In this document: piece after piece, positions 1-64,000 of the stretch
Layout of the letters: each line of letters opens with the position of its first letter
Position numbering within the stretch: the stretch's first letter is position 1
NCBI GenBank assembly: GCA_023443625.1
Contig: JAEZTQ010000011.1
Span: 62,001-126,000, forward strand
DNA: 64,000 bases
Source: Bacillota bacterium
Lineage (GTDB): Bacteria; Bacillota_A; Clostridia; Lachnospirales; Lachnospiraceae
Direction of reading: 5' to 3'
Made by a program: the position numbers and the translations under genes
The notes under the pieces: generated by a model
What the model was told of the DNA's origin: nothing
Database searches by the model: none
What the model saw: the letters and a program-made list of their open reading frames with translations, nothing else

Positions 1-1030
1 CAGTCTGGAATTCTCTGTCCTGCTGAAAATCTGCAAAAGACTCTTCTTTCATGAATCCCTCAAGCATCTTTTCCTTTATTTCTCTTGTCGCTATTGGGTG
101 TCCATCCTTAATTTTAATTGTCGGATAAAATAGTGTGGGATTGGGATTTTGCACCGTTCCATGTAAATCATTAATCAACTTAATCGCACTTTTTTTCGCT
201 TGTTCATAGTTTTCCATCCGCAGATAGGCTTCTATAAAAAATCCCTCACTTGTTTCATCGCCAACCTTGAATATTTCTCCAACTTGACGATACACTTTAC
301 AAAATTCAAGTGTTTGTTCCGGGCAGGGGAACATTTCTTTACTCATCATGGACATAAGGCACATCTGCAAATTTCGCACCAAGGTATATAAACGTTTTTG
401 TGTAACCTCGACCGCTCTTTCGGGTTCTTTCTTTTTCAAATAAAGCTGTGCCCATAACATAGTAGTATCGCTTGTATGCTCTGGTAATTCGTTCAACAAT
501 TGCTCGGCCTGTAAAAGATCATCATTCTGGATAGCAATACCAGCCAAGGCGGAGACTGATTTATGCCAATAAGAAGATACTCCTGCCATTCGAATTTCTT
601 CCAAAAGCTGTTTCTTTTGCTCCTTCCATTTTTCCTTTTGGTCGGAGGTTTCCATAGGAAGTAGCATTGCAAACACATCAAAGGTTAAAGAAGCATTATA
701 TTTAAGTTCATAATCCGATGGATATGTGTGCAACAGATTATTCAACATACTTTCTGCCTTTTCAAGCCTACCATTTCTTGCAGTTTCTACTATTTCAGTT
801 ATACTTTTTATAAGTTCGTCTTTTGATAATGTTTCTTCAAACTTTAATAATTTGTCTACGTTGGTACCAAGTGCACGTGCAATTGGACAAAGTAGGGAAA
901 TATCCGGGCAGGAAGAGTCCGTTTCCCATTTGCTAACCGCAGGAGCGGAAACGCCTACCGCCGAAGCTAGTTGTTCCTGTGTCATACCTTTTAATTTACG
1001 AAGTGCTGCAATATGTGACCCTAATTTCAT
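1..1030 (-). CDS. Xre-family regulator with C-terminal TPR-like region (3' truncated by window)
   Basis: The minus-strand frame opens at an ATG preceded by AAAGGGGG. It begins with a lambda-repressor-type helix-turn-helix (MTQEQLASAVGVSAPAVSKW, about residues 14-33), followed by roughly 280 residues of helical, TPR-like sequence rich in Leu, Glu and Tyr. This layout is common in Firmicute regulators that bind a peptide or protein partner through the helical part, but no ligand can be named. The frame runs off the window edge at base 1, so the C-terminus is missing. The imperfect palindrome just upstream (1053-1068) could be its own operator. The HTH call is secure; the TPR assignment is by pattern only. 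Confidence 0.8.
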   Translation of the reverse strand, partial: MKLGSHIAALRKLKGMTQEQLASAVGVSAPAVSKWETDSSCPDISLLCPIARALGTNVDKLLKFEETLSKDELIKSITEIVETARNGRLEKAESMLNNLLHTYPSDYELKYNASLTFDVFAMLLPMETSDQKEKWKEQKKQLLEEIRMAGVSSYWHKSVSALAGIAIQNDDLLQAEQLLNELPEHTSDTTMLWAQLYLKKKEPERAVEVTQKRLYTLVRNLQMCLMSMMSKEMFPCPEQTLEFCKVYRQVGEIFKVGDETSEGFFIEAYLRMENYEQAKKSAIKLINDLHGTVQNPNPTLFYPTIKIKDGHPIATREIKEKMLEGFMKEESFADFQQDREFQT

Positions 1031-1052
1031 ATCTGCAGTAACCCCCTTTGTA

Positions 1053-1068
1053 TTTATGATAACATAAA
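1053..1068. promoter_or_regulatory. Inverted repeat upstream of the Xre regulator
   Basis: TTTATG-ATAA-CATAAA is a 6-4-6 inverted repeat that begins 23 bases upstream of the regulator start codon. This is a usual place for an autoregulatory operator. Its function is inferred from position and symmetry only. Confidence 0.35.
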
Positions 1069-1401
1069 GTATAGTTGCCATCATGAATATTTACAATGGA
1101 TACCTAGTTAACTATAAGACACGTTAACTTAACTACAAGTTAAATAAACAAAATTAAATTGTTTTGTTAATAATTCAACCACAATATTATCATAAAAGAA
1201 AAACAAAGTCACCAATATATATGCACCTAACATTAATTTGTACAGTATAGTGCTAGACGGGATTTAAACAAATCCTCTAACACAAAAATACCGATCGATA
1301 CCCTGATAAACCATAGTGCCAAAGTATATATAATCTGCTGCTATATAGAAACCACGTATGCTCTAAAGAGATGGTTAAATGTAAAGAATTATTATTAGTA
1401 T
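1069..1401. other. Non-coding AT-rich interval
   Basis: No open frame with a ribosome site is visible. The interval contains several GTTAA/TTAAC motifs near 1105-1150. Near 1255-1275 is a short GACGGGATTTAAACAAATCC stretch that resembles the 3' half of a tRNA, but no complete tRNA can be folded. It may belong to the family of degenerate scars discussed in the findings. Confidence 0.3.
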
Positions 1402-1614
1402 TTATCCGTTACGTAGCTTATCTATACAATCTATAATATCTTGACGTGTACGCGATGCATCAGTGTGTTTTAATACATAATCTCTTGTATCAGAATCAAG
1501 TGAAGCGAGATAGTCGTTCTCGTTACTTATAAAAGCTCCAGGAAAAAAACCGTTATATGATTGTACCATAGGAACCGGTTGGCCTTTTATATCTGGTTGT
1601 TGTGACGGATCCAT
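1402..1614 (-). CDS. Small conserved-looking protein of unknown function, 70 aa
   Basis: The gene has a strong ribosome site (GGAGGTGATAAATT before ATG) and a compact 70-codon frame, so it is probably real. The N-terminus is Pro/Gln-rich. The C-terminal half is charged and helical, with LDSDTRDYVLKHTD followed by a DIIDCIDKL segment. There is no signal peptide, membrane segment or catalytic motif that I recognise. It is separated from the ankyrin lipoprotein upstream by 124 bases, so the two could be co-transcribed. The product family is not recognised. Confidence 0.6.
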   Translation of the reverse strand: MDPSQQPDIKGQPVPMVQSYNGFFPGAFISNENDYLASLDSDTRDYVLKHTDASRTRQDIIDCIDKLRNG

Positions 1615-1738
1615 AATTTATCACCTCCATAATGGAGTATTATCTACATTTAAAATTAAAAGTATGTGAAATTACTAATATTATGGTTCTTAAAATTTCA
1701 TTTATTGCATCTGGATGGAAAATTACTTATTATATACG

Positions 1739-3328
1739 TCATTTATCTCTCTGAACACTTTTCAAATAATCAATAATATGCTGACTTTTCTCTTTTTTTG
1801 CGATTTCTAAAGGTGTATCTTTCCCAGTACTCCAGCCTTCTTTGTAATGAAGGTCTGCTCCATTCTCCACCAGAATCTTAACAATATCAAAATAGCCGTT
1901 TTGAATCGCCTGTGTTAATAGACTTGAGGGTTTTAATCCATCATCAGAATGGCCAATTAGATTAACGTCAGCACCTTTATCAATCAGATATTTCACAATG
2001 TCTGCCCGATTGCTGTTAACCGCACTGTCCAGCGGAGTCATTACATGATTTTTACCTCCATTTATATTGGCGCCGTTGTCTATTAGAAATTTGATTGTTT
2101 TAAGGCTTGATATGCCGGTACAATTACTCAATACAGTGGAATCATAAAATTCAACATTGATGTCGGCTTTCAAATCATTGATAAAATATTGAAGCACATC
2201 AATATGATTATCTTGTGCCGCCTTGGTCATAGCTTCTAACAAATGCTCTTTCGTTAAAGGATATCCATGCTTAACAATCCATTTTATGGTATTGATATTA
2301 CCGTTTATACAAGCGCTTTCAAGATCATCGGGGCGAGCGCCAGTCGTGCCGCTTTCTGCAATTTGTAATTTTGCTCCGTGACGAATCAAAATATCCGCAA
2401 TATCAATACGGTTAAATTCCAATGCGGCGGTGAGTGCCGAATAATCTTCATAGGTAGTCCATTCAAGATTAGCACCCTTACTAAGCAAATATTCAACCAT
2501 TTCAAGCTTTCCGTATAAACACGCAACACCCAGATATGTTTTATTATAAAATTTTTTATTAAAATCAATGTTTTCTCCTGCTAATGCTTTGAAGGTTTCT
2601 ACATTTCCGAAAGCGCAGGTTAAAATCAGGTCAATTTGTTTGTTTCCCTGTTTTACTTTACCATCTTTTATGAATGAAATTAATTTACTGGAATCCCCCT
2701 GAATTGACGCCTCTATATCGGGTTCAAGACCAGACGGTATTTTCTGCTGTTTAAGACTATCAAATACAAGTTTTAATACTGTTTCTTCACAATTACCATT
2801 TTTGTAACCTTCAATCGCACATTTCATTGTAGTTGAAGTGATTTTTGCACCGTGCTTGATCAGAGTGTTTACAATAGTCAAAATCCCATTATCGCGACAA
2901 GCATAATCAAGCGCGGTATAACCGAGTTTGCCTGTGAGGTTGATATCCGTTCTTTTATCATTTAATAAAGTTATATAATTATCATTATCTGTAACATTAC
3001 CATATTGAAGTCCAGATTCTTTTGAAGCTCCAACTGTATACATCAATATCGAGATACCCTTGTTATCAATAAAGTTTGGGTCTGCACCTTTTGATAGTAA
3101 GTATTCTGGGATACAGCGTTGACCATTTCTCATGGAATATAAAAGTGGGCTTGCACTAGGTCCATAAAGTAATGAAACTTTGTTGACATCGGCACCATTA
3201 TCAATAGCCTCTTTCACTCGCTCAAGGTTTCCTGATTTCAACGCATTAACTAAGTCATTACTTTTACATGAAGTAAACGAGCAGCATAGAACAAAAATTA
3301 TTATTGATAAAGCAAGGAATCTCTTCAT
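1739..3328 (-). CDS. Ankyrin-repeat lipoprotein
   Basis: The product is about 529 aa. It starts with a lipoprotein signal peptide (MKRFLALSIIIFVLCC, lipobox around FTSC), so it should be anchored to the outer face of the membrane. The rest is a series of ankyrin repeats of about 33 residues, recognisable by recurring LLSKGADPN, LIKHGAKI, LIDKGADVN and LVENGADL motifs. Ankyrin repeats mediate protein-protein contacts; no partner is identifiable. An upstream in-frame ATG would add MEKIQ, but GGAG lies nine bases before the second ATG, so the shorter start is preferred. No enzymatic domain is visible. Confidence 0.85.
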   Translation of the reverse strand: MKRFLALSIIIFVLCCSFTSCKSNDLVNALKSGNLERVKEAIDNGADVNKVSLLYGPSASPLLYSMRNGQRCIPEYLLSKGADPNFIDNKGISILMYTVGASKESGLQYGNVTDNDNYITLLNDKRTDINLTGKLGYTALDYACRDNGILTIVNTLIKHGAKITSTTMKCAIEGYKNGNCEETVLKLVFDSLKQQKIPSGLEPDIEASIQGDSSKLISFIKDGKVKQGNKQIDLILTCAFGNVETFKALAGENIDFNKKFYNKTYLGVACLYGKLEMVEYLLSKGANLEWTTYEDYSALTAALEFNRIDIADILIRHGAKLQIAESGTTGARPDDLESACINGNINTIKWIVKHGYPLTKEHLLEAMTKAAQDNHIDVLQYFINDLKADINVEFYDSTVLSNCTGISSLKTIKFLIDNGANINGGKNHVMTPLDSAVNSNRADIVKYLIDKGADVNLIGHSDDGLKPSSLLTQAIQNGYFDIVKILVENGADLHYKEGWSTGKDTPLEIAKKEKSQHIIDYLKSVQRDK

Positions 3329-3366
3329 TTGTATTTTCTCCATTTCATTAGGTAAATTGTTTGTTA

Positions 3367-3600
3367 TTATTCGTAGGAAAGTTTTGATTCAATACTCTTT
3401 TGTGAAAATTCATACCATTCTCTACTAAAGAAAGATAAATCAAGAACTACTTCAGATACATTGTTCCCACCCATATCAAATATGGTAAGATGCAACAAGC
3501 CTAATTCGGCATTATATCCCGCGCCTCCATTACTTAAAAAATCCTCCAAATATATATTTTTATCATCATTCGGGCTATAAGAATAATTTGTATTTTGCAA
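3367..3600 (-). pseudogene. Remnant or small hypothetical ORF, 77 codons, no good start
   Basis: A 77-codon frame begins only at a TTG without a ribosome site, and the frame is closed by TAA a short distance upstream. The sequence (for example LLHLTIFDMGGNNVSEVVLDL) looks like folded protein and lies directly upstream of the ankyrin gene on the same strand. This fits the 3' end of a gene whose 5' part was lost. It could instead be a small gene with a weak start. The family is not recognised. Confidence 0.35.
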
Positions 3601-3754
3601 TATTGATACAATACTAGCATAAATTTATATATTGCGCCATAAAATTCCATATATTAATAAAAAATGTGATAAGAATGAAAGGAAAGATAAGAAAAATAGG
3701 AAATAGGAAAATTGGAAAGATAAGAAATGATAGCGCATATATTTGTACTATAAA

Positions 3755-3781
3755 AAAATCCCTAGAAAATCAAGGGATTTT
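3755..3781 (-). terminator. Rho-independent terminator after the CatA-like gene
   Basis: AAAATCCCT and AGGGATTTT form a 9-bp perfect stem with a 9-base loop. Read on the minus strand it is followed by a run of Ts, so it should end transcription of the CatA-like gene about 155 bases upstream. The remainder of the 3601-3936 gap holds no gene, only a degenerate repeat at about 3785-3895. Confidence 0.7.
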
Positions 3782-3784
3782 GAA

Positions 3785-3895
3785 GAGCGCGATAAGGGAT
3801 TTGAACCATAATCCCATTCTATAAATACTGAAAAGAATGGGATGTCATTCACTTCTGATTTAACTGCACATAATAGTTAGATATTTTTGTTTAGT
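3785..3895. repeat. Degenerate dispersed repeat with tRNA-3'-like start
   Basis: The segment begins with GGGATTTGAACC, reminiscent of a tRNA T-arm, and then ACTTCTGATTTAACTGCACA plus TAATAGT. The second half is closely matched at about 62825-62870, and related forms occur at 12880-12960, 60185-60265 and 60728-60800. No full tRNA is present. An old integration scar is a plausible but unproven origin. Confidence 0.45.
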
Positions 3896-3936
3896 AATTC
3901 TATTATTATTTCAAAATTAGAGTTACGAATCGGGAT

Positions 3937-4572
3937 TTAACGCAGATTTCCATTCATATATTTCTGGAGCTTTTCAGCCAATTTACCAACATGAATACCA
4001 TCAACAAAAGAATGATGAGCCTGGATAGAAAGAGGTAAAAATACTTTGCCGGCTTTTTTATAATATTTTCCCCAGTCGAACAAAGGTGTTGCATTATCCT
4101 TTTTACCTGAATTTGTATGAGAAATATGTGTATAAGTAATCCAAGGCATAGGAGAGCACTGGAATACATTGTTTCCAAGCGGTCCTGTAAAATATTCGTT
4201 TTGTTCTCTAGCTAACTTAGTTGCAAATGTGATATATTCATCCATAGAATCCATCATAGGGACATTAACTACCTTAAATAGCTCTGTCTCCATATTTAGG
4301 TATGTAAAGGCTGTGTCAATCTTATCAAATAAAACAACCTTTCCATCTAGAAAACGATACCTGAATTCTTCAATCTCATTGGCACATTTACAGACAGCAT
4401 ATACCATCGCTATCGTAAATGAATATCCATACTCTTTGACCTTCTGTAAAAAGTTAGTGATATCCAGTTCAAAAGTGACACAAAAAGAAGGCTCTAAACT
4501 ATTTCTAAAAACCATGCAGTGCATAGATCTCTTCCATGTTTTCTCATCTATTACTTGATATGAATTTGCCAT
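3937..4572 (-). CDS. Chloramphenicol acetyltransferase-like (CatA family)
   Basis: The 211-aa product has the normal length for a type A chloramphenicol O-acetyltransferase, a trimeric cytoplasmic enzyme that acetylates chloramphenicol using acetyl-CoA. The key catalytic motif HHSFVDGIHV is present near residue 190, with the catalytic histidine and the structural DG. SFTIAMVYAVCKCANEIEEF near residue 50 matches the conserved core. RBS AAGGAGCTTT precedes the ATG. The gene stands alone, with a terminator downstream and a degenerate repeat beside it, consistent with acquired accessory DNA. Actual resistance cannot be inferred, because chromosomal CatA-like homologues vary in substrate. Confidence 0.85.
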   Translation of the reverse strand: MANSYQVIDEKTWKRSMHCMVFRNSLEPSFCVTFELDITNFLQKVKEYGYSFTIAMVYAVCKCANEIEEFRYRFLDGKVVLFDKIDTAFTYLNMETELFKVVNVPMMDSMDEYITFATKLAREQNEYFTGPLGNNVFQCSPMPWITYTHISHTNSGKKDNATPLFDWGKYYKKAGKVFLPLSIQAHHSFVDGIHVGKLAEKLQKYMNGNLR

Positions 4573-4715
4573 AAAGCTCCTTTTATTATTTTCAGCTACT
4601 ACGCATAGCTTCCATTTTATTAGTTTCGTTAGTTCTGATTTATATAGCTGGTCAGTAGTAGATTGCCCTTGTGATTAATGGCAAACGTTTGCATTGTAAT
4701 ATATCAGGGTCACAT

Positions 4716-5147
4716 TTATCTCTTTTCTTTTTTATCAACACTATAAATAATTGTTGTAACCAATGCAATAATTATCAAGACATGCAGAATAATATGATAA
4801 ACATCTGGGATATATACTGTCTTAGAATTAAAAAATTTTATTGCATCCTTAAAATACTCAATTTTACCTTCCATGTTTCCCATAATACCACTTCTAAATA
4901 TTGTATACCATTCATGACTTAAAAACTGAGTAACAAACCACATGAACAACCACACGATAAGTATGTATTTCCCTATTTTCTCCTTAAAAAGAAATATAAT
5001 AAATGCAATCAGCGGAATAATCATGAAAACCCATTCGTCTTTATATGACCTAGTTACCAAATACTTATTTCCAAAGGAAACTCCGATCATAGCCAAAAAA
5101 TACCAACATAACAGAACTATATTTGAAATTATACAATATTTTTTCAT
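4716..5147 (-). CDS. Small integral membrane protein, 143 aa
   Basis: Four hydrophobic segments can be seen (about residues 4-25, 40-54, 58-74 and 117-136) with a charged KKEKR C-terminus. The third loop, between about residues 75 and 116, is soluble-looking. An AGGA box lies about 11 bases before the ATG, so initiation may be weak. The family is not recognised and no operon partner is evident, as the CatA-like gene is about 140 bases downstream. Confidence 0.6.
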   Translation of the reverse strand: MKKYCIISNIVLLCWYFLAMIGVSFGNKYLVTRSYKDEWVFMIIPLIAFIIFLFKEKIGKYILIVWLFMWFVTQFLSHEWYTIFRSGIMGNMEGKIEYFKDAIKFFNSKTVYIPDVYHIILHVLIIIALVTTIIYSVDKKEKR

Positions 5148-5363
5148 AACAACTTAATCCTACCCTTCCCATCAGTAAATTCCAATTTATACATTTCTAA
5201 CGCTATATTACCATATTAATTAAAATAAATAAACAAAAATTACCGGCAATTTGTACATCATTCATTAATGTTATACCCGTGCAAAATCCGTTCAGAGAAA
5301 GTGGAATTAGTAAAAATGAGTTAATATATAACGCTGTTTTGTTTCATAAGCTTGCTTCAAGCT

Positions 5364-6110
5364 TTATTGCTTCTTTCGAAAAACACTCGGTAGAACGCCT
5401 TGCCGTTCCTTAAATGTGTTTGTAAACTGAGAGGAACTACCGAAACCGCAGTCGTAGGCGATGTCAGTAATGGAAAGTGTGGTTGTCCGCAACAACATCT
5501 TGGCGGATTCAATCCGATATGTGAGCAGATAGGCATACGGTGAAACACCAAACTTTTCACGGAATAGATGGCGGAAACGGTCATAACTGTAGCCATATTC
5601 CGCTGCAAGCTGAGTAAAATCAATCTCCATATGGCTGCTCGCCTCAATATAGTTAATCAACTGTCGCCAGTTTATCTGTAATTTTGAAGAAGAAGGGGTT
5701 TTTTGAAGTTGGGCTGCGGTGATAATCGCATCTGTCAGATATGCCTCCACCTTTTCTGTTTGATACAAGGAGGACTCTAGCACAGCGCCGCGCAAACGGA
5801 GCAATGCCGTCAGAAGCTGGTCTTTCGGATCCTTGAATACACCCTCCGCTAAAGAAACGGAGCCGATGTTGAAGGAAAAATGGAGATAGATAATCTTACT
5901 CGGCTTGTGGTTATCCTCATCATGTAGGTGTGTGGCGTGGTAAAAAGCAAAGGTCTTGTTACGGTATTCATCCGTTTTTTCGCCGCACTGTGTTGTACCT
6001 TCGCCCTGAATAAAATAGGTTAACTCATCATAAGCGTGTGTGTGGGTCTCAATCTTTGTAGGCAGTGTATGGTTAACGCGGTGGATAAATTCGAGATGAC
6101 TGTTCTGCAT
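5364..6110 (-). CDS. AraC-family regulator (cupin sensor plus double HTH)
   Basis: The 248-aa product has an N-terminal cupin-like region (THAYDELTYFIQGEGTTQCG, about residues 24-43) and a C-terminal pair of helix-turn-helix motifs. The latter includes AAEYGYSYDRFRHLFREKFG and the AraC signature SITDIAYDCGFGSSSQFTNT. RBS AAAGGAGGTGTAAT precedes the ATG. It is transcribed divergently from the ROK kinase/SIS-GH3 operon, with about 137 bases between the starts. It is therefore the likely sugar-responsive regulator of that operon. The ligand is unknown. Confidence 0.9.
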   Translation of the reverse strand: MQNSHLEFIHRVNHTLPTKIETHTHAYDELTYFIQGEGTTQCGEKTDEYRNKTFAFYHATHLHDEDNHKPSKIIYLHFSFNIGSVSLAEGVFKDPKDQLLTALLRLRGAVLESSLYQTEKVEAYLTDAIITAAQLQKTPSSSKLQINWRQLINYIEASSHMEIDFTQLAAEYGYSYDRFRHLFREKFGVSPYAYLLTYRIESAKMLLRTTTLSITDIAYDCGFGSSSQFTNTFKERQGVLPSVFRKKQ

Positions 6111-6247
6111 ATTACACCTCCTTTTTGTTATTTTAAATCCCAGTCATGAAAATGTAAATAGCCAAAATCTAAATTCAATTTAACCAGATTGCAATAGAAA
6201 GTTTAATGATACTCCCTTATGATATAGACAGAAAAGGGAGGGAGTAT

Positions 6248-7171
6248 ATGGTTAAGAATATATTTGCATTGGATATAGGCGGTTCTAAGACTGTTTGTGG
6301 AATTGTTACAACGGACGGAACGATAATTAAGACTTATCGATTTGACTATCCAAATGGTACTACTATTGACCAGATTTTAAATCTGATTTCTGATTGCAGG
6401 AATCGCTTAGCTGAATATGAATGTATCGCCTGCTGTGCTGCAATCCCTGGGTTGGCAGAGACCGAAACCGGAGTGTGGAAATACTCGCCTTTTTCGGGCA
6501 TTTCTGATATTCCGATGGCAGAGCATCTTAAGAAAATTACAGGTTTGCCAAGCTTTGTTGACAATGATGTAAACCTCAGTGCTCTTGCGGAAGCTTATTA
6601 CGGTGTATGCCGCAACACAAAAGATTTTCTCTGGGTAACCGTCAGCAATGGAATCGGTGGTGGACTTGTTCTAAATGGTCAGCTTTACCGTGGTGCGGGA
6701 ATGTGTGCGGGTGAAATTGGACATCTCATTGTTGAAGAACATGATGGATTACCTTGCGGCTGCGGTAGAAGTGGTTGTCTGGAAGCAATGGCTGCGGGTG
6801 CGTCCTTTGCCCCACGATATGAACGTCTCACAGGTGTCCGGAAAACTGCAGGAGAGATTGCATTGCTTGCGAAAAATGGCGACGAGGCGGCTATTAAGAT
6901 ATTCGCGGATACAGGACACTATATTGGTAAAGCGGCAGCGATTGCTGTTAATCTGCTGAATTTAGAAACGGTTGTCATTGGTGGCGGTGTTTCGAACAGT
7001 TTTGAAGTCTTAAAGCCGTCTTTAGAAAAAGCATTTTATGAACACGTTTTCTTACAGGCAAATCCGAATGCAAAAGTAATCAAAACCGAGGTTGGTTACT
7101 ATGCGGCGTTCATCGGTTGTGCAGTACTTGCAGCTATCAGAACAGAAAGGGATGGTAAATATGATAAATAA
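6248..7171 (+). CDS. ROK-family sugar kinase
   Basis: The 307-aa product has the ROK layout: an N-terminal ATP-binding motif (ALDIGGSKTVCGIV), the catalytic region VDNDVNLSALAEAYYG, and the zinc-binding motif GLPCGCGRSGCLEAM preceded by GEIGHLIVEE. Such enzymes phosphorylate glucose, N-acetyl sugars or similar hexoses in the cytoplasm. The start is placed at MVKNIF because GGGAGGGAG lies directly upstream; an in-frame ATG 42 bases earlier has no such site. The gene overlaps the SIS-GH3 gene by 11 bases, implying translational coupling and a shared pathway in which a sugar released by the GH3 domain is phosphorylated. Confidence 0.9.
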   Translation: MVKNIFALDIGGSKTVCGIVTTDGTIIKTYRFDYPNGTTIDQILNLISDCRNRLAEYECIACCAAIPGLAETETGVWKYSPFSGISDIPMAEHLKKITGLPSFVDNDVNLSALAEAYYGVCRNTKDFLWVTVSNGIGGGLVLNGQLYRGAGMCAGEIGHLIVEEHDGLPCGCGRSGCLEAMAAGASFAPRYERLTGVRKTAGEIALLAKNGDEAAIKIFADTGHYIGKAAAIAVNLLNLETVVIGGGVSNSFEVLKPSLEKAFYEHVFLQANPNAKVIKTEVGYYAAFIGCAVLAAIRTERDGKYDK

Positions 7172-10013
7172 TATCTCTGAATATCGTCAGGACATTATCC
7201 GCCTTAGTGAGGAGATGAATCCGGAGAAAATTGAAAAGGTTTGTAAGGCGCTTCTGAAAGCGTATTATAAGAATAAACAGATTTTTGTTGCAGGTAACGG
7301 TGGAAGTGCCGGGACTGCAAATCACTTCGTCTGTGACTTTGGGAAGAATGCAGTGAAGTCTGATGCTCACCGTCCGCATGTTCTCTCCCTGTGTGCTAAT
7401 ATGGAGGTTATCACCGCACTGGGGAACGATTTTTCCTACGATGAAATCTTTTCGCAACAACTTAAAAACCTGATGAAAGAAGGTGACCTTCTGCTTTTAA
7501 TTTCCGCAAGCGGTAATTCGCCGAATGTGGTGAAGGCTGCAGAGTATGCAAAATCATGCGGCGGAGCAGTCATCGGCTTTGCGGGTTTTTCCGGCGGAAA
7601 ATTACAGGAGCTTGCCGATATCTGCATCTGTGTTCCGTCCGAATCCTACGAGCAGATTGAAGATATCCACATGATGCTCACGCACATTTTGGTTTGCTAT
7701 TTTAAGGAATTAAAGCTCTTTCAGAAGATCCCGTGGCAGCCATCTGCATGTTTGGAGCAGTTTGATAAAGATGATAGAGCATTCTCTCGAAGCATCGCCG
7801 CAGAAAGCTTTGTACTTCTTAAAAATAACGGCACTTTACCGCTTAAAAAAGAAGCACCCGTCGCTCTCTTTGGCAGGACGCAGTTTGATACTTGGAAGAG
7901 TGGCTACGGTGCAGCAGATCTGTGGGCAGTGCCTGTTGTTCCTTTTGCGGAGGGAATGCAGAAAGAGGGTAATGTTTATCTCCCACTTTATCATGAATAC
8001 TATGACTTCTGTGCGGAACATTTTCAGAAATATATCAACACTGAGATGTATAAACGCATAAATTTTTTTAAGGAAATGGAAATTGCGGATGAAGCAATCG
8101 CAGAAGCTGCTGAGGTGTGTGAGACCGCAATTTTGTTTATCGGACGCTGTGCCGGTGAGGCAACTGACTGGCGTGATATTGAGGGCGAATACCGTCTGAC
8201 TGAGGCGGAGGAATCGCTAATTCGCCGTATATGCGATAAATTCCGCAAGACTGTTTTGGTTTTTAACATCCCTGCTCAAATGGATATTTCTTTTCTCAGA
8301 CGCTACTCGTTTGACGCAATATTGCATACTTTCCTTCCTGGCATGGAGGCAGGAAATGCTCTTGCTGATGTCATCTACGGCAATGTTACCCCGGGCGGCA
8401 AGCTCCCTGACAGCTGGGCGGAAACCTGTGATTGTTATCCGACCGCCCGTGGCGAGGTGACAAACGAAGTTGTTTACTCTGAGGGAGTCTACATGGGATA
8501 TCGCTATTTTGACAGTTTTAATAAAGAAGTAATCTTCCCGTTTGGCTTTGGGCTTTCCTATACAGAATTTCGCCATGAAACCTTAATGGTTGAGGTAGAT
8601 GGTATTACTGTAACCGCAAATATCCGTGTGACAAACTGCGGCAATTATTTAGGGCGCGAGGTGGTACAGTGTTACCTTTCCCCGCCTGACGGGCGCGTAG
8701 AAAAACCCTATCAGGCACTCTGCGGGTTTGAAAAAACTAAGCTCTTAGCTCCGGATGAATCTCAGGTTGTTTCTATAAAAATCGACCTCAGCGACTTTTC
8801 ATCATACTGCACAGAATCAGCGCTTTATATTTTGGAAGCAGGCGATTATCTTCTCCGTGAGGGAAAGAATTCGCGTGATACGAAAGTTATCTGTGTGCTT
8901 CGCCTTTCAGAAGAATTAATTTGCCGAAAGGTATCAAACCGTCTAACCCCTCTGCAAGAATTTGAGGTATTCCGAAGGTCAAAACAGATTGATGCAGAAC
9001 AATACAGCGTGCCTGTCTATGACCTGGATGCAACCGGCTACAAGCCAAAGGATAATTCAATTACTCTTGCGCCTGAAGCAATCAATATCGCAGCACAATT
9101 GACCAACGAGGAACTCATACTTCTCCTCAGCGGCAACAACGAGGAGAAGTGTAAGGCGTACGGAATTGATATAGAAACAGCTCTAATTGACGGCGAAGGT
9201 ACCCATACCCACAAAATCGATCGCCTAAAAATTCCTGCAACGACGATGCAGGATGGACCTTCTGGCATCCGTCTTTCTGCCTTCCAGACTGATGAAATCA
9301 AAGAAGAACTGATTAACGGAAAGGACTGCGTAGCCTATCCGAGTGCGATCTCTGTTGCAGCAACATGGGACAGAGGTCTTGCAGAATCTCTCACCAGACA
9401 TATTGCTCACGATATGGATCGCTATGGACTGCCTGGCTGGTGCGCACCGGGGGTTAATCTCCACCGCACCCCCTTAAACGGTCGGAATTTTGAGTATTTC
9501 TCTGAGGATCCATTTTTAAGTGCACAGATGGCAATACAGGAAATCAAGGGAATTCAGCAATTGCCGGATGGAAGTTCGAGTGGAAGATATGCAATTCTAA
9601 AACATCTGGCTTTTAACGAGATGGAAACCCTGCGACTCGAGTCAAATAGTATCGTAGAAGAGCAGACCGCAAGAGAACTTTATCTTCGTAGTTTTGAATA
9701 TGTCATTCGCTCGCAACCTCCGATGTCGATTATGACATCCTATAACAAAATTAACGGCAACTACACCGCAGCGTGTTATGATTTGTGTACTGCAATCTGT
9801 CGCGAAGAATGGGGGTATGAGGGGCTTTTAATTTCTGACTGGTTCATTGCTGCGAATGCGGAGGACTGTGTGAATGCCGGTAACGATATACTAATGCCGG
9901 GACGATATATTCCGAGTGATCATCTCAAAAACAATAAAATTGATCGCGCAAAAGCGCAGCAAAGTGCTGCGAGGCTAATTAATCTCCTGATGAAAACCAA
10001 TACTTTTTCTTAA
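7161..10013 (+). CDS. SIS-domain isomerase fused to a circularly permuted GH3 glycosidase
   Basis: The 950-aa product has no signal peptide and should be cytoplasmic. Residues 1-205 are a SIS domain of the GmhA type (FVAGNGGSAGTANHF, LISASGNSPNVVKAAEYA). About residues 220-480 match the GH3 alpha/beta sandwich domain (AAESFVLLKNNGTLPLKK, FLPGMEAGNALADVIYG, FPFGFGLSYTEF). A fibronectin III-like part follows at about 490-570. Residues 640-940 are the GH3 barrel, with KH at 814-815 and the nucleophile Asp893 in LLISDW. Thus the GH3 barrel comes last, the reverse of the usual order. Permuted GH3 enzymes are known; the SIS fusion is unusual. AAAGGG precedes the chosen ATG. Substrate is unknown, but a beta-glucoside or similar oligosaccharide is likely. 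Confidence 0.9.
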   Translation: MINNISEYRQDIIRLSEEMNPEKIEKVCKALLKAYYKNKQIFVAGNGGSAGTANHFVCDFGKNAVKSDAHRPHVLSLCANMEVITALGNDFSYDEIFSQQLKNLMKEGDLLLLISASGNSPNVVKAAEYAKSCGGAVIGFAGFSGGKLQELADICICVPSESYEQIEDIHMMLTHILVCYFKELKLFQKIPWQPSACLEQFDKDDRAFSRSIAAESFVLLKNNGTLPLKKEAPVALFGRTQFDTWKSGYGAADLWAVPVVPFAEGMQKEGNVYLPLYHEYYDFCAEHFQKYINTEMYKRINFFKEMEIADEAIAEAAEVCETAILFIGRCAGEATDWRDIEGEYRLTEAEESLIRRICDKFRKTVLVFNIPAQMDISFLRRYSFDAILHTFLPGMEAGNALADVIYGNVTPGGKLPDSWAETCDCYPTARGEVTNEVVYSEGVYMGYRYFDSFNKEVIFPFGFGLSYTEFRHETLMVEVDGITVTANIRVTNCGNYLGREVVQCYLSPPDGRVEKPYQALCGFEKTKLLAPDESQVVSIKIDLSDFSSYCTESALYILEAGDYLLREGKNSRDTKVICVLRLSEELICRKVSNRLTPLQEFEVFRRSKQIDAEQYSVPVYDLDATGYKPKDNSITLAPEAINIAAQLTNEELILLLSGNNEEKCKAYGIDIETALIDGEGTHTHKIDRLKIPATTMQDGPSGIRLSAFQTDEIKEELINGKDCVAYPSAISVAATWDRGLAESLTRHIAHDMDRYGLPGWCAPGVNLHRTPLNGRNFEYFSEDPFLSAQMAIQEIKGIQQLPDGSSSGRYAILKHLAFNEMETLRLESNSIVEEQTARELYLRSFEYVIRSQPPMSIMTSYNKINGNYTAACYDLCTAICREEWGYEGLLISDWFIAANAEDCVNAGNDILMPGRYIPSDHLKNNKIDRAKAQQSAARLINLLMKTNTFS

Positions 10014-10333
10014 GTTGGAAAGTATTCTATACGACCTTTTTATTAAACCTTACACAAATCCAACAAATTGATTAACTAATGAAAGTTATGGAGATCACTA
10101 ATAAGTATGATACATTTCCATGCGAACGAAAAGAAATCAGAATAAATTGAGATGACGATACTCCCTGGATAAAGATTTTATTATGGCATGCAACAAATTT
10201 TATGTATAGCGATTTGCTGCATGCCATAATAATGCCTAGTGATGAATAGGAAGAAATAAATACTTTGATATTCTCACGTTGACAAAAAATGACCTTCTGA
10301 AACTCGGAAAGCCTTGATTTCACTTGCTTTATT
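10014..10333. other. Non-coding interval after the SIS-GH3 gene
   Basis: No credible gene is visible. The only strong structure is a long inverted repeat at 10180-10230, listed separately. The open frame crossing it on the minus strand has no ribosome site and no protein-like sequence. Confidence 0.4.
10180..10230. repeat. 19-bp inverted repeat (hairpin)
   Basis: ATTATGGCATGCAACAAAT at 10180-10198 pairs with its near-perfect complement at 10212-10230, with one G-T wobble and a 13-base loop. It lies between convergent genes, but no T-run directly follows either arm, so it is not a typical intrinsic terminator. It could act as a bidirectional transcription barrier or be the remains of a small mobile repeat. 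Confidence 0.5.
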
Positions 10334-10708
10334 TTAAATTAGAATGGAACAGATTAATAATAATATTGTTACAAATGCAAAGCATATTGTTTTCCAGTAT
10401 CTATAATATAAAGCTTCTATTATTCCATATAATGAAAATGATATTGTAGTCATTAAAATAATATTGTGAAGATACTTATGAAGAATATAACATAATAAAG
10501 AACTTCCAAAGAATGCGATTCCAGATAATAGCATACAAATTACTTTTATCTTAATTTGTTTGTTTGAAATATTGTTTGGTAATTCTCCATGTTGTTTTCT
10601 AGCTAATTCTAATCCATTTTTTCTGGTTAAATAGCAAAGATTTGTGATGATTTCGGTAGCTCCGAGTGTAAGTAATAATGCTCTTAGTATCTCTTGTCCC
10701 CAAGTCAT
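10334..10708 (-). CDS. Small membrane protein co-transcribed with MarR
   Basis: The 124-aa product has about four hydrophobic segments; the clearest are LLSGIAFFGSSLLCYILH, IILMTTISFSLYGIIEALYY and ICFAFVTILLLICSILI. Its ATG overlaps the stop of the MarR gene (ATGA), so the two are translationally coupled. MarR regulators often control a transporter or membrane protein in the same operon, so a role in efflux, membrane stress or signalling is possible but not shown. The family is not recognised. Confidence 0.65.
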   Translation of the reverse strand: MTWGQEILRALLLTLGATEIITNLCYLTRKNGLELARKQHGELPNNISNKQIKIKVICMLLSGIAFFGSSLLCYILHKYLHNIILMTTISFSLYGIIEALYYRYWKTICFAFVTILLLICSILI

Positions 10709-11136
10709 ATGGATTCTCCCTTCAAATTGTCGATTATTTGGTTTAAAAATTTATATAATAGTTGTATATCATCTTCGGTAAAGCCTTTAATAGCCTTTTC
10801 TGTAACTTCGTTAACCATTCTTTCAATATCTTTTACAGCATTTTTTGCTTTTGGAGTTAAGCTAATTAAATATGCCCTTCTATCATTTTTACTAAATGAT
10901 TTTTCTATGTAGTCTTTTTCATATAATCTTTGTATAACTTCTCCTATAGTAGCTTTGTCTCCTAATAATTCATTAGCAATCTGTGATTGTGTCAGCGGTA
11001 TTCTGGTATCAAGCAATTTTAATACAGCCCATTGAGAAGTCGTAATATCATATTTACGTAAATAATTCTCCATTGTTCTTTTAATTAATTTTGAACTTGC
11101 ACCAAGCATGTATCCTAATACTTCTTGTATCTCCAT
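10705..11136 (-). CDS. MarR-family transcriptional regulator
   Basis: The 143-aa product has the usual MarR length and winged-helix motifs: TSQWAVLKLLDTRIPLTQSQ, then KATIGEVIQRLYEKDYIEKS and the wing NDRRAYLISLTPKAK. It acts as a dimeric DNA-binding repressor. RBS AAGGAGGACTT precedes the ATG. A consensus promoter and a perfect 16-bp palindrome sit directly upstream, which strongly suggests autorepression. The next gene downstream overlaps by four bases and encodes the membrane protein likely regulated with it. The effector is unknown. Confidence 0.92.
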   Translation of the reverse strand: MEIQEVLGYMLGASSKLIKRTMENYLRKYDITTSQWAVLKLLDTRIPLTQSQIANELLGDKATIGEVIQRLYEKDYIEKSFSKNDRRAYLISLTPKAKNAVKDIERMVNEVTEKAIKGFTEDDIQLLYKFLNQIIDNLKGESI

Positions 11137-11152
11137 AAGTCCTCCTTATAAC

Positions 11153-11214
11153 AATAGTAAGTATACATATAGTATGTATACTTACTATTATATTCTTTTG
11201 CATTTATATGTCAA
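11153..11214 (-). promoter_or_regulatory. marR promoter with overlapping 16-bp palindromic operator
   Basis: On the minus strand TTGACA (11209-11214) and TATAAT (11187-11192) are separated by 16 bases, an essentially consensus sigma-A promoter. AATAGTAAGTATACAT (11153-11168) and its exact complement (11174-11189) form a perfect palindrome with a 5-base spacer. The palindrome overlaps the -10 box and the expected transcription start. Repressor binding here would block RNA polymerase. Autoregulation by the adjacent MarR is inferred. Confidence 0.8.
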
Positions 11215-11400
11215 GAAAAATCTAAAACCCTTAATATTTATCCCCAGATTTAATTTACTTATTTATGGTAATCCTATATAGGAAGTCAATCTGTGATATA
11301 AAAAACGTGATTTTTACACTAATATAAAGAAAACATACACCATCGTAATCCCCGTACGTAAAAGGAGGCTATACACATCTTATATACATTATTTTAGTAA
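11215..11400. other. Non-coding interval between terminator and marR promoter
   Basis: No gene or clear regulatory structure is seen. AAAAGGAGG near 11359 resembles a ribosome site but no reading frame follows it. Confidence 0.3.
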
Positions 11401-11401
11401 C

Positions 11402-11447
11402 CAAAAAAACAGGGAAGCTTGATGCTACTAGCTTTCCTGTCTATTTT
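11402..11447. terminator. Bidirectional intrinsic terminator
   Basis: ACAGGGAAGC and GCTTTCCTGT form a 10-bp stem with one mismatch. A run of As precedes it and TTTTTT follows, so a T-run appears on either strand. On the minus strand it would terminate the lipoprotein transcript ending at 11520. Confidence 0.65.
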
Positions 11448-11519
11448 TTATTAAAGGAGAGACGGAATTTTTGTAAATGACTGCAAACTGAAATGACTTT
11501 ATATTATGCTAATAACTAA

Positions 11520-11714
11520 TTAGTCTGTATTAACTGGTTTATATAGATAAATAGAATAGTATTGACCGTATTCATATTCAATTCCATCTTTTTTAGACCC
11601 GCTATAAGGCATACAGTCAACATAGATACATGCCCATGGTTTTTTCTCATCACCATTATAAAGATAATAATTATAAAAAGTACCATGAGTTACATATGCA
11701 TCTTCATATATCAT
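11520..11714 (-). pseudogene. C-terminal part of the frameshifted lipoprotein
   Basis: This 64-codon frame (YVTHGTFYNYYLYNGDEKK, ACIYVDCMPYSG) has an aromatic-rich, beta-strand look typical of an extracellular domain, but has no signal peptide of its own. It begins at an ATG overlapping the stop of the lipoprotein upstream, with purine-rich sequence only about three bases before the ATG, too close for normal initiation. I read it as the tail of the same protein displaced by a frameshift near 11714. Alternatively it is a separate, coupled small protein. Confidence 0.45.
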
Positions 11715-12118
11715 TCTTCCTTCTTCATCGCAATGTTTTTTTCATTGTAATGAGTAATGCCATCAGGTACGTCTTTATACATTCCTCTTTCTTTTAAGTA
11801 AGATTTAATAAACTCTGCTTGTTGTTTGTCATCCACATCGGAATCAAATGAGAGTACGTCTGGTAATTTGCCACCCTTTGTTAATGCTTTTGGTTCGCTT
11901 GTACATAGAAATGACTCTTCAATATTTTCATTTTCAAAGTAGGAGATAGTATAACTTGATATGTCGGTTTGTTTTGATGTATTCGGCACAGCAGTTGGTG
12001 CGATCACATTGCTCACTGTTGCATTATGTACATTTTCATTCAAGTTATTTTGATTGCTGGCACATGATGTTGAAATAAATATAAACAAAAAAGTTATTAT
12101 GGCGAGTACTCGCTTCAT
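11711..12118 (-). CDS. Lipoprotein, probably truncated by a frameshift
   Basis: The 135-aa product starts with a lipoprotein signal (MKRVLAIITFLFIFISTSCAS, lipid-modified Cys19). A Ser/Thr/Asn-rich linker follows, then a short acidic domain (LSFDSDVDDKQQAEFIKSYL). RBS GAGGTGCTAAAGA precedes the ATG. It ends in a GAAGAAGGAAGAATGA stretch, where a one-base slip would join it to the next frame and give a protein of about 195 aa. It may be a working short lipoprotein, a pseudogene, or a site of programmed frameshifting. The family is not recognised. Confidence 0.6.
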   Translation of the reverse strand: MKRVLAIITFLFIFISTSCASNQNNLNENVHNATVSNVIAPTAVPNTSKQTDISSYTISYFENENIEESFLCTSEPKALTKGGKLPDVLSFDSDVDDKQQAEFIKSYLKERGMYKDVPDGITHYNEKNIAMKKEE

Positions 12119-12192
12119 TCTTTAGCACCTCTACGATTCTCGATTCATCTTTATAAAGTAAAAGCAACTAATTGTCTGGTAATTCTTTGTCA

Positions 12193-12648
12193 TTACAAAA
12201 TGAAATTAACGATTCCGTATATTGAATGACAAATCAAAAAAATTATTGTAAGAACTATTGCAATTACATTTTTTTTTGCAATAGCATAAAATAGAAATGC
12301 TAAGCATGGAGCAATACATAAATCTAAGATAACCAGCGGATTAGTCACGCCGTTATAATAAAAAGTCCATCCTACAAAATAGAGTAAACATGAAATAACT
12401 ATTCCAATTCGAAATGATTTATGTATTGTCTTTTCACAAGTCTTATTAATAATTAGACACAATATGATAATCATACCAACTTGACATATCGAAGCAATCA
12501 TATCCAAAGTATTTGTAACTGATTTAATTCTCAATATATCATTTGGAGCGGGAACTACAAACCAAATGAAATTCGGTATCATGATTACTCCAAAAAGTAT
12601 CAAAGCCCATATATCAAAACCTATTTTATAATTTTTTTTTATCTTCAT
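12193..12648 (-). CDS. Integral membrane protein, 151 aa
   Basis: Five hydrophobic helices are apparent: near residues 12-31, 50-68, 80-98, 103-123 and 128-148. The first loop holds VPAPNDILRIKSVTNTLDMI. AAAGGA lies about 11 bases before the ATG. It lies upstream of the lipoprotein on the same strand with about 75 bases between, so the two may share a transcript. No known domain is recognised. Confidence 0.6.
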   Translation of the reverse strand: MKIKKNYKIGFDIWALILFGVIMIPNFIWFVVPAPNDILRIKSVTNTLDMIASICQVGMIIILCLIINKTCEKTIHKSFRIGIVISCLLYFVGWTFYYNGVTNPLVILDLCIAPCLAFLFYAIAKKNVIAIVLTIIFLICHSIYGIVNFIL

Positions 12649-13199
12649 TATTCTACATTTCCTTTGTATTTTGACATCACTGACTTACTGAAATATCTTT
12701 TATTTTAACTTTAATAATTGTTAATTAATAATTTTAAACAATTTGTAAATATAAATATCTCTTGCATATAAAAGATATTAATCATCATATCATATAGTAT
12801 TTTTAATAACAACATATTCCAGAAATGAAAAATCGCCAGAAGTTAATAAACAAAGGACTTCTGACAAAAATAGTTAAGCGTGAGACGGGACTCGGACAAA
12901 TCCACGCACTCAAAAATCTAGTAGAATAAGAGGTTTGCAGCTTATACACTATGTATTACTCCTGAATTGTTAATATTGAATACACTCAGTATATCATATT
13001 GGCATAGACATTATAATTTGGATTTGATAAATTCTATCTGATGCTCCGAAATATCCGCAACAGTTAAAGACTTACATAATTAAACAATATCTTTTGTATA
13101 CCTACCGAAAATACTACCCGTCCATTGATAGGCTTGGTAGTTGGAACTGAATAAAAAGGGCAATGCAACTCATTTGTCTTTTTCGTCTTACTCCATGTA
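12649..13199. other. 551-base non-coding interval with a degenerate repeat
   Basis: No gene is visible. CAGAAGT/ACTTCTG near 12838-12867 can form a short stem. At 12880-12960 lies GAGACGGGACTCGGACAAAT, resembling a tRNA 3' half. After it comes AGAATAAGAGGTTTGCAGCT, related to repeats at 60185 and 60728. An old integration site or decayed element is possible. Confidence 0.4.
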
Positions 13200-14126
13200 T
13201 TAACTTTCGTATATGGCAGCTATATCATGTATTCTACGCTTCATTTCTGTACGGATATGTAATGGCTCTAAACACTCGCATTTATTCCCAAAACTGAAAA
13301 GAATATTGTAGTAGTATTCGTTCTCTATGAAAGGATAATTAACAATGTAATGACCATCACCGTCTGGCGAAAAGTGTTCATAAGTACAATAATCAAGTAC
13401 CCTGTCCATGATAGATTTATGAATACGAATTTTTATTTTTGTTTGCATAGTACTATCAGTATAATCTAACTGCGGTTTTTGATAATCTCGTGGTGTAAAA
13501 GATTCCTCTTGTATTTGTAGGTTTGATGTGCGGGATAGTTTAAATAAACGAAAATCATTTCTTTTATGGCAATACCCTTGCAGGTACCAATGACTACTTT
13601 TCAATACAAGCTGATACGGCTCGGCTGTTCGTACGGTTTTATTTCCGTAGCGGTCAGCATATTCAAACGAAAGTAGTTTGCTTTCCTGTATAGCTGTTTT
13701 GATAATCTCTAAATATGGTTGTATGTTCCTGTTGCCCATCCACGGACTTAAATCTATATATATTTGATTTGCTTTTAATTCAATGTCTTTTGCTCTGTCG
13801 GCGGGGATAAAACTCTTGACTTTCGCAAGGGCATTAACCAGTTCATCACCTCGTATCATGCCCGAAAGACTGGTAAGCCCTATCAAGATAGCTGAAAGGT
13901 CGGCAGTCGAAAAAACATTTCTATCAATCTTGTATTCCTGCATGATTTCAAAGCCGCCGCCCACTCCCGATGCCCCGCGAACAGGAATACCCGCCATGTT
14001 GATAGTATCTATGTCACGGTAGATTGTGCGGGGTGAAACTTCAAACATATCTGCTAGCTCCTGTGCGCCTATACGCTTTTTATCAAGGAGTATCATAATA
14101 ATGCTTACAAGCCTGTCAACTTTCAT
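13200..14126 (-). CDS. WYL-domain transcriptional regulator (YafY type)
   Basis: The 308-aa product has an N-terminal helix-turn-helix (IGAQELADMFEVSPRTIYRD, about residues 16-35) and a WYL domain in the centre (LLSFEYADRYGNKTVRTAEP, then SSHWYLQGYC). A C-terminal WCX-like extension follows. WYL proteins bind nucleic-acid or small-molecule ligands and act as transcription regulators. The start is at MKVDRL, where GGAGG lies about seven bases upstream; 21 additional codons in the open frame are not supported. It is divergent from the isochorismatase-like gene 118 bases away, which it probably controls. Confidence 0.88.
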   Translation of the reverse strand: MKVDRLVSIIMILLDKKRIGAQELADMFEVSPRTIYRDIDTINMAGIPVRGASGVGGGFEIMQEYKIDRNVFSTADLSAILIGLTSLSGMIRGDELVNALAKVKSFIPADRAKDIELKANQIYIDLSPWMGNRNIQPYLEIIKTAIQESKLLSFEYADRYGNKTVRTAEPYQLVLKSSHWYLQGYCHKRNDFRLFKLSRTSNLQIQEESFTPRDYQKPQLDYTDSTMQTKIKIRIHKSIMDRVLDYCTYEHFSPDGDGHYIVNYPFIENEYYYNILFSFGNKCECLEPLHIRTEMKRRIHDIAAIYES

Positions 14127-14244
14127 CTGATAACCTCCTTCCAAAATTTTTGTTATCATTATAGATTGTTGCCATACTGTTGTCAACAATTACAAGGTAT
14201 AATAAAAAGCAAACAAATCAATCTACCAATCTGGAGGAAATGTT

Positions 14245-14736
14245 ATGCAGAAAAAAGCCCTAGTAATAATCGATATTCAAAATGACATAACAAAGAATTA
14301 CAAGGATGTTATTGGCAATATCAATGAAGCTATTGATTGGGCAGTCAATAATAATATTCATGTTATTTATATAAGGCATGAAAATTTATCAGCTGGCACG
14401 AGGACTCTTAAACCCAATACATATGGGTCTGAATTAGCTTCAGACTTGAAAATAGTATCAAAACATGTTTTTACAAAATATAAAGGAAACGCATTAAGCT
14501 GTGAGGAATTTACAGACTTTATTAGAAAAAATGAAATATGTGATTTCTACATAGCAGGAGCAGATGCTGTTGCTTGTGTTAAATCAACCTGTTACAATTT
14601 ACGCAAGGCAGATTATGGCGTTAATGTCCTATCAGATTGCATTACCAGTTATGATAAAAGGAAAATTGACGAAATGCTACGTTATTATGAAAGTAAAGGT
14701 AGTAAAATTATTTATTTGAATGACCTATTAATTTAA
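14245..14736 (+). CDS. Isochorismatase-family cysteine hydrolase
   Basis: The 163-aa product has the catalytic triad pattern of the nicotinamidase/isochorismatase fold: Asp in VIIDIQNDIT, Lys in FTKYKGNALS and Cys in GADAVACVKST. These enzymes hydrolyse amides such as nicotinamide, ureidoacrylate or N-carbamoyl compounds in the cytoplasm; the exact substrate cannot be read from sequence. GGAGGAAATGTT precedes the ATG. It is transcribed away from the WYL regulator. A broken relative lies at 50325-50561. Confidence 0.88.
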   Translation: MQKKALVIIDIQNDITKNYKDVIGNINEAIDWAVNNNIHVIYIRHENLSAGTRTLKPNTYGSELASDLKIVSKHVFTKYKGNALSCEEFTDFIRKNEICDFYIAGADAVACVKSTCYNLRKADYGVNVLSDCITSYDKRKIDEMLRYYESKGSKIIYLNDLLI

Positions 14737-14782
14737 GCATGTCATTTTTGATCAGAAGGCAGAATCTGGTTTCTGACAGAAT

Positions 14783-14819
14783 AAAAAGAAAGTCCATCCT
14801 GTCGGATGAACCTTCTTTT
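14783..14819 (-). terminator. Terminator after tRNA-Gly
   Basis: Read on the minus strand, AAAGAAGGTTCATCC and GGATGGACTTTCTTT form a long stem with two mismatches around a 4-base GACA loop. It is followed by TTTTATT. It lies directly downstream of the tRNA and may also stop the hydrolase transcript from the other side. Confidence 0.8.
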
Positions 14820-14823
14820 CGTA

Positions 14824-14895
14824 AGCGCGAGACGGGATTCGAACCCGCGACCCTCGCCTTGGCAAGGCGATACTCCACCACTGAGCCACTCGCGC
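14824..14895 (-). tRNA. tRNA-Gly (GCC)
   Basis: The minus strand folds as a complete cloverleaf of 72 nt. The acceptor arm is GCGCGAG/CTCGCGC, the T-arm reads GCGGGTTCGAATCCCGT, and the anticodon loop TTGCCAA gives GCC. The discriminator is T and CCA is not encoded. A strong terminator follows. Degenerate T-arm-like sequences elsewhere in the window may be echoes of tRNA-targeted integration, but no element adjoins this copy. Confidence 0.95.
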
Positions 14896-15105
14896 ATATT
14901 TTGTATTGCTAGGTGCAAGAGCTATTTTAAAATAGAAGAGAGGTTTTGTCAAGAGCTTTTCTAGACAATTTTTTATAAGTTTTTTGATTTTGTTGATTTT
15001 TCTTCAATTACTAGAAATCATTCATATATTTGCCCATATATTATTAACTTTAAAAGTAAATAAAGTAGTAATTATAATAAATGATAATAGATTCGTACAT
15101 CTACA

Positions 15106-15143
15106 AAAGAAGAGGAAACCTCAGATAGGCTTCCTCCTCTTTT
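15106..15143 (-). terminator. Terminator after the Xre/membrane-protein pair
   Basis: On the minus strand AGAGGAGGAAGCC and GGTTTCCTCTTCT form a stem with two mismatches and a 7-base loop, followed by TTTTG. It lies 45 bases beyond the end of the membrane-protein gene. Confidence 0.75.
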
Positions 15144-15187
15144 AACAGTTCTTTTCCAGTAGCAGATAATCTCAAGAAGGTGGTATC

Positions 15188-15634
15188 TTACTCTTCTTCA
15201 TATTTTTTTTTCATATTCTGATTTTTGATCCAATAGGTTAAGCATATTAAGATTAAGCAGAAGCCGTTAAGAATATGCCCTGCTAAATCAGTGAGTACAC
15301 CATTTTCTATGAAGATTTCTTCTCCAGTGATTAGATGCTTAAGAGAAGATAAAAATAAGAATAATCCCGCAATACCTACCACTGTAAGAGAAACCCTACC
15401 TGGAGTAGAATTAACACCGTCATATGCTTCCTTTATTATCATTATTATTATACATGTTGTTAGTGGAAGCCATAAGTTAATCAGAAATAAGCCATAAGTA
15501 TTCATAGTTATTTCAAGTACACCCTGCACAAAAAAGGATAGAAGATTAATGAAAATAGCCACAAAAAAACCATATTGAAAGGCTTTTCCACGATCAATTA
15601 ATTGCTTTTCATCATAATCACCATTTTTATTCAT
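15188..15634 (-). CDS. Four-helix membrane protein paired with an Xre regulator
   Basis: The 148-aa product has four hydrophobic segments (about residues 18-41, 46-65, 80-97 and 116-136) and short charged termini (MNKNGDYDEKQ and NMKKKYEEE). GGGGAGGATAACTAA precedes the ATG, and the start directly abuts the stop codon of the upstream Xre gene. Pairs of a mini Xre regulator and a small membrane protein are common in Firmicutes, where the membrane protein may modulate the regulator. That role is inferred from arrangement only. Confidence 0.75.
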   Translation of the reverse strand: MNKNGDYDEKQLIDRGKAFQYGFFVAIFINLLSFFVQGVLEITMNTYGLFLINLWLPLTTCIIIMIIKEAYDGVNSTPGRVSLTVVGIAGLFLFLSSLKHLITGEEIFIENGVLTDLAGHILNGFCLILICLTYWIKNQNMKKKYEEE

Positions 15635-15835
15635 TTAGTTATCCTCCCCAAATAAATCATCAAGTGTTTTACCTAATACTTTACAAATTGCTCGACAAAG
15701 CTTAATCGTTGGATTATATTCGCCCTGTTCTATGGCATTCATCGTTTGCCTTGATATGCCCACTGCTGCAGCAAGAGCTGTTTGCGTCATGTCTTTTTCA
15801 GCCCGCGCTACTTTAATTGCAATATTTCTTGCCAT
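15635..15835 (-). CDS. Mini Cro/CI-type HTH regulator
   Basis: The 66-aa product is essentially a single helix-turn-helix domain (TQTALAAAVGISRQTMNAIE, then EYNPTIKLCRAICKVLGKTL, ending DDLFGED). This is the YozG-like class of one-domain regulators. The start is placed at MARN because GAGGTG is positioned correctly before it; a GTG three codons earlier overlaps that site. It is transcribed with the membrane protein directly downstream, which it probably regulates. Confidence 0.88.
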   Translation of the reverse strand: MARNIAIKVARAEKDMTQTALAAAVGISRQTMNAIEQGEYNPTIKLCRAICKVLGKTLDDLFGEDN

Positions 15836-16002
15836 TTGTATCACCTCAGGTATATATTACCACTTATGTTACAATGTGTCAAGTATATACGACATTAGTT
15901 ATTATAAAAATGACTAAAGTTAATGGATCACTTCATAGGTTGAGGAGTTGAGGACATTTTAGGTTGACATTTTATGCTTTAGTTTTATTATTGAATACTA
16001 CA

Positions 16003-16135
16003 TTTTGCATACAAATGTAGCTTTTCGTTTAAAAAACCTGCATTTCGATTACAAAAGTTGCATCTCGCTTACAAAATTCAGTTGTCGGTTACAAACATTG
16101 CATCTCATTTTACAAAGTGACATCTCGTTTTACTA
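16003..16135. repeat. Six degenerate tandem 20-22-bp repeats
   Basis: Units such as CTGCATTTCGATTACAAAAG, TTGCATCTCGCTTACAAAAT, TCAGTTGTCGGTTACAAACA and TTGCATCTCATTTTACAAAG follow one another without gaps. The consensus is close to TTGCATCTCGnTTACAAAa and the period is about two helical turns. They occupy the otherwise gene-free 15.84-16.34 kb gap upstream of the sigma factor. They may be clustered protein-binding sites or the multiple transposase-binding sites of a lost element end. Confidence 0.6.
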
Positions 16136-16338
16136 TTAAGCTTATAATACGTACTATTGGGTGAAACATAAGAAATATTAGTAAAATATGTAAATATGTA
16201 CAAAGAATGAGTACAGAATTAGGTATTTTTTTACAAAGTTAAAATAAGTAATGGAAAAAAATAGCAATCTGTGTTATTTTCAAAACAAGGGGTATGCTTA
16301 CTTGCAAGCAATCAAATTGAATATGAAGGGGGTGTTAA

Positions 16339-16881
16339 ATGTTGTTATTATTATCGTTCATCTCAACAGAAGGAGAGCGAAATATTTTTACCCAGCTATA
16401 TCAATATTATGAAAATGCAATGTATAATATTGCATATAGTGTATTACATGATAAATACCTTGCAGAAGATGCTGTTAATGAAGCCTTTATTCGATTAATT
16501 AAATATTTACCGGATATAGAAGATGTATCTTGTCACAAAACAAAGGCTTTAATCGTTATTATTGTAAGGAGTACTGCAATAGATATTTATCGTAAGCGCA
16601 AAAAACAATATGAGTATGAGACAGAAGAACCGGAGGAAATACGGGACAGTGATACAATACTTCTCGATCAATTAATTGCTGACGAGGATTTTCATGAATT
16701 GATGAAAGGACTTAAAAAGCTAAAAAAGGAATATCACGAGATAATTCTGTTGAAATATGTATATGAGTTGTCAAATAGTGAAATCAGTAATCTTTTGGGC
16801 ATTTCCGATAGTGTTGTACGGCAACATATATGTCGCGCAAAAAAGGCAGTAAAAAAACTTCTTGATGAGAAAGGAAACTAA
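16339..16881 (+). CDS. ECF-type RNA polymerase sigma factor
   Basis: The 180-aa product has region 2 (QLYQYYENAMYNIAYSVLHD, then AEDAVNEAFIRLIKY) and region 4 (LLKYVYELSNSEISNLLGIS, then DSVVRQHICRAKKAVKKLL). Regions 1 and 3 are absent, as is usual for ECF sigma factors. AAGGGGGTG lies six bases before the ATG. The next gene, three bases after the stop, encodes a small single-pass membrane protein that could be an anti-sigma factor. Because cel48 and cel9 lie directly downstream, control of cellulase genes is plausible, but no target promoter was identified. Confidence 0.9.
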   Translation: MLLLLSFISTEGERNIFTQLYQYYENAMYNIAYSVLHDKYLAEDAVNEAFIRLIKYLPDIEDVSCHKTKALIVIIVRSTAIDIYRKRKKQYEYETEEPEEIRDSDTILLDQLIADEDFHELMKGLKKLKKEYHEIILLKYVYELSNSEISNLLGISDSVVRQHICRAKKAVKKLLDEKGN

Positions 16882-16884
16882 TCA

Positions 16885-17145
16885 ATGAACAAGCTCCAAG
16901 ATATGATATTCATAGTTGAAAAGGATTTCGAGCAGAATCTATCTTCTGAATTGGATAAATATTCTATTCCCCAACACCGTTTTTCTTATAGCTACAAAAA
17001 GAAGAAAAGGCAAATTCTGCACCAGAAAAGCAGGAAGCTCTCCAAGCCATTTTTTCGTTGGCTGCTGTTTATAATTACATTTACATTTGTTCTTGTATAC
17101 TTATGGTATGATATTCTAAAAAGTTACTTAGCACATAATGCATAG
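16885..17145 (+). CDS. Small single-pass membrane protein, possible anti-sigma factor
   Basis: The 86-aa product has about 50 cytoplasm-like residues ending in a strongly basic KKKKRQILHQKSRKL stretch. One transmembrane helix follows (FFRWLLFIITFTFVLVYLWY), then a short tail. It is encoded three bases after the sigma factor stop, so translation should be coupled. Anti-sigma factors commonly have a cytoplasmic sigma-binding domain and one membrane helix. This one lacks a recognisable zinc anti-sigma motif and an extracellular sensor domain, so the role is inferred from position. Confidence 0.65.
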   Translation: MNKLQDMIFIVEKDFEQNLSSELDKYSIPQHRFSYSYKKKKRQILHQKSRKLSKPFFRWLLFIITFTFVLVYLWYDILKSYLAHNA

Positions 17146-17504
17146 TTAAAAATAAGATAAATTTTACAAATATTACAAAACGATGTCACATGCCCAACAA
17201 TTTTTCGTTATATTTAATGAAAGATTGATTCGAAGGGCATTTTTTGTTGTGAAATCATCCAAAATCATTACATAGGACGATATTGATGAAGATAAAGTTT
17301 ATCATTAGTCCAGGTATAGTCGGTTACTGTATTTTGTAAGGAGAGGAGTGTGATATTGGGGGTACGACAGTGAAGGGGCGAATTTACCTGGAATAATTCC
17401 ATGATAAATGATAATCATTCAGATAACTTAGGAGGCGGACAAGCTTAACAAGAAGATAAAAAGAAAGCTGAACAAAGACAAACAATTAATAAGGAGGGAA
17501 TATT
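17146..17504. promoter_or_regulatory. Long leader region upstream of cel48
   Basis: The 359-base interval holds no gene. ATGCCC (17190-17195) can pair with GGGCAT (17235-17240), with an inner TTTCGTTA/TAATGAAAG stem, followed by TTTTTGTT. This could be a terminator for the sigma operon. Beyond it is an AGGAGGCGG near 17430 with no start codon at a proper distance. The cel48 promoter should lie here, but no convincing -35/-10 pair was fixed. Confidence 0.4.
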
Positions 17505-20051
17505 ATGTGGCGAAAAGCAAACGCTAGATTCAAAAGAAGAACAAATATCATCATAGCAAGTGCGGTGATTCTTGGATTATTTTCTACAACATTTACATCC
17601 TTAAGATTTATTACAGCGAACAATGCTACTACCGCTGAGGCGGAAACAACGGCAACGGATATGTACCAGCAGCGATTTTTTGATTTGTATGGAGATATCC
17701 ATGATTCCTCTAATGGATATTTTAGCTCCCAGGGAATACCCTATCATTCCATTGAAACCTTAATGGTAGAGGCACCGGATTACGGACATGTAACCACCAG
17801 TGAAGCATTTAGCTACTATATGTGGCTGGAGGCGATGTATGGTAAGTTCACGGGGAATTTCGCGGGATTTAAAACCGCTTGGGATAAGACAGAGACTTAT
17901 ATGATACCTTCTGCTTCTGACCAACCAAATTCCAGTATGAGCCAATATAATGCAAGTAAGCCGGCTACCTATGCACCGGAATATGAATTACCCAGCCTAT
18001 ATCCTGCGCAGCTAGACTTTAATGCGGCGGTAGGAACGGATCCAATCAATAGTGATTTAGTATCTACCTATGGTACTTCTACCCTTTATGGTATGCACTG
18101 GCTTCTGGACGTAGACAACTGGTATGGATACGGCAGCAGAGCTAATGGAACAACATCACCATCCTATATCAATACCTTCCAGAGAGGGAAACAGGAATCT
18201 ACCTGGGAGACCATACCTCAGCCATGTTGGGATGCTATGACCTTTGGTGGAACCAATGGGTATCTGGATCTCTTTGTTGGAGATAGTAATTACGCAACCC
18301 AATTTAAGTATACCAATGCACCGGATGCAGATGCACGAGCAGTTCAGGCAACTTATTGGGCCAATGAATGGGCTAAAGAAAGCGGTGTTGACCTTAGCGC
18401 ATATAATGCAAAAGCAAGTAAGATGGGAGATTATTTACGATATGCTATGTTTGATAAGTATTTCCGTAAAATAGGCTCACCTAGCGTTGCGGGTACTGGA
18501 TATGATGCAGCACATTATCTCATGTCCTGGTATTATGCATGGGGTGGTGGCGTAGGCTCCAGTTGGGCATGGAAAATTGGAAGCAGCCACAATCATTTTG
18601 GCTATCAAAACCCTATGGCAGCTTGGATTTTATCAACCAGCAGTGAGTTTAAACCTAAGTCACAGAGGGGTGCCTCTGACTGGGCAACAAGTTTGACAAG
18701 ACAGTTGGAATTCTATCAGTGGTTACAATCTTCAGAGGGAGCTATAGCCGGTGGTGCAACCAACTCCTACAATGGTAGATATGAGACTGTGCCAGCAGGA
18801 ACTTCCACCTTCTATGGAATGGCCTATGAAGAAAATCCAGTATATGCTGATCCTGGAAGTAATACCTGGTTTGGATTCCAAGCTTGGTCAATGCAGCGTG
18901 TAGCTGAGTTATATTACAAAACCAATAATTCCAAAGCAAAAAGCTTATTGGATAAATGGGTAGCATGGATAAAACAAGTAGTAGTATTAAATGGAAATGG
19001 CACTTTTACAGTACCAAGTACCATTGACTGGACGGGTCAGCCCGATACTTGGACAGGCACTTATACTGGTAATGCAAATCTTCATGTACAAATCATTAAC
19101 TCCGGAACTGATCTTGGCGTAACCGCATCTCTTGCTAATACTTTATTATATTATAGCAAGGCTTCTGGTGATGATGCATCAAGAGTACTTGCGAAAGAGT
19201 TACTGGATCGTATGTGGACTTTATATAGAGATAACAAAGGACTTGCAGCACCGGAAGCAAGAGCTGATTATTATCGTTTATTTGAGCAGGAAGTATATGT
19301 ACCTTCCGGTTGGACTGGAACCATGCCAAATGGTGATGAGATAGAACCAGGTATCAAGTTCCTGGATATCCGTTCTAAGTATCTAAATGATCCGGATTAT
19401 CAGAGAGTTCTTACTGCTTACAATAATGGAGAAGATCCTGTATTTTACTATCACCGTTTCTGGGCACAATGTGATATTGCAATCGCTAATGGTGTATACT
19501 CCATTCTTTTTGGTGGCGGAACAACAACACCTACACCAACGGTAACGCCATCCATAACACCAACAGTAACACCTACACCAACGGTTACACCCACACCAAC
19601 AGTAACACCTACACCAACGGTAACACCTACACCAACAGTTACTCCAATACCTGGAGCAGCTATTCCTCAAGTAACCTTTACTACAAGCCAAAGCGGCAAT
19701 ACGGTGAATCAACAGTATACAGTTACAGCAAAGGAAGGGACAGTTGATTTATCTAAAGTAAGGATTGTCTTTACCGCTGATGGTATGAGCAGTGCTCCGC
19801 AGAATGTGTGGTGTGATTCCGCATCCTTGCAGCTGAATGTATCTCCATGGTATTTAGATATTACAAGTAAGGTAAACGGTTCCATCTCTAATGCAGAGCT
19901 AACCATCACCTTTAATGAAGCAATATCTCTTGCCTCAGGGTCAGGAAGCGGTAATATTAATATCCGATTTGCAAAAACAGACTGGTCGAATTACGGAACC
20001 TTGTCTAATCCTGTTATTAAAGTATATTATGATGGAGTACTTGTGCAGTAA
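17505..20051 (+). CDS. cel48: GH48 processive cellulase with C-terminal CBM3
   Basis: The 848-aa product begins with a twin-basic signal peptide (hydrophobic core [16 protein letters not shown]), so it is secreted. Residues about 52-670 are a GH48 domain. [20 protein letters not shown] contains the expected general acid at Glu100, and [20 protein letters not shown] is conserved. A Thr-Pro linker (about 673-719, repeated TPTPTV) leads to a CBM3 cellulose-binding module (about 720-848; [27 protein letters not shown]). GH48 enzymes cut cellobiose processively from cellulose chain ends. No dockerin is present, so this is a free enzyme. GGAGGGAATATT precedes the ATG. It is followed by cel9, the classical synergistic partner. 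Confidence 0.95.
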
Positions 20052-20142
20052 ATAATATTGCAATCTAGATTAATAAAGTTCACGTTGTGCAATTTGGATA
20101 CATGATTGCCCACAGTTGTGAAGAATAGCTCTATTTTGATTC

Positions 20143-20191
20143 GGGTCTGTCTTTAGGAAAAGATATATAATCGAAGAACTGAGACAGACCC
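20143..20191 (+). promoter_or_regulatory. Intercistronic hairpin between cel48 and cel9
   Basis: GGGTCTGTCT and AGACAGACCC form a perfect 10-bp stem with a 29-base loop. No T-run follows, so it is more likely an RNA-stabilising or processing hairpin, or a weak attenuator, than a full terminator. It sits 92 bases after the cel48 stop, inside the 209-base gap before cel9. Confidence 0.55.
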
Positions 20192-20260
20192 ATCATAATT
20201 TCTCAAATCATTCGTTATAAAGGAAATAAGAAGGTACCTATATAGAGAAGGAGGTAAGGT

Positions 20261-22750
20261 ATGCGTAAAATTCTGAGTATAGTATTAAGTGTTTGTATTG
20301 TTATCACGATTATACAATTTAAGCCTATGGATGTACAAGCGGATGCTAATTATAATTATGGAGAGGCTTTGCAAAAGTCTATCATGTTCTATGAATTTCA
20401 AAGATCAGGCGATCTACCCAGTGATATCAGAAGTAACTGGAGGGGAGATTCAGGCCTTAGCGATGGATCCGATGTAGGACTGGATCTTACGGGAGGCTGG
20501 TATGATGCAGGAGATCATGTTAAGTTTAATCTACCCATGGCATATTCAGCAACTATGTTGGGATGGAGTGTTTATGAATCCAGAGATGCCCTAGAGAGAT
20601 CAGGGCAATTGGATTATCTGTTAGAGGAAATTAGATGGGCTAGTGATTATTTTATAAAGTGCCACCCTTCGGCTAATGTATATTATTATCAGGTTGGCTC
20701 AGGCAGTGCGGATCATTCCTGGTGGGGACCGGCAGAAGTTATGCAGATGGCTCGTCCCTCCTATAAGGTGGATTTATCAAGCCCTGGTTCAGCAGTAACG
20801 GCTGAGGCAGCTGCAGCCTTGGCATCAGCTGCATTGGCATTTGCAGATACGGATCCTACCTATGCTGCAACCTGTATTAGGCATGCGAAGGAATTATTTT
20901 CATATTCAGATACCGTAAAGAGCGATAGCGGATATACGGCAGCGAGTGGTTTTTATAGCCTTCACGGTGGTTTTTATGATGAATTATCCTGGGCAGGTGT
21001 ATGGTTATATCTTGCCACGGGTGATTCAACATATCTGACAAAAGCGGAAAGCTATGTGGCAAATTGGGGTAAGGAAGGACAATCCACAGACTTAGCATAT
21101 AAATGGACACATTGCTGGGATGATGTACATTATGGAGCAGGCCTTCTTCTTGCACAAGCAACGGGCAAGGATATTTACAAAAACTTTATGGAGATGTATC
21201 TGGATTACTGGACAACAGGATATAATGGAAGCCGAATTACTTATACACCGAAGGGACTTGCATGGTTGGATTCCTGGGGTTCCTTAAGATATTCCACAAC
21301 AACTGCATTCTTAGCCAGTGTGTATGCTGATTGGTCAGGCTGTACTGCAAGCAAAGTATCCACCTATGAGGCTTTTGTTAAACAGCAGATTGATTATGCA
21401 TTAGGAAGTACGGGACGCAGTTATGTTGTAGGCTTTGGAACTAATCCACCGGAGCATCCTCACCATAGAACAGCACACAGCTCATGGGCTGACAGTCTGT
21501 CCGTACCTACCTATAGCAGACATACGCTATATGGCGCACTGGTAGGAGGCCCAGGCAGTAACGATGGCTATACCGATACCATTGACAACTATGTTAATAA
21601 TGAAGTTGCATGTGATTATAATGCTGGCTTTGTAGGTGCTCTGGCTAAGCTTTATGATGTCTATGGTGGTAATCCAATTTCTAATTTCACTGCATTTGAG
21701 ACTGTTACTAATGATGAATTCTTTGTTGAAGCTGGAATAAATGCATCAGGATCTAATTTTATAGAAATTAAGTCACTGCTATATAATCAGACGGGTTGGC
21801 CGGCAAGAATGGGTGATAAACTATCCTTTAAATATTTTGTGAATATTTCAGAGGCAATCAATCTAGGCTATACTGCATCGAATATCACTGTTACGACCAA
21901 TTATAATGGAGGAGCCACGGTATCACAGCTTCTGCCTTGGGACGTGGCGAACAATATCTATTATGTAAATGTTGATTATACCGGAACCAAGATATATCCT
22001 GGAGGACAGTCAAATTATAGAAAAGAAGTTCAGTTCCGTATTGCTGGACCGATGAACACCAGTTTTTGGAATAATGCCAACGATTATTCCTATACAGGGC
22101 TTAATGGCGTAACTTCGGGTAATGTGGTAAAGACCACCTATATTCCTGTATACGATAACGGAGTTAAGGTATTTGGTAATGAACCGGGAGCACCAACGGG
22201 AACAGTAACCCCTACACCAACACTGACCCCTACTGTAACTCCTATCGTCACTCCAACACCAACGGTAACACCAACACCAACGGTAACACCGACACCAACA
22301 CTGACTCCCACCCCTACAGTTACACCAACCCCTGTAGTAACCCCGATTCCAGGAACAGCAATCCCGGCAGCATCGGTTACTACCAATCAAAATGGTAATA
22401 CAGTAAGTCAACAGTACACCATATGGGCAGAGAGCGGGACAGTTGATCTGTCAAAAGTTGAACTTGTCTTTACAGCGGATGGTATGAGCAGTGCTCCACA
22501 GAATGTATGGTGCGATACTGCAGCATTACAGCTGAATGTATCTCCCTATTATTCCAGTATAACAGGCAAGGTACAGGGTGCCATAGCAGATGCAGCTTTG
22601 ACAATTACCTTTAATGAAGCCATATCTCTGGTAAGTGGAACAGGAACATGTAATATAAGCCTTCGCTTTGCAAAAACAGACTGGTCAAACTATGATACCT
22701 TATCCAATCCTGTTCTGAAGGTATATTATGATGGAGCCCTTGTGCAGTAA
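20261..22750 (+). CDS. cel9: GH9 endoglucanase with CBM3c and CBM3 modules
   Basis: The 829-aa product has a signal peptide ending near VQA (residue 27). Residues about 31-465 are GH9: [11 protein letters not shown] (catalytic Asp82/Asp85), the histidine signature [17 protein letters not shown], and the general acid Glu448 in [16 protein letters not shown]3c-like module follows at about 478-640; in theme-B GH9 enzymes this makes them processive. Then come a Thr-Pro linker and a second CBM3 (about 703-829) closely resembling that of Cel48. AAGGAGGTAAGGT precedes the ATG. No dockerin is present. Together with Cel48 it should form the main crystalline-cellulose-degrading pair. Confidence 0.95.
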
Positions 22751-22824
22751 GAAGGAAAGGCGCCGTACCTATATAAAGATGTTAGGGTATGAAATAACTT
22801 ATTAATTACAGAGAGCTTATTTGT

Positions 22825-22873
22825 AAAAAGCCAAGGGAGAGGTATTATATGAAGCCTCTTCCTTAGCTTTTTC
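22825..22873. terminator. Bidirectional terminator between cel9 and the glycosyltransferase operon
   Basis: AAAAAGCCAAGGGAGAGG and CCTCTTCCTTAGCTTTTT form a long stem with two mismatches around a 12-base loop. The As on one side and Ts on the other allow it to serve both the cellulase transcript and the opposing minus-strand operon. Confidence 0.85.
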
Positions 22874-22895
22874 CTTGTTACGTGCAAGGCATATG

Positions 22896-23195
22896 CTATA
22901 GCACATCCTCTACAATATTTAATTCACCAGTTAGTTTACTTAATTCTTCTGACATGTATTTTTGAAAGGCTACTTCTTCCTCATTCTGGTAGCCAGTAAA
23001 AACCACAGTTTCAATACCCTTATGATCAAAAAGATAGGAGTCTTCTGGTCGGATTTGCCCTTCAGGATACAGGCATCCAATATAATCCCAGATTTTCTCT
23101 TGTTCATCCTGTCTTTGCAATCTACCATATATCATAAGTTTCCTCTGTGCACCTTCTAGTAGTACAACGGAACCTATAGGTAATAAATTAGTCAT
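22896..23195 (-). CDS. DUF4176-like protein
   Basis: The 99-aa product has the DUF4176 pattern: LLPIGSVVLLEGAQRKLMIY near the start, DYIGCLYPEGQI in the middle, and VVFTGYQNEEEVAFQKYM near the end. The family is usually met near type VII secretion genes and its function is unknown. No WXG100 or EssC gene is present here. The ATG overlaps the end of the glycosyltransferase gene by eight bases, with GGAGGTGG upstream, so it is the last gene of the glycosyltransferase operon and translationally coupled. Confidence 0.75.
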   Translation of the reverse strand: MTNLLPIGSVVLLEGAQRKLMIYGRLQRQDEQEKIWDYIGCLYPEGQIRPEDSYLFDHKGIETVVFTGYQNEEEVAFQKYMSEELSKLTGELNIVEDVL

Positions 23196-24552
23196 TCATG
23201 CCACCTCCAAATTTATTTTCAATGCTAATAACCTTTAAAACAATATAATCTATCTCATATTCATGTACAAGATAATCCTGATTAAGCTCATCAAGGCATT
23301 TTTCTAATTCATGAATTTTCTCCTCTTGAATAAATAGGGAGGGATTATTGTTTACCATAATTTCGCAAATTAAATAAACTGACCTTCCAATTCTCATAGC
23401 TTCTTTTATTATATGGAATAACCATACTTCGTTGATGTACAGCCAAAAGTCTGTGATTAATACAGCATCATATTCCTTGGTAATAGGAGTTGAAGCACCC
23501 AGACAATTGTACACGGTACCATCAGGGAGCAGGGTAAGAAGTTGCTGGTAATAATCCTTTGCATATTCCAGAACATGTGCATTGGGTATGTATCTGAGGA
23601 TGGAACCATTGTATCCGCCGAATATTAAGATGGATTTATCCTCTAAGAAATAGAATAGATTTTCGGCGTCTATATTATTAAAATCAAACCGCTCAGCTTC
23701 TAACAAAATCTTCATATAGAAATTAAGGTTAAGATCATTACCGCAATAGCAAAATTCGCTTTCGATACACTGATGTCTTTCATGAAAAATCAGAGTATTA
23801 CGACCATTTGATTCGTTTTTTTCTCCAAACTCTGCACAGGGGGAGTGGGGGATATGGATTAGCTCAGCATGCTTTCCAATGGAAAAGGGGATTCCTGCTT
23901 TAAAGATCCTAAGCCCTAAGTCAATGTCCTCCATACCCCAGGTAACAAAGCTTTCATCAAACATAACAGAGCCAGTTAATACCTGCCTTGGTACGGATAC
24001 ATTACATGTCCAAAAATAATGCCATGGAGCAGGAGCCAGGGATAAGTCGTAATTAAGCTCAGAGTAACCATAAGTACGATAATCTACATAAGCTTCTCTT
24101 TGTCGAAAATGTTTTAAAGACTTTTCAATATCTGTTATATCAAAAAGTTCATAAAATTCCTCATCCTCCGTAGGTGTATATAAAGCATATACAACGCCTA
24201 TCACAACAGAATTTCTATTAGGGCTATTGGCTATGCAATGCTCGTAAATTAAATCTTTACCTGCAACAACGCCCGAATCAAGAAAAATAATCCGACTGCC
24301 CTTGGCAGCAAGAATACCTTGATTTCTAATTTTAGAGGGTGCGTGCCCGATATGTTCATGATAGATATAGTTAATGCTTAATAATCGACTGTATTTATCC
24401 ACCATATATTTAGTATCGTCATTAGAACCATCATCCACGATAACAATTTCAAATGTCATATCCCGCAAATCCTGCTTCAATAAAGAGACTAAAGTTAATT
24501 CAAGGAGTTTACTCCTATTATAGGTGGGAATGACTACAGAAGCATCATACAT
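23188..24552 (-). CDS. Family 2 glycosyltransferase with C-terminal extension
   Basis: The 454-aa product has an N-terminal GT-A domain: ASVVIPTYNRSKLLELTLVS, the nucleotide-sugar acidic motif IVIVDDGSNDDT, and FVTWGMEDIDLGLRIFKAG, typical of the galactosyltransferase-like acceptor/catalytic region. The last 200 residues form an uncharacterised domain (ILIFGGYNGSILRYI, ITDFWLYINEVWLFHIIKEA) that looks Rossmann-like. It is cytoplasmic. The start is at MYDASVV; 17 extra codons upstream come from a dispersed hairpin element. It probably builds a surface or protein-linked glycan with its two neighbours; the substrate is unknown. Confidence 0.85.
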   Translation of the reverse strand: MYDASVVIPTYNRSKLLELTLVSLLKQDLRDMTFEIVIVDDGSNDDTKYMVDKYSRLLSINYIYHEHIGHAPSKIRNQGILAAKGSRIIFLDSGVVAGKDLIYEHCIANSPNRNSVVIGVVYALYTPTEDEEFYELFDITDIEKSLKHFRQREAYVDYRTYGYSELNYDLSLAPAPWHYFWTCNVSVPRQVLTGSVMFDESFVTWGMEDIDLGLRIFKAGIPFSIGKHAELIHIPHSPCAEFGEKNESNGRNTLIFHERHQCIESEFCYCGNDLNLNFYMKILLEAERFDFNNIDAENLFYFLEDKSILIFGGYNGSILRYIPNAHVLEYAKDYYQQLLTLLPDGTVYNCLGASTPITKEYDAVLITDFWLYINEVWLFHIIKEAMRIGRSVYLICEIMVNNNPSLFIQEEKIHELEKCLDELNQDYLVHEYEIDYIVLKVISIENKFGGGMND

Positions 24553-24559
24553 AATAATA

Positions 24560-24735
24560 ACCATGCCTTTCCGTAACCTGCAAACTTTGAGCCGCAGGCA
24601 CAAAATTGTGTGTGAAAATATTTTTTCACACTAAAAGTACATGCCTTCCATTTGAGTTAGTTTGTGCCGAGGATTACGCAGGCACAAACTTCTAGGTGTG
24701 AATTATGCTTTTCAATAATTCACACTGTCTCCATT
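24560..24735 (-). repeat. Compound hairpin element (copy 1)
   Basis: Read on the minus strand, three stem-loops follow one another. A GTGTGAATTAT/ATAATTCACAC hairpin comes first, then GTTTGTGCC/GGCACAAAC with a loop containing CGTAATCCTC, then GTGTGAAAA/TTTTCACAC. A near-identical set stands at about 42120-42240. Both copies have the same orientation relative to the gene just downstream and both lie between two co-directional genes. Confidence 0.7.
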
Positions 24736-24737
24736 AC

Positions 24738-25613
24738 TTAATAGGGTATATGAAAGGTATCAAAAAACCAGTCATCATCATGCACTCTGCGATTTTTATA
24801 TTTGTTTCTCTGATTCCAGACACCGCTGGAAAGAACCTCCTCCACAACCTCTTTCATGTCGGGATCGTCACTGATTCTTTTGAGAATTTTACTTAGTCTT
24901 GTTGCATTATAATGGGTGCAAGCCATCCATAATATATTGTGATTCATATGATACCAATCAAATTTGTAGGTATAGGACTCTTTGAATAAATGTTTAATTA
25001 CAATATCAGGATGTAGAACAGCTTTGTACCCAAAAAGCCAGGCTTTTAGTGACAGTTCTGCATCCTCTGAGCCATATATTTTATAATGACTGTCAAATCC
25101 TCCTATATCATGAAAGACCGCCGCTCGAATAGCCATAAAGCAGCTGCATACAAAGGGTATATAACAAGGAGAATCAGGTTTCACATTGGACCAATTGATA
25201 TCGCCATTTTTGTTCATGGTCAAACCATACCCGATTGCTTCCGGTTGGGTTAAAGAGGCTACTGCTGGGGCAAGAAGATCAGCGTGCATTAGCTTCATAA
25301 AATCAATCATATGATCAAGCCATCCATCAGGAACTTGAACATGGGAATCACAGAAAAATAGTATCTCTCCACTAGCATGAGAAGCACCTAGGTTCCGCGC
25401 ATTGGAGGTACCCAAACCTGGAGTTTTGACAAGTGTTACATATTCTTCGTAGGGAGGGTTATGCAGAAAATCACTACATCCATCATCAGAACCATCATCT
25501 ATAACGATGATTTCCATTAGACGCTTATTTTCAGTATTCATTAAGGAATCTAAGGTCATTTTCAAATTATCTCGTTCATTTTTACTGATTATTATTACAG
25601 AAGCATCCAGCAT
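24738..25613 (-). CDS. Family 2 glycosyltransferase
   Basis: The 291-aa product is a compact GT-A enzyme. It has ASVIIISKNERDNLKMTLDS at the N-terminus, the acidic motif IVIDDGSDDG, GLGTSNARNLGASHASGEIL leading to FCDSHVQVPDGWL (a DxD-like site), and GGFDSHYKIYGSEDAELSLK, the conserved ED of the acceptor loop. The start is placed at MLDASV because GGGGAGGTTAAT precedes it. This leaves 17 bases after the upstream GT4 gene, so the two are in one operon. The sugar specificity is unknown. Confidence 0.88.
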   Translation of the reverse strand: MLDASVIIISKNERDNLKMTLDSLMNTENKRLMEIIVIDDGSDDGCSDFLHNPPYEEYVTLVKTPGLGTSNARNLGASHASGEILFFCDSHVQVPDGWLDHMIDFMKLMHADLLAPAVASLTQPEAIGYGLTMNKNGDINWSNVKPDSPCYIPFVCSCFMAIRAAVFHDIGGFDSHYKIYGSEDAELSLKAWLFGYKAVLHPDIVIKHLFKESYTYKFDWYHMNHNILWMACTHYNATRLSKILKRISDDPDMKEVVEEVLSSGVWNQRNKYKNRRVHDDDWFFDTFHIPY

Positions 25614-25630
25614 ATTAACCTCCCCAAAGA

Positions 25631-26917
25631 TTACAAGGATTCCAACAAGGGTTCCATTTGATTCTTCCATATCCAGCTAGGGCTAAAGCGTTGCCTTGCA
25701 ATAGTTTTGGCATGTAAAACTGTATTAGTCATCATCTGATTCACAATCTCTATGGCATGGGCTTGAAAAAAATCATACTCAGAGGGTGAATAATTTTCTT
25801 TCAAATATACGCCTGATATATTAGCATCCCAAGGCAGGAAGTAGGCTTGCAAATGCTTACCTAATTCCTCCAGCGCCGGAACATTACGATTTAAGACGAT
25901 GAAGTTCCCCCTGCTGGCAGCTTCAATAACAGTTAGCTGGAAGGCCTCTGACATAGAAGAAGAAATGAAAAGGTTGGATAAGGTAAATAACTCTAATATG
26001 GCACTTCTTGGGAAGCCATTAGGAAAGCCCAGGTCACTGGTAAAGACCATATCTGTCATATCCAGGCCATAGTTGCAGCCCTCCTCCTGTACCAGAGCTT
26101 TATATTCGTCATTATCTGTATCCTCAGAGGGGACATCACAAAAAATTACTTTTACTGATTTATGGGTACTAGTTTTTATGCTTCCAGCCAGTGCAGCTAC
26201 TTTTTTAAATTGCTTATCTGGTGTAAATCGGGCAGGATATACGATCAAGATATCAGGAGTAAATAAATCCACCTCCCTAGCTACCTTTATCATAGGCTCG
26301 CTCATATAACGGAGCATATCCAGGCAGTTATTTACTACTCGACATTTTCCTTCTACAATACCATATTGCTTTGCCAGGGCAGGTAATAGAGCATAGGTAA
26401 AGGTTATATAAGTAGTGTTTGGCATGGGAGTAAAACGAGCTGAGAAGGGATAATCGGGCTTATGGGGAGGAGGAGCGGGCGCTGAGTGGCTAAAGGACAG
26501 GAATTTAACCTTTGGAAGGTGTTCTTGTGCTTTACGAAGGGCCACATTATTAATTAAATGCACAGAATGATAGAGTATGTCGTGGATAATACATACATCA
26601 ACATCAGCTAATTTAATAACAAGATCCTTGGCGATAGTATCAGCTTCTTCAAAAAATGTATCATGAACCTCACCATAAGGTTCATTATAGTCATACCATT
26701 CAATAGGTTTGCCCTTATAGGTATTGGATACTTTTACCCATTCAATTCTTTTATCAAGAAATATGCCATGCCTTTCTTCATCCAAACATTGCTCACAAAC
26801 AAGCATTTTTGTTTCAATATTGGCATCTAACAGCATTGTTAAATGGTCAGCAGCTACGCTTACCAGGGAATTAGTACTTTGTAGATGTCCATATAAAGTT
26901 AATAGAGCAATCTTCAT
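25631..26917 (-). CDS. GT4-like glycosyltransferase
   Basis: The 428-aa product has the two-lobed GT-B layout. The N-terminal lobe begins MKIALLTLYGHLQSTNSL. The C-terminal lobe contains DILIVYPARFTPDKQFKKVA and a donor-binding region SNLFISSSMSEAFQLTVIEA followed by ASRGNFIVLN, which match the GT4 pattern with the E-x7-E-like motif. It should use a nucleotide sugar and retain anomeric configuration. AAAGGAG lies upstream of the ATG. It is the first gene of the minus-strand operon with two GT2 enzymes and the DUF4176 protein. Confidence 0.82.
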   Translation of the reverse strand: MKIALLTLYGHLQSTNSLVSVAADHLTMLLDANIETKMLVCEQCLDEERHGIFLDKRIEWVKVSNTYKGKPIEWYDYNEPYGEVHDTFFEEADTIAKDLVIKLADVDVCIIHDILYHSVHLINNVALRKAQEHLPKVKFLSFSHSAPAPPPHKPDYPFSARFTPMPNTTYITFTYALLPALAKQYGIVEGKCRVVNNCLDMLRYMSEPMIKVAREVDLFTPDILIVYPARFTPDKQFKKVAALAGSIKTSTHKSVKVIFCDVPSEDTDNDEYKALVQEEGCNYGLDMTDMVFTSDLGFPNGFPRSAILELFTLSNLFISSSMSEAFQLTVIEAASRGNFIVLNRNVPALEELGKHLQAYFLPWDANISGVYLKENYSPSEYDFFQAHAIEIVNQMMTNTVLHAKTIARQRFSPSWIWKNQMEPLLESL

Positions 26918-27081
26918 AGTTATAACTCCTTTAAGTTAGAAACTATTAAAAATCATATTTTTAACATTATATAGCAAACATTGCATATTTACAAGTAATT
27001 ATATTTTACTACAAATATCTACAATTCATCTACTGTGTTATTCTGTTTCAATTTGATTAGCATAAGAATGGCATACCCATG

Positions 27082-27945
27082 TCAAATGTCAGTGTGTAAT
27101 AGGGCATTTATTTTCTCATTCGCTAATGCAATGTGATCTAAATATTCACTATAGGAAGGACTCAATCTCTTCATAGCAGGAATGAAGAGATCGTAATAGC
27201 CATTTGAATTGTTAAACTCCTTTAGCATTTCGCTCATATGATATACCTGTGAAGACTTATATTCTTCAGATTGTTTATAGGCTAAGTAATTTTCTATGAA
27301 TTCTTCATGTTCTGCCAGAAATTCATCTGGATTTCTCATAGAATGTTGTGTGTTCATAATCATCTCATTCATCTTATTTATGCTGATATCTTTAGTAGCT
27401 TCATCCAAATAAACTTCTAAGTCCTTAGGAAAAGTCAAATCTGGGACTTTATCTAAGAAATCTACAATCTCTTCATAAGCAGATAGCTGCTCTTCTGTTC
27501 TAATGGGTTCCTTCAGAAAATGAGCAAAATGGAGGCATATGAATCTGCCATAATACCCTGGGAAAGAATCTAATAGTTTATCAACTATAGTTGTATTCAT
27601 GTCAATTGCTTTTAATTCTCTACTTATATCACCATAATCTTTGCCTGAAGATAGCTGATCTATGAGAGCATTCTTAGCATGTTCTTTTTGAAGAGTAAGT
27701 TCTTTTTGTAAGGCAAGTTTTTTTAGTGTTTCACCGTTTTCATCAGCAAACACTTCTTTTATTTCTTCTATACTAAATCCAAGTTTACGAAGAACTGCAA
27801 TTCGATTTAAACGCTCTATATCATAGTCATTGAAATCCCTGTAGCCATTCTCTAAGATTAGGGGGCATACTAAGGCCTGCTCAATATAATATTCGATTGC
27901 CTTCTTAGTTAATTTTGTTATCTTGCTTGTTTCAGTTATTAACAT
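27082..27945 (-). CDS. MerR-family regulator
   Basis: The 287-aa product begins with a MerR winged helix-turn-helix (ITETSKITKLTKKAIEYYIE, then GYRDFNDYDIERLNRIAVLR). A coiled linker and a 180-residue helical effector domain of unknown ligand follow. The start is chosen at MLITET because GGAGGTGAAATT lies directly upstream. Its own promoter has the 19-base spacer and central dyad expected of MerR control. It is divergent from the tail-collar/RiPP-like gene series 250 bases away, so it could control that region, though autoregulation is the only link visible. Confidence 0.85.
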   Translation of the reverse strand: MLITETSKITKLTKKAIEYYIEQALVCPLILENGYRDFNDYDIERLNRIAVLRKLGFSIEEIKEVFADENGETLKKLALQKELTLQKEHAKNALIDQLSSGKDYGDISRELKAIDMNTTIVDKLLDSFPGYYGRFICLHFAHFLKEPIRTEEQLSAYEEIVDFLDKVPDLTFPKDLEVYLDEATKDISINKMNEMIMNTQHSMRNPDEFLAEHEEFIENYLAYKQSEEYKSSQVYHMSEMLKEFNNSNGYYDLFIPAMKRLSPSYSEYLDHIALANEKINALLHTDI

Positions 27946-27964
27946 AATTTCACCTCCAGAGATA

Positions 27965-27995
27965 ATCATAATCTAACACCCTGGGTGATAGTCAA
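27965..27995 (-). promoter_or_regulatory. MerR-type promoter with 19-base spacer
   Basis: On the minus strand TTGACT (27990-27995) and TATGAT (27965-27970) are 19 bases apart, two longer than optimum, as is typical for promoters twisted into activity by MerR proteins. CTAACACCCTGGGTGATAG (27973-27991) is a near-perfect dyad centred in the spacer. Confidence 0.8.
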
Positions 27996-28198
27996 TAGTA
28001 ATTTGAAATTTTATATGATATCTAATTAGTAATGAATTAATTAAGGAAGCTTTCTTGTTTTTCAGTCTTAATTATTACGATATATGACTTTTGGAGAAAA
28101 ATAATATATATTTGCTCAGTAAAAGTTTGACTGCATTTTGGACATGGTATAAAATGGTAAATAGGATTAGACAAGAAATACAGGAAGGAGGTTTTGAT

Positions 28199-28441
28199 GT
28201 GGAAACTTTTGTAGGAACAATTGAACTTTTTGCTTTTGGGTTTGCGCCCAGAGGCTGGAAGTTATGTGACGGCACTTCTCTACCTGTTAATTCATTCCCA
28301 GTTCTTTATTCACTAATTGGTGTCACATATGGCGGCGATGGACGCAGTACATTTAATATTCCCAATCTGCTTGGGACAGAACCGCTGCCTTACATGAAGT
28401 ATTACATTGCAATTGACGGACTTTACCCTACTAGACCGTAA
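28199..28441 (+). CDS. Tail-collar (MdpB-like) mini-protein 1
   Basis: The 80-aa product starts at a GTG with AAGGAGG seven bases upstream; a longer open frame has no ribosome site. GTIELFAFGFAPRGWKLCDG, then LYSLIGVTYGGDGRSTFNIP and NLLGTEP are the classical phage tail-collar/microcystin-dependent-protein motifs. The protein is about half the usual length and ends in YYIAIDGLYPTRP. It is the first of three tandem paralogues. Free-standing collar proteins of this type are seen outside prophages; their role is unknown. No other phage structural gene is present. Confidence 0.85.
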   Translation: METFVGTIELFAFGFAPRGWKLCDGTSLPVNSFPVLYSLIGVTYGGDGRSTFNIPNLLGTEPLPYMKYYIAIDGLYPTRP

Positions 28442-28479
28442 AATTTATTAATTATTTGAATGAAAGGCAGGTAAATGAT

Positions 28480-28734
28480 ATGGAACCTTATCTGGGACAA
28501 ATACAGCTGTTCGCCTTCGGCTTTGCTCCTGACGGATGGTTATTATGTAACGGAGCATTATTACAGATTAATGAAAATGTGGCTTTATACTCTTTGCTTG
28601 GTACCAAATTTGGAGGGGATGGTCAGACGAACTTTGCTATTCCTAATCTTGTTGGTGCCAGACCACAAAATGTTACTTCCAATTACATGTGCTATTACAT
28701 AGCAAGTGAGGGCTATTATCCACCACGCAGTTAG
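28480..28734 (+). CDS. Tail-collar (MdpB-like) mini-protein 2
   Basis: The 84-aa paralogue has GQIQLFAFGFAPDGWLLCNG, LYSLLGTKFGGDGQTNFAIP and a C-terminal CYYIASEGYYPPRS. The start at MEPYLG is preceded by AAAGGCAGG. It lies 38 bases after its neighbour in the same operon. The two conserved cysteines of the first copy are reduced to a partly different set, so a disulphide role is not conserved. Confidence 0.83.
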   Translation: MEPYLGQIQLFAFGFAPDGWLLCNGALLQINENVALYSLLGTKFGGDGQTNFAIPNLVGARPQNVTSNYMCYYIASEGYYPPRS

Positions 28735-28769
28735 ATTATATGAAAAACAGATAGAAGGAAGGTGTCACT

Positions 28770-29012
28770 TTGGATCCATTCTTAGGAACTATAAAATTAT
28801 TTCCCTTAGATTTTGAGCCACAGGGCTGGATGCTTTGCAATGGCAGGCAATTAACTATTACACAGCACCAAGCGCTGTATGCATTAATTGGCAATAGGTA
28901 TGGTGGTGACGGAAGGACGAATTTTAATTTGCCAAACTTAACGGGTGCAGAGCCGTTCCCCGGTATGAAATATTACATAGCATATATTGGTTTATTTCCC
29001 ACCAGAGATTAG
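28770..29012 (+). CDS. Tail-collar (MdpB-like) mini-protein 3
   Basis: The 80-aa paralogue begins at a TTG with GGAAGG upstream. GTIKLFPLDFEPQGWMLCNG, LYALIGNRYGGDGRTNFNLP and YYIAYIGLFPTRD match the other two. Three collar genes with different start codons (GTG, ATG, TTG) suggest duplication followed by tuning of translation. The next gene, 31 bases downstream, encodes a discoidin-like adhesion protein. Confidence 0.83.
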   Translation: MDPFLGTIKLFPLDFEPQGWMLCNGRQLTITQHQALYALIGNRYGGDGRTNFNLPNLTGAEPFPGMKYYIAYIGLFPTRD

Positions 29013-29043
29013 CAGTTGATTTTTTATGAAAGGATGTGAAACA

Positions 29044-30063
29044 ATGGGTAATATTGCTTTAAATAAAGCTACATCATCTAATTTCTCTGTTTTGCCATTT
29101 ACACCGAATAAAGCAGTGACAGGAGATGCTTCAGCACTAAATAGATGGATTGGGACGGTACCCGGTTGGATTAAGGTGGATCTGGGCAATCCATATTGGG
29201 TAAATAGCTGGATAATAAAAAATATGGGAATTCATAGTGATTGGGGCTCGAATTATAATATGGTTGATTATAAGCTGCAGGGTAGCGATGTGGACTCAGA
29301 GGATAGTGGGAATTGGATAGATATCTGCAGTATTACGAACAATAGCCAGAATATAACCCAGTGTAATTTTATACCATGCAGATATAGGTATTTCAGAACA
29401 TATGTAACAAAGGGCCTTCAATGTAACAAATCGACTGCCGCTATAATGGAATTTGAATTATATGAATATACAAATCTTCCCTATCTGTCGGCACTGACTT
29501 TAACGGCCGGAACCTTAAGTCCAGCATTCAACAAGCAGGTATATAAGTACACGACAAAGGTTCCTCAAGGAATCAGTCAGATAGCAGTAACACCAACAAC
29601 AACCGCTACCAATGCAATAATCACCGTGAATGATCAAATAGTACAAAATCAGACACAATCACAGTATATTCCTATAAATAATACCGGTACTACGGATATT
29701 ACAGTAAAAGTAGTTGTTGATGGCACCTATATCAGTGAAGCTTATACCATAACCGTTACTAAAGAACAAGTTTCACAGTATTTAGATAATCTGGTAGTGA
29801 ATGGTGCCATAAGAATGATGCCAGCCTTTAACAGTCTTACTTCTACATATAATGTCATTGTTACTGCTGGAAGGACCAGTGTAACTATAACCCCAACTGC
29901 AAAAACATCTGGTTCTACAGTAAACGTAAGCGGCCGATCGGTAACTAGCGGGCAGACTTCACAGCCAATTGATCTCTTAGTAGGACAAAATAAAATACTT
30001 GTTTATGTAGAAAATACATCTCAACAATTTATCTACACGTTTAATGTCAATAGACCTAGCTAA
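29044..30063 (+). CDS. Discoidin-like protein with two cadherin-like sandwich repeats
   Basis: The 339-aa product opens with an F5/8 type C (discoidin)-like domain: NIALNKATSSNFSVLPFTPN, then KAVTGDASALNRWIGTVPGW and IKVDLGNPYWVNSWIIKNMG. Two about 90-residue cadherin-like beta-sandwich units follow, each starting with LSALTLTAGTLSPAF or LDNLVVNGAIRMMPAFNSLT. Discoidin domains bind carbohydrates. No signal peptide is visible, so export would need another route, as for the collar proteins before it. AAAGGATGTG precedes the ATG. It ends before a 100-base gap and the next secreted protein. Confidence 0.8.
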   Translation: MGNIALNKATSSNFSVLPFTPNKAVTGDASALNRWIGTVPGWIKVDLGNPYWVNSWIIKNMGIHSDWGSNYNMVDYKLQGSDVDSEDSGNWIDICSITNNSQNITQCNFIPCRYRYFRTYVTKGLQCNKSTAAIMEFELYEYTNLPYLSALTLTAGTLSPAFNKQVYKYTTKVPQGISQIAVTPTTTATNAIITVNDQIVQNQTQSQYIPINNTGTTDITVKVVVDGTYISEAYTITVTKEQVSQYLDNLVVNGAIRMMPAFNSLTSTYNVIVTAGRTSVTITPTAKTSGSTVNVSGRSVTSGQTSQPIDLLVGQNKILVYVENTSQQFIYTFNVNRPS

Positions 30064-30162
30064 TAAAATACCAAAGTAAGGGCACACTGATAAAACATAC
30101 AGCAGATTACTATGTCAGTGTGCCCTTTTAATAAATAATAAAAAGAAGGAGTTAATAATTAA

Positions 30163-33045
30163 GTGAAAGGAATAAAAAAAGTTATAATAACTATTATTTG
30201 TATAGCAGCTTTTTATGCTATATTACCGGCTTCCGTAAATGCCGCAGAGGCAGCCTGGTCAGATGCAGTCACTATTAACGACCCAAGTGCACTTACTAGT
30301 TCTCAACCATTTTTTGTAGCTGGGGATAATGTATTATATAGCGCCTGGTCGGAAAAATCAGGGACAAATAATATTATTAGGGTAAAGAAATACGATGGCT
30401 CTACCTGGAGTTATATCGATAATGGCGGCATTAATTATAATCGGTCAATGAGTGCATATAATCCATACCTTATAATAATTGATAATACCCTATATGCTGC
30501 ATGGGAAGAAGAAAACATTGTGGGGCAACTTTCTACTATTATTCGAGTTAAGAAATACGATGGATCTTCCTGGAGCTCTGTGGATGGGGATGCTGGTATT
30601 AGCTATGATTTTTATCAAGATTCTGAAAATGTATTTCTGCAAGTACATAACGGCAGCCTTTATGCTGCTTGGAGTGAAACCTTTAATGGGGCAATATATC
30701 AACTACATGTAAAAAAATACTTGGGTGGAAACTCCTGGTCTTCAGAGGATTATGGCTCAGTTAACGGGTTGAATTATGATAATGATTATTCAGCTCTTAA
30801 TCCCAGTCTAGCTTCCTATAACAACAAGCTATATTTAATATGGACAGAGCCTGATATAGGCAATGTTTATCAGATAAATATGAAATGTTTTGATGGCAGT
30901 AGCTGGAGCCTAGTTGGCTATGGTATGAACGCTGATCCAGGTAATTATGCCCAATCACCAAAGCTTTTTGTACTGAACAATTCTTTGTTTGCTGCTTGGT
31001 ATGAAATGGGAGCAACAGATTTAATCAGACTGAAAAAATATAATGGAGTTTCCTGGGAGCTTGTTGATGGCGGTCAGCTGAATAAATCAACATCACTCTA
31101 TGTATTTAATTTAGAGGGTTTGGTTTATAACAATACCTTATATTTATCCTGGGTTGAGATGCTAAGTGATTCTATAAGTCAATTGACCATGGTATTGAAA
31201 TATGACGGTAATACAGTTACTTATCTGGAGGGTGACAATCTTAATACAGGTATAAACTTAGCAAATTCCGATTCCAATAGTGCACCAGCCATGGCTGTGT
31301 TCAATAAAAGCCTCTATGTTGCCTGGGTAGAAAACAACTCAATATACCAAAGAAGTTTTATCCTCCCACATAGCAAGATTTCATCACCTGTCAATCTGAC
31401 GGAAGAAACTCTAGATTTAGCAAGCTTAAGCCTTGCCCTCTATGGAACCAGTTTCAATAGCAATACTCTGGATAAGAACCATTTTTCTCTTGTAAATGCA
31501 CCGCAGGGTCTAAGTATTGAAAAGGTAACTTATAATAACAGCAGCCAATGCACAGTTGATTTAGCTTTTGATGGTACAGATTTTGACACGGATATATCAA
31601 ATCTCAGTGTTATTGTCGACGGTTTTGAAGTTATAGATGGGATGAGTTTGACGGATACGAATACTATGCCTATTACGGCAACAAAGGATACGGAATCAAT
31701 ATCAATTATAGATGATGGTGCAATATGGGAAGGGGAAGAGAATGGTGAGATAATAACTGTAACCTTACATGGAGGTACCTTTGCAAAAACCATTCACGCT
31801 GCAGACTGGACAGTTTCAAATCTGCCGGCAGGTGTGACAAAAGGTTCTGTGGTAAGGACTGATGCTCATACAGTTAGTATAATCTTATCCGGTAATTCAA
31901 CTACAGATTATGATACAGATATTACAAATATATCAGTTACCTGCCCGGACAGTGATTATGTGGATTCCACAGGAGGTGGAAGCCTTACTGCAGATAAGGG
32001 CGTAGTACTTAAATCAAAGAATATTCATTTAAATGTTATGGCAGGAGCAGGCGGAACATTTAAAATAAATGATGGTGTAGAGCTTCCCATCTATAATGAT
32101 GAATTCACACGGGGTACTCTTATAAAACTTACAGCTGTACCAGTGGGAACCTTTAGCTTTGCCTACTGGCTGGATGTGGCATCCTCAAGTATCGTCTCAA
32201 CTAATCCAGTTTATGAATTTACTGTAGGTACCGGAGTGTATCTACAGGCAGTCTTCCAGACGAATCAAGCAGATCTATTCAATGTAGTATTTAAGGATCC
32301 ATCGGGAAGAATACTCAGTAACCAATTAGTCTCCAATGGTAGTGCGGCAGCAGAGCCAAAGAATACGTTTATTATGGGATATGAGTTCTTAGGTTGGGAT
32401 AAGGACTTTAGTAATGTCACTGGGAATATGGAAGTAATGGCTAAGTACAGGAGATTACCAGACACATATCATCTCACAGTTACAAATGGAACTATTACGA
32501 CAGGAGGAAGTACCGGCGATTATAAATATGATACCCTCGTTACGGTTATAGCTGATATGGCTCCTACGGATAAGAAATTCGCATATTGGACAATGGATGG
32601 AGTTATTGTCAGCAGAAGTATGAGCTATAGTTTCTATACTATTATGGGCTCTATGAATTTAACTGCGGAATATGTTGATCTCTCAACCCCTATACCAAAT
32701 GATCCACTAATTGCATTATTGCCCCTTGTAGCTATTGACGCCGATCATAACTCCATGCTCTTTATTGCTAACAGGGATCTTGTTCCAAGTGGCTCTACTC
32801 TCATTGAAAGCGGCTTCCTGCTTTATAAAGCCAGTGACAGCTGGAGCGGAGAACTCACGGTAGATACATTAAATATAATCACCGCTAAGGTGAAAAATAC
32901 ATCAACCAATCAATTCTATATTCGAAAGAATAATATAGTTGCGGGGGAAACCTGGTATGTCAGGACTTATATGATCTATCGGGATACCGCAGGAAATGTT
33001 CAGATAGCCTACAGTACCAATACAGTTAACGGTAAAATATCATAG
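30163..33045 (+). CDS. Large secreted protein: beta-propeller-like repeats plus InlB-type repeat
   Basis: The 960-aa product has a Sec signal peptide (core VIITIICIAAFYAILPASVNA). Residues about 35-400 hold repeats of roughly 55 residues with IRVKKYDGSSWSSVDG and LYAAWSE motifs, consistent with a beta-propeller. Then come two sandwich units with SISIIDDGAIWEGEENGEI, an InlB B-repeat-like unit (VVFKDPSGRILSNQLVSNG, YEFLGWDKDFSNVTGNMEVM), and a C-terminal domain. There is no LPXTG motif or membrane anchor, so it is released or non-covalently attached. The start is GTG with AAGGAG 11 bases upstream. It directly precedes the 46-aa peptide gene. Confidence 0.82.
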   Translation: MKGIKKVIITIICIAAFYAILPASVNAAEAAWSDAVTINDPSALTSSQPFFVAGDNVLYSAWSEKSGTNNIIRVKKYDGSTWSYIDNGGINYNRSMSAYNPYLIIIDNTLYAAWEEENIVGQLSTIIRVKKYDGSSWSSVDGDAGISYDFYQDSENVFLQVHNGSLYAAWSETFNGAIYQLHVKKYLGGNSWSSEDYGSVNGLNYDNDYSALNPSLASYNNKLYLIWTEPDIGNVYQINMKCFDGSSWSLVGYGMNADPGNYAQSPKLFVLNNSLFAAWYEMGATDLIRLKKYNGVSWELVDGGQLNKSTSLYVFNLEGLVYNNTLYLSWVEMLSDSISQLTMVLKYDGNTVTYLEGDNLNTGINLANSDSNSAPAMAVFNKSLYVAWVENNSIYQRSFILPHSKISSPVNLTEETLDLASLSLALYGTSFNSNTLDKNHFSLVNAPQGLSIEKVTYNNSSQCTVDLAFDGTDFDTDISNLSVIVDGFEVIDGMSLTDTNTMPITATKDTESISIIDDGAIWEGEENGEIITVTLHGGTFAKTIHAADWTVSNLPAGVTKGSVVRTDAHTVSIILSGNSTTDYDTDITNISVTCPDSDYVDSTGGGSLTADKGVVLKSKNIHLNVMAGAGGTFKINDGVELPIYNDEFTRGTLIKLTAVPVGTFSFAYWLDVASSSIVSTNPVYEFTVGTGVYLQAVFQTNQADLFNVVFKDPSGRILSNQLVSNGSAAAEPKNTFIMGYEFLGWDKDFSNVTGNMEVMAKYRRLPDTYHLTVTNGTITTGGSTGDYKYDTLVTVIADMAPTDKKFAYWTMDGVIVSRSMSYSFYTIMGSMNLTAEYVDLSTPIPNDPLIALLPLVAIDADHNSMLFIANRDLVPSGSTLIESGFLLYKASDSWSGELTVDTLNIITAKVKNTSTNQFYIRKNNIVAGETWYVRTYMIYRDTAGNVQIAYSTNTVNGKIS

Positions 33046-33067
33046 TATCTCGGAGGGTGATTTTTAG

Positions 33068-33208
33068 ATGATGGAATATAAGAGCAGTAATGAGAACAAG
33101 AAAACTTATGAAAAGCCGGAAATAGAAATAATGGTATTTGAAACAGAGAAAATCTGTTTCAGTGGTTTAGGTGAAAGCTTTGGAATGGACGGCATTGGCA
33201 TAGACTAA
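33068..33208 (+). CDS. Putative RiPP precursor peptide, 46 aa
   Basis: A strong GGAGGGTG site precedes MMEYKSSNENKKTYEKPEIE. The rest is IMVFETEKICFSGLGESFGM and DGIGID. YEKPEI matches the YxxPxL/I leader motif that lasso-type precursors use to bind the PqqD-like RRE protein, which is encoded two genes downstream. The C-terminal 17 residues are rich in Gly and Ser with one Cys and a terminal Asp, a plausible core. The classification rests on leader motif and neighbours. No cyclase is encoded, so the modification is unknown. Confidence 0.7.
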   Translation: MMEYKSSNENKKTYEKPEIEIMVFETEKICFSGLGESFGMDGIGID

Positions 33209-33265
33209 GAGCCGATAATCATTTTTATTAATTAGTATTAGTTTACATACCTAAGGAGATTTTAT

Positions 33266-34000
33266 ATGCTGTTTAAAATAGCAGATTTAACCGTAGCAGT
33301 GGATTGTTCAGAGAAAACTTTAAAGGAGCATATCATAAATTATCAGGTGATTGAATATGGTAATCCGGATATTGATCTTCAAAGGGATTCAAAAGTATTA
33401 AGGGATTTACGGGAGAATTATTCATATTTAACAGCCGATGAACTGGAATATACTTATACCGGTTATGAGTTTTCCAACTCCTTACTTGATTTTAACGGTT
33501 TCTGCCTCCATGCTTCAGCTATATCCTTAGATCATAATGCAATCTTATTCTCTGCCCCGAGTGGTACGGGTAAATCCACCCATACCGGATTATGGCATAA
33601 TTATTTTGGAAATAACAGGCTTATTATCATTAATGATGATAAGCCTGCAATCCGTTATATTGAAGACTATTTTTATGTCTATGGAACTCCCTGGAGCGGA
33701 AAATGCAATTTACAGGCAGATGTGAAAATACCTCTGAAAGCCATTGTATTTATAAAGCAGTCAAATAGGAATGATATCAGAAGATTGGATAACAGAGAAG
33801 CTGTTTGTTCAATTATGCAAAATAGCATAAAGCCTCAGGGTAATCGGGATAAGATGAACGCCCTGTTAGATTTGCATGATGCTGTAGTTAAAAGGATACC
33901 AATATATGAATTAAGCTGTAACATGAGTTTAGAGGCAGTAAAGCTGGTTTATAATACGGTTTTTCATAAAGAGCAGGAAGTAATGAGGATAGAAGGATGA
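33266..34000 (+). CDS. HPr-kinase-like protein of a RiPP-type cassette
   Basis: The 244-aa product contains a P-loop in FSAPSGTGKSTHTGLWHNYF and IINDDKPAIRYIEDYFYVYG followed by GTPWSGK, which match the HPr kinase fold. Similar proteins in lasso-peptide clusters phosphorylate a C-terminal serine of the precursor. Here the substrate could be the 46-aa peptide, although its last residue is Asp. The N-terminal 75 residues replace the HPr-binding part of true HPrK. AAGGAG lies before the ATG. Its stop overlaps the PqqD start (ATGA). Confidence 0.85.
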   Translation: MLFKIADLTVAVDCSEKTLKEHIINYQVIEYGNPDIDLQRDSKVLRDLRENYSYLTADELEYTYTGYEFSNSLLDFNGFCLHASAISLDHNAILFSAPSGTGKSTHTGLWHNYFGNNRLIIINDDKPAIRYIEDYFYVYGTPWSGKCNLQADVKIPLKAIVFIKQSNRNDIRRLDNREAVCSIMQNSIKPQGNRDKMNALLDLHDAVVKRIPIYELSCNMSLEAVKLVYNTVFHKEQEVMRIEG

Positions 34001-34260
34001 GAGTAAAACAAGATTACCTCTTAAGGGAGGTAGCAGATACCTATGTGGTAGTCCCTACGGGAAATGCAGCTCTAGATTTCAGTGGTATGATAACCTTGAA
34101 TGAAACGGGAGCTTTCCTTTGGAAACAGCTTGTAACAGATCGGACCGAAGAGGAATTAATCCAGATGCTTTTAGAGGAGTATTATATTGATGAAGCTACT
34201 GCTACACTGGATTTAAAGGAATATATATCAAAGCTAAAGGCGGCTGATTTATTTGAGTAG
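33997..34260 (+). CDS. PqqD-family protein (RiPP recognition element)
   Basis: The 87-aa product has the PqqD winged-helix pattern: YLLREVADTYVVVPTG, LDFSGMITLNETGAFLWKQL, then a helical tail with LLEEYYIDEATATLDLKEYI. PqqD/RRE proteins bind the leader of a precursor peptide and deliver it to the modifying enzymes. It is coupled to the HPrK-like gene by a 4-base overlap and overlaps the next gene by eight bases. The partner peptide is most likely the 46-aa product upstream. Confidence 0.9.
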   Translation: MRVKQDYLLREVADTYVVVPTGNAALDFSGMITLNETGAFLWKQLVTDRTEEELIQMLLEEYYIDEATATLDLKEYISKLKAADLFE

Positions 34261-34720
34261 AGTAGTATCAATGAAGGAACTTTCACCATTAATTAAGGAA
34301 GCGCTGCAGGAAGGAAGAGAAGTTATAATCAATATAACCGGTAACAGCATGGAGCCGCTTTTATACGAACACAGGGATAAGGTTAGTATCGTAAAGCCCT
34401 CTGATGATATGCTGACGAAATATAGGATTCCTCTTTATCAGAGTAGTGATGGAGTCTACAAACTACATCGAATCATTGCAGTAGGAAAGCAGGGTTTCGT
34501 TATGGCGGGAGACCATCAGTGGGAAAAAGAATGTCAAATCCAGCCTTCCCAGGTCTATGGAGTAGTGAAAGGCTTTTGGAGAAAGGGAAATTATATCTCT
34601 TGCCATAAATTCTGGTACTGCCTTTACAGCAGATTATGGGTTGGGATATTTCCTTTTCGGCGCTTTTTGATTAGAGGAGCAGCTTTACTACATTTATGGA
34701 GAAAAGACTATGAAAGATGA
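34253..34720 (+). CDS. S26-type signal-peptidase-like protein
   Basis: The 155-aa product has the serine of a signal peptidase/LexA-type catalytic dyad in INITGNSMEPLLYEHRDKVS and the general-base lysine in GVYKLHRIIAVG, followed by GFVMAGDHQ. The hydrophobic helix usual at the N-terminus is missing; a basic, aromatic C-terminal stretch (FWYCLYSRLWVGIFPFRRFL) may associate with the membrane. It may cleave the leader peptide. The TTG start overlaps PqqD; an ATG six codons later is possible. The 3' end is duplicated into the tandem repeat that follows. Confidence 0.8.
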   Translation: MSRVVSMKELSPLIKEALQEGREVIINITGNSMEPLLYEHRDKVSIVKPSDDMLTKYRIPLYQSSDGVYKLHRIIAVGKQGFVMAGDHQWEKECQIQPSQVYGVVKGFWRKGNYISCHKFWYCLYSRLWVGIFPFRRFLIRGAALLHLWRKDYER

Positions 34721-34800
34721 GAAAAGACTATGAAAGATGAGAAAAGACTATGAAAGATAAGAAAAGACTATGAAAGATGAGAAAAGACTATGAAAGATAA
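34701..34800 (+). repeat. Five tandem 20-bp repeats at a gene junction
   Basis: GAAAAGACTATGAAAGATGA (or ending TAA) occurs five times in direct succession. The first unit holds the S26-like stop codon and the last the ABC-transporter start. Each unit contains an ATG and, because 20 is not a multiple of three, each ATG opens a seven-codon frame ending in a TGA that overlaps the next ATG. Slippage could change the copy number. Confidence 0.95.
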
Positions 34801-36484
34801 GAATACCCTGATATGGATATGTAGATGTTCTGGAAATCAATTTCATATTATGGTTATTTTGATATTAATAAATGCATTATATGCCGGATGTGGTGTGGTC
34901 TTCGCCTTAGCCTGCAAAAGCCTGGTTGATACAGCTTTCAAGGGAGAAGGTTTTATATTGTTATGGAAGGGACTGTATTTATTATTAGTTATTCTATTTC
35001 AATTTATATTACGTATTCTCAGCAGGATGCTAGAGGTTCGGATTCAGGGCAGGATGGAGATGTATTCTAAGACCACTCTTTTTGAAAAACTACTCAAAAA
35101 GGATTATACAGAAGTAAAAACCTATCACAGCGGGGAGCTACTTAACAGATTAACAGCAGATATAACTATCATCAGTGAGGGGGTTGCTACTATTTTACCG
35201 CAGTTTTCTGGTCAGCTTACCAGACTGGCAGGAGCACTTGCAGTATTATGTGTTATTGACTCAAAGTTTACCTTAGCTTTCCTATTCGGTGGCTTGATTA
35301 TATTCCTATCTTCAAGGTATTTTCGTAATAAGCTGAAAGACCTTCATAAGCGGATGCAGGAAAGGGACGGATTGGTACGCTCCTTTTTGCAGGAAGCTTT
35401 TGAAGATTTACTTATTATAAAGATATATGGAATAGAAGAGAGGATGAAACAAAGGGCAGTGGAGCTTCAGACGGAGCATTACATAGCTAAAATGGCCAAA
35501 AATAAAGTGAGTATATATGCAAATACCGGCTTTTCCATGCTATTTGCTCTCGGCTACCTGTATGCTCTCCTCTGGGGTTCCTTTCAAATTGTAACAAATG
35601 CAATCAGTTTTGGAACACTAACAGCGATATTGCAGCTTGTGGGGCAGATACAGGTACCATTTTCCGGCCTATCTGGACTAATGCCAAAAATATATGGAGT
35701 GATAGCTTCAGCAGAGAGGATAATGGAGCTTGAAGCTTTACCCGATGAAATTGAGATAAATACGAAAGAAGTGGATGCTCTATCCCTCTATAATGAACTT
35801 CAGACTATTAACTTAAATGAGGTTTCCTTCTGTTATGACCGTGAGTATGTACTGCATAAAGTGAATCTGATAATTAATAAAGGAGATCTTGTCCTAATAA
35901 CCGGTAGATCCGGTATTGGCAAAAGTACTCTTTTAAAGCTAATACTTGGAGTTTTGATCCCGCTGGAGGGAGAAATTAGTGTTTATCTGAACAATGGAAG
36001 CAGGATTTTAATTGACCGATACATAAGAAAGCTATTTGCTTATGTCCCTCAAAGAAACCTCATGCTTTCCGGAACAATCCGGGAAAATATAACCTTATTT
36101 AATACCCATATCACAAAAGAGAAGCTGATCAAAGCTGCCAAGTTGAGCTGTTCTATGGAATTTATCGAAGCCCTCCCCCTTGGTTTTGAGACAGTGATTG
36201 GAGAAAAAGGACAAGGGCTTTCAGAAGGACAGCTGCAGCGGATTGCAATAGCAAGAGCAATTTTATGCGAAGCTCCCGTGTTACTTCTTGATGAGGCTAC
36301 TTCTGCCCTAGATGAGACTACAGAGGTGAAACTACTTAATAATATCAAAGAAATGACAGATAAAACCTGTATCCTAATCAGCCATAAAAAAGCAGCCTTA
36401 GATGTCTGCAATAAAACAATTCACATAGAGAATCAAACTGTTATCATGGGAAGGAGGGGGCAAATTGAAAACAAGCTCCCTTGA
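34790..36484 (+). CDS. ABC exporter, fused membrane and ATPase domains
   Basis: The 564-aa product has an N-terminal six-helix membrane domain (for example VILILINALYAGCGVVFALA) and a C-terminal ATPase with Walker A (ITGRSGIGKSTLLKLILGVL), signature (GQGLSEGQLQRIAIARAIL) and Walker B (APVLLLDEATSALDE). There is no N-terminal C39 peptidase, so it would export but not cleave a peptide; the S26-like protein may supply that. The start lies inside the last 20-bp repeat. The neighbours suggest the exported compound is the modified 46-aa peptide. Confidence 0.92.
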   Translation: MKDKNTLIWICRCSGNQFHIMVILILINALYAGCGVVFALACKSLVDTAFKGEGFILLWKGLYLLLVILFQFILRILSRMLEVRIQGRMEMYSKTTLFEKLLKKDYTEVKTYHSGELLNRLTADITIISEGVATILPQFSGQLTRLAGALAVLCVIDSKFTLAFLFGGLIIFLSSRYFRNKLKDLHKRMQERDGLVRSFLQEAFEDLLIIKIYGIEERMKQRAVELQTEHYIAKMAKNKVSIYANTGFSMLFALGYLYALLWGSFQIVTNAISFGTLTAILQLVGQIQVPFSGLSGLMPKIYGVIASAERIMELEALPDEIEINTKEVDALSLYNELQTINLNEVSFCYDREYVLHKVNLIINKGDLVLITGRSGIGKSTLLKLILGVLIPLEGEISVYLNNGSRILIDRYIRKLFAYVPQRNLMLSGTIRENITLFNTHITKEKLIKAAKLSCSMEFIEALPLGFETVIGEKGQGLSEGQLQRIAIARAILCEAPVLLLDEATSALDETTEVKLLNNIKEMTDKTCILISHKKAALDVCNKTIHIENQTVIMGRRGQIENKLP

Positions 36485-37649
36485 AATAAAATATTTATTT
36501 ACTCTGCTATCTGCCATTTTAAAGGATCAGCAGCCTCAGACTCCCCCCAAGAAGCTTCATTGGGATAAGTTCTATACCTTGTCCCATAATCATTGTGTGG
36601 ACAATATGGTCTGGTATGGACTGAATAAGCTTAAGGAGGAAGATCAGCCTCCTAAGGAAATACTTCATAAATTTCATGGGGATTACAAAATGGGAATTGC
36701 CAGAGAGGCAACACAGCACATTGAAGTAGAAAAGCTTTTGCTATTATTTGAGGCAAACAGCATATCCTGCATGCCGCTGAAGGGCTATCTTTTGAAATAT
36801 CTGTATCCAAAACCTGACATGAGAAGGATGACCGATGTTGATATTCTTGCCAAGAGAGGGCAGGGGAAGGAAATTAATAAGCTCATGCTGGCAGCAGGTT
36901 TTCAACTAGATCATATAACAACCTATCATGATGTTTATATCAAGAAGCCTTTCGTAAATATTGAGCTTCACTGGACACTCATAGGTAAGAATTCCACCTA
37001 TTTTAATTACTTTAACAAGGAATGGGAGAGAGCCAACTTAAGAGAAGGATGTAGCGCGGTATATGAGCAGTCCATGGAAGCTTTTTATATCTTTATGATT
37101 GTTCATCTGACAAAGCATTTTACCAGCTCAGGAACAGGAATTCGCTCAATTATGGATATATGGGTATATATGCAGCACTATGATAATTTAATGGACTGGG
37201 ATTATGTGAACAAAGAATTAGGGAGGCTAAACTTATATCAATTTGCATGTAATATTAAAGAGCTTGCCAAGGTATGGTTTGATGGTGAACCGGATAATGA
37301 GCTATATAATGAGATGACAGAATATATTGCCTCCGGCAGCTTGTACGGTACCCAGAAGAATCATGTTATTTCTATTGTGAATAGCAGGAGCTTAGGGAAG
37401 CCCTCAGGGATTTCCTATAAACTGATCTATATACTAAGCCTCATTTTCCCTGAGGAAGAGAAGATGAAATCAAAATATCCAATTTTAAACAAGCTGTCCA
37501 TACTGTACCCTTTCCTCTGGATGCTTCGAGGAGCGGAGTATATCTTCCTTCGCCCCAGGGATGCATACCGTAAAATAAAAAAGTTGGATGCTGTTACAGG
37601 AAAGGATATTGATAAAGGATATGAATTCTTTAAGAAGGTGGGATTGTAG
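36465..37649 (+). CDS. Nucleotidyltransferase-like protein (NTP_transf_5 type)
   Basis: The 394-aa product has the family core ISCMPLKGYLLKYLYPKPDM followed by RRMTDVDILAK, with the two acidic residues expected to bind metal, and NIELHWTLIG further on. Members occur in lasso and other RiPP clusters, where they are thought to add a nucleotide or modify the peptide. The TTG start has GGAGGGGGCAAA upstream and overlaps the ABC gene by 20 bases. It is the last gene of the cassette and converges on a MerR gene. Confidence 0.82.
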   Translation: MKTSSLEIKYLFTLLSAILKDQQPQTPPKKLHWDKFYTLSHNHCVDNMVWYGLNKLKEEDQPPKEILHKFHGDYKMGIAREATQHIEVEKLLLLFEANSISCMPLKGYLLKYLYPKPDMRRMTDVDILAKRGQGKEINKLMLAAGFQLDHITTYHDVYIKKPFVNIELHWTLIGKNSTYFNYFNKEWERANLREGCSAVYEQSMEAFYIFMIVHLTKHFTSSGTGIRSIMDIWVYMQHYDNLMDWDYVNKELGRLNLYQFACNIKELAKVWFDGEPDNELYNEMTEYIASGSLYGTQKNHVISIVNSRSLGKPSGISYKLIYILSLIFPEEEKMKSKYPILNKLSILYPFLWMLRGAEYIFLRPRDAYRKIKKLDAVTGKDIDKGYEFFKKVGL

Positions 37650-37679
37650 TATGGCTATTCAAAGGCATATTATGCTTTA

Positions 37680-38759
37680 TTATTTACGTAATTTTATTGG
37701 AATAAGTAAATCAGCTTGAACCGATTTTTCTTCGGCTGGGAGCTGAAATAAATTGATATAATTCAAATACTCCTCCAGTAGCCCATAATTGCAATCCGGT
37801 TCCCGTCCACCATCATATTCATATTTATCATTATTCATAACCCAATGGTTAAGCACCTCCCATTCATCTGAATCACCATCGCTCCTTGGGAGGGGACGGC
37901 TATATGCCCCATACAATCCACCCTTGAACTGCTTTTTGACAAAGGGGAATGTAACCTCCATATCATCAGGTATTGTGAGCCAACGGCCAAATCCATAAAA
38001 GGGACCGTAATTTTCCATATCCGAACAATTTGCAAAACCAAACAAGCGGAAATTCGGCATCATTTCAACAAGATTGCAATCCTGTATTAGTTTATCGATT
38101 GCATTTATTCCTGCTTGAAAATGACCAGGAATACTCTTGCCGTCTTTTGAAAAATCCCTATGATTGTCATCAGAAAGATATATTTCTTCACCGGGCAAGA
38201 CTGTTTCACCATAGAAATTCACTTCTACTATGGTCATGGGAGGCAGATTGATAATCCTGATATACTTCTCCTTAAGTTTTATAAGGCTTTCATCAGCTTT
38301 GTTTAATTCTTCCATTGATAAGCTCTCCTTAATAATATTATTAGAAAAAGAAAGTGAATCAATAATCGAAAGAGATTTTTCATCATTCAATAAATCAAAC
38401 TGCAATTGTATATTGGCCTTTTCACGCAGTTCTTTAACAAAGTGTGCCAATATTGATTTCACAGTGGATAATGCTGTTATTTCTTCGTCAAGCTCAACTA
38501 TGTTCTGTTCAAAAATTTCAACAGCGATTAATGCCTTTTGATTATTAAAGATATCTCGAATCTGCTTAACTGGAATGCGTAGCTTGCGCAAGATTATGAT
38601 ATATTGAAGCCGCTTCAAGGCTGTTTCATCATAAACTCTGTATGCATAATCGTCTTTTCGCAAGCTCGTAATCAGACCAACCTGTTCATAATAACGAAGC
38701 ATTCTCGTCGAAACCCCATAATTTTTAGATACTTGATTTATTGTTTGCAACAATTCCAT
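37680..38759 (-). CDS. MerR-family regulator with GyrI-like effector domain
   Basis: The 359-aa product has an N-terminal MerR helix-turn-helix (INQVSKNYGVSTRMLRYYEQ, then DDYAYRVYDETALKRLQYII). A coiled coil follows (about residues 85-125), and the C-terminal half looks like a small-molecule-binding GyrI/AraC effector domain (FRLFGFANCSDMENYGPFYG, GGLYGAYSRPLPRSDGDSDE). The start at MELLQT is typical for the family, although the GGGG site is about 14 bases away. A MerR-type promoter lies upstream. It is alone on its transcript, so autoregulation is the only visible target. Confidence 0.85.
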   Translation of the reverse strand: MELLQTINQVSKNYGVSTRMLRYYEQVGLITSLRKDDYAYRVYDETALKRLQYIIILRKLRIPVKQIRDIFNNQKALIAVEIFEQNIVELDEEITALSTVKSILAHFVKELREKANIQLQFDLLNDEKSLSIIDSLSFSNNIIKESLSMEELNKADESLIKLKEKYIRIINLPPMTIVEVNFYGETVLPGEEIYLSDDNHRDFSKDGKSIPGHFQAGINAIDKLIQDCNLVEMMPNFRLFGFANCSDMENYGPFYGFGRWLTIPDDMEVTFPFVKKQFKGGLYGAYSRPLPRSDGDSDEWEVLNHWVMNNDKYEYDGGREPDCNYGLLEEYLNYINLFQLPAEEKSVQADLLIPIKLRK

Positions 38760-38789
38760 ATTATGGTCACGTCCCCTTTTCTTATAAAC

Positions 38790-38820
38790 ATCATAAAGCA
38801 CGACACGGTGTCAGAGTCAA
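38790..38820 (-). promoter_or_regulatory. MerR-type promoter with 19-base spacer
   Basis: On the minus strand TTGACT (38815-38820) and TATGAT (38790-38795) are separated by 19 bases containing the dyad GACACCGTGTC. This matches the same design as the other MerR gene in the window and indicates autoregulation. Confidence 0.8.
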
Positions 38821-38869
38821 TAGTTTTATGATTTAGCCGCAACTGCGTCTGCGATTTGGGTGATTTTTG

Positions 38870-39721
38870 TCACGCCGACCCTTTCTCACAAGTAGTTGAA
38901 TTATGTTTTTTTACAATTTCACTGCAACGCTCATTTACTAATTGAATTAATGCCTTCTTTTCATTTTCTGAAATCCATTCACGTAATCTTGCAGCAGCAA
39001 CAGGCAATTCCCATCTATTAATATCCTCGATACTTCGCTTCGAAATCATCAGATATTCTTTTATGTATATCTTGTATATGTGATGCTGAGAAATCATAAT
39101 TAGCTTTCTCATAATCCAAGGTGCACGTGCAACTTCTCCATATTTTAACAAAATGCATGTACGTGCTACATCAGCGCATACATCACCCCTGCACGCTGTC
39201 ATCCAATCCAAAAAGACTGCTTTATTATCTGCTATCATTATATTACCTGGATGATAATCAAAATGACATAAGCCGTTTCCATCTGGTAATTGATTTATAT
39301 ATTCTTGTATTATTTCTTTATATTCTCCTGAAAGAACAGTAACGTCATTCAAATCTTTTTCTAATTTTTCTTTTACACTACATAGTGTATCATTAACAGG
39401 TTTTTGTATATCCAGATGATAATGTGCTAATTTCCTCGCATAATCATTAATTTTCCATAATGAAATAAGCATAGTTTTAAGCAAATCCCTTCCCTTGACT
39501 TCTTCATAAATAATTCCATGTCTGCCATTGATCTCAACCATCTCATAAACTTTTGGAACACAATTTAATATTGTCTGCACAGTAATTCCATTTTGATATT
39601 CTCTTTCCACGACGCTTTTAGGTAGTCCAGTCCTAAATAACTTCAATATTCTATTATTATCTATCTTATATATTTCAGCAGTATTACCTTGACCTATTAT
39701 TTTTTCATTAGTAATTTCCAA
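38870..39721 (-). CDS. Aminoglycoside-phosphotransferase-like kinase (APH family)
   Basis: The 283-aa product has the protein-kinase-like fold of the APH/choline-kinase family. IIGQGNTAEIYKIDNNRILK is the nucleotide loop and lysine, LCHFDYHPGNIMIADNKAVF the catalytic loop, and LDWMTACRGD the metal-binding site. It may phosphorylate an antibiotic, a sugar or another small molecule; specificity cannot be read. The open frame starts 32 codons earlier, but GGAGG nine bases before a TTG (39721) fits better and places the glycine loop at the proper distance from the N-terminus. It lies 76 bases after a lipoprotein gene on the same strand. Confidence 0.8.
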   Translation of the reverse strand: MEITNEKIIGQGNTAEIYKIDNNRILKLFRTGLPKSVVEREYQNGITVQTILNCVPKVYEMVEINGRHGIIYEEVKGRDLLKTMLISLWKINDYARKLAHYHLDIQKPVNDTLCSVKEKLEKDLNDVTVLSGEYKEIIQEYINQLPDGNGLCHFDYHPGNIMIADNKAVFLDWMTACRGDVCADVARTCILLKYGEVARAPWIMRKLIMISQHHIYKIYIKEYLMISKRSIEDINRWELPVAAARLREWISENEKKALIQLVNERCSEIVKKHNSTTCEKGSA

Positions 39722-39797
39722 AAGATGATCCTCCAATGATTTTGTTACAGTAAGATGATTTCGGTGAAAGGGCAAATTAGCGCTAGCCTTCCTTCTA

Positions 39798-40613
39798 TTA
39801 CGGCTGATATTCCACATGTAAGATTTCTACATTTCCTTTTTCACTATAGGCAAAATAAATATTAATCTGGCCAAGATTATTGCCATAAATTCCTTCAAGT
39901 CCTTGGGTTGCAATGATACAGTGGCACCCCTCGTATGTTCCAGTTCTTGCATCCCATATTCCCCATGGTGAAATAAGTCCAACTTCATCGCCCTCTTTAT
40001 AATTCTTTTCACGGTATGCCTGGATGGAATCGCTATTACCACTTTCATCATCTATATAAAACTGGGTAGCATCAAAATGAATTTCTTGTTCTATATCTGA
40101 TGAGGAGATTATGAAATCAAATTCATCCTTTCCCCTTTTAATTTCAAAGGAAAATCCATTATTACCTGTTTCATTTATTGGAATATCCATTAGATTCCAT
40201 TGACCATTGGTTTGTTTCAGACATATTACATCCTTCAGAGGTCTACCATTTGCATTTGTATCTGCACAAATAAATATTTCATTTAGATTATCTTTATCCA
40301 AATCCAGATACTCAAAAGCATCAACCCCCATAATTTTGACATTCGGGTCCGTATATTCAAAGATCTGTTCCCCATTGATAAATATGCGAATAAAGGATTC
40401 AGCATCATCGTTTCGTGTGATAGTTTGAACGGTATCCATAGTATTGTTACTATCTATGTCAATGTTTACTTCCTCTGCAATTCTCTCTTTCTGATTATCA
40501 CCTGTGTTGACAACATTAACCTTTTCATTGGAATGACATCCGCTAAGATACACACTTATAAATAACAAGAGCATAAGACTCATGAATATAACCTTAGGTT
40601 TCTGATTGTTCAT
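39798..40613 (-). CDS. Lipoprotein of unknown function, 271 aa
   Basis: The N-terminus MNNQKPKVIFMSLMLLLFIS followed by VYLSGCHSN is a lipoprotein signal peptide with the lipobox cysteine at residue 26. The mature protein contains DAFEYLDLDKDNLNEIFICA followed by DTNANGRP, resembling a calcium-binding VCBS/FG-GAP-like loop (D-x-D-x-D). The C-terminal half is beta-rich. It is exposed at the cell surface. AAAGGA lies seven bases before the ATG. It may be co-transcribed with the APH-like gene; a functional link is not evident. Confidence 0.75.
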   Translation of the reverse strand: MNNQKPKVIFMSLMLLLFISVYLSGCHSNEKVNVVNTGDNQKERIAEEVNIDIDSNNTMDTVQTITRNDDAESFIRIFINGEQIFEYTDPNVKIMGVDAFEYLDLDKDNLNEIFICADTNANGRPLKDVICLKQTNGQWNLMDIPINETGNNGFSFEIKRGKDEFDFIISSSDIEQEIHFDATQFYIDDESGNSDSIQAYREKNYKEGDEVGLISPWGIWDARTGTYEGCHCIIATQGLEGIYGNNLGQINIYFAYSEKGNVEILHVEYQP

Positions 40614-40817
40614 AAGGAGATCCTTTCCTGATATAAGGTGTTTACATGGCGTAAGAATATAATGCTCTTTGGCATAAGAAACATCTTTATGTTAAATATT
40701 ACTTGTATTCGTGGCTTTACCTATTATATCATTCTTTCTGAATTATGCCAACTTATTCCAATAATGTGAAATGGGTTTTGTTGTTCTAACGGATTAAGCA
40801 TAGGAAGAAGTTTTGTA

Positions 40818-40846
40818 TTGTAAACTATAAATAAAAAATGTATAAT
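40818..40846 (+). promoter_or_regulatory. Promoter of the HNH/ATPase pair
   Basis: TTGTAA (40818-40823) and TATAAT (40841-40846) are 17 bases apart. Transcription should begin near 40853, downstream of an ATG at 40848. This argues that the HNH protein starts at the later ATG with its own ribosome site. Confidence 0.7.
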
Positions 40847-40919
40847 TATGGCATATTTTAGAATGCATGACTATAGTAAATACTATCAAAGAGTGAAATT
40901 CAATAGGATGAGGTATAAT

Positions 40920-42065
40920 ATGCTAAAGATAATAAAAAACCAAGAATTAGAAAATATTTATGTGAAATGTGTTTATGATCGTATTCTAAATAAAAAAATA
41001 ATCACCGGGCTTAGCAAAGAAAAGAAACTAGAAAAAATAGTTAATCGTCTTAAAATATTATTTGGGGGAAATCTTATTCATACGAAACATTTAAGTAACC
41101 CATCTTTGACTAATGAGGAATTTTTAAAGAGTTTTATTTTATTACCCTATGAAGATTTGTTAGCATTACAGAGAGCAACAGATATGTTTTGGAAGAAAAA
41201 TGGCTTAACCATAAGGAACAGTTGTAAGGTTATGAATACTATATATGATTGTTATGACAATATAAGGGATGGAATTAAGTGTAGTGATAGTATACGTAAT
41301 ACATATAAAATACCAACCGAGGTATTTAACAAAGAAGGTAAGATAAAGTTAAATCATTTCATAGTAAAAAAGTTAGGAATTAGTCAGTGTCCTTATTGTA
41401 ATGCAGAAGAAGTAGATATTGTTCAAAATAAGGCAATATTTGAATTAGATCATTTTTTTCCAAGAAGTATCTATCCTGTTTTTGCCATATGCCTTTATAA
41501 CCTAGTTCCGGCAGGTCATAATTGTAATTCTTTGAAGAATAATTTAAGAACAAACTATCAATCACCATATGATGAACATTATATAATAGAAGATTTGAAA
41601 TTTACAGCTATTTTTGATACCTGCTTATTGAATAGGAAAAGTCACTCAAAAAAAGAAATTATATCAAAAAAGGATAATCTAAAACTTGGTTATAGGATAG
41701 ATAATGAATTATATTCCTTGGAGGAGATGAGACACCTAGTAGGTACCGCTATTACGACTACCACAAAGCCAATTATAGAAAACCTAATTCATATGGGAAT
41801 TGCCGCTAGATATTGTAATGATACAGACATATATAATGAAATATTAAAGCTTTTCACTTGTTCCATAATGATGCCTAATATTTGGTTTAAATTTAATGAG
41901 AAATTTGCAGGTATAGAATATGCCGATATATTGAGGCAAGGTGCTTATGGTGCTATACATCAGGATGAAGACTTAATAAATAATCGACATGCCAAATGCA
42001 GAAGAGATTTAATGGAGCAGGCGGGGATTATTAAAAAGAGTGGTAATAAATATTTGTATATTTAA
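40920..42065 (+). CDS. HNH endonuclease, Septu-like (PtuB-type) candidate
   Basis: The 381-aa product has a C-terminal-half HNH fold: CPYCNAEEVD (zinc Cys at 157 and 160), the catalytic FELDHFFPRS (His178), and LVPAGHNCNSLKNN (Asn and His plus a further Cys). The N-terminal 150 residues are helical and unrecognised. The start is at MLKII, preceded by GATGAGG; the longer frame begins upstream of the predicted transcription start. Its partner is the AAA ATPase downstream, giving the nuclease-plus-ATPase pairing of Septu anti-phage systems, though gene order is reversed and a 330-base spacer intervenes. Function as phage defence is inferred. Confidence 0.75.
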   Translation: MLKIIKNQELENIYVKCVYDRILNKKIITGLSKEKKLEKIVNRLKILFGGNLIHTKHLSNPSLTNEEFLKSFILLPYEDLLALQRATDMFWKKNGLTIRNSCKVMNTIYDCYDNIRDGIKCSDSIRNTYKIPTEVFNKEGKIKLNHFIVKKLGISQCPYCNAEEVDIVQNKAIFELDHFFPRSIYPVFAICLYNLVPAGHNCNSLKNNLRTNYQSPYDEHYIIEDLKFTAIFDTCLLNRKSHSKKEIISKKDNLKLGYRIDNELYSLEEMRHLVGTAITTTTKPIIENLIHMGIAARYCNDTDIYNEILKLFTCSIMMPNIWFKFNEKFAGIEYADILRQGAYGAIHQDEDLINNRHAKCRRDLMEQAGIIKKSGNKYLYI

Positions 42066-42395
42066 TGTGGATATAGTGTGAAAATAAAAAGCAATTTTCA
42101 CACTTCAAAGGGAAGTCATGTACTGTTAGTGTCAAATAAAAAGCAATTTTTACACTTAGAAGTTTGTGCCTGCGCAATCCTCGGCACAAACTAACTCAAA
42201 GGAATGTACTGTTAGTGTGAAGAGAAAATATCTTCACTCAGGAAGAAACAACATCTTAATACAGGAAGAAAAAAATATCTACAAGAAGAGAAAACTTCTT
42301 CACACAGGAAGAACTATGAAGTTCGCACAGAGGTGCTAACTCCTTTTTCTTCCGGGGTTTTGAATGGCCTTGAAAAGGCAGCATGGGAGGGCAGT
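42066..42395 (+). repeat. Hairpin array between HNH and ATPase genes (includes compound element copy 2)
   Basis: At least four stem-loops lie in series: AGTGTGAAAAT/ATTTTCACACT (11 bp), AGTGTCAAAT/ATTTTTACACT (degenerate), AGTTTGTGCC/GGCACAAACT (10 bp, loop TGCGCAATCCTC), and GTGAAGA/TCTTCAC. A weak AAGAAG/CTTCTT stem follows. ATGTACTGTTAGTGT is repeated directly before two of them. The central part matches 24560-24735. No protein is encoded. It may be an RNA regulatory leader for the ATPase or an inserted repeat. Confidence 0.75.
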
Positions 42396-44456
42396 ATGGA
42401 ATTATTATATATATGGGTAAGACATAATGGAATATTAAGCAACGCAGGATTTAATCTGGATTCCAGATTCTATTTTGAGTACAAGGAAGATAATGAAAAT
42501 CATATATTAGCTGTAGAAATACTTAGCAATGACAGCTTAAGGGAAAAATATATCAATAGTATAGATGTTGAGAATAAAAACATTAAGAATGTAACGGCTT
42601 TTGTGGGTAATAATGGTGTTGGAAAAACCACCTTATTAAAGACAATTCATCAACTAAGTAGTACGAAAGATATATCAAAAAGATATGGTAATATTTTAGT
42701 AGTATATTATGAGAAAGATAAGCTCAAAGTATCTTATTTGGGTGAGAATAGCTATCAACATAAAATTCAAATTAATATTACAAAGCAAGAGCAAGAGGAA
42801 CAGGTTACAGAGTTGTTTGACTTAAGTGGGAATATCCCTGGTAGGGAGAAATGCTATCATACATATAATAACACCGAGCATTTGATGGATTTTATTTTTT
42901 ATTCAAATTCAATGGCTAATGAGATATCAAATGAATATGTGAAGAATGATATTTCTACAGTGAAATTATTAGAAAATAAGAGTTTAGATGTATTCTTTTA
43001 TGAAGAATTCAAAAGGCAAATTGATTATGTAATGGCCATAAGAAGTCAAGAAGACAAGGAGTATGAGCAAATTCCTTTTCTAAAGAAATATATGACTACA
43101 ATAATCAATCAAGAAAATGCAAATAAAGTTATAAGTGTAAAGATGAAAAAAGCGACTACGAATGAAGGTGTAGGTTTAAGAATAAGAAAGAGTAATAATG
43201 ATAGAAAAAATGATGCCCTTATATGGGTGATTAGGAAACTAAATAGTATTAAAATATATAACATTAATTATCATATTAAGAGAAATGTTATCTTGGCACT
43301 TTTATTAAATGAAAAAAGTAGATCTTTTCTTAGAGATAAGGGACTATTGTATTGGAAATCAGGGTATCAATTGCTGGATAAGATGATAAGGAATGAAATA
43401 TATATAATAACAAGGAAGGAAACTAATCAAGATGTTATAAGAATTCTGTTCAGTGATAATTATACAGGAAATAATATAGATCAACTAGAAGAAATATATA
43501 AGTTGTTTTTGGGCAGGTATGGAAAGCATGAGAATAGCAAGTATTTTAACGAAGGTCTGTTTAAGGATTCTGATCTTCATGAAGATACCTATGAAGATGA
43601 ACGATGTACCTATATGAGGACGTCAATCTTACATGCAATAGAACAGCATATGTCCGATGAAGAAGTAATAAATAGTTGGATAGAGGTACTCATGAAGGAA
43701 GGAGGTCATCTGAGTGAATTCCAAGAGTACTTTGACTTTATGGAATATGCAGACTATTTGTATAGAATGAATCGTAATTCTGAAAATAATATGGTAGATG
43801 AAAAGATTAATTTAGTATTTGAGGATGCCTATGATTTAATAATAAAATATAACAGACTGTTCATTGAAAAAATAAATTTGGATTTCCTATGCTTTGGATG
43901 GCAAATGAGTTCAGGAGAAGCTGCGATATTAAATCTATTCTCACGTTTATATGAAGTAAAGCAGAAGATTAGGCAAAAAAGTATTACTATATTGCTTGAT
44001 GAGCCAGATTTGAATTTACATCCTAGCTTGCAGCAAGATTTTATTTACTATTTTTACAAATTTATTAATTATAGTTTTAATAACCATGATGTTTCCATTG
44101 TCTTAACTACCCATTCACCGATTATGTTATCAGATATACCTAAAAAAAACATATTATTCTTAAAAAGTGATGCTAATAATAGATGTGAAATTATTGATAT
44201 TAAAAATGAACAATATAGTGAGATTTCAGAAACATTTGGAGGTAATATATATAACTTATTTAGTGCATCATTTTTTATGGAATTTGGAAGCATCGGAACC
44301 TATGCTAGAGAGAATCTTCAAAGTATCTTTAATAGGTTGAAGCAATATCCTAAAGATGAAGAACGTGACGAAATAAAAAAGGAAATAGAACTTATAGGTG
44401 AACCTGTTTTAAGAATGCAGGCAGAAATGTTACTTCAAACAATGCGTAGAGAGTAA
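42396..44456 (+). CDS. AAA/SMC-like ATPase, Septu-like (PtuA-type) candidate
   Basis: The 686-aa product has Walker A in VTAFVGNNGVGKTTLLKTIH (about residues 68-87), a long helical middle, a signature-like MSSGEAAILNLFSRL, Walker B SITILLDEPDLNLHPSLQQD (about 528-547) and a switch SIVLTTHSPIMLSDI. This is the AAA_21/AbiEii-like ATPase class found in many defence systems. No TOPRIM nuclease domain follows, so nuclease activity should come from the HNH partner upstream. GGGAGGGCAGT precedes the ATG; 21 upstream codons are rejected. A terminator follows directly. Confidence 0.82.
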   Translation: MELLYIWVRHNGILSNAGFNLDSRFYFEYKEDNENHILAVEILSNDSLREKYINSIDVENKNIKNVTAFVGNNGVGKTTLLKTIHQLSSTKDISKRYGNILVVYYEKDKLKVSYLGENSYQHKIQINITKQEQEEQVTELFDLSGNIPGREKCYHTYNNTEHLMDFIFYSNSMANEISNEYVKNDISTVKLLENKSLDVFFYEEFKRQIDYVMAIRSQEDKEYEQIPFLKKYMTTIINQENANKVISVKMKKATTNEGVGLRIRKSNNDRKNDALIWVIRKLNSIKIYNINYHIKRNVILALLLNEKSRSFLRDKGLLYWKSGYQLLDKMIRNEIYIITRKETNQDVIRILFSDNYTGNNIDQLEEIYKLFLGRYGKHENSKYFNEGLFKDSDLHEDTYEDERCTYMRTSILHAIEQHMSDEEVINSWIEVLMKEGGHLSEFQEYFDFMEYADYLYRMNRNSENNMVDEKINLVFEDAYDLIIKYNRLFIEKINLDFLCFGWQMSSGEAAILNLFSRLYEVKQKIRQKSITILLDEPDLNLHPSLQQDFIYYFYKFINYSFNNHDVSIVLTTHSPIMLSDIPKKNILFLKSDANNRCEIIDIKNEQYSEISETFGGNIYNLFSASFFMEFGSIGTYARENLQSIFNRLKQYPKDEERDEIKKEIELIGEPVLRMQAEMLLQTMRRE

Positions 44457-44464
44457 TGGAAAGA

Positions 44465-44511
44465 CCCCCAGATACTTATTATCTAAAAGTTTCTGGGGGC
44501 CCACTTTTATT
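44465..44511 (+). terminator. Terminator after the HNH/ATPase pair
   Basis: CCCCCAGA and TCTGGGGG form an 8-bp stem with a 19-base loop, followed by CCCACTTTTATT. It begins nine bases after the ATPase stop. Confidence 0.65.
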
Positions 44512-44829
44512 CTGGAATTTACTATCTAATGATTTAATCTTACATCGATTTATAATTTGTTATTTAATTTTCAACTCCATTATATAGTAAATTTAGTAAA
44601 TAAATAGATTTCGGCTTTACCTTTACAATAAAAGGAAGTACAATAAAAGTGTAAGAAATATTCAAGCAATTCAAATAAAAGGAGAAAATAAGATGAGAAG
44701 ATAAAGTTTCGTATAAATCCTCTTATCTATGCTTGAATGGTAAACTTATATTATTTGTATGCTATTTATTTTAAGCATAAAACGGTTCTATTTACTGTGC
44801 CGCCACTTAGCGGTAGAATGGAGATTATT
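44512..44829 (+). promoter_or_regulatory. Leader of the lipoprotein/ABC operon with a three-codon mini-ORF
   Basis: No full gene is present. AAAAGGAGAAAATAAG at about 44678 is a strong ribosome site followed by ATG AGA AGA TAA (44693-44704), a three-codon frame. It may be the relic of a lost gene or a regulatory mini-ORF. The longer open frame from 44737 lacks a ribosome site. Confidence 0.4.
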
Positions 44830-46050
44830 ATGCCAAAAAAGCTTTTATTACTTCTTCCTTGCATTATTGCTTCCTTTATATTTATCTCCTGCGGTAAGGA
44901 ATATAATACAGCGAATACCTATATCCCCTACCAGGATGACCAATATACTTATAAAAACCATGCTGGAACTCCCATAGCCGAAAGTGAAGAGGGCTATTAT
45001 TTTTTAGCTGGCTATTATCTCTTCTATGCAGATAAGTCAACCATGAAGCCAATTATCCTATGTAATAAGCCTAATTGTCTTCATTATGAGGAAACAGATC
45101 CTGAGAAGATAACAAGCTGTAATGCGTGCTTTCCTAGTATGAGTTCTAGTAGTAGTGTTTCCTTCTTTGATGGAAATGTCTATGTATTGAAAAACAATGA
45201 GGGTACAGTACATGAGCTGATCAGATTATCTAAGGATGGTACAAAGCGAAAAACAGTACTTCATTTTAAATATGCTCCTACTTCACTAGCAATTCATCGA
45301 AGGAAGGTTTACGTAACAAGCACAGTATTTGATAAAGATGGTAATTCAATATATGGTGTGAGTGAATATGATTTGAGTAAAGCTGCCACACAGAAGCCTG
45401 TTACAATTTACGAAGGAAAAATCACAGGCGGGAATATACAAGATATCATTGGTTATGGTCAAAATTTATACTTTAGAGAATTTGCGATGAATAGTGAGAT
45501 TACAGCAGTACGCATTCAACATTATGATTTGGATACGAATAAAGTAACTTGTATCGTTCAGGAAGAGGAGGATACCTTTCCGAGTCATATGGCTTTTATG
45601 GATGATACACTTCTGTATAATTGCACTACTATAGATAGTATTACAGGAGAAATAACCCAAATATTTAATTACATGTGTGAGTTAGATGGTACAAATCTGA
45701 AAGAAAGCTTTCCCATTGATAATTACCAGATGCTATATTCGGATGGTAAATACATATATCTTGATGATGCAAAATTCTCACCTTTCTCTAAGCCTATAGA
45801 GGAAGTGTCACTGATCGTAGCAGATTCCCAGGGGAATGAGATTGCGTCTATTCCTACTGGTGATTACCACAAGTTTTCAGATATAATCTGTGGCAGTGAC
45901 AAGCATCTATTTATGATAAATAAAATTGATTCAGTCAAACAGATTCTGTATGCGAATAAAGATGAATTTGAGGCTGGAACCTTTGATTTTAAGGTGATGT
46001 ATGAAATTGATGATGATAAAATGACTCCGGGCTATGTTACTTATAATTAA
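44830..46050 (+). CDS. Beta-propeller-like lipoprotein of an ABC operon
   Basis: The 406-aa product starts MPKKLLLLLPCIIASFIFIS followed by CGKEYN, a lipoprotein signal with lipid-bearing Cys21. The rest is a repeating beta-rich sequence (YYFLAGYYLFYADKSTMKPI, VYVLKNNEGTVHELIRLSKD, MLYSDGKYIYLDDAKF) resembling DUF5050-type propellers. It would sit on the outer surface. ATGGAGATTATT precedes the ATG; a longer frame without a ribosome site is rejected. It is 11 bases upstream of the ABC ATPase gene, so it likely works with that transporter, perhaps as a sensor or binding component. Confidence 0.78.
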   Translation: MPKKLLLLLPCIIASFIFISCGKEYNTANTYIPYQDDQYTYKNHAGTPIAESEEGYYFLAGYYLFYADKSTMKPIILCNKPNCLHYEETDPEKITSCNACFPSMSSSSSVSFFDGNVYVLKNNEGTVHELIRLSKDGTKRKTVLHFKYAPTSLAIHRRKVYVTSTVFDKDGNSIYGVSEYDLSKAATQKPVTIYEGKITGGNIQDIIGYGQNLYFREFAMNSEITAVRIQHYDLDTNKVTCIVQEEEDTFPSHMAFMDDTLLYNCTTIDSITGEITQIFNYMCELDGTNLKESFPIDNYQMLYSDGKYIYLDDAKFSPFSKPIEEVSLIVADSQGNEIASIPTGDYHKFSDIICGSDKHLFMINKIDSVKQILYANKDEFEAGTFDFKVMYEIDDDKMTPGYVTYN

Positions 46051-46061
46051 AGGAGGTTTCC

Positions 46062-46967
46062 ATGCAACTAGAATTAAAGAATATATCCAAGTCTTATCAA
46101 AGAAATAGTAAAAAAGCTTTAGATTCCTTCTCCTTAACGCTGACCCCTGGTGTCTATGGGCTTCTGGGTCCAAATGGTGCTGGAAAAAGCACCTTGATGA
46201 ATATTATTACGAATAATATCAAAGCAAGTGAAGGAACTGTTACCCTAGATGGCAGAGATGTAGTAACCATGGGAAAGGAGTTTCGAGATGTTCTAGGCTA
46301 TATGCCCCAACAACAGTCCCTATATGAAGATTTTACCGCAAAACGATTCTTATGGTACTTTGCAGCATTAAAAGGTTTGACCAAGCAAGAGGCAAGACGA
46401 AAGATACCCTATCTCTTTGAACTAGTGAATCTGACACAGGACGCAGATAAAAAGCTGAGCAGCTATTCTGGGGGTATGAAGCAGCGAATTCTCCTTGCTC
46501 AGGCATTGTTAAATGATCCCAAAGTTCTTATTCTAGATGAACCGACGGCTGGACTTGATCCCAAAGAACGCATTCGGATTCGTAACTTTATTAGTCAGAT
46601 TTCCTTAGACAAAATTGTAATTCTGGCAACCCATGTAGTCTCTGATGTTGAATATATTGCAAAGGAATTGGTTTTCCTAAATAAAGGACAACTGCTGCTA
46701 CAAGGAACACCTCAGAAGGTGATGAATAGCTATAAAAATAAAGTATGGCAGGTTCATATCACCCCTGAGGCTTTACCCAATGTTTGCGAAGGATATGTTG
46801 TAAGCAATGTAGTTGGTGAACAGGATGGTAAGGTTTGTGTAAAAATAATTGCTGATGAATGCCCAAAGGAATTGGAGGCTATAAGTGCACCTACCACTTT
46901 GGAAGATATTTATCTCTACCTTTTTCAGGATGTAAAGGATGATTATAATGCAGCTATTAAAATATGA
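46062..46967 (+). CDS. ABC transporter ATP-binding protein (CcmA/NatA type)
   Basis: The 301-aa product has Walker A GLLGPNGAGKSTLMNIITN, Q-loop GYMPQQQSLYEDFTAKRFLW, signature LSSYSGGMKQRILLAQALL, Walker B KVLILDEPTAGLDP and the H-loop in VILATHVVSD. A C-terminal 70-residue extension follows, as in drug or antibiotic ABC-2 exporters. The gene overlaps the permease gene by 20 bases and follows the lipoprotein gene by 11 bases; AAAGGAGG precedes the ATG. The substrate is unknown. Confidence 0.93.
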   Translation: MQLELKNISKSYQRNSKKALDSFSLTLTPGVYGLLGPNGAGKSTLMNIITNNIKASEGTVTLDGRDVVTMGKEFRDVLGYMPQQQSLYEDFTAKRFLWYFAALKGLTKQEARRKIPYLFELVNLTQDADKKLSSYSGGMKQRILLAQALLNDPKVLILDEPTAGLDPKERIRIRNFISQISLDKIVILATHVVSDVEYIAKELVFLNKGQLLLQGTPQKVMNSYKNKVWQVHITPEALPNVCEGYVVSNVVGEQDGKVCVKIIADECPKELEAISAPTTLEDIYLYLFQDVKDDYNAAIKI

Positions 46968-49359
46968 ATTTAGTAAATTATTACATAAAAAAATAATTTT
47001 TTTTATACTAGTCCTTTTATTTATCTTTAACATCTTTCTTTTTGTAAAGAGTCAGAAGGATGGGGTATATTATTTTGATAATACGTTGGAGTATCAGACC
47101 ATAGTATCTAGATATTCTGATGTGGAGCCAAACAAGGCGCTAAGTGAGCTTGGTGAAATCCAAAATAATTATCGTAATCTATCCAGAATCCTATATGAAC
47201 GATCTATCGGTGTTGATGAGGCAGTAATTAAACACAATGTTCAGTTAATTCTGGATTTATATGCAGAGCCTATAACTTATGATGAATTTATACATAAATA
47301 TGCATATATGATTGACCATGAAGCAGAGCTTAAAGCTACTAGTGCTGCTATAGATGAATTAATCGAACAAATAAAAACTATTCTGTCATTTCCTGAATTT
47401 ATCAATTCTATGGAGGAAAAGGCAGAGAACATGAAAAGTGTCTCTATCTTTGCAAAAAAAGATAGTTTTGCATATCGTAATATTCAAAAGACAGTACATG
47501 ATTTTAATGATTTAAAGCAATTACCCTTGTCCTTAGGTCAAGAAGATGGAATACTGTCGCTCTCCAGATTTACCCTTACTGATTATTTTCTACTTGCAAT
47601 AATCTTATTGTTGTCTGTCTTTCTATTTGTAGAAGAACGGGAGACTGGTTTATTGCCAATTCTCAAATCCACCAAATTTGGGAGATTAAAGCTGGCAGGC
47701 ACTAAATTTATGGTTCTCATTTGGTGCACCTTGTTTTTGTCAGCAATTTTTTATATAAGCAACTATCTGGCTGCGAAAGAAAGTTATGGTTTTGGTGACA
47801 CAGGAAGATACCTGCAGTCTATGGCTAATTTTAGGGATGCACATATCCCTTTAACTGTCTCCCAGTACCTTGCGCTCCTGCTACTAATAAAACTCTTTAC
47901 TTTAATACTCTATGCTGTTGTTACTTCCTTGCTTTTTACTATAATATCGAATACAAAATTGGCTTTCATCATTATAGGTGGGATGCTGACCCTCAGTTAC
48001 CTGGCATATACCTTCATCTATCCCAGTTCTTATCTTAACCCTTTGAAATACTTGAACTTCTTTTCCTTCCTTGATAGTTACCGAATGCTGGCACATTACA
48101 ACAATTTGAATCTATTTGGATATCCCATATCCAGGTTGAATTCTTCCTTATCTCTTATGTTAATTTTGATGGCCATATGTCTAATTACCTATCTATGGAT
48201 TTTTAGTAAAAGCGGAAGTAAAAGTAGTTCAATTAACCTGATTTTTTTAAAAAAGAAAAACTTAGATTATCTATCCAGAGGATCGGTGTATTTATTAAGA
48301 CATGAGTTGTTTAAGGTGTTGTTTTCCAATAAGGGGCTGCTCCTATTGCTTGTGGCTTTGCTTCTGGGACTTATTAATCTGGATAGGAGTGAGTTGTTCT
48401 ATACAGAAGATCAATACACATATGAGTCTTATGCACAACAGCTAGCAGGCAAACTAAATGCAGATAAAGCAGCTTTCCTTAAAGATGAACAACAGCGATT
48501 TGATAATATATCGGGGGATATGAATACCCTAATAGAACAATATAGCAACAAAGAGATAAGTAAGGATGATTACCAACAAGGAACCTATGCACTCACTACC
48601 TTTTCTAAGTTTTACCAATCCTTTCAGAAAGCTAAGGAACAGTATGAGGCATTAGATACCCTGCAAGGGGAGAAGGATATTTCTCTACATTTTATCAGTA
48701 CTATTCCTAGTAGCTATATATTTGATGATGCTTCCAGAGATTTACTACTGGCATTGTTATATTCCGTGTTCCTAATACTATGTCTTTCTAATCTTTTTTG
48801 TGCTGAGTACAAGAATGGTATGATTAAATTAATTAGAAGCACAAAAAATGGACGTAGTAAATTATTCTTTAATAAATGCTCCCTTGCTTATGCCATGGCG
48901 ACCATACTAATGTTTCTTTTCTATACACCCATATATATAACCCTGGCTGAACGGTATCATTTTACTGACTGGTCTGCCCCAATACAAAGTGTACTTAAAT
49001 ATAAGGATTTTCCTTTAGAGGTCTCTATTATACAATTCTTCCTTCTGGTAGGGGTGGTACAGTTGATTACTGCATTTGCTATGGTAAGTGCCTTGCTACT
49101 AATTGCCCAACTACTGAAGAAGCAAACCCTTACCATACTAATTGGTTTACTAGTCTTAAGCGTACCTGTGATTTTTCGCTACCTAGCACCTAAGTCATTT
49201 AGACGATTTTCCTTTGCAGATGGCTTTGATTTGTTCCAGCAATTTTCACAAGGAAATTCCTTGGTCTATCTATGCTCTTATGTGGCAATTATACTTACAA
49301 TAATTGTGGGAGCTGAAACTATAGCCTACAGAAAATTTTGCAATAAGAATTTTAGGTGA
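46948..49359 (+). CDS. ABC-2 type permease, duplicated architecture
   Basis: The 803-aa product is about twice a normal ABC-2 permease. Each half starts with a cytoplasmic KYEFSKLLHKKIIFF or RHELFKVLFSNKGLL segment, one helix, a large extracellular helical region, and then about five to six helices. Thus two permease units are fused, and one gene can supply the full membrane part for the ATPase. AAGGATGATTATA precedes the ATG, which overlaps the ATPase gene. Bacteriocin-immunity or peptide exporters often have this layout, but the substrate is not evident. A strong terminator follows. Confidence 0.85.
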   Translation: MQLLKYEFSKLLHKKIIFFILVLLFIFNIFLFVKSQKDGVYYFDNTLEYQTIVSRYSDVEPNKALSELGEIQNNYRNLSRILYERSIGVDEAVIKHNVQLILDLYAEPITYDEFIHKYAYMIDHEAELKATSAAIDELIEQIKTILSFPEFINSMEEKAENMKSVSIFAKKDSFAYRNIQKTVHDFNDLKQLPLSLGQEDGILSLSRFTLTDYFLLAIILLLSVFLFVEERETGLLPILKSTKFGRLKLAGTKFMVLIWCTLFLSAIFYISNYLAAKESYGFGDTGRYLQSMANFRDAHIPLTVSQYLALLLLIKLFTLILYAVVTSLLFTIISNTKLAFIIIGGMLTLSYLAYTFIYPSSYLNPLKYLNFFSFLDSYRMLAHYNNLNLFGYPISRLNSSLSLMLILMAICLITYLWIFSKSGSKSSSINLIFLKKKNLDYLSRGSVYLLRHELFKVLFSNKGLLLLLVALLLGLINLDRSELFYTEDQYTYESYAQQLAGKLNADKAAFLKDEQQRFDNISGDMNTLIEQYSNKEISKDDYQQGTYALTTFSKFYQSFQKAKEQYEALDTLQGEKDISLHFISTIPSSYIFDDASRDLLLALLYSVFLILCLSNLFCAEYKNGMIKLIRSTKNGRSKLFFNKCSLAYAMATILMFLFYTPIYITLAERYHFTDWSAPIQSVLKYKDFPLEVSIIQFFLLVGVVQLITAFAMVSALLLIAQLLKKQTLTILIGLLVLSVPVIFRYLAPKSFRRFSFADGFDLFQQFSQGNSLVYLCSYVAIILTIIVGAETIAYRKFCNKNFR

Positions 49360-49422
49360 TGGTGATAATGTAAATTAAGCTACCAAAAGAGAAATATTTT
49401 TTTGCAATATATTGCATGACAG

Positions 49423-49462
49423 AGGCTGTTCTTACAGGAACTAGGAGTAAGAACAGCCTTTT
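49423..49462 (+). terminator. Terminator of the ABC operon
   Basis: AGGCTGTTCTTAC and GTAAGAACAGCCT form a perfect 13-bp stem with an 11-base loop and are followed by TTT. Confidence 0.85.
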
Positions 49463-49555
49463 ATCAATTATTTACTATGTGGTTAACTTGTTAATATTAC
49501 CATATTTAATTGCAAGTATCGATTTTGAATCCCATTCAAAACCAAAGCATTTGTG

Positions 49556-50134
49556 TCACGACAAACTTTCTATGGCTCTTGTTAATACAGTATCCCAAGG
49601 TCTAGACTCAATCAAACTAATACCATTCTTATTACAAGTATCCGCTATCCATTTCCCATATGCGATACTTATTTCGGCCCTGTAATGTTGTAAATCGCCA
49701 CCTTCTCTTGATAGATAATTCTGCACTATTTGATTTATGTCTGATTCATTCACAAAAATTGATTTTACCTCTGGATTCTCGAAAGATTTTGTAAACTCGG
49801 GATAGATAAAATCACCCTCAATAATAATTGGTAATTTATCTTCAATATGTCTGTTTACAAGCTCTCTCAATACAGGAATCAATTCCTTGCTTACATCAAT
49901 CAACCAGTTAACATTGCCATCAACTCCGATATCTTTCCAATCTACACCAGTACTCCAATAATGTATTGCAGGATAACTTTCCTTGTTAGTAACTGTTTCT
50001 ACAGATAGGTGAACATCATCTATTTCCAAGACATTCACACCATAGAAGTGAGCAATTTCATAAGCTATGCTTGATTTGCCTGTTCCCGAAGCTCCACCAA
50101 TAAATAAAACTGTCCAGTCTCTATCCTTATTCAC
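49556..50134 (-). CDS. P-loop kinase-like protein
   Basis: The 192-aa product has a clear Walker A (LFIGGASGTGKSSIAYEIAH) and a downstream EIDDVHLSVE Asp pair, then LPIIIEGDFIYPEF in a Walker B-like position. It resembles small-molecule kinases of the AAA_33/2-phosphoglycerate-kinase-like group, acting in the cytoplasm on an unknown substrate. Its predicted start follows an AAGGGGG-type site. It is alone between terminators and a broken hydrolase gene. Confidence 0.7.
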   Translation of the reverse strand: MNKDRDWTVLFIGGASGTGKSSIAYEIAHFYGVNVLEIDDVHLSVETVTNKESYPAIHYWSTGVDWKDIGVDGNVNWLIDVSKELIPVLRELVNRHIEDKLPIIIEGDFIYPEFTKSFENPEVKSIFVNESDINQIVQNYLSREGGDLQHYRAEISIAYGKWIADTCNKNGISLIESRPWDTVLTRAIESLS

Positions 50135-50324
50135 TACTTAACCCCCTTATAAATACACCTTAATTATTAAAACTGTAATAAATATAAGTAATCAATAATT
50201 TCTATTTTTTGGCTTAAACTCTTTTTTAATTTACTGATTATTTATTTAAAATACAATAATATCATATAAGAAAAAATAAGTATACCATATTTCCCCTTAT
50301 CCTATATACTCTAAATATAAAAGT

Positions 50325-50561
50325 TTACTTCCTATACTTCAAGCTCTTTAATGATGATTGTAGTAAATTATTAATTTCCTCAACATCTATTCCAATCTTC
50401 TTGTATTTTTGCAGCATCTGGTATAATGTGTTTTCATTTACTGACAAAAGACAGTCGTTCATAATAACAACATTATATCCTCGATGTACACCACCAAGAG
50501 ATGTTTTATATACACAAGTGGATACATCTGCTCCAACGATATCTGCCCATATTCTTCGAGC
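50325..50561 (-). pseudogene. Fragment of an isochorismatase-like hydrolase
   Basis: A minus-strand frame encodes the C-terminal half of a cysteine hydrolase: ADIVGADVSTCVYKTSLGGV, then HRGYNVVIMNDCLL and a helical tail. It contains the nucleophile Cys in DVSTCVYKTS but has no start codon and is closed by TAA at its 5' end. The N-terminal half with the catalytic Asp and Lys is missing. The AraC gene ends directly at its 5' boundary, so that gene or the DNA carrying it may have replaced the front half. It is related to, but not a copy of, the intact gene at 14245. Confidence 0.7.
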
Positions 50562-50567
50562 TTAATT

Positions 50568-51434
50568 TTACTTAAGTATTGATAGCTTTCTAAATTCTCG
50601 GGGAGACATTTTTATCATTTTCTTAAACAGTTGATTGAAGAATTTTAAATCTGTGTAACCAACTTCTTCAGCAATTCTTGCAATGGTCATTGTACTACCA
50701 GCCAGTAGCTCACAGCTTTTTTCAATCCTTACCTTCTGCAGATATTCACTTATAGTAAATCCGGTATCCTCTTTAAATCTTCGGCTGATATACTGAGGAC
50801 TATAGTGATATTGTTTGCAGAATTTGCTTAATAAGGAATGGGATTGGTAGTGATCTCTGATGTAAAGAATAGCATTTAGTATAATTTCGTTTTGAATAAT
50901 ACTCACTTTATCATCTACAACATTGCGCATGATTAATATTAATATTTCAAATAACCTACTGCGACAAATTTCAGCGTAACCCACATTCTTCTCCTCAAAT
51001 TCCTTTATCATACCTATAAGAAGAGTTTGAATACGCCCTTCTTCATCGAAAAAGATGCGATTGGCTGGGGTGTTTCCTAGATATAACTTATAATAACGAA
51101 GGAGACAAACATGGAGGAGTGCTTCAAAGGAGCAACATCCTTTTAAAGTCTCATCGATGATTTCAGGTTGAAATAGGCAATTAATGAGAGTTAAGTTATG
51201 GCAATTGGTGTAACTATGTACACTTCCATAATCCACAATAAAATAGTCCCCTGGACGTAAAGTGGTACTGGTTCCACTTAAGGTATGTAGTGCTGTCCCC
51301 TCCTTGACATAAGCCAATTCAAAGAACCTGTGATTATGGGCCTCAAGATCCTCTTGATTATAAGTCATTATCATAAACTTATCTTTGGGATGAATGTAAG
51401 TCTCATCCAACTCAAGTGTATACTCATTTTTCAT
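50568..51434 (-). CDS. AraC-family regulator of the rhamnosidase
   Basis: The 288-aa product has an N-terminal cupin (HNHRFFELAYVKEGTALHTL, then LRPGDYFIVDYGSVHSY) and a C-terminal AraC DNA-binding domain (FCKQYHYSPQYISRRFKEDT, STMTIARIAEEVGYTDLKFF). It is divergent from the GH78 rhamnosidase gene, with about 185 bases between starts, and is thus its likely activator in response to a rhamnoside. The predicted start codon follows a GGGG-rich site. It borders a broken hydrolase on its 3' side. Confidence 0.9.
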   Translation of the reverse strand: MKNEYTLELDETYIHPKDKFMIMTYNQEDLEAHNHRFFELAYVKEGTALHTLSGTSTTLRPGDYFIVDYGSVHSYTNCHNLTLINCLFQPEIIDETLKGCCSFEALLHVCLLRYYKLYLGNTPANRIFFDEEGRIQTLLIGMIKEFEEKNVGYAEICRSRLFEILILIMRNVVDDKVSIIQNEIILNAILYIRDHYQSHSLLSKFCKQYHYSPQYISRRFKEDTGFTISEYLQKVRIEKSCELLAGSTMTIARIAEEVGYTDLKFFNQLFKKMIKMSPREFRKLSILK

Positions 51435-51619
51435 AGAAGTTAAAATCGCCCCCTATTTTAGTAATAATCATGTGTTTTATTACAGAGTAATCTTTAGTAG
51501 GCTTAAAGTCAACCAGTATTCACCTGTTCACAAATCAACAGTGCAATATTTGCTGGCTAAAAGTATTGAGGTATGTTAAGTAACACATAACACAGAATAA
51601 TTATATGGAGGTATTTATT

Positions 51620-53788
51620 ATGGAATGGAAAGCAAAATGGATAAGGCCATCATTAGAGTTGGGAGATATTTGCCCCATTTTTTTAAAAAATTTTAGAAGT
51701 AAAGGTAAGATAAAGGAAGCAAAGCTTTTTATCACAGCCCTTGGTGTTTATGAAGGGGAGTTAAACGGAAAAAGAATAGGAGAGTACATACTTGCCCCAG
51801 GCTGGACAACTTATAAAAAGAGATTGCAATACCAGGAATATGATGTTACAGAAGATATAAAAGAAGAGAACAATCTTATGATCACCCTTGGAAAGGGTTG
51901 GTACAGAAGTAGATTGGTTGGTTGGCAAGGCTCCCAGGAACAGGAGGAATTAAGAAAATTCCCAGCAGGACTTTTAGCACAATTAGAGATTAGCTATGAG
52001 GATGGTACCAAAGAGTGTGTGGTTACAGATGAAACTTGGGACTACGGCGAAAGTAAGGTTCGTTATTCTGAAATATATGATGGAGAGACCTTTGATGCCT
52101 CCCATGACCCATGTCTTATAGATAAGGCAGTTATCTTTGAAGGTCCTTCCCATACATTAATTCCTCAGCAAGGCGAGGAGATACATGAAATAGAAAGAGT
52201 ACAGGCAGCTAGATTATTCTATACACCCAAGGGTGAAGCCGTAATCGATTTTGGACAAGAAGTCACGGGTTACGTAGAGATTAATCTTGATGGAGCAAAG
52301 GGCAAGTGTGTGGAACTCTCCCATGGAGAAGTACTAGACAAAGAGGGTAATTTCTATACAGAGAATTACCGCAGTGCAAAGGCAAAATTCCTCTATATCT
52401 GTAAGGATGGTAAGCAGACCTATAAGCCAAAGTTAACCTTCTATGGATTTCGTTACATCCGTATTGACCAGTTCCCAGGAGGAGTGGATCAGGCTAGGCT
52501 AGATAACTTTTGTGCTATCGTTGTACATTCAGAGATGAGCCGTACAGGATATTTGTCCTCATCAAATCCCCTCCTTAATCAGTTGTTTGATAATATTATA
52601 TGGGGGCAAAGAGGCAACTTTTTAGATGTTCCTACGGATTGTCCTCAACGTGATGAGCGACTGGGCTGGACAGGAGATGCACAGGTATTTGTGAAAACAG
52701 CAGCCCTAAATTATAACGTGGAGAAATTCTTCACCAAGTGGCTGGCTGATTTAGCAGCAGATCAAGGAGAGGATGGTCGTGTTGGGCATGTTATACCTGA
52801 TTTATTAGGTGGTGTAAGTAGTGCTGCTTGGGCAGATGCTTCCACAATCTGCCCTTGGGAAATCTATTTGGCCTATGGTAATCCACAAATACTAGAAGCG
52901 CAATTTGATAGTATGAAGAAATGGGTTGGATATATTACTACCCATACCAAGGACACCTATTTGTGGACTGGTGGAGAACACTTTGGAGATTGGCTGGGAC
53001 TGGACGCACCTTCTGGAAGCTATAAGGGTTCCTCAAGAGAAGATTTTATTGCTTCTGCGTTCTACGCATATTCTACCTCCTTGGTTATCAAAGCAGGAAA
53101 AGTATTAGGGGAAGATGTAACAGAGTACGAAACCTTGTATCAGGCCATTGTTGCAACCTTCCAAAAGACTTATCCTACCTATCTGACACAGACAGAATGT
53201 GTTCTTGCAGTCCATTTTAAATTAGCACCAGATTGTCAGGCTGCAGCAGATCAACTTGCCGACTTGGTAGAGACAAGTGGCATTCAGTTAAGAACAGGAT
53301 TTGTGGGTACGCCTTATTTACTCCATGTATTAAGTGATTACGGACATACAGAGCTGGCCTATTCCTTACTACTTCGTGAACACTATCCTTCCTGGCTATA
53401 TCCTATCACCAAAGGAGCTACTACGGTTTGGGAACATTGGGATGGCATTATGGAAAATGGTGACTTCTGGAGTGCTGACATGAATTCTTATAACCATTAT
53501 GCTTATGGCGCAGTGGCAGATTGGGTGTACGGAGTGGCTGCAGGTATTAAAGCAATGGAAGACTTCCCAGGCTATGAAAAAGTAATAATTGCACCCAATC
53601 CAGATGCCAGATTAGACTGGTTAAAGGCTTCCTTAGATACCAAATATGGATGTATCCGTTCTGAATGGAAGAAGGCAAAGGATATGTGGAGATATGAAAT
53701 TGAAACTCCAGTGGATGCCTTTGTTACCATTGTAGGAAAGACCTATGAAATATCCAAAGGAATTCATACTTTCTATAGTGAGATATAG
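51620..53788 (+). CDS. GH78 alpha-L-rhamnosidase
   Basis: The 722-aa product has the GH78 layout. N-terminal sandwich domains (AKLFITALGVYEGELNGKRI, LAPGWTTYKKRLQYQEYDVT) are followed by a (alpha/alpha)6 barrel with DVPTDCPQRDERLGWTGDAQ, which holds conserved catalytic acidic residues, then GEHFGDWLGLDAPSG and TTVWEHWDGI. The C-terminal sandwich ends in FVTIVGKTYEISKG. No signal peptide is seen, so it acts in the cytoplasm on imported rhamnosides from pectin or plant glycosides. GGAGGTATTTATT precedes the ATG; five upstream codons are dropped. Length is slightly below the usual 900 residues, consistent with a short variant. Confidence 0.93.
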   Translation: MEWKAKWIRPSLELGDICPIFLKNFRSKGKIKEAKLFITALGVYEGELNGKRIGEYILAPGWTTYKKRLQYQEYDVTEDIKEENNLMITLGKGWYRSRLVGWQGSQEQEELRKFPAGLLAQLEISYEDGTKECVVTDETWDYGESKVRYSEIYDGETFDASHDPCLIDKAVIFEGPSHTLIPQQGEEIHEIERVQAARLFYTPKGEAVIDFGQEVTGYVEINLDGAKGKCVELSHGEVLDKEGNFYTENYRSAKAKFLYICKDGKQTYKPKLTFYGFRYIRIDQFPGGVDQARLDNFCAIVVHSEMSRTGYLSSSNPLLNQLFDNIIWGQRGNFLDVPTDCPQRDERLGWTGDAQVFVKTAALNYNVEKFFTKWLADLAADQGEDGRVGHVIPDLLGGVSSAAWADASTICPWEIYLAYGNPQILEAQFDSMKKWVGYITTHTKDTYLWTGGEHFGDWLGLDAPSGSYKGSSREDFIASAFYAYSTSLVIKAGKVLGEDVTEYETLYQAIVATFQKTYPTYLTQTECVLAVHFKLAPDCQAAADQLADLVETSGIQLRTGFVGTPYLLHVLSDYGHTELAYSLLLREHYPSWLYPITKGATTVWEHWDGIMENGDFWSADMNSYNHYAYGAVADWVYGVAAGIKAMEDFPGYEKVIIAPNPDARLDWLKASLDTKYGCIRSEWKKAKDMWRYEIETPVDAFVTIVGKTYEISKGIHTFYSEI

Positions 53789-53888
53789 TTAGCTAAGTAG
53801 TATTTGATTGCGCTTTAGGAAGAAGAGCTAATTAAAGGATAGAATAAAGATACGAATAAAGATAAAGAATAGATAAGAATAAGAGAAG

Positions 53889-53947
53889 TCCCCTTAGGAT
53901 AAGCGGTTAACTATATAAACGACTTATCATAAGGGGATTCCTTGTAG
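53889..53947 (+). terminator. Hairpin terminator after the rhamnosidase
   Basis: TCCCCTTAGGATAAG and CTTATCATAAGGGGA form a 14-bp stem with one mismatch around a 29-base loop. The T-run after it is weak (TTCCTTG), so termination may be partial. Confidence 0.6.
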
Positions 53948-54445
53948 GGGATAGTTTTTATTATGAGTCCCTTTTTTGATAGGCTTAGAATAAATAGAAA
54001 CACATCATTAAAGTAGGTTTTATATATTCTTTCTACTTCAGTCACTTACTCACCTCCCTACCTATAAGACTCAGAAATATGGATTATCTTACAAAGATTT
54101 ATTATCAATCTTAACATCAGATAAATTATTGAAAGGGCCTATTGTTTTGTCATAATAATGATATAAATACATCTTTACTTCTCCTATGGTAAACATATAG
54201 CTTACATATTCTATGAATAGTAACAGCTGTATTCCGATTAAGAGACTAAAAGACATTCTAAAATTTCCCTGTTTTTCTAAGTGTACTTTTTCTAAAATAG
54301 GATGTCAATATACTCGCTTCAAACCCATCCATAATTTCTATAACCATTTTCCTGTAATTATAGCAATGTAACGAGAGATAGAGATACTAAAAATTAAAAT
54401 ATGGTAATAAAATAATAAAAACAGCTATAAATAATTTATATTATA
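53948..54445. other. Gene-poor interval with a truncated small ORF
   Basis: No complete gene is visible. The minus strand carries a 27-codon frame (54089-54172) described separately. The rest is AT-rich with no repeat or RNA structure I can support. Confidence 0.4.
54089..54172 (-). pseudogene. N-terminal fragment of a small protein (27 codons)
   Basis: An ATG with AGGAGAAGTAAAG before it encodes MYLYHYYDKTIGPFNNLSDV, followed by KIDNKSL and a stop. The LYHYYDK-IGPF-NLSD pattern resembles, from memory, the start of a Firmicute family of uncharacterised proteins of about 150 residues, so this may be a truncated copy. The identification is tentative. Confidence 0.35.
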
Positions 54446-54482
54446 ATAGTTGACTAGGACAACTGTAGTATTAGTCAACTAT
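54446..54482. promoter_or_regulatory. Putative operator upstream of the marR-MFS operon
   Basis: ATAGTTGACTA (54446-54456) and its exact complement TAGTCAACTAT (54472-54482) are separated by 15 bases. The left arm contains TTGACT, a possible -35 box. The site lies 54 bases before the MarR start, suggesting autorepression. Confidence 0.6.
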
Positions 54483-54536
54483 CATGAATTATAACATTTA
54501 AATTGACACTAGCTAAATTTGAAGGGAGGAATAGAT

Positions 54537-54947
54537 ATGGATCATATGTCAATTATAGTACGATCTTTTCGCAATTTTACAGAAAAAAAATTAAGAGAAT
54601 TTGATTTGACTCATGGAGAACAGGTTATCATTATGTTTTTGTCATCACATGAAAATGTAAATCAGGATACTATTTCAAAAACATACATGATTGATAAAGG
54701 TATGGTAGCAAAAACTTTAAATAAGCTGGAGCAAAAGGGTTGTATTCTGAGACAGCAGAATCCAGAGAACAAGAGAGAGAATATTATTACTCTAACACAA
54801 AAAGGCGTAGATATGCTTATCAATATGCATGCCATTTATAAGGAATGGAACGAGATACTTCATGAAGGTATAACCAAGGAAGATATTGCCTATGTTAAAT
54901 CAATGACTAACAGGATGGTAGAAAATGTTGCTAATTACTTAAATTAG
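54537..54947 (+). CDS. MarR-family regulator of the MFS exporter
   Basis: The 136-aa product has the MarR winged helix (GEQVIIMFLSSHENVNQDTI, MIDKGMVAKTLNKLEQKGCI, then a wing with NPENKRENIITLTQKG). GGGAGGAATAGAT precedes the ATG; six upstream codons are rejected. The MFS gene begins 27 bases downstream, a typical repressor-exporter operon. The operator candidate lies upstream. Since the exporter gene is broken, the regulator may now control only itself. Confidence 0.9.
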   Translation: MDHMSIIVRSFRNFTEKKLREFDLTHGEQVIIMFLSSHENVNQDTISKTYMIDKGMVAKTLNKLEQKGCILRQQNPENKRENIITLTQKGVDMLINMHAIYKEWNEILHEGITKEDIAYVKSMTNRMVENVANYLN

Positions 54948-56509
54948 AGGTTAGAAGGAGGATGTTTAGTTAGGATGAAGAGTAAAAAAATGAATTTAGG
55001 ATTAATCATGGTCGTGTATCTCTTGGGTATATTTATGGGAGCTATTGATACTGGAATTGTAACACCTGCTAGAACAATTATACAAAATGACTTAGGGGTA
55101 AGTGGAAACACAGGAATATGGATGATTACTATTTATACCTTGGCCTATGCAGCAAGTATCCCTATTATGGGTAAATTGGCTGATAAGTATGGTAGAAAAT
55201 ACATATATTTAGCTAGTATATTTCTTTTTGGTTTAGGTTCTTTGTTCTGTGGTTTGTCACAAAGCGTAGGAAGCTTTACTGTATTATTAATAGCAAGAGT
55301 TGTTCAGGCCATTGGAGGTGGCGGAATTCTTCCTATTGCTACTGCGGAATTCGGTACAACATTTCCAAAAGAAAAAAGAGGTCTTGCCCTAGGGTTGGTA
55401 GGTGGTGTTTATGGTGTTGCCAACATCTTTGGGGCATCAGCAGGTAGTGCAATCATTGATATCTTTGGACAACATAACTGGCAATTTATATTCTATATTA
55501 ATGTTCCAATCACATTATTTATTTTAATTGCAGGATTTTTAACCCTGCAGAATACAAAAGAGAGTTCTGTTAAAAAGATTGATCTCTTAGGGATTACTAT
55601 ACTAACTTTTTTGGTACTTTCCGTTCTATACGGACTGAAGAATATTGATTATTTTGATTTTGTTACTACATTTACTAGTATAAAAGTTTATCCATATTTA
55701 ATTGTCTTTATTGTTTTGCTCCCTATATTTATTATCATAGAGAAAAAAGCTGAAGATCCAGTAATGAATATTTCTTATTTTAAGAATATAAAGATTATTA
55801 TTACCTTTGTTATTTCTTTTGTAACAGGAATTATATTGATGGGAACTGTATTCGTGCCTCAATTTTCAGAAAACTCACTGAGAATTGCTTCAGGAAGTGG
55901 TGGCTATTTTGTTATTATATTAGGAGTATTTGCAGGTCTTGGAGCTCCATTTTCAGGAAAACTGATCGATAAATTTGGTGTTAAATTTGTTCTAAGAATT
56001 GGTTTTATTGGTTCCATCCTAGGATAAGTATTTCTTATATTCTATGCAGCACCACACCCAAGTCTTTTTACAGTAGTGGTATGTTTAATTCTTCTTGGAA
56101 TAGGAATTGGATTTACTATGGGTACACCAATTAATTATATGATGCTTGATAATACCAAGATGGAAGAATCGAATTCCGCCCTTGCAACAGTATCCTTAAT
56201 TCGTTCTATTGGAACTGCCATTGCGCCAGCAATTATGGTGGGTTTTATTTCTCACGCTGGAATGTCAGTGCAAGGCAATATTATGAGCCTCCTACCCGAT
56301 GAAGTATCTATTCCTCCTCTTCCCTATGCCCAGGAATTAACTGAAGAATTTAATGAATTTAAAGCAAATCCTTCGTAAGCGCCTAATTTAAGGGTAGATT
56401 TTAATTAGCGCTATTTATCATTATAATTGTTATTAGGAAATGCGAACGTTTTACTCCAATCCCTTTGCGAGAACGCAAGCATTTTACTCTATTTTGGAGG
56501 CTAACAGTT

Positions 56510-56929
56510 ATGAAATCAAAACGAGTTTCTACCGATGAGCAATTCCGGCTCATCATGGAGTGCCGCCAGAGCGGTCTCTCCGACTACCAATGGTGCAAAG
56601 TGAATGATATTAATCCTAGTACCTTTTATAATTGGATAACTCGACATCGCAAACGCGGAGTGGAAATCCCCATGCCATCTGATCAGGTAAAAAGATTATC
56701 TACTCCTTTACAGGAAGTGGTCAAGGTTGATTTGATACCGGATTCGATATCAGTATCGGCTCCTATGCAAGTAGAGCAAAACACATGTATTGTTCCCAAT
56801 CAAGCGAGCAAAGAAACGCCAGCTGTTGAAATTCTGATTGGCAACGCAACAATCCGTTTTTTTAATAGCACAGACAAAAGTTTGATTGACACTACCATCA
56901 GATGCATGGGAGGTGCCATGTTATGTTAG
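56510..56929 (+). CDS. tnpA: IS66 accessory protein TnpA
   Basis: The 139-aa product has an N-terminal helix-turn-helix (VSTDEQFRLIMECRQSGLSD, then YQWCKVNDINPSTFYNWITR) and a C-terminal half without clear fold. It is required, with TnpB, for IS66 transposition. GGAGGCTAACAGTT precedes the ATG; 15 upstream codons lie in the inverted-repeat side and are rejected. It overlaps tnpB by seven bases, so the two are coupled. Confidence 0.92.
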   Translation: MKSKRVSTDEQFRLIMECRQSGLSDYQWCKVNDINPSTFYNWITRHRKRGVEIPMPSDQVKRLSTPLQEVVKVDLIPDSISVSAPMQVEQNTCIVPNQASKETPAVEILIGNATIRFFNSTDKSLIDTTIRCMGGAMLC

Positions 56930-57267
56930 GCGATATTTCCGCAGCAACCAACATCTATATCATTACAGGCTATACCGATATGCGAAAGTCCATAGATGGA
57001 CTCTGTGCAATCATTCTAGACCAGTTGAAGGCGGATCCAGATAGCAGATCGATTTATCTATTTTGTGGTAGACGATGTGATCGTATCAAGGTTTTGCTCC
57101 GAGAACCTGACGGAATGGTTCTCCTCTATAAACGGCTTGACGTTGTTCAGGGAAAGTACCGATGGCCAAGAAATAGTAATGAGGCAAAAGCAATTACCTG
57201 GCAGCAATTCGATTGGCTTATGTCGGGGCTTGAAATCGAGCAGCCAAAGGCTCTAAAAACTGCATAA
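56923..57267 (+). CDS. tnpB: IS66 accessory protein TnpB
   Basis: The 114-aa product shows the TnpB signature: IYIITGYTDMRKSIDGLCAI, then SIYLFCGRRCDRIKVLLREP and GMVLLYKRLDVVQGKYRWPR. Its precise function is not known, but it is needed for transposition in the family. The start at MLGDIS follows GGGAGGTG. It lies 72 bases before tnpC. Confidence 0.95.
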   Translation: MLGDISAATNIYIITGYTDMRKSIDGLCAIILDQLKADPDSRSIYLFCGRRCDRIKVLLREPDGMVLLYKRLDVVQGKYRWPRNSNEAKAITWQQFDWLMSGLEIEQPKALKTA

Positions 57268-57339
57268 AACCCTTGATTTTGCTAGCTTTTTTACACTTTT
57301 TGTGGTATACTTTTTATAGTAAACTAAGGAGCAAAAAAC

Positions 57340-58941
57340 GTGGCAAACAGTAGTAAAGATATCCAGCTCATTGAGCTTAAAGATATGATTTCACAACTTA
57401 ATACTACAATTAAAGCACTTACGGAAGCATTAAATAAACAGCAAGCCGAAAATGATAATCTCAAAGCTGAACTGGCTTGGTTTCGCCAGAAGCTCTTTGG
57501 TGCTTCCAGTGAACGCCGCATGGATGATGTCGCAGGTCAATTGAACCTTTTTGACAACTTTCCAGAGGATGAGAAGCCGGTGGAATTAATCGAACCGGAA
57601 GTTATTCCCGCTCCAAAAAAATCTCGTAAAAAGAAACCTACTTTAGCAGAACAATTCAAGGATATCCCGACCAGACAGGTGAATGTAGATACCCTGACCG
57701 AAGAGGAAAAAGCATGTCCTATCTGCCAAACACAAATGGTTCCGATTGGAACAGAATTAATCCGCAGCGAAATAGTTTATACTCCGCCAAAGCTGGAGCG
57801 TATTGAATACATGGCAACCACGTATTCATGCCCAGAATGCAAGGACACTGAAGAAACACAGTTTATAAAGGATAATGGAACTCCCGCATTGATTCCAGGA
57901 AGTTATGTTTCGGAATCACTGTTAGCATATATTATTTATCGAAAGTATGGATTGTACATTCCTCTTTATCGCCAGGAACAGGATTTTCTGCAGATGAGTG
58001 CTCCAATAGGGCGTACATCTATGGCTCACTGGATCATTACAGTCGGTAGCGAATATATCCGGCCGCTGTATGATTACTTCCATCGAGAGCTGTTAAAACG
58101 CAGATTCCTTATGATGGATGAGACACCGATCCAGGTGTTGAAAGAGGAGGACCGGAGGGCACAGGCGAAATCCTACTTATGGGTTGTCCGAACCGGTGAA
58201 GATGGATTAAATCCAATCATCCTCTATAATTACACTCCTACAAGAGCAGGAGAAAACGCCAAACAATTCCTAAAGGGAGTTGAACCCGGATTTTACCTAA
58301 TGGCAGATGCATACCAAGGCTACAACAAAGTGAATGATACCAAGCGTTGTTGCTGCTTTGCGCACATCAGGAGATACCTATTGGAGGCTATCCCGAAGGG
58401 CCATGAGAAGGATTACAGTCATCCAGCGGTGCAAGGAGTCATGTATTGCAATAAGCTGTTCGAGTATGAGCGAATCTATAAGGAAAAAGGACTCTCATAC
58501 AAACAGATAGGAAATCGTCGCCTCAAAGATCAGAAACCAGTCGTTGAGGGCTTCTTGGCATGGATAAATCAAGTCGCACCCGGAGATAATGCCAAACTGA
58601 AGAAAGCAATCACATATATCAAAAATCGCCGAGACTTACTTATGACTTATCTGGAAGATGGTCGGTGCAGCCTGAGCAACAACCTTAGCGAAAATGCAAT
58701 CCGTCCAGTAACTGTAGGTCGTAAAAATTGGCTCTTTTCAGATACTCCGGAAGGAGCAACTGCTAATTCGCTCTATCTCACTATTATAGAGATGGCAAAG
58801 TCATATGACTTAAATCTATATGAATATCTGAAGTTATTATTAGAGAATCGTCTCAGCAAGAACATGACAGATGATGAATTAGCAAAACTTGCACCTTGGA
58901 ATGAAACAGTGCAAGGACTTTGCAAGAACAAAATGAAGTAA
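57340..58941 (+). CDS. tnpC: IS66 transposase TnpC
   Basis: The 533-aa product has an N-terminal leucine-zipper-like region (about residues 8-45), a zinc finger (ACPICQTQMVPIGTELIRSE to YSCPECK) and a DDE domain. Catalytic acidic residues are in RRFLMMDETPIQVL (Asp), YLMADAYQGYN (Asp) and SLSNNLSENAIRPVTVGRKN (Glu). The GTG start follows GGAGCAAAAAAC. No frame break is seen. Confidence 0.96.
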   Translation: MANSSKDIQLIELKDMISQLNTTIKALTEALNKQQAENDNLKAELAWFRQKLFGASSERRMDDVAGQLNLFDNFPEDEKPVELIEPEVIPAPKKSRKKKPTLAEQFKDIPTRQVNVDTLTEEEKACPICQTQMVPIGTELIRSEIVYTPPKLERIEYMATTYSCPECKDTEETQFIKDNGTPALIPGSYVSESLLAYIIYRKYGLYIPLYRQEQDFLQMSAPIGRTSMAHWIITVGSEYIRPLYDYFHRELLKRRFLMMDETPIQVLKEEDRRAQAKSYLWVVRTGEDGLNPIILYNYTPTRAGENAKQFLKGVEPGFYLMADAYQGYNKVNDTKRCCCFAHIRRYLLEAIPKGHEKDYSHPAVQGVMYCNKLFEYERIYKEKGLSYKQIGNRRLKDQKPVVEGFLAWINQVAPGDNAKLKKAITYIKNRRDLLMTYLEDGRCSLSNNLSENAIRPVTVGRKNWLFSDTPEGATANSLYLTIIEMAKSYDLNLYEYLKLLLENRLSKNMTDDELAKLAPWNETVQGLCKNKMK

Positions 58942-59678
58942 AATGCTCGCATTCCGGAATTCTAGCAATAGGATCCGGAATTAATTTATGGTATACCCTA
59001 AAACTATGCGCTTACAATCCTTCCATGGCGGATAAGCTTGAGGGAATCGATATATCCAATTTAGCCTCAATGGAAACGATGAAAGTTGATATAAATAACA
59101 ATACCGGTAAATATCTGTTGCCAACTGATATTATTGCTAAATTGCAAGCTTCTGATGTTACAAGCATTACGGATATTACCAAAGAGATGGCGGAGTATAT
59201 GTTTACACAAATGACGCCTTCTATCATTGCAAAGATAACAGATGGAATTGATACTGGAATAAATAATATCAATGATTATATACCACAATTGGAACAGGCA
59301 ATCGCTGGTATGGAAGGTGTCCCGGCACGCCAAGATGCAGTTGAGCAGATGAAAAATGCAAAGTTAGAAATGACAGATACAGTTGATAAAATGACTACCT
59401 TAGAAGAGGCTATCCCAGCAGCCTTTGATACTGGAAAAGATAATTATTTGAAAGAGATTGAAGATAGAAGAAGTACAATTGAAAATGAATTTCAACTGAC
59501 TTTAAATAAAGGATTTAAACAGATTTATTCTACTGTTGCTATTGCTTCTTTACTAGCTTTAATCGTTATGATATTTTATAAGGAAGAGAAGAGAGCAAAA
59601 AACAGTGGAAGTTTCTATAAGCTATAGATAAATGAGGCTGTGGCAAAATGAAAGATACCTATAAATAACAATCTGTCT

Positions 59679-59738
59679 GTCAAAGGGCAGCTGCTAGGAA
59701 CGTATCATTAGTTGGCAACTGCCTTTTTGGCAACATAA
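59679..59738 (+). terminator. Terminator after the MFS gene
   Basis: AAAGGGCAGCTGC and GGCAACTGCCTTTTT pair with one bulge around a long loop, ending in Ts. It lies about 55 bases after the MFS stop. Confidence 0.5.
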
Positions 59739-59751
59739 TCAATGACATAAA

Positions 59752-59793
59752 TTAATTACGGTAAGCGGATAATTCTTTTATGCTGTCTTCCAT
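59752..59793 (-). pseudogene. Truncated start of a HEPN-domain gene
   Basis: An ATG overlapping the end of the NTase gene opens a frame MEDSIKELSAYRN that stops after 13 codons. This resembles the first residues of HEPN proteins, which normally follow MNT-type NTase genes in toxin-antitoxin pairs. The rest of the HEPN gene is gone. The match is short, so the identity is inferred from position as much as sequence. Confidence 0.45.
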
Positions 59794-60104
59794 AAAATCA
59801 CACCGTCCCTTTTAACATTCTTATAGAATGGGAGTATATCCTCCCATTTTGTATATTCATCATGATCAATATCAATAATAGAGAATACTTTGTCATATTT
59901 CAAATCCAGGTCTAAAGCAAAATCGATTAATTTATCTTGTATAGGCTGACTTTTTGCATTTTTCAATATGATGGCAATATCAACATCGGAATCATCGGTC
60001 TCTGTTCCTCTGGCAACAGAGCCATAAAGGATAATGCTTATCAATCTATCATGAAAAATGTTTTTTAGTCCTTCAATTAATTCATTTGTAATCATGTAAT
60101 TCAT
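59778..60104 (-). CDS. MNT-type minimal nucleotidyltransferase (antitoxin-like)
   Basis: The 108-aa product carries the NTase core ISIILYGSVARGTETDDSDV followed by DIAIILKN, with the GSxARG loop and the DxD metal pair. In HEPN/MNT toxin-antitoxin modules the MNT protein neutralises the HEPN ribonuclease by AMPylation. Here the HEPN partner is reduced to a 13-codon relic, so this is an orphan. A GAGGAGGTGACGAG-like site lies before the ATG. It ends near the terminator of the MFS gene. Confidence 0.88.
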   Translation of the reverse strand: MNYMITNELIEGLKNIFHDRLISIILYGSVARGTETDDSDVDIAIILKNAKSQPIQDKLIDFALDLDLKYDKVFSIIDIDHDEYTKWEDILPFYKNVKRDGVILWKTA

Positions 60105-60494
60105 GACTCGTCACCTCCTCACATCTTATCTTAAGTTTATCACAATATTACAGAATTATCTACTTTTTGAATAAATAAAATTGTAAGAGTACGAATCCTA
60201 CACACTCAAATACTGATAAATAGGAGATTTGCGGCTTCTGTTTTATATGAACTACGTTCACACATGGGAGGTGTGATTTTACATCGATATTGATTAGTTA
60301 ATGTATAAGACACTAGGCTTTTCGTCATAATATTAAGATAGTAGGAGATTATTCATTTCTGATAAAGGCATCAAGGATTAAATTCTTAAGCAATAATTGT
60401 CTTTAAGAACGGAATTTATTACATAGCAGCTACAAGTAGTGCATAAGGTTGTAGATACTGTGAATTTCCTATCATTTAAATGTTGATACAGTTG
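60105..60494. other. Non-coding interval with a degenerate repeat
   Basis: At 60185-60265 lies GAGTACGAATCCTACACACT then AATACTGATAAATAGGAGAT, TTGCGGCTTCTG and GTTCACAC, a relative of repeats at 3785, 12880, 60728 and 62825. No gene or strong RNA structure is seen in the rest. Confidence 0.4.
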
Positions 60495-60722
60495 TTAGTT
60501 ATTATTGTTTATAATACTGATTAATATCGTTTGTCTTTTGACATCAATATATTTAACTAGCAAGGATATTTTATATTCCTCCTTTAATAAATTCCAAAAA
60601 TGCTTAAGATTGTCTTCAATATTATCATATAGTTTTAGAATAAATGGTTCTCCGCAAAATGAGGGAAGAGGATTGCCATCATCATTATTTGCCCTTTCCA
60701 AATTATAATATATAAATTGCAT
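60495..60722 (-). CDS. Small hypothetical protein, 75 aa, possibly truncated
   Basis: The frame encodes GEPFILKLYDNIEDNLKHFW and LLKEEYKISLLVKYIDVKRQ, a helical-looking sequence that resembles folded protein. There is no ribosome site before its ATG, and a degenerate dispersed repeat begins directly upstream (60728), so the 5' end may have been lost. The family is not recognised. Confidence 0.35.
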   Translation of the reverse strand: MQFIYYNLERANNDDGNPLPSFCGEPFILKLYDNIEDNLKHFWNLLKEEYKISLLVKYIDVKRQTILISIINNNN

Positions 60723-60727
60723 TTTTT

Positions 60728-60800
60728 ATCACACACAATTACTGATAAATAGATAAGGAGGTTTGCGACTTCAGTTATTTATCTTCACATATGTTTGCAC
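60728..60800. repeat. Degenerate dispersed repeat
   Basis: TTACTGATAAATAGATAAGG, AGGTTTGCGACTTCAG and TCTTCACATATGTTTGCACA align with the copy at 60185-60265 and, in the second half, with those at 3845 and 62825. The two neighbouring copies flank the 75-aa frame. Confidence 0.5.
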
Positions 60801-60803
60801 ATA

Positions 60804-61220
60804 TTAATCCATAAATTGAATCATACCTGCTCCAAAGTATTCATTTGGTCTTTCAATAAAATTAAACTTTTTATAAAAATCTTCTTTACCTTTCGCTGCC
60901 ATCAAGCATACCATTGTTCCTTTGCTATATGATTCTTTAATATGTGTCATAATTTCTGTCATTATTGCCATTCCGATTCCACTACGTTGATAAACTGGTT
61001 TTACCATTATGTCTTGAATATATAGTGTAAATGCACCATCTCCGATAATCCTGCCATATCCAACTATATCATTCCCATGCTCAGCACAAATTGAAAAAAG
61101 CGTATTATTAAGACCTTTTAATACTAATTCTTTATCAGGATAATTCCAGCCTACTGATTTTCTCATATCTATAAATTCATCAGAAGTAATTTTTCTTTTA
61201 ATAATATTAATACCGTCCAT
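60804..61220 (-). CDS. GNAT-family N-acetyltransferase
   Basis: The 138-aa product has the GNAT fold: LYIQDIMVKPVYQRSGIGMA is motif A (acetyl-CoA-binding Q-x-x-G-x-G), followed by IMTEIMTHIKESYSKGTMVC and a C-terminal FYKKFNFIERPNEYFGAGM. It acetylates an unknown amine in the cytoplasm. The start at MDGINI follows GGGGGTAATCAAA; a longer frame of five codons includes the ribosome site. It is flanked by dispersed repeats and gene remnants. Confidence 0.88.
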   Translation of the reverse strand: MDGINIIKRKITSDEFIDMRKSVGWNYPDKELVLKGLNNTLFSICAEHGNDIVGYGRIIGDGAFTLYIQDIMVKPVYQRSGIGMAIMTEIMTHIKESYSKGTMVCLMAAKGKEDFYKKFNFIERPNEYFGAGMIQFMD

Positions 61221-61327
61221 TTTGATTACCCCCATACAACTAGGAACGGAATATCTAAGACCGATCCAATTTTTATTCGATTAATTAAAAATCATCTGAA
61301 CAAAATAATACAAACCATTCTGCCAAA

Positions 61328-61505
61328 CTAGTGACGTCTAACAGTAACGTTACATATGGCTAGTCTTTTAGTTTCTTTCAATGCACAAGTTATTTTTGCT
61401 GTTCCAGCGCAAACTCCAGTAACAATATCTGTTTCATCGACAGTTGCAACATTTGTATTACTTGAACTGAAGATAACAGCCTTTTTATTCCCGGTTACAT
61501 TAATA
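61328..61505 (-). pseudogene. Fragment of a BIG_2 (bacterial Ig-like) domain
   Basis: A minus-strand frame reads NVTGNKKAVIFSSSNTNVAT, then VDETDIVTGVCAGTAKITCA and ends ICNVTVRRH. It is the classic BIG_2 pattern found in repeats of surface proteins. There is no start codon, so it is the 3' end of a lost secreted-protein gene. It abuts the truncated GyrI-like frame. Confidence 0.65.
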
Positions 61506-61625
61506 CTATTTCACGTACTCATAGAAGTCCGGAACCTCTTTCCAATTACTTTCATTCTCTGTACTGATAATACGCTCTATTCCATAAATTACGAAACCGT
61601 CTTTTTGCTCAATTCTGTAATCCAT
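61506..61625 (-). pseudogene. Truncated GyrI/AraC effector-type ORF, 39 codons
   Basis: GGAGGTGCTCCA precedes an ATG that encodes [20 protein letters not shown], then [19 protein letters not shown] and stops. This matches the beginning of GyrI-like small-molecule-binding domains, normally about 150 residues. The frame is cut at the junction with the BIG_2 fragment, which suggests a deletion that fused remains of two genes. Confidence 0.6.
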
Positions 61626-61704
61626 TGGAGCACCTCCTTTTAATGTTAGATGAAAAGAGATACGCGGATAAGCTTTCAATGAAGTTCTGATTTTTATTTG
61701 TTGA

Positions 61705-62622
61705 TTAGTTCGTTACTTCTCTGGAATTAATATAATTCCAGAGTTTCTCTTTTTGTTCCATCCCAAATTTTAGTATATTCCAAAGAGAATCTACCGCATA
61801 AGGACCAAAGCATTGCATATATGAAATATGCATAAAAATTGCTCCATACCATAATAAATCATATTCATTTTCTAAAATACTATCATTTCCGTAATAACCT
61901 GCGAGGAAAGCTTTTGCCAAATCAAATCGATAATGCATTTCTTTAGTTGAATGATTAAAATCTACAAACTGCATTATAAATGCCCATCCTAAATCAAGGT
62001 ATCGACTACCTATACCAGCATCATCTAAATCAATAAAAACCACTTCCCCAGTATTTCTTCTCATCGCATTGTGAGGTCCAATATCAGAATGGATAAAGCA
62101 ACAATCATACTCGTTAAAATCAGGTAATGTATCAAGGATTTCATCAAATTCTTTCTTGAATTCTTTGTCTTTAAACCAATCATAAAAACGTTCTTTATTT
62201 GGGTTTAATGAAGAGATTCTTGAATAATCTGTAAACGAATGAAGCGTTCTAACTAATCTTCCAAGCTCAAATTCATCCTCAGCTATTTCTTCTAAATTAT
62301 TTCCTTCTATAAACTCCATTAAATAAAACCAATACCCCTCAATATGGATATACTCAAAACCTGTTGAAGTAACCAATATATCAGGAGCAATATTCCCTTT
62401 TTCTTTCAGAAATTTATGTGCAGAAACATTACTAATGATGACTTCCTCCAAAACAGTATCGGGAATTCCTTTCAGCAACATCTGATTATCGCCATCAGAT
62501 ATTTTAAGTATGATACGTGACGATTCTTCATGATATTGCTTCTCTATTTTAGGATTGATAAGACACCATTGAATCAAAATGTTTTTGAGTATTTTTTCCC
62601 TTTCTAATAGCATTATATCCAC
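61705..62622 (-). CDS. Aminoglycoside-phosphotransferase-like kinase (APH family)
   Basis: The 305-aa product has the APH catalytic loop [20 protein letters not shown] (His-Ser-Asp...Asn) and [20 protein letters not shown] (the metal-binding Asp). The N-terminal lobe ([20 protein letters not shown]) contains a plausible lysine. Substrate is unknown; members phosphorylate antibiotics or metabolites. The frame begins with GTG at 62622 and has an ATG three codons later; the ribosome site is part of the hairpin arm described below. A leader peptide and alternative hairpins upstream suggest that translation is regulated. Confidence 0.82.
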
Positions 62623-62713
62623 GTATAATCCAATTATCCTCTTAGAGAGGGTGGTTGGATTATTTTCCTTTCTCCCAACCTTTTTGTTGGGGTAATTTGA
62701 ATAACTCGTTCAT
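62623..62713 (-). promoter_or_regulatory. Leader peptide and attenuator-like hairpins upstream of the APH gene
   Basis: GGAGGTTAAT precedes a 17-codon frame (62660-62713) encoding MNELFKLPQQKGWEKGK. In the RNA, CCCAAC can pair with GTTGGG (hairpin 1:2, inside the leader), GGTTGG with CCAACC (2:3), or TAATCCAA with TTGGATTA (3:4), the last with an inner CCTC/GAGG stem. Arm 4 holds the GGA before the APH start. The alternatives are mutually exclusive, which is the layout of a translational attenuator. Confidence 0.6.
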
Positions 62714-62742
62714 ATTAACCTCCAAACCATTGTTTTGGTTTT

Positions 62743-62773
62743 AGTATAAACTATTCCCCAACGATAGAGTCAA
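62743..62773 (-). promoter_or_regulatory. MerR-type promoter of the leader/APH transcript
   Basis: TTGACT (62768-62773) and TATACT (62743-62748) on the minus strand are separated by 19 bases, CTATCGTTGGGGAATAGTT, with outer CTAT/ATAG symmetry. This is the spacing seen for MerR-controlled promoters. No MerR gene adjoins; a remote regulator would be needed. Confidence 0.6.
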
Positions 62774-62814
62774 GAGGATATAAGTATAATATAGAATACT
62801 AACATTATAAAACA

Positions 62815-62870
62815 GATTATAGGTTCATCCACTTCTGATTAATGTTCACATAATAGTACACATATTTTTA
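62815..62870. repeat. Degenerate dispersed repeat
   Basis: TCATCCACTTCTGATTAATG, TTCACATAATAGT and CATATTTTTAT match the second half of the copy at 3845-3895 in about four of five positions. It separates the APH transcript from the 2H-like gene. Confidence 0.55.
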
Positions 62871-62927
62871 TGCAAGAATATAAAAAGACTCTTCAAAATC
62901 AATGCAACAAATTGGAAGTTATTGAAC

Positions 62928-63461
62928 TCAGACCAATTCATATGAGACTATTTGCTTGGCAGGATGAAATTCAATAATCCCCAAACGATTAATCTGCCCT
63001 GAAAACGGAAGTGCCCTATCTGCCAAATACTTTATAGCAGTTTCTAACTTCTCCTTGGGGATTTCTTTAGTTAATTGACAGTCTGGTTTCCATATACCAT
63101 TATCAAAATAATCTACACCATATGTTTTTGAATACAAGTCTACTTTTTTACGAATTTTTTGATGAAGGTTGAGTATTTCAGTTGACACAGCAATATCTAT
63201 ATTTATAAACGGCATATCATTTGGGTAAAAGCTATATGATTTAAACTGAATTGGAATCTTTTCTTGATTTTTAGCCAAACTTTCAAGTATTGTTTTAACC
63301 CTATCCAAATCTAACTGTTCATATATAATAAATTTAAAATGAGGATTATTTTCCGATTTATACAAATAATCATCTACTCCGATTTCAGCCATCCCTTTCC
63401 ATAATTCTCTTACTATAACGTCGGACTTATTATCAAAATATCCGACTATTGCATATCCCAT
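62928..63461 (-). CDS. 2'-5' RNA ligase-like (2H phosphoesterase-like) protein
   Basis: The 177-aa product has the size and the strand-helix layout of 2H proteins: MGYAIVGYFDNKSDVIVREL at the start, NPHFKFIIYEQLDLDRVKTI at the first motif, and GIWKPDCQLTKEIPKEKLET at the second. However, the first motif is HFKF instead of HxT and the second histidine is replaced by Asp (KPDCQLT), so catalytic activity is doubtful. It may be an inactive or binding-only member. GAGAGGTGATT precedes the ATG. Confidence 0.7.
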   Translation of the reverse strand: MGYAIVGYFDNKSDVIVRELWKGMAEIGVDDYLYKSENNPHFKFIIYEQLDLDRVKTILESLAKNQEKIPIQFKSYSFYPNDMPFINIDIAVSTEILNLHQKIRKKVDLYSKTYGVDYFDNGIWKPDCQLTKEIPKEKLETAIKYLADRALPFSGQINRLGIIEFHPAKQIVSYELV

Positions 63462-63931
63462 AACATAATCACCTCTCCAAATTCAAATTATATGTAATCA
63501 TTAAATAATATTACCATATGAAATAAAATAAATAAATAAATTTTTCCAATAATCTGTGTACATCTTTTTTAAAGTGAATCACATACACTTCCTAAAATTG
63601 TGGAGACTTTCTTTCGTATAAAATTAAATTAACTAAATGGACTAGTCTTAGTTGGTAATCAATCGTAGTGATGCTGCCGCTGTCCAGATAGTGGTGCATT
63701 TGAAAAAGGAAAATGATTCGGAGTGCCGATCTATCTCTCTTACCAACGCAGCAAAGGATATTATAAAAAAGCTAGAGAGTAGGGGTTTCCCTTCCCTCAG
63801 TTTTAACTTATTTGGGGATATTAAAGTAAGCTGTTTTACGTAGATTTCAAGTTGATTTTACTGATTTATGGTAGTAAGTTCTTCATGCAAAACCGTATCA
63901 TGAAAGAAATATCATAATTCGGAGGATTATA
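63462..63931. other. Interval with a possible gene fragment
   Basis: The plus strand from 63652 to 63843 has a 63-codon frame starting at a TTG/GTG without a ribosome site (INRSDAAAVQIVVHLKKEND, ISLTNAAKDIIKKLESRGFP). It looks protein-like and may be a decayed or truncated gene; no family is recognised. The rest is AT-rich without clear signals. Confidence 0.35.
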
Positions 63932-64000
63932 ATGATAGGAACAGTTGAATTTGAAATAAAGAGAAATTATCGTAAACTAAAGCCATCGGGGCGAAAGGTT
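63932..64000 (+). CDS. Start of an unidentified gene (cut by window end)
   Basis: GGAGGATTATA precedes an ATG and the frame reads MIGTVEFEIKRNYRKLKPSG then RKV to the edge. The ribosome site is strong, so the gene is probably real, but 23 residues are too few to name it. Confidence 0.5.
   Translation, partial: MIGTVEFEIKRNYRKLKPSGRKV

Follow-up and report, generated by a model that had tools for sequence, protein, structure and literature searches.

A cyclase-free, LPP-like RiPP cassette of a mostly clostridial lineage and its possible link with large secreted proteins

The window, i.e. the whole 64-kb stretch of DNA that was analysed, carries a six-gene cassette that probably makes a linear, leader-cleaved, (poly)phosphorylated and secreted peptide, like the published pathway of the linear polyphosphorylated peptides (LPPs); we infer a surface role for this peptide, together with secreted proteins. 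LPPs were published as a RiPP family in May 2026 (Nat Commun, PMC13381572; cited here and below from the accessible part of the text). The lpp system of Paenibacillus alginolyticus DSM5050 gives a linear product without a cyclase, with kinase-dependent multiple phosphates on one Ser, and its leader peptidase is SipW-like and of the Ser-His type (PMC13381572). By sequence comparison, the window belongs to a separate, mostly clostridial branch of LPP-like cassettes with another leader consensus. The features of the cassette and of the preceding gene are as follows (window coordinates).

30163..33045, +, 960-aa secreted-type protein with an InlB B-repeat domain (PF18998, 2e-7; own hydrophobicity rule)
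32668..33042, +, CT domain, forming the C-terminal 125 residues of that protein (CT profile match, E 3e-42)
33068..33208, +, precursor peptide ORF, 46 aa (ORF listing, precursor profile match)
33107-33124, +, RRE motif Y14-E-K-P17-E-I19 of the precursor (ORF translation, alignment of 52 precursors)
33161-33163, +, candidate phospho-acceptor Ser32, 18 residues after Tyr14 (alignment of 52 precursors)
33266..34000, +, HPrK-like kinase (LppK-like), 244 aa (homologs, motif residues, HPrK/PEPCK fold match)
33997..34260, +, PqqD-type RRE (LppB-like), 87 aa (PF05402, 1.9e-16)
34099-34101 and 34210-34212, +, RRE residues N35 and D72, respectively (alignment of 15 sequences)
34253..34720, +, S26-type leader peptidase (LppS-like), 155 aa, TTG start (invariant residues in relatives, fold match)
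34790..36484, +, MsbA-like ABC exporter without C39 (LppD-like), 564 aa (ABC_membrane 2e-29, ABC_tran 2.2e-26)
36465..37649, +, NTP_transf_5 (NTP5) protein (LppN-like), 394 aa (PF14907, 4.8e-61)

Gene content of the cassette

All six cassette genes of the original prediction were located in the ORF listing at these places on the + strand, in the order precursor, HPrK-like kinase, PqqD/RRE protein, S26 peptidase, MsbA-like exporter and NTP_transf_5 protein. Their description as almost all overlapping was slightly generous, because two junctions have gaps (57 and 69 bp); the other three do overlap. The exporter lacks a C39 domain, as predicted, since no C39 peptidase was among the 19 families listed by Pfam. 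Promoter and terminator scans gave signals at shuffle level. A defence system was also considered and rejected, none of five cassette proteins having a PADLOC match at E<=0.01.

Comparisons were made with 140 loci, all fetched via the kinase. Gene calling in these loci simply took the longest ORF, which makes the cassette counts minimum values; many of the loci were missing at least one cassette gene, partly owing to contig ends and this simple gene calling.

By sequence, the kinase had no significant Pfam match, and its NCBIfam matches, ScmC (1.4e-8) and HprK_rel_A (0.0072), stayed below the cut-offs. There were 6,964 homologs at E<=1e-3, and those listed carry PF27840. Residues H82, K103, D124 and D125 were invariant across 32 aligned proteins. 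The best fold match of the kinase model (pLDDT 90.7) was HPr kinase/phosphatase, followed by PEP carboxykinase (best E 9e-6, with TM-scores by query length of only about 0.3-0.47). In the RRE protein, N35 was invariant and D72 reached a conservation of at least 90% among 15 sequences; their spacing equals that of N33 and D70 of LppB, the RRE determinants for Tyr-type leaders (PMC13381572). A PDB sequence search did not find the published LppB-leader complex.

The peptidase, also without a significant Pfam match by sequence and with no membrane anchor listed, has Ser32, His72 and Asp87 invariant in 20 aligned relatives. Nine of the 20, the window's own not among them, match Peptidase_S24. Top fold matches of its model (pLDDT 91.5) were the LexA C-domain, human signal peptidase complex paralog C and SipA, with E-values of 1.3e-3 to 4.8e-3 and none below 1e-3. 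The catalytic residues of LppS are S29, H68 and D93 (PMC13381572). The Ser-His spacing is 40 in the window peptidase versus 39 in LppS, both window residues being invariant, whereas Asp87 lies 15 residues after His72 and D93 of LppS 25 after H68, a spacing mismatch.

Precursor peptide and proposed pathway

The 46-aa ORF matched the precursor profile at E 3.5e-10 and is preceded by a ribosome-binding-like GGAGG, 11 bases upstream of its ATG; no Pfam or NCBIfam match was found at E<=1. The profile, which was trained partly on the same peptides that it then recovered, picked out 53 of 19,316 small ORFs at E<1e-3, the next being at E 0.011. The original prediction proposed to check whether a YxxP peptide always lies upstream of the other genes; such a peptide was found beside them in 49 of the 140 loci, in line with the prediction, but not always, the profile finding none in the other 91. 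In loci with profile matches, the precursors lie mostly between the secreted-protein gene and the kinase, and some of the loci (L021, L035, L064 and L215) have two copies. The alignment holds 52 of the 53 peptides, all but L227, which lacks YxxP, and its L155 row is out of register. Counted from the motif Tyr, a Ser or Thr is present at +17 to +20 in 45 of the 52.

It seems extremely unlikely that the 46-aa ORF does not constitute a gene and that the kinase/RRE/S26 set has another substrate. Its shortness, the missing family match and the 91 loci without a detected precursor would fit such a reading, against which stand the GGAGG before the ORF, the wide E-value gap that sets the 53 ORFs apart, their usual position before the kinase and the duplicated copies.

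In the LPP-like pathway that we propose, the PqqD/RRE protein would hold the precursor by Y14xxP17xI19, and the HPrK-like kinase would put at least one phosphate on a Ser near the core start, most likely Ser32. The phosphate may be decorated further with a sugar or nucleotide by the NTP_transf_5 protein. The S26 Ser-His peptidase, together with the RRE protein, would remove the leader by a cut between residues 26 and 30, after which the ABC exporter would secrete an acidic, Gly-rich core of roughly 16-20 residues. This peptide would act at the cell surface together with large secreted proteins, CT-bearing in the window. Precursor binding, phosphorylation and leader removal have been shown in P. 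alginolyticus (PMC13381572); we infer them for the window, as well as sugar or nucleotide addition and export for the window and P. alginolyticus alike. Deletion of the NTP transferase in the published LPP system changed nothing detectable (PMC13381572).

The upstream secreted protein and its CT domain

The gene of the 960-aa protein ends 22 bp upstream of the precursor. A coupled surface protein was absent from the account given in the original prediction. The upstream protein lay within 60 bp of the precursor in 37 of 45 loci, and 28 of 34 full-length cases were predicted to be secreted, versus 136 of 723 other ORFs, according to our own hydrophobicity threshold. The CT domain (about 123 aa) ends 18 of the 45 upstream proteins, including that of the window, and was not detected in 27; these counts are not independent of the kinase, because all loci were fetched via it. 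The window copy of the domain had no match in Pfam or NCBIfam, and we know of no enzyme that acts on it. CT proteins were also sited far from the cassette.

A survey of 275 related genomes provided an independent test of the co-occurrence of CT and the kinase lineage. Both were found in 12 genomes, CT without the kinase lineage in two, the kinase lineage without CT in two and neither in 259, at a kinase threshold (E<=1e-60) that was chosen once a gap had been seen. At E<=1e-20 the kinase was found in 17 of 58, 8 of 113 and 2 of 104 genomes, of which 6, 4 and 2, respectively, carried CT. BY-kinase genes were present near 10 and CpsB near 3 of the 49 precursor loci; the counts for SLH, BY-kinase and CpsB come from self-built cluster profiles, and Pfam confirmed SLH for L001, L002 and L028 only.

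In 6 of 43 loci, the window not among them, the tail of a co-encoded secreted protein repeats the C-terminus of the peptide. The repeated ends are locus-specific and show 2-4 synonymous codon differences. In a permutation test the observed tail sharing was 916 (mean 749, sd 25; 0 of 20,000 as high). Removal of the top three loci weakened the signal to p 0.02 and removal of the top four abolished it (p 0.12), and tail sharing as a general rule was rejected. The window had a score of 13, and 38 of the 43 tails do as well against the window core. Nine same-locus matches had five or more residues; those of L155, L047 and L049 are to opposite-strand proteins and are probably due to chance.

The tail repeats in some loci are apparently a new observation, and the coupling to a large secreted protein and the CT domain look new as well. 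Among the papers listed, a literature search found no report of a link between LPPs and surface proteins, and the terms Clostridi-, S-layer, SLH and surface protein are absent from the main text of the LPP paper (PMC13381572).

These results suggest a possible role of the peptide in surface-protein assembly. It is possible, although we hold it to be doubtful, that the machinery mainly serves surface proteins, with the peptide as a carrier, decoy or docking part for CT-domain/SLH proteins and the phosphate (or its sugar) connecting these proteins with wall polymer or with one another. The co-occurrence across the 275 genomes, the CT proteins distant from the cassette, the locus-by-locus repeats with their synonymous codon differences and the neighbouring BY-kinase or CpsB genes argue for this, whereas the limitation of tail sharing to six loci that exclude the window, the 27 upstream proteins without a detected CT and the genomes with only one of the two partners argue against it. 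Such a service would be an extension of the LPP-pathway explanation, not its opposite. A further reading, which we consider rather unlikely, would make the clostridial LPP loci a system for the assembly of surface proteins: the C-terminal CT would be a tag on secreted proteins of a few hundred to several thousand residues, and the exported phosphopeptide would dock on CT or on the partner of the SLH anchor tail and so attach, space or release the tagged proteins at the wall. If true, the RiPP would belong to the structure or the assembly of the cell surface, instead of being an antibiotic or a diffusible signal. The biological role of LPPs is stated to be unknown by the authors of the LPP paper (PMC13381572). 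The clostridial lineage would give a handle on it, through the upstream gene, the CT/kinase co-occurrence in three taxonomic groups and the tail repeats. A link that proves true would account for a gene set that is widespread in Bacillota, as the number of kinase homologs indicates, and would show large surface proteins to be organised in a new manner.

Comparison with known systems

In PEP-CTERM/exosortase sorting, several proteins per genome share one C-terminal element. CT, a domain of about 123 aa, is likewise common to several proteins per genome, but the likeness is one of pattern only. HprK-related kinase A and SynChlorMet ScmC cassettes have PqqD-type proteins in company. The window shares with ScmC (TIGR04249) and HprK-related kinase A (TIGR04352) an HPrK-like kinase, although the matches are weak and score far under the curated cut-offs (34 of 125 bits and 15.5 of 200, respectively).

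With the paeninodin-type and pseudomycoidin lasso peptides, as described in the accessible part of the source (PMC9266682), the window has in common a YxxP/WxxP leader, an RRE, an HPrK-like kinase and a nucleotidyltransferase-like protein. It differs from them in its cassette without cyclase or B2 protease, in its leader peptidase and in the candidate acceptor Ser, which is near the core start and not at the C-terminus (PMC9266682). The leader motif, RRE, kinase and NTP5 common to paeninodin-type clusters (PMC13381572, PMC9266682) could point to a split or decayed lasso cluster with the cyclase and B2 elsewhere in the genome, and Paenibacillus doosanensis (L020) does carry B2 over the cut-off; we nevertheless think this very unlikely. 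No ORF with SGGxDS, the lasso cyclase mark used, was found in the 64 kb (non-overlapping ORFs of 90 aa or more), and none of the five SGGxDS ORFs among the 140 loci looks like a lasso cyclase. The cassette contains no ORF for a B2 transglutaminase-type leader protease. In agreement with the original prediction, B2 passed the cut-off in one of 21 precursor-bearing genomes (three at E<=1e-3), genomes that are not necessarily complete. Paeninodin RREs carry Gly at the position of Asn35 in the window RRE (PMC13381572), and in the tree the window kinase is apart from the paeninodin kinases.

The comparison with LPPs (PMC13381572, accessible part) shows both differences and likenesses. The consensus YxxPxVLxHQxIxFETxxS does not fit YEKPEIEIMVFETEKICFS, which lacks VLxHQ and in which FET lies closer to the Tyr by three residues. 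The mostly clostridial lineage usually lies behind a secreted-protein gene and not beside a paeninodin cluster. With the same profiles, 17 of 20 Paenibacillus-family regions showed a precursor of the published type, and 10 of the 20 the complete printed order. Trees of kinase, NTP5 and RRE placed the window with clostridial loci, apart from the Bacilli LPPs; the trees are unrooted, which leaves a sister relation open. The S26 tree, from which one of five SipW-type rows is missing and in which two come from longer proteins cut at 260 aa, is compatible with a separate recruitment of the peptidase and leaves it open.

On the other hand, the six-gene core and its order are identical to lppA-K-B-S-D-N of P. 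alginolyticus, and the LPP core genes (SpI peptidase, discrete RRE, HprK-like kinase, NTP transferase and MsbA-like transporter) are all present. The window shares the YxxP leader, the RRE Asn and Asp at the N33/D70 places, the Ser 18 residues after the motif Tyr and the lack of a macrolactam cyclase in the unit, which was checked across the 64 kb. The suggestion of a different RiPP class was thus right but is no longer new, LPPs having been published. The predicted cyclase-free, linear, phosphorylated peptide with an S26-like leader protease is supported, and agrees with the published system because the gene set and order match those of the P. alginolyticus LPPs (PMC13381572).

The cassette and its relatives

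All six open reading frames (ORFs) of the cassette were found on one strand at the positions given in the original prediction, whose protein names agree with the family and fold evidence:

33068..37649, + strand: 46-aa precursor, HPrK-like kinase, PqqD/RRE protein, S26 peptidase, MsbA-like ABC exporter and NTP_transf_5 protein (NTP5)

Family searches matched the RRE protein to PqqD (1.9e-16) and the last protein to NTP_transf_5 (4.8e-61), and listed no C39 domain for the exporter. Structure models and fold comparison gave an HPrK/PEPCK fold for the kinase and, with modest E-values, an S24/S26 fold for the peptidase, in which Ser32, His72 and Asp87 are invariant among 20 aligned relatives. Kinase residues H82, K103, D124 and D125 are kept in 32 aligned proteins; judging from the alignment, we read them as the His-Lys-Asp-Asp motif named for lasso kinases in the available text of PMC9266682. 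At the boundary of the S26 and exporter genes, between the end of the former and the start of the latter, lies a 20-bp tandem repeat (34699-34803, 5.2 copies, 96% matches). The stop/start junction ATGAAAGAT recurs in each unit, and the repeat alters how far apart the two genes are but leaves their reading frames unchanged.

For comparison, the best 80 loci from a kinase-alignment search of genome contigs were combined with further stretches to 140 loci (L-numbers). Of these loci, at least 136 had a called kinase gene, 85 PqqD, 80 S26, 68 the exporter and 47 NTP5, all of them lower bounds because of contig ends and simple gene calling. Searching 19,316 small ORFs of these loci with a precursor profile yielded 53 precursor peptides in 49 loci, with a gap in E-value from 8.5e-5 to 0.011. 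When 52 of them were aligned, anchored on Tyr/Phe-x-x-Pro, Phe was found at +10 in 45, Glu at +13 in 35 and Asp at +14 in 35. Serine peaked at +18 (15/52) and +19 (25/52), and 45 peptides had Ser or Thr at +17 to +20; the cores are mostly acidic, short and Gly-rich. A second precursor type, with MKKYVKP...EERLAGSxC-like leaders and Cys-containing cores, adjoins more distant kinase relatives (E about 1e-40 to 1e-53) in L091-L103 and L110.

Searches of the relatives gave little sign of a lasso cyclase and leader protease (B2) pair. Five ORFs among the 140 loci carry SGGxDS, the motif used as mark of a lasso cyclase; judged from their sequences, two resemble GMP synthase and none is lasso cyclase-like. 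Among 21 precursor-bearing genomes (completeness not given), B2 exceeded the cut-off in one, Paenibacillus doosanensis, and reached E<=1e-3 in three.

The upstream secreted protein and its C-terminal domain

The gene directly upstream of the precursor is no more than 60 bp away from it in 37 of the 45 loci having one; in the window it encodes a 960-aa secreted-type protein with InlB B-repeats, a family that was the sole one in one relative examined. Secretion was predicted for 28 of 34 upstream proteins (full-length, at least 200 aa), compared with 136 of the 723 other ORFs outside the cassette, and the median lengths were 834 and 354 aa, respectively. A C-terminal domain of about 123 aa (CT) ends the upstream protein in 18 of the 45 loci, including the window (E 3e-42), and was not detected at E<=0.01 in the other 27. 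Across the 140 loci, CT lies at most four residues from the C-terminus in 25 of 27 CT proteins, and 14 and 32 residues from it in the other two. Pfam and NCBIfam gave no match for 12 CT copies beyond single weak hits (best 0.014).

Further features of the window were noted:

17505-22750: a pair of large ORFs (848 and 829 aa) whose C-terminal ends are almost the same; the first is a glycosyl hydrolase of family 48, and the bacterium is probably cellulolytic
23188-26917, - strand: three adjoining genes that resemble glycosyltransferases and precede the surface genes on their upstream side; the two that were tested are Glycos_transf_2 and Glycos_transf_1
28091-30063: upstream of the gene for the 960-aa surface protein, two small proteins resembling phage tail collars (PF07484 at 6.7e-22 for the first) and one that has F5/8 type C and cadherin-like domains
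54975-59627: transposase genes of the IS66 type (assigned by Pfam for the 533-aa one) among ORFs that in our own reading resemble pieces of a gene for an MFS exporter

CT was present in 8 of 58 genomes from the order that includes Acetivibrio alkalicellulosi, in 4 of 113 from the class to which a Desulfotomaculaceae genome belongs and in 2 of 104 from the P. doosanensis family; the kinase lineage (E<=1e-60) was present in 6, 6 and 2 of the same genomes. Pooling these 275 genomes, 12 contained both, two the kinase only (G096 and G181), two CT only (G026 and G027) and 259 neither. The Fisher p of 2.7e-17 is descriptive, since these genomes share ancestry and the cassette locus usually contains one of the CT genes. 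Within the Paenibacillus family CT occurs solely in the two genomes that have this cassette (the G005 copy being a fragment) and is absent from the other 102, though S26 relatives are found in 49 of the 104. CT proteins also occur far from the cassette: in genome G003 four of seven matches, in open frames of 6,607-7,273 aa (L329-L332), in G001 two of five, one of them a fragment, and in G025 one of two. Ten stretches were searched around CT proteins that do not adjoin the precursor. None had a kinase, PqqD, S26 or SLH match at E<=1e-5, no precursor scored below E 0.4, and CT was at most two residues from the C-terminus; not all of these CT proteins are unlinked, because two (L335) lie 5-12 kb from their own genome's cassette.

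The precursor's end is repeated at the end of a co-encoded secreted protein in 6 of 43 loci, more closely than in the tail from any other locus; the shared residues number nine in L217, nine in L028, seven in L240, six in L156, five in L164 and, with flanking matches in addition, five in L036. Both ends coincide in L217 and L164; in L028 the match is not terminal but falls among the final 60 residues. Four of the partners match an SLH profile built in this analysis and are located downstream of the peptide. Between the shared stretches 2-4 codons differ synonymously, so the likeness is kept at the protein level. Such sharing was not seen in the other 37 loci, the window included. Gene linkage, co-occurrence and, in a minority of loci, shared tails hint at a surface role of the peptide, which we put forward tentatively and hold to be rather doubtful.

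Comparison with linear polyphosphorylated peptides

The main idea of the original prediction, a linear, phosphorylated peptide with an S26-like leader protease, holds up by analogy with a system already in print, the linear polyphosphorylated peptides (LPPs; PMC13381572, Nat Commun, May 2026); the nucleotidylation that it offered as an alternative is hypothetical. What this analysis adds is the coupling to a surface protein, the CT domain and the repeated tails. In the published clusters the gene order is precursor, HprK kinase, RRE, SipW-like peptidase, exporter and NTP transferase; they are located in capsule loci, frequently next to paeninodin clusters. The P. alginolyticus set expressed in B. 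subtilis placed one to four phosphates on core Ser3; phosphorylation depended on the kinase and removal of the leader on the peptidase, the NTP transferase being without effect (PMC13381572). N33 and D70 of the published RRE help to hold the Tyr leader; N35 and D72 of the window RRE have equal spacing, and Tyr14 and Ser32 of the window precursor are 18 residues apart, as in the published LPP. By analogy, the peptide chemistry of the cassette is quite likely to be LPP-like.

Twenty regions surrounding S26 matches were compared within the P. doosanensis family: 17 had the published precursor type, 10 were listed with the full gene order, and 13 contained a further kinase behind an ORF with SGGxDS, an arrangement that we took for a lasso cluster. 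In the kinase, NTP5 and RRE trees the window joins loci from clostridia and from two Paenibacillus species and is separated from both the Bacilli LPP group and the paeninodin group (support 99/90, 98/97 and 97/92, respectively); the branching order of the three groups is not fixed, because the trees are unrooted with long branches. The two peptidases may have been recruited separately, with which the S26 tree is compatible. Since the window forms a separate clade and the leader consensus of its lineage differs from that of the LPPs in the published text, we call it, on sequence grounds, a divergent lineage that would function as LPPs do but falls outside the published clade (PMC13381572).
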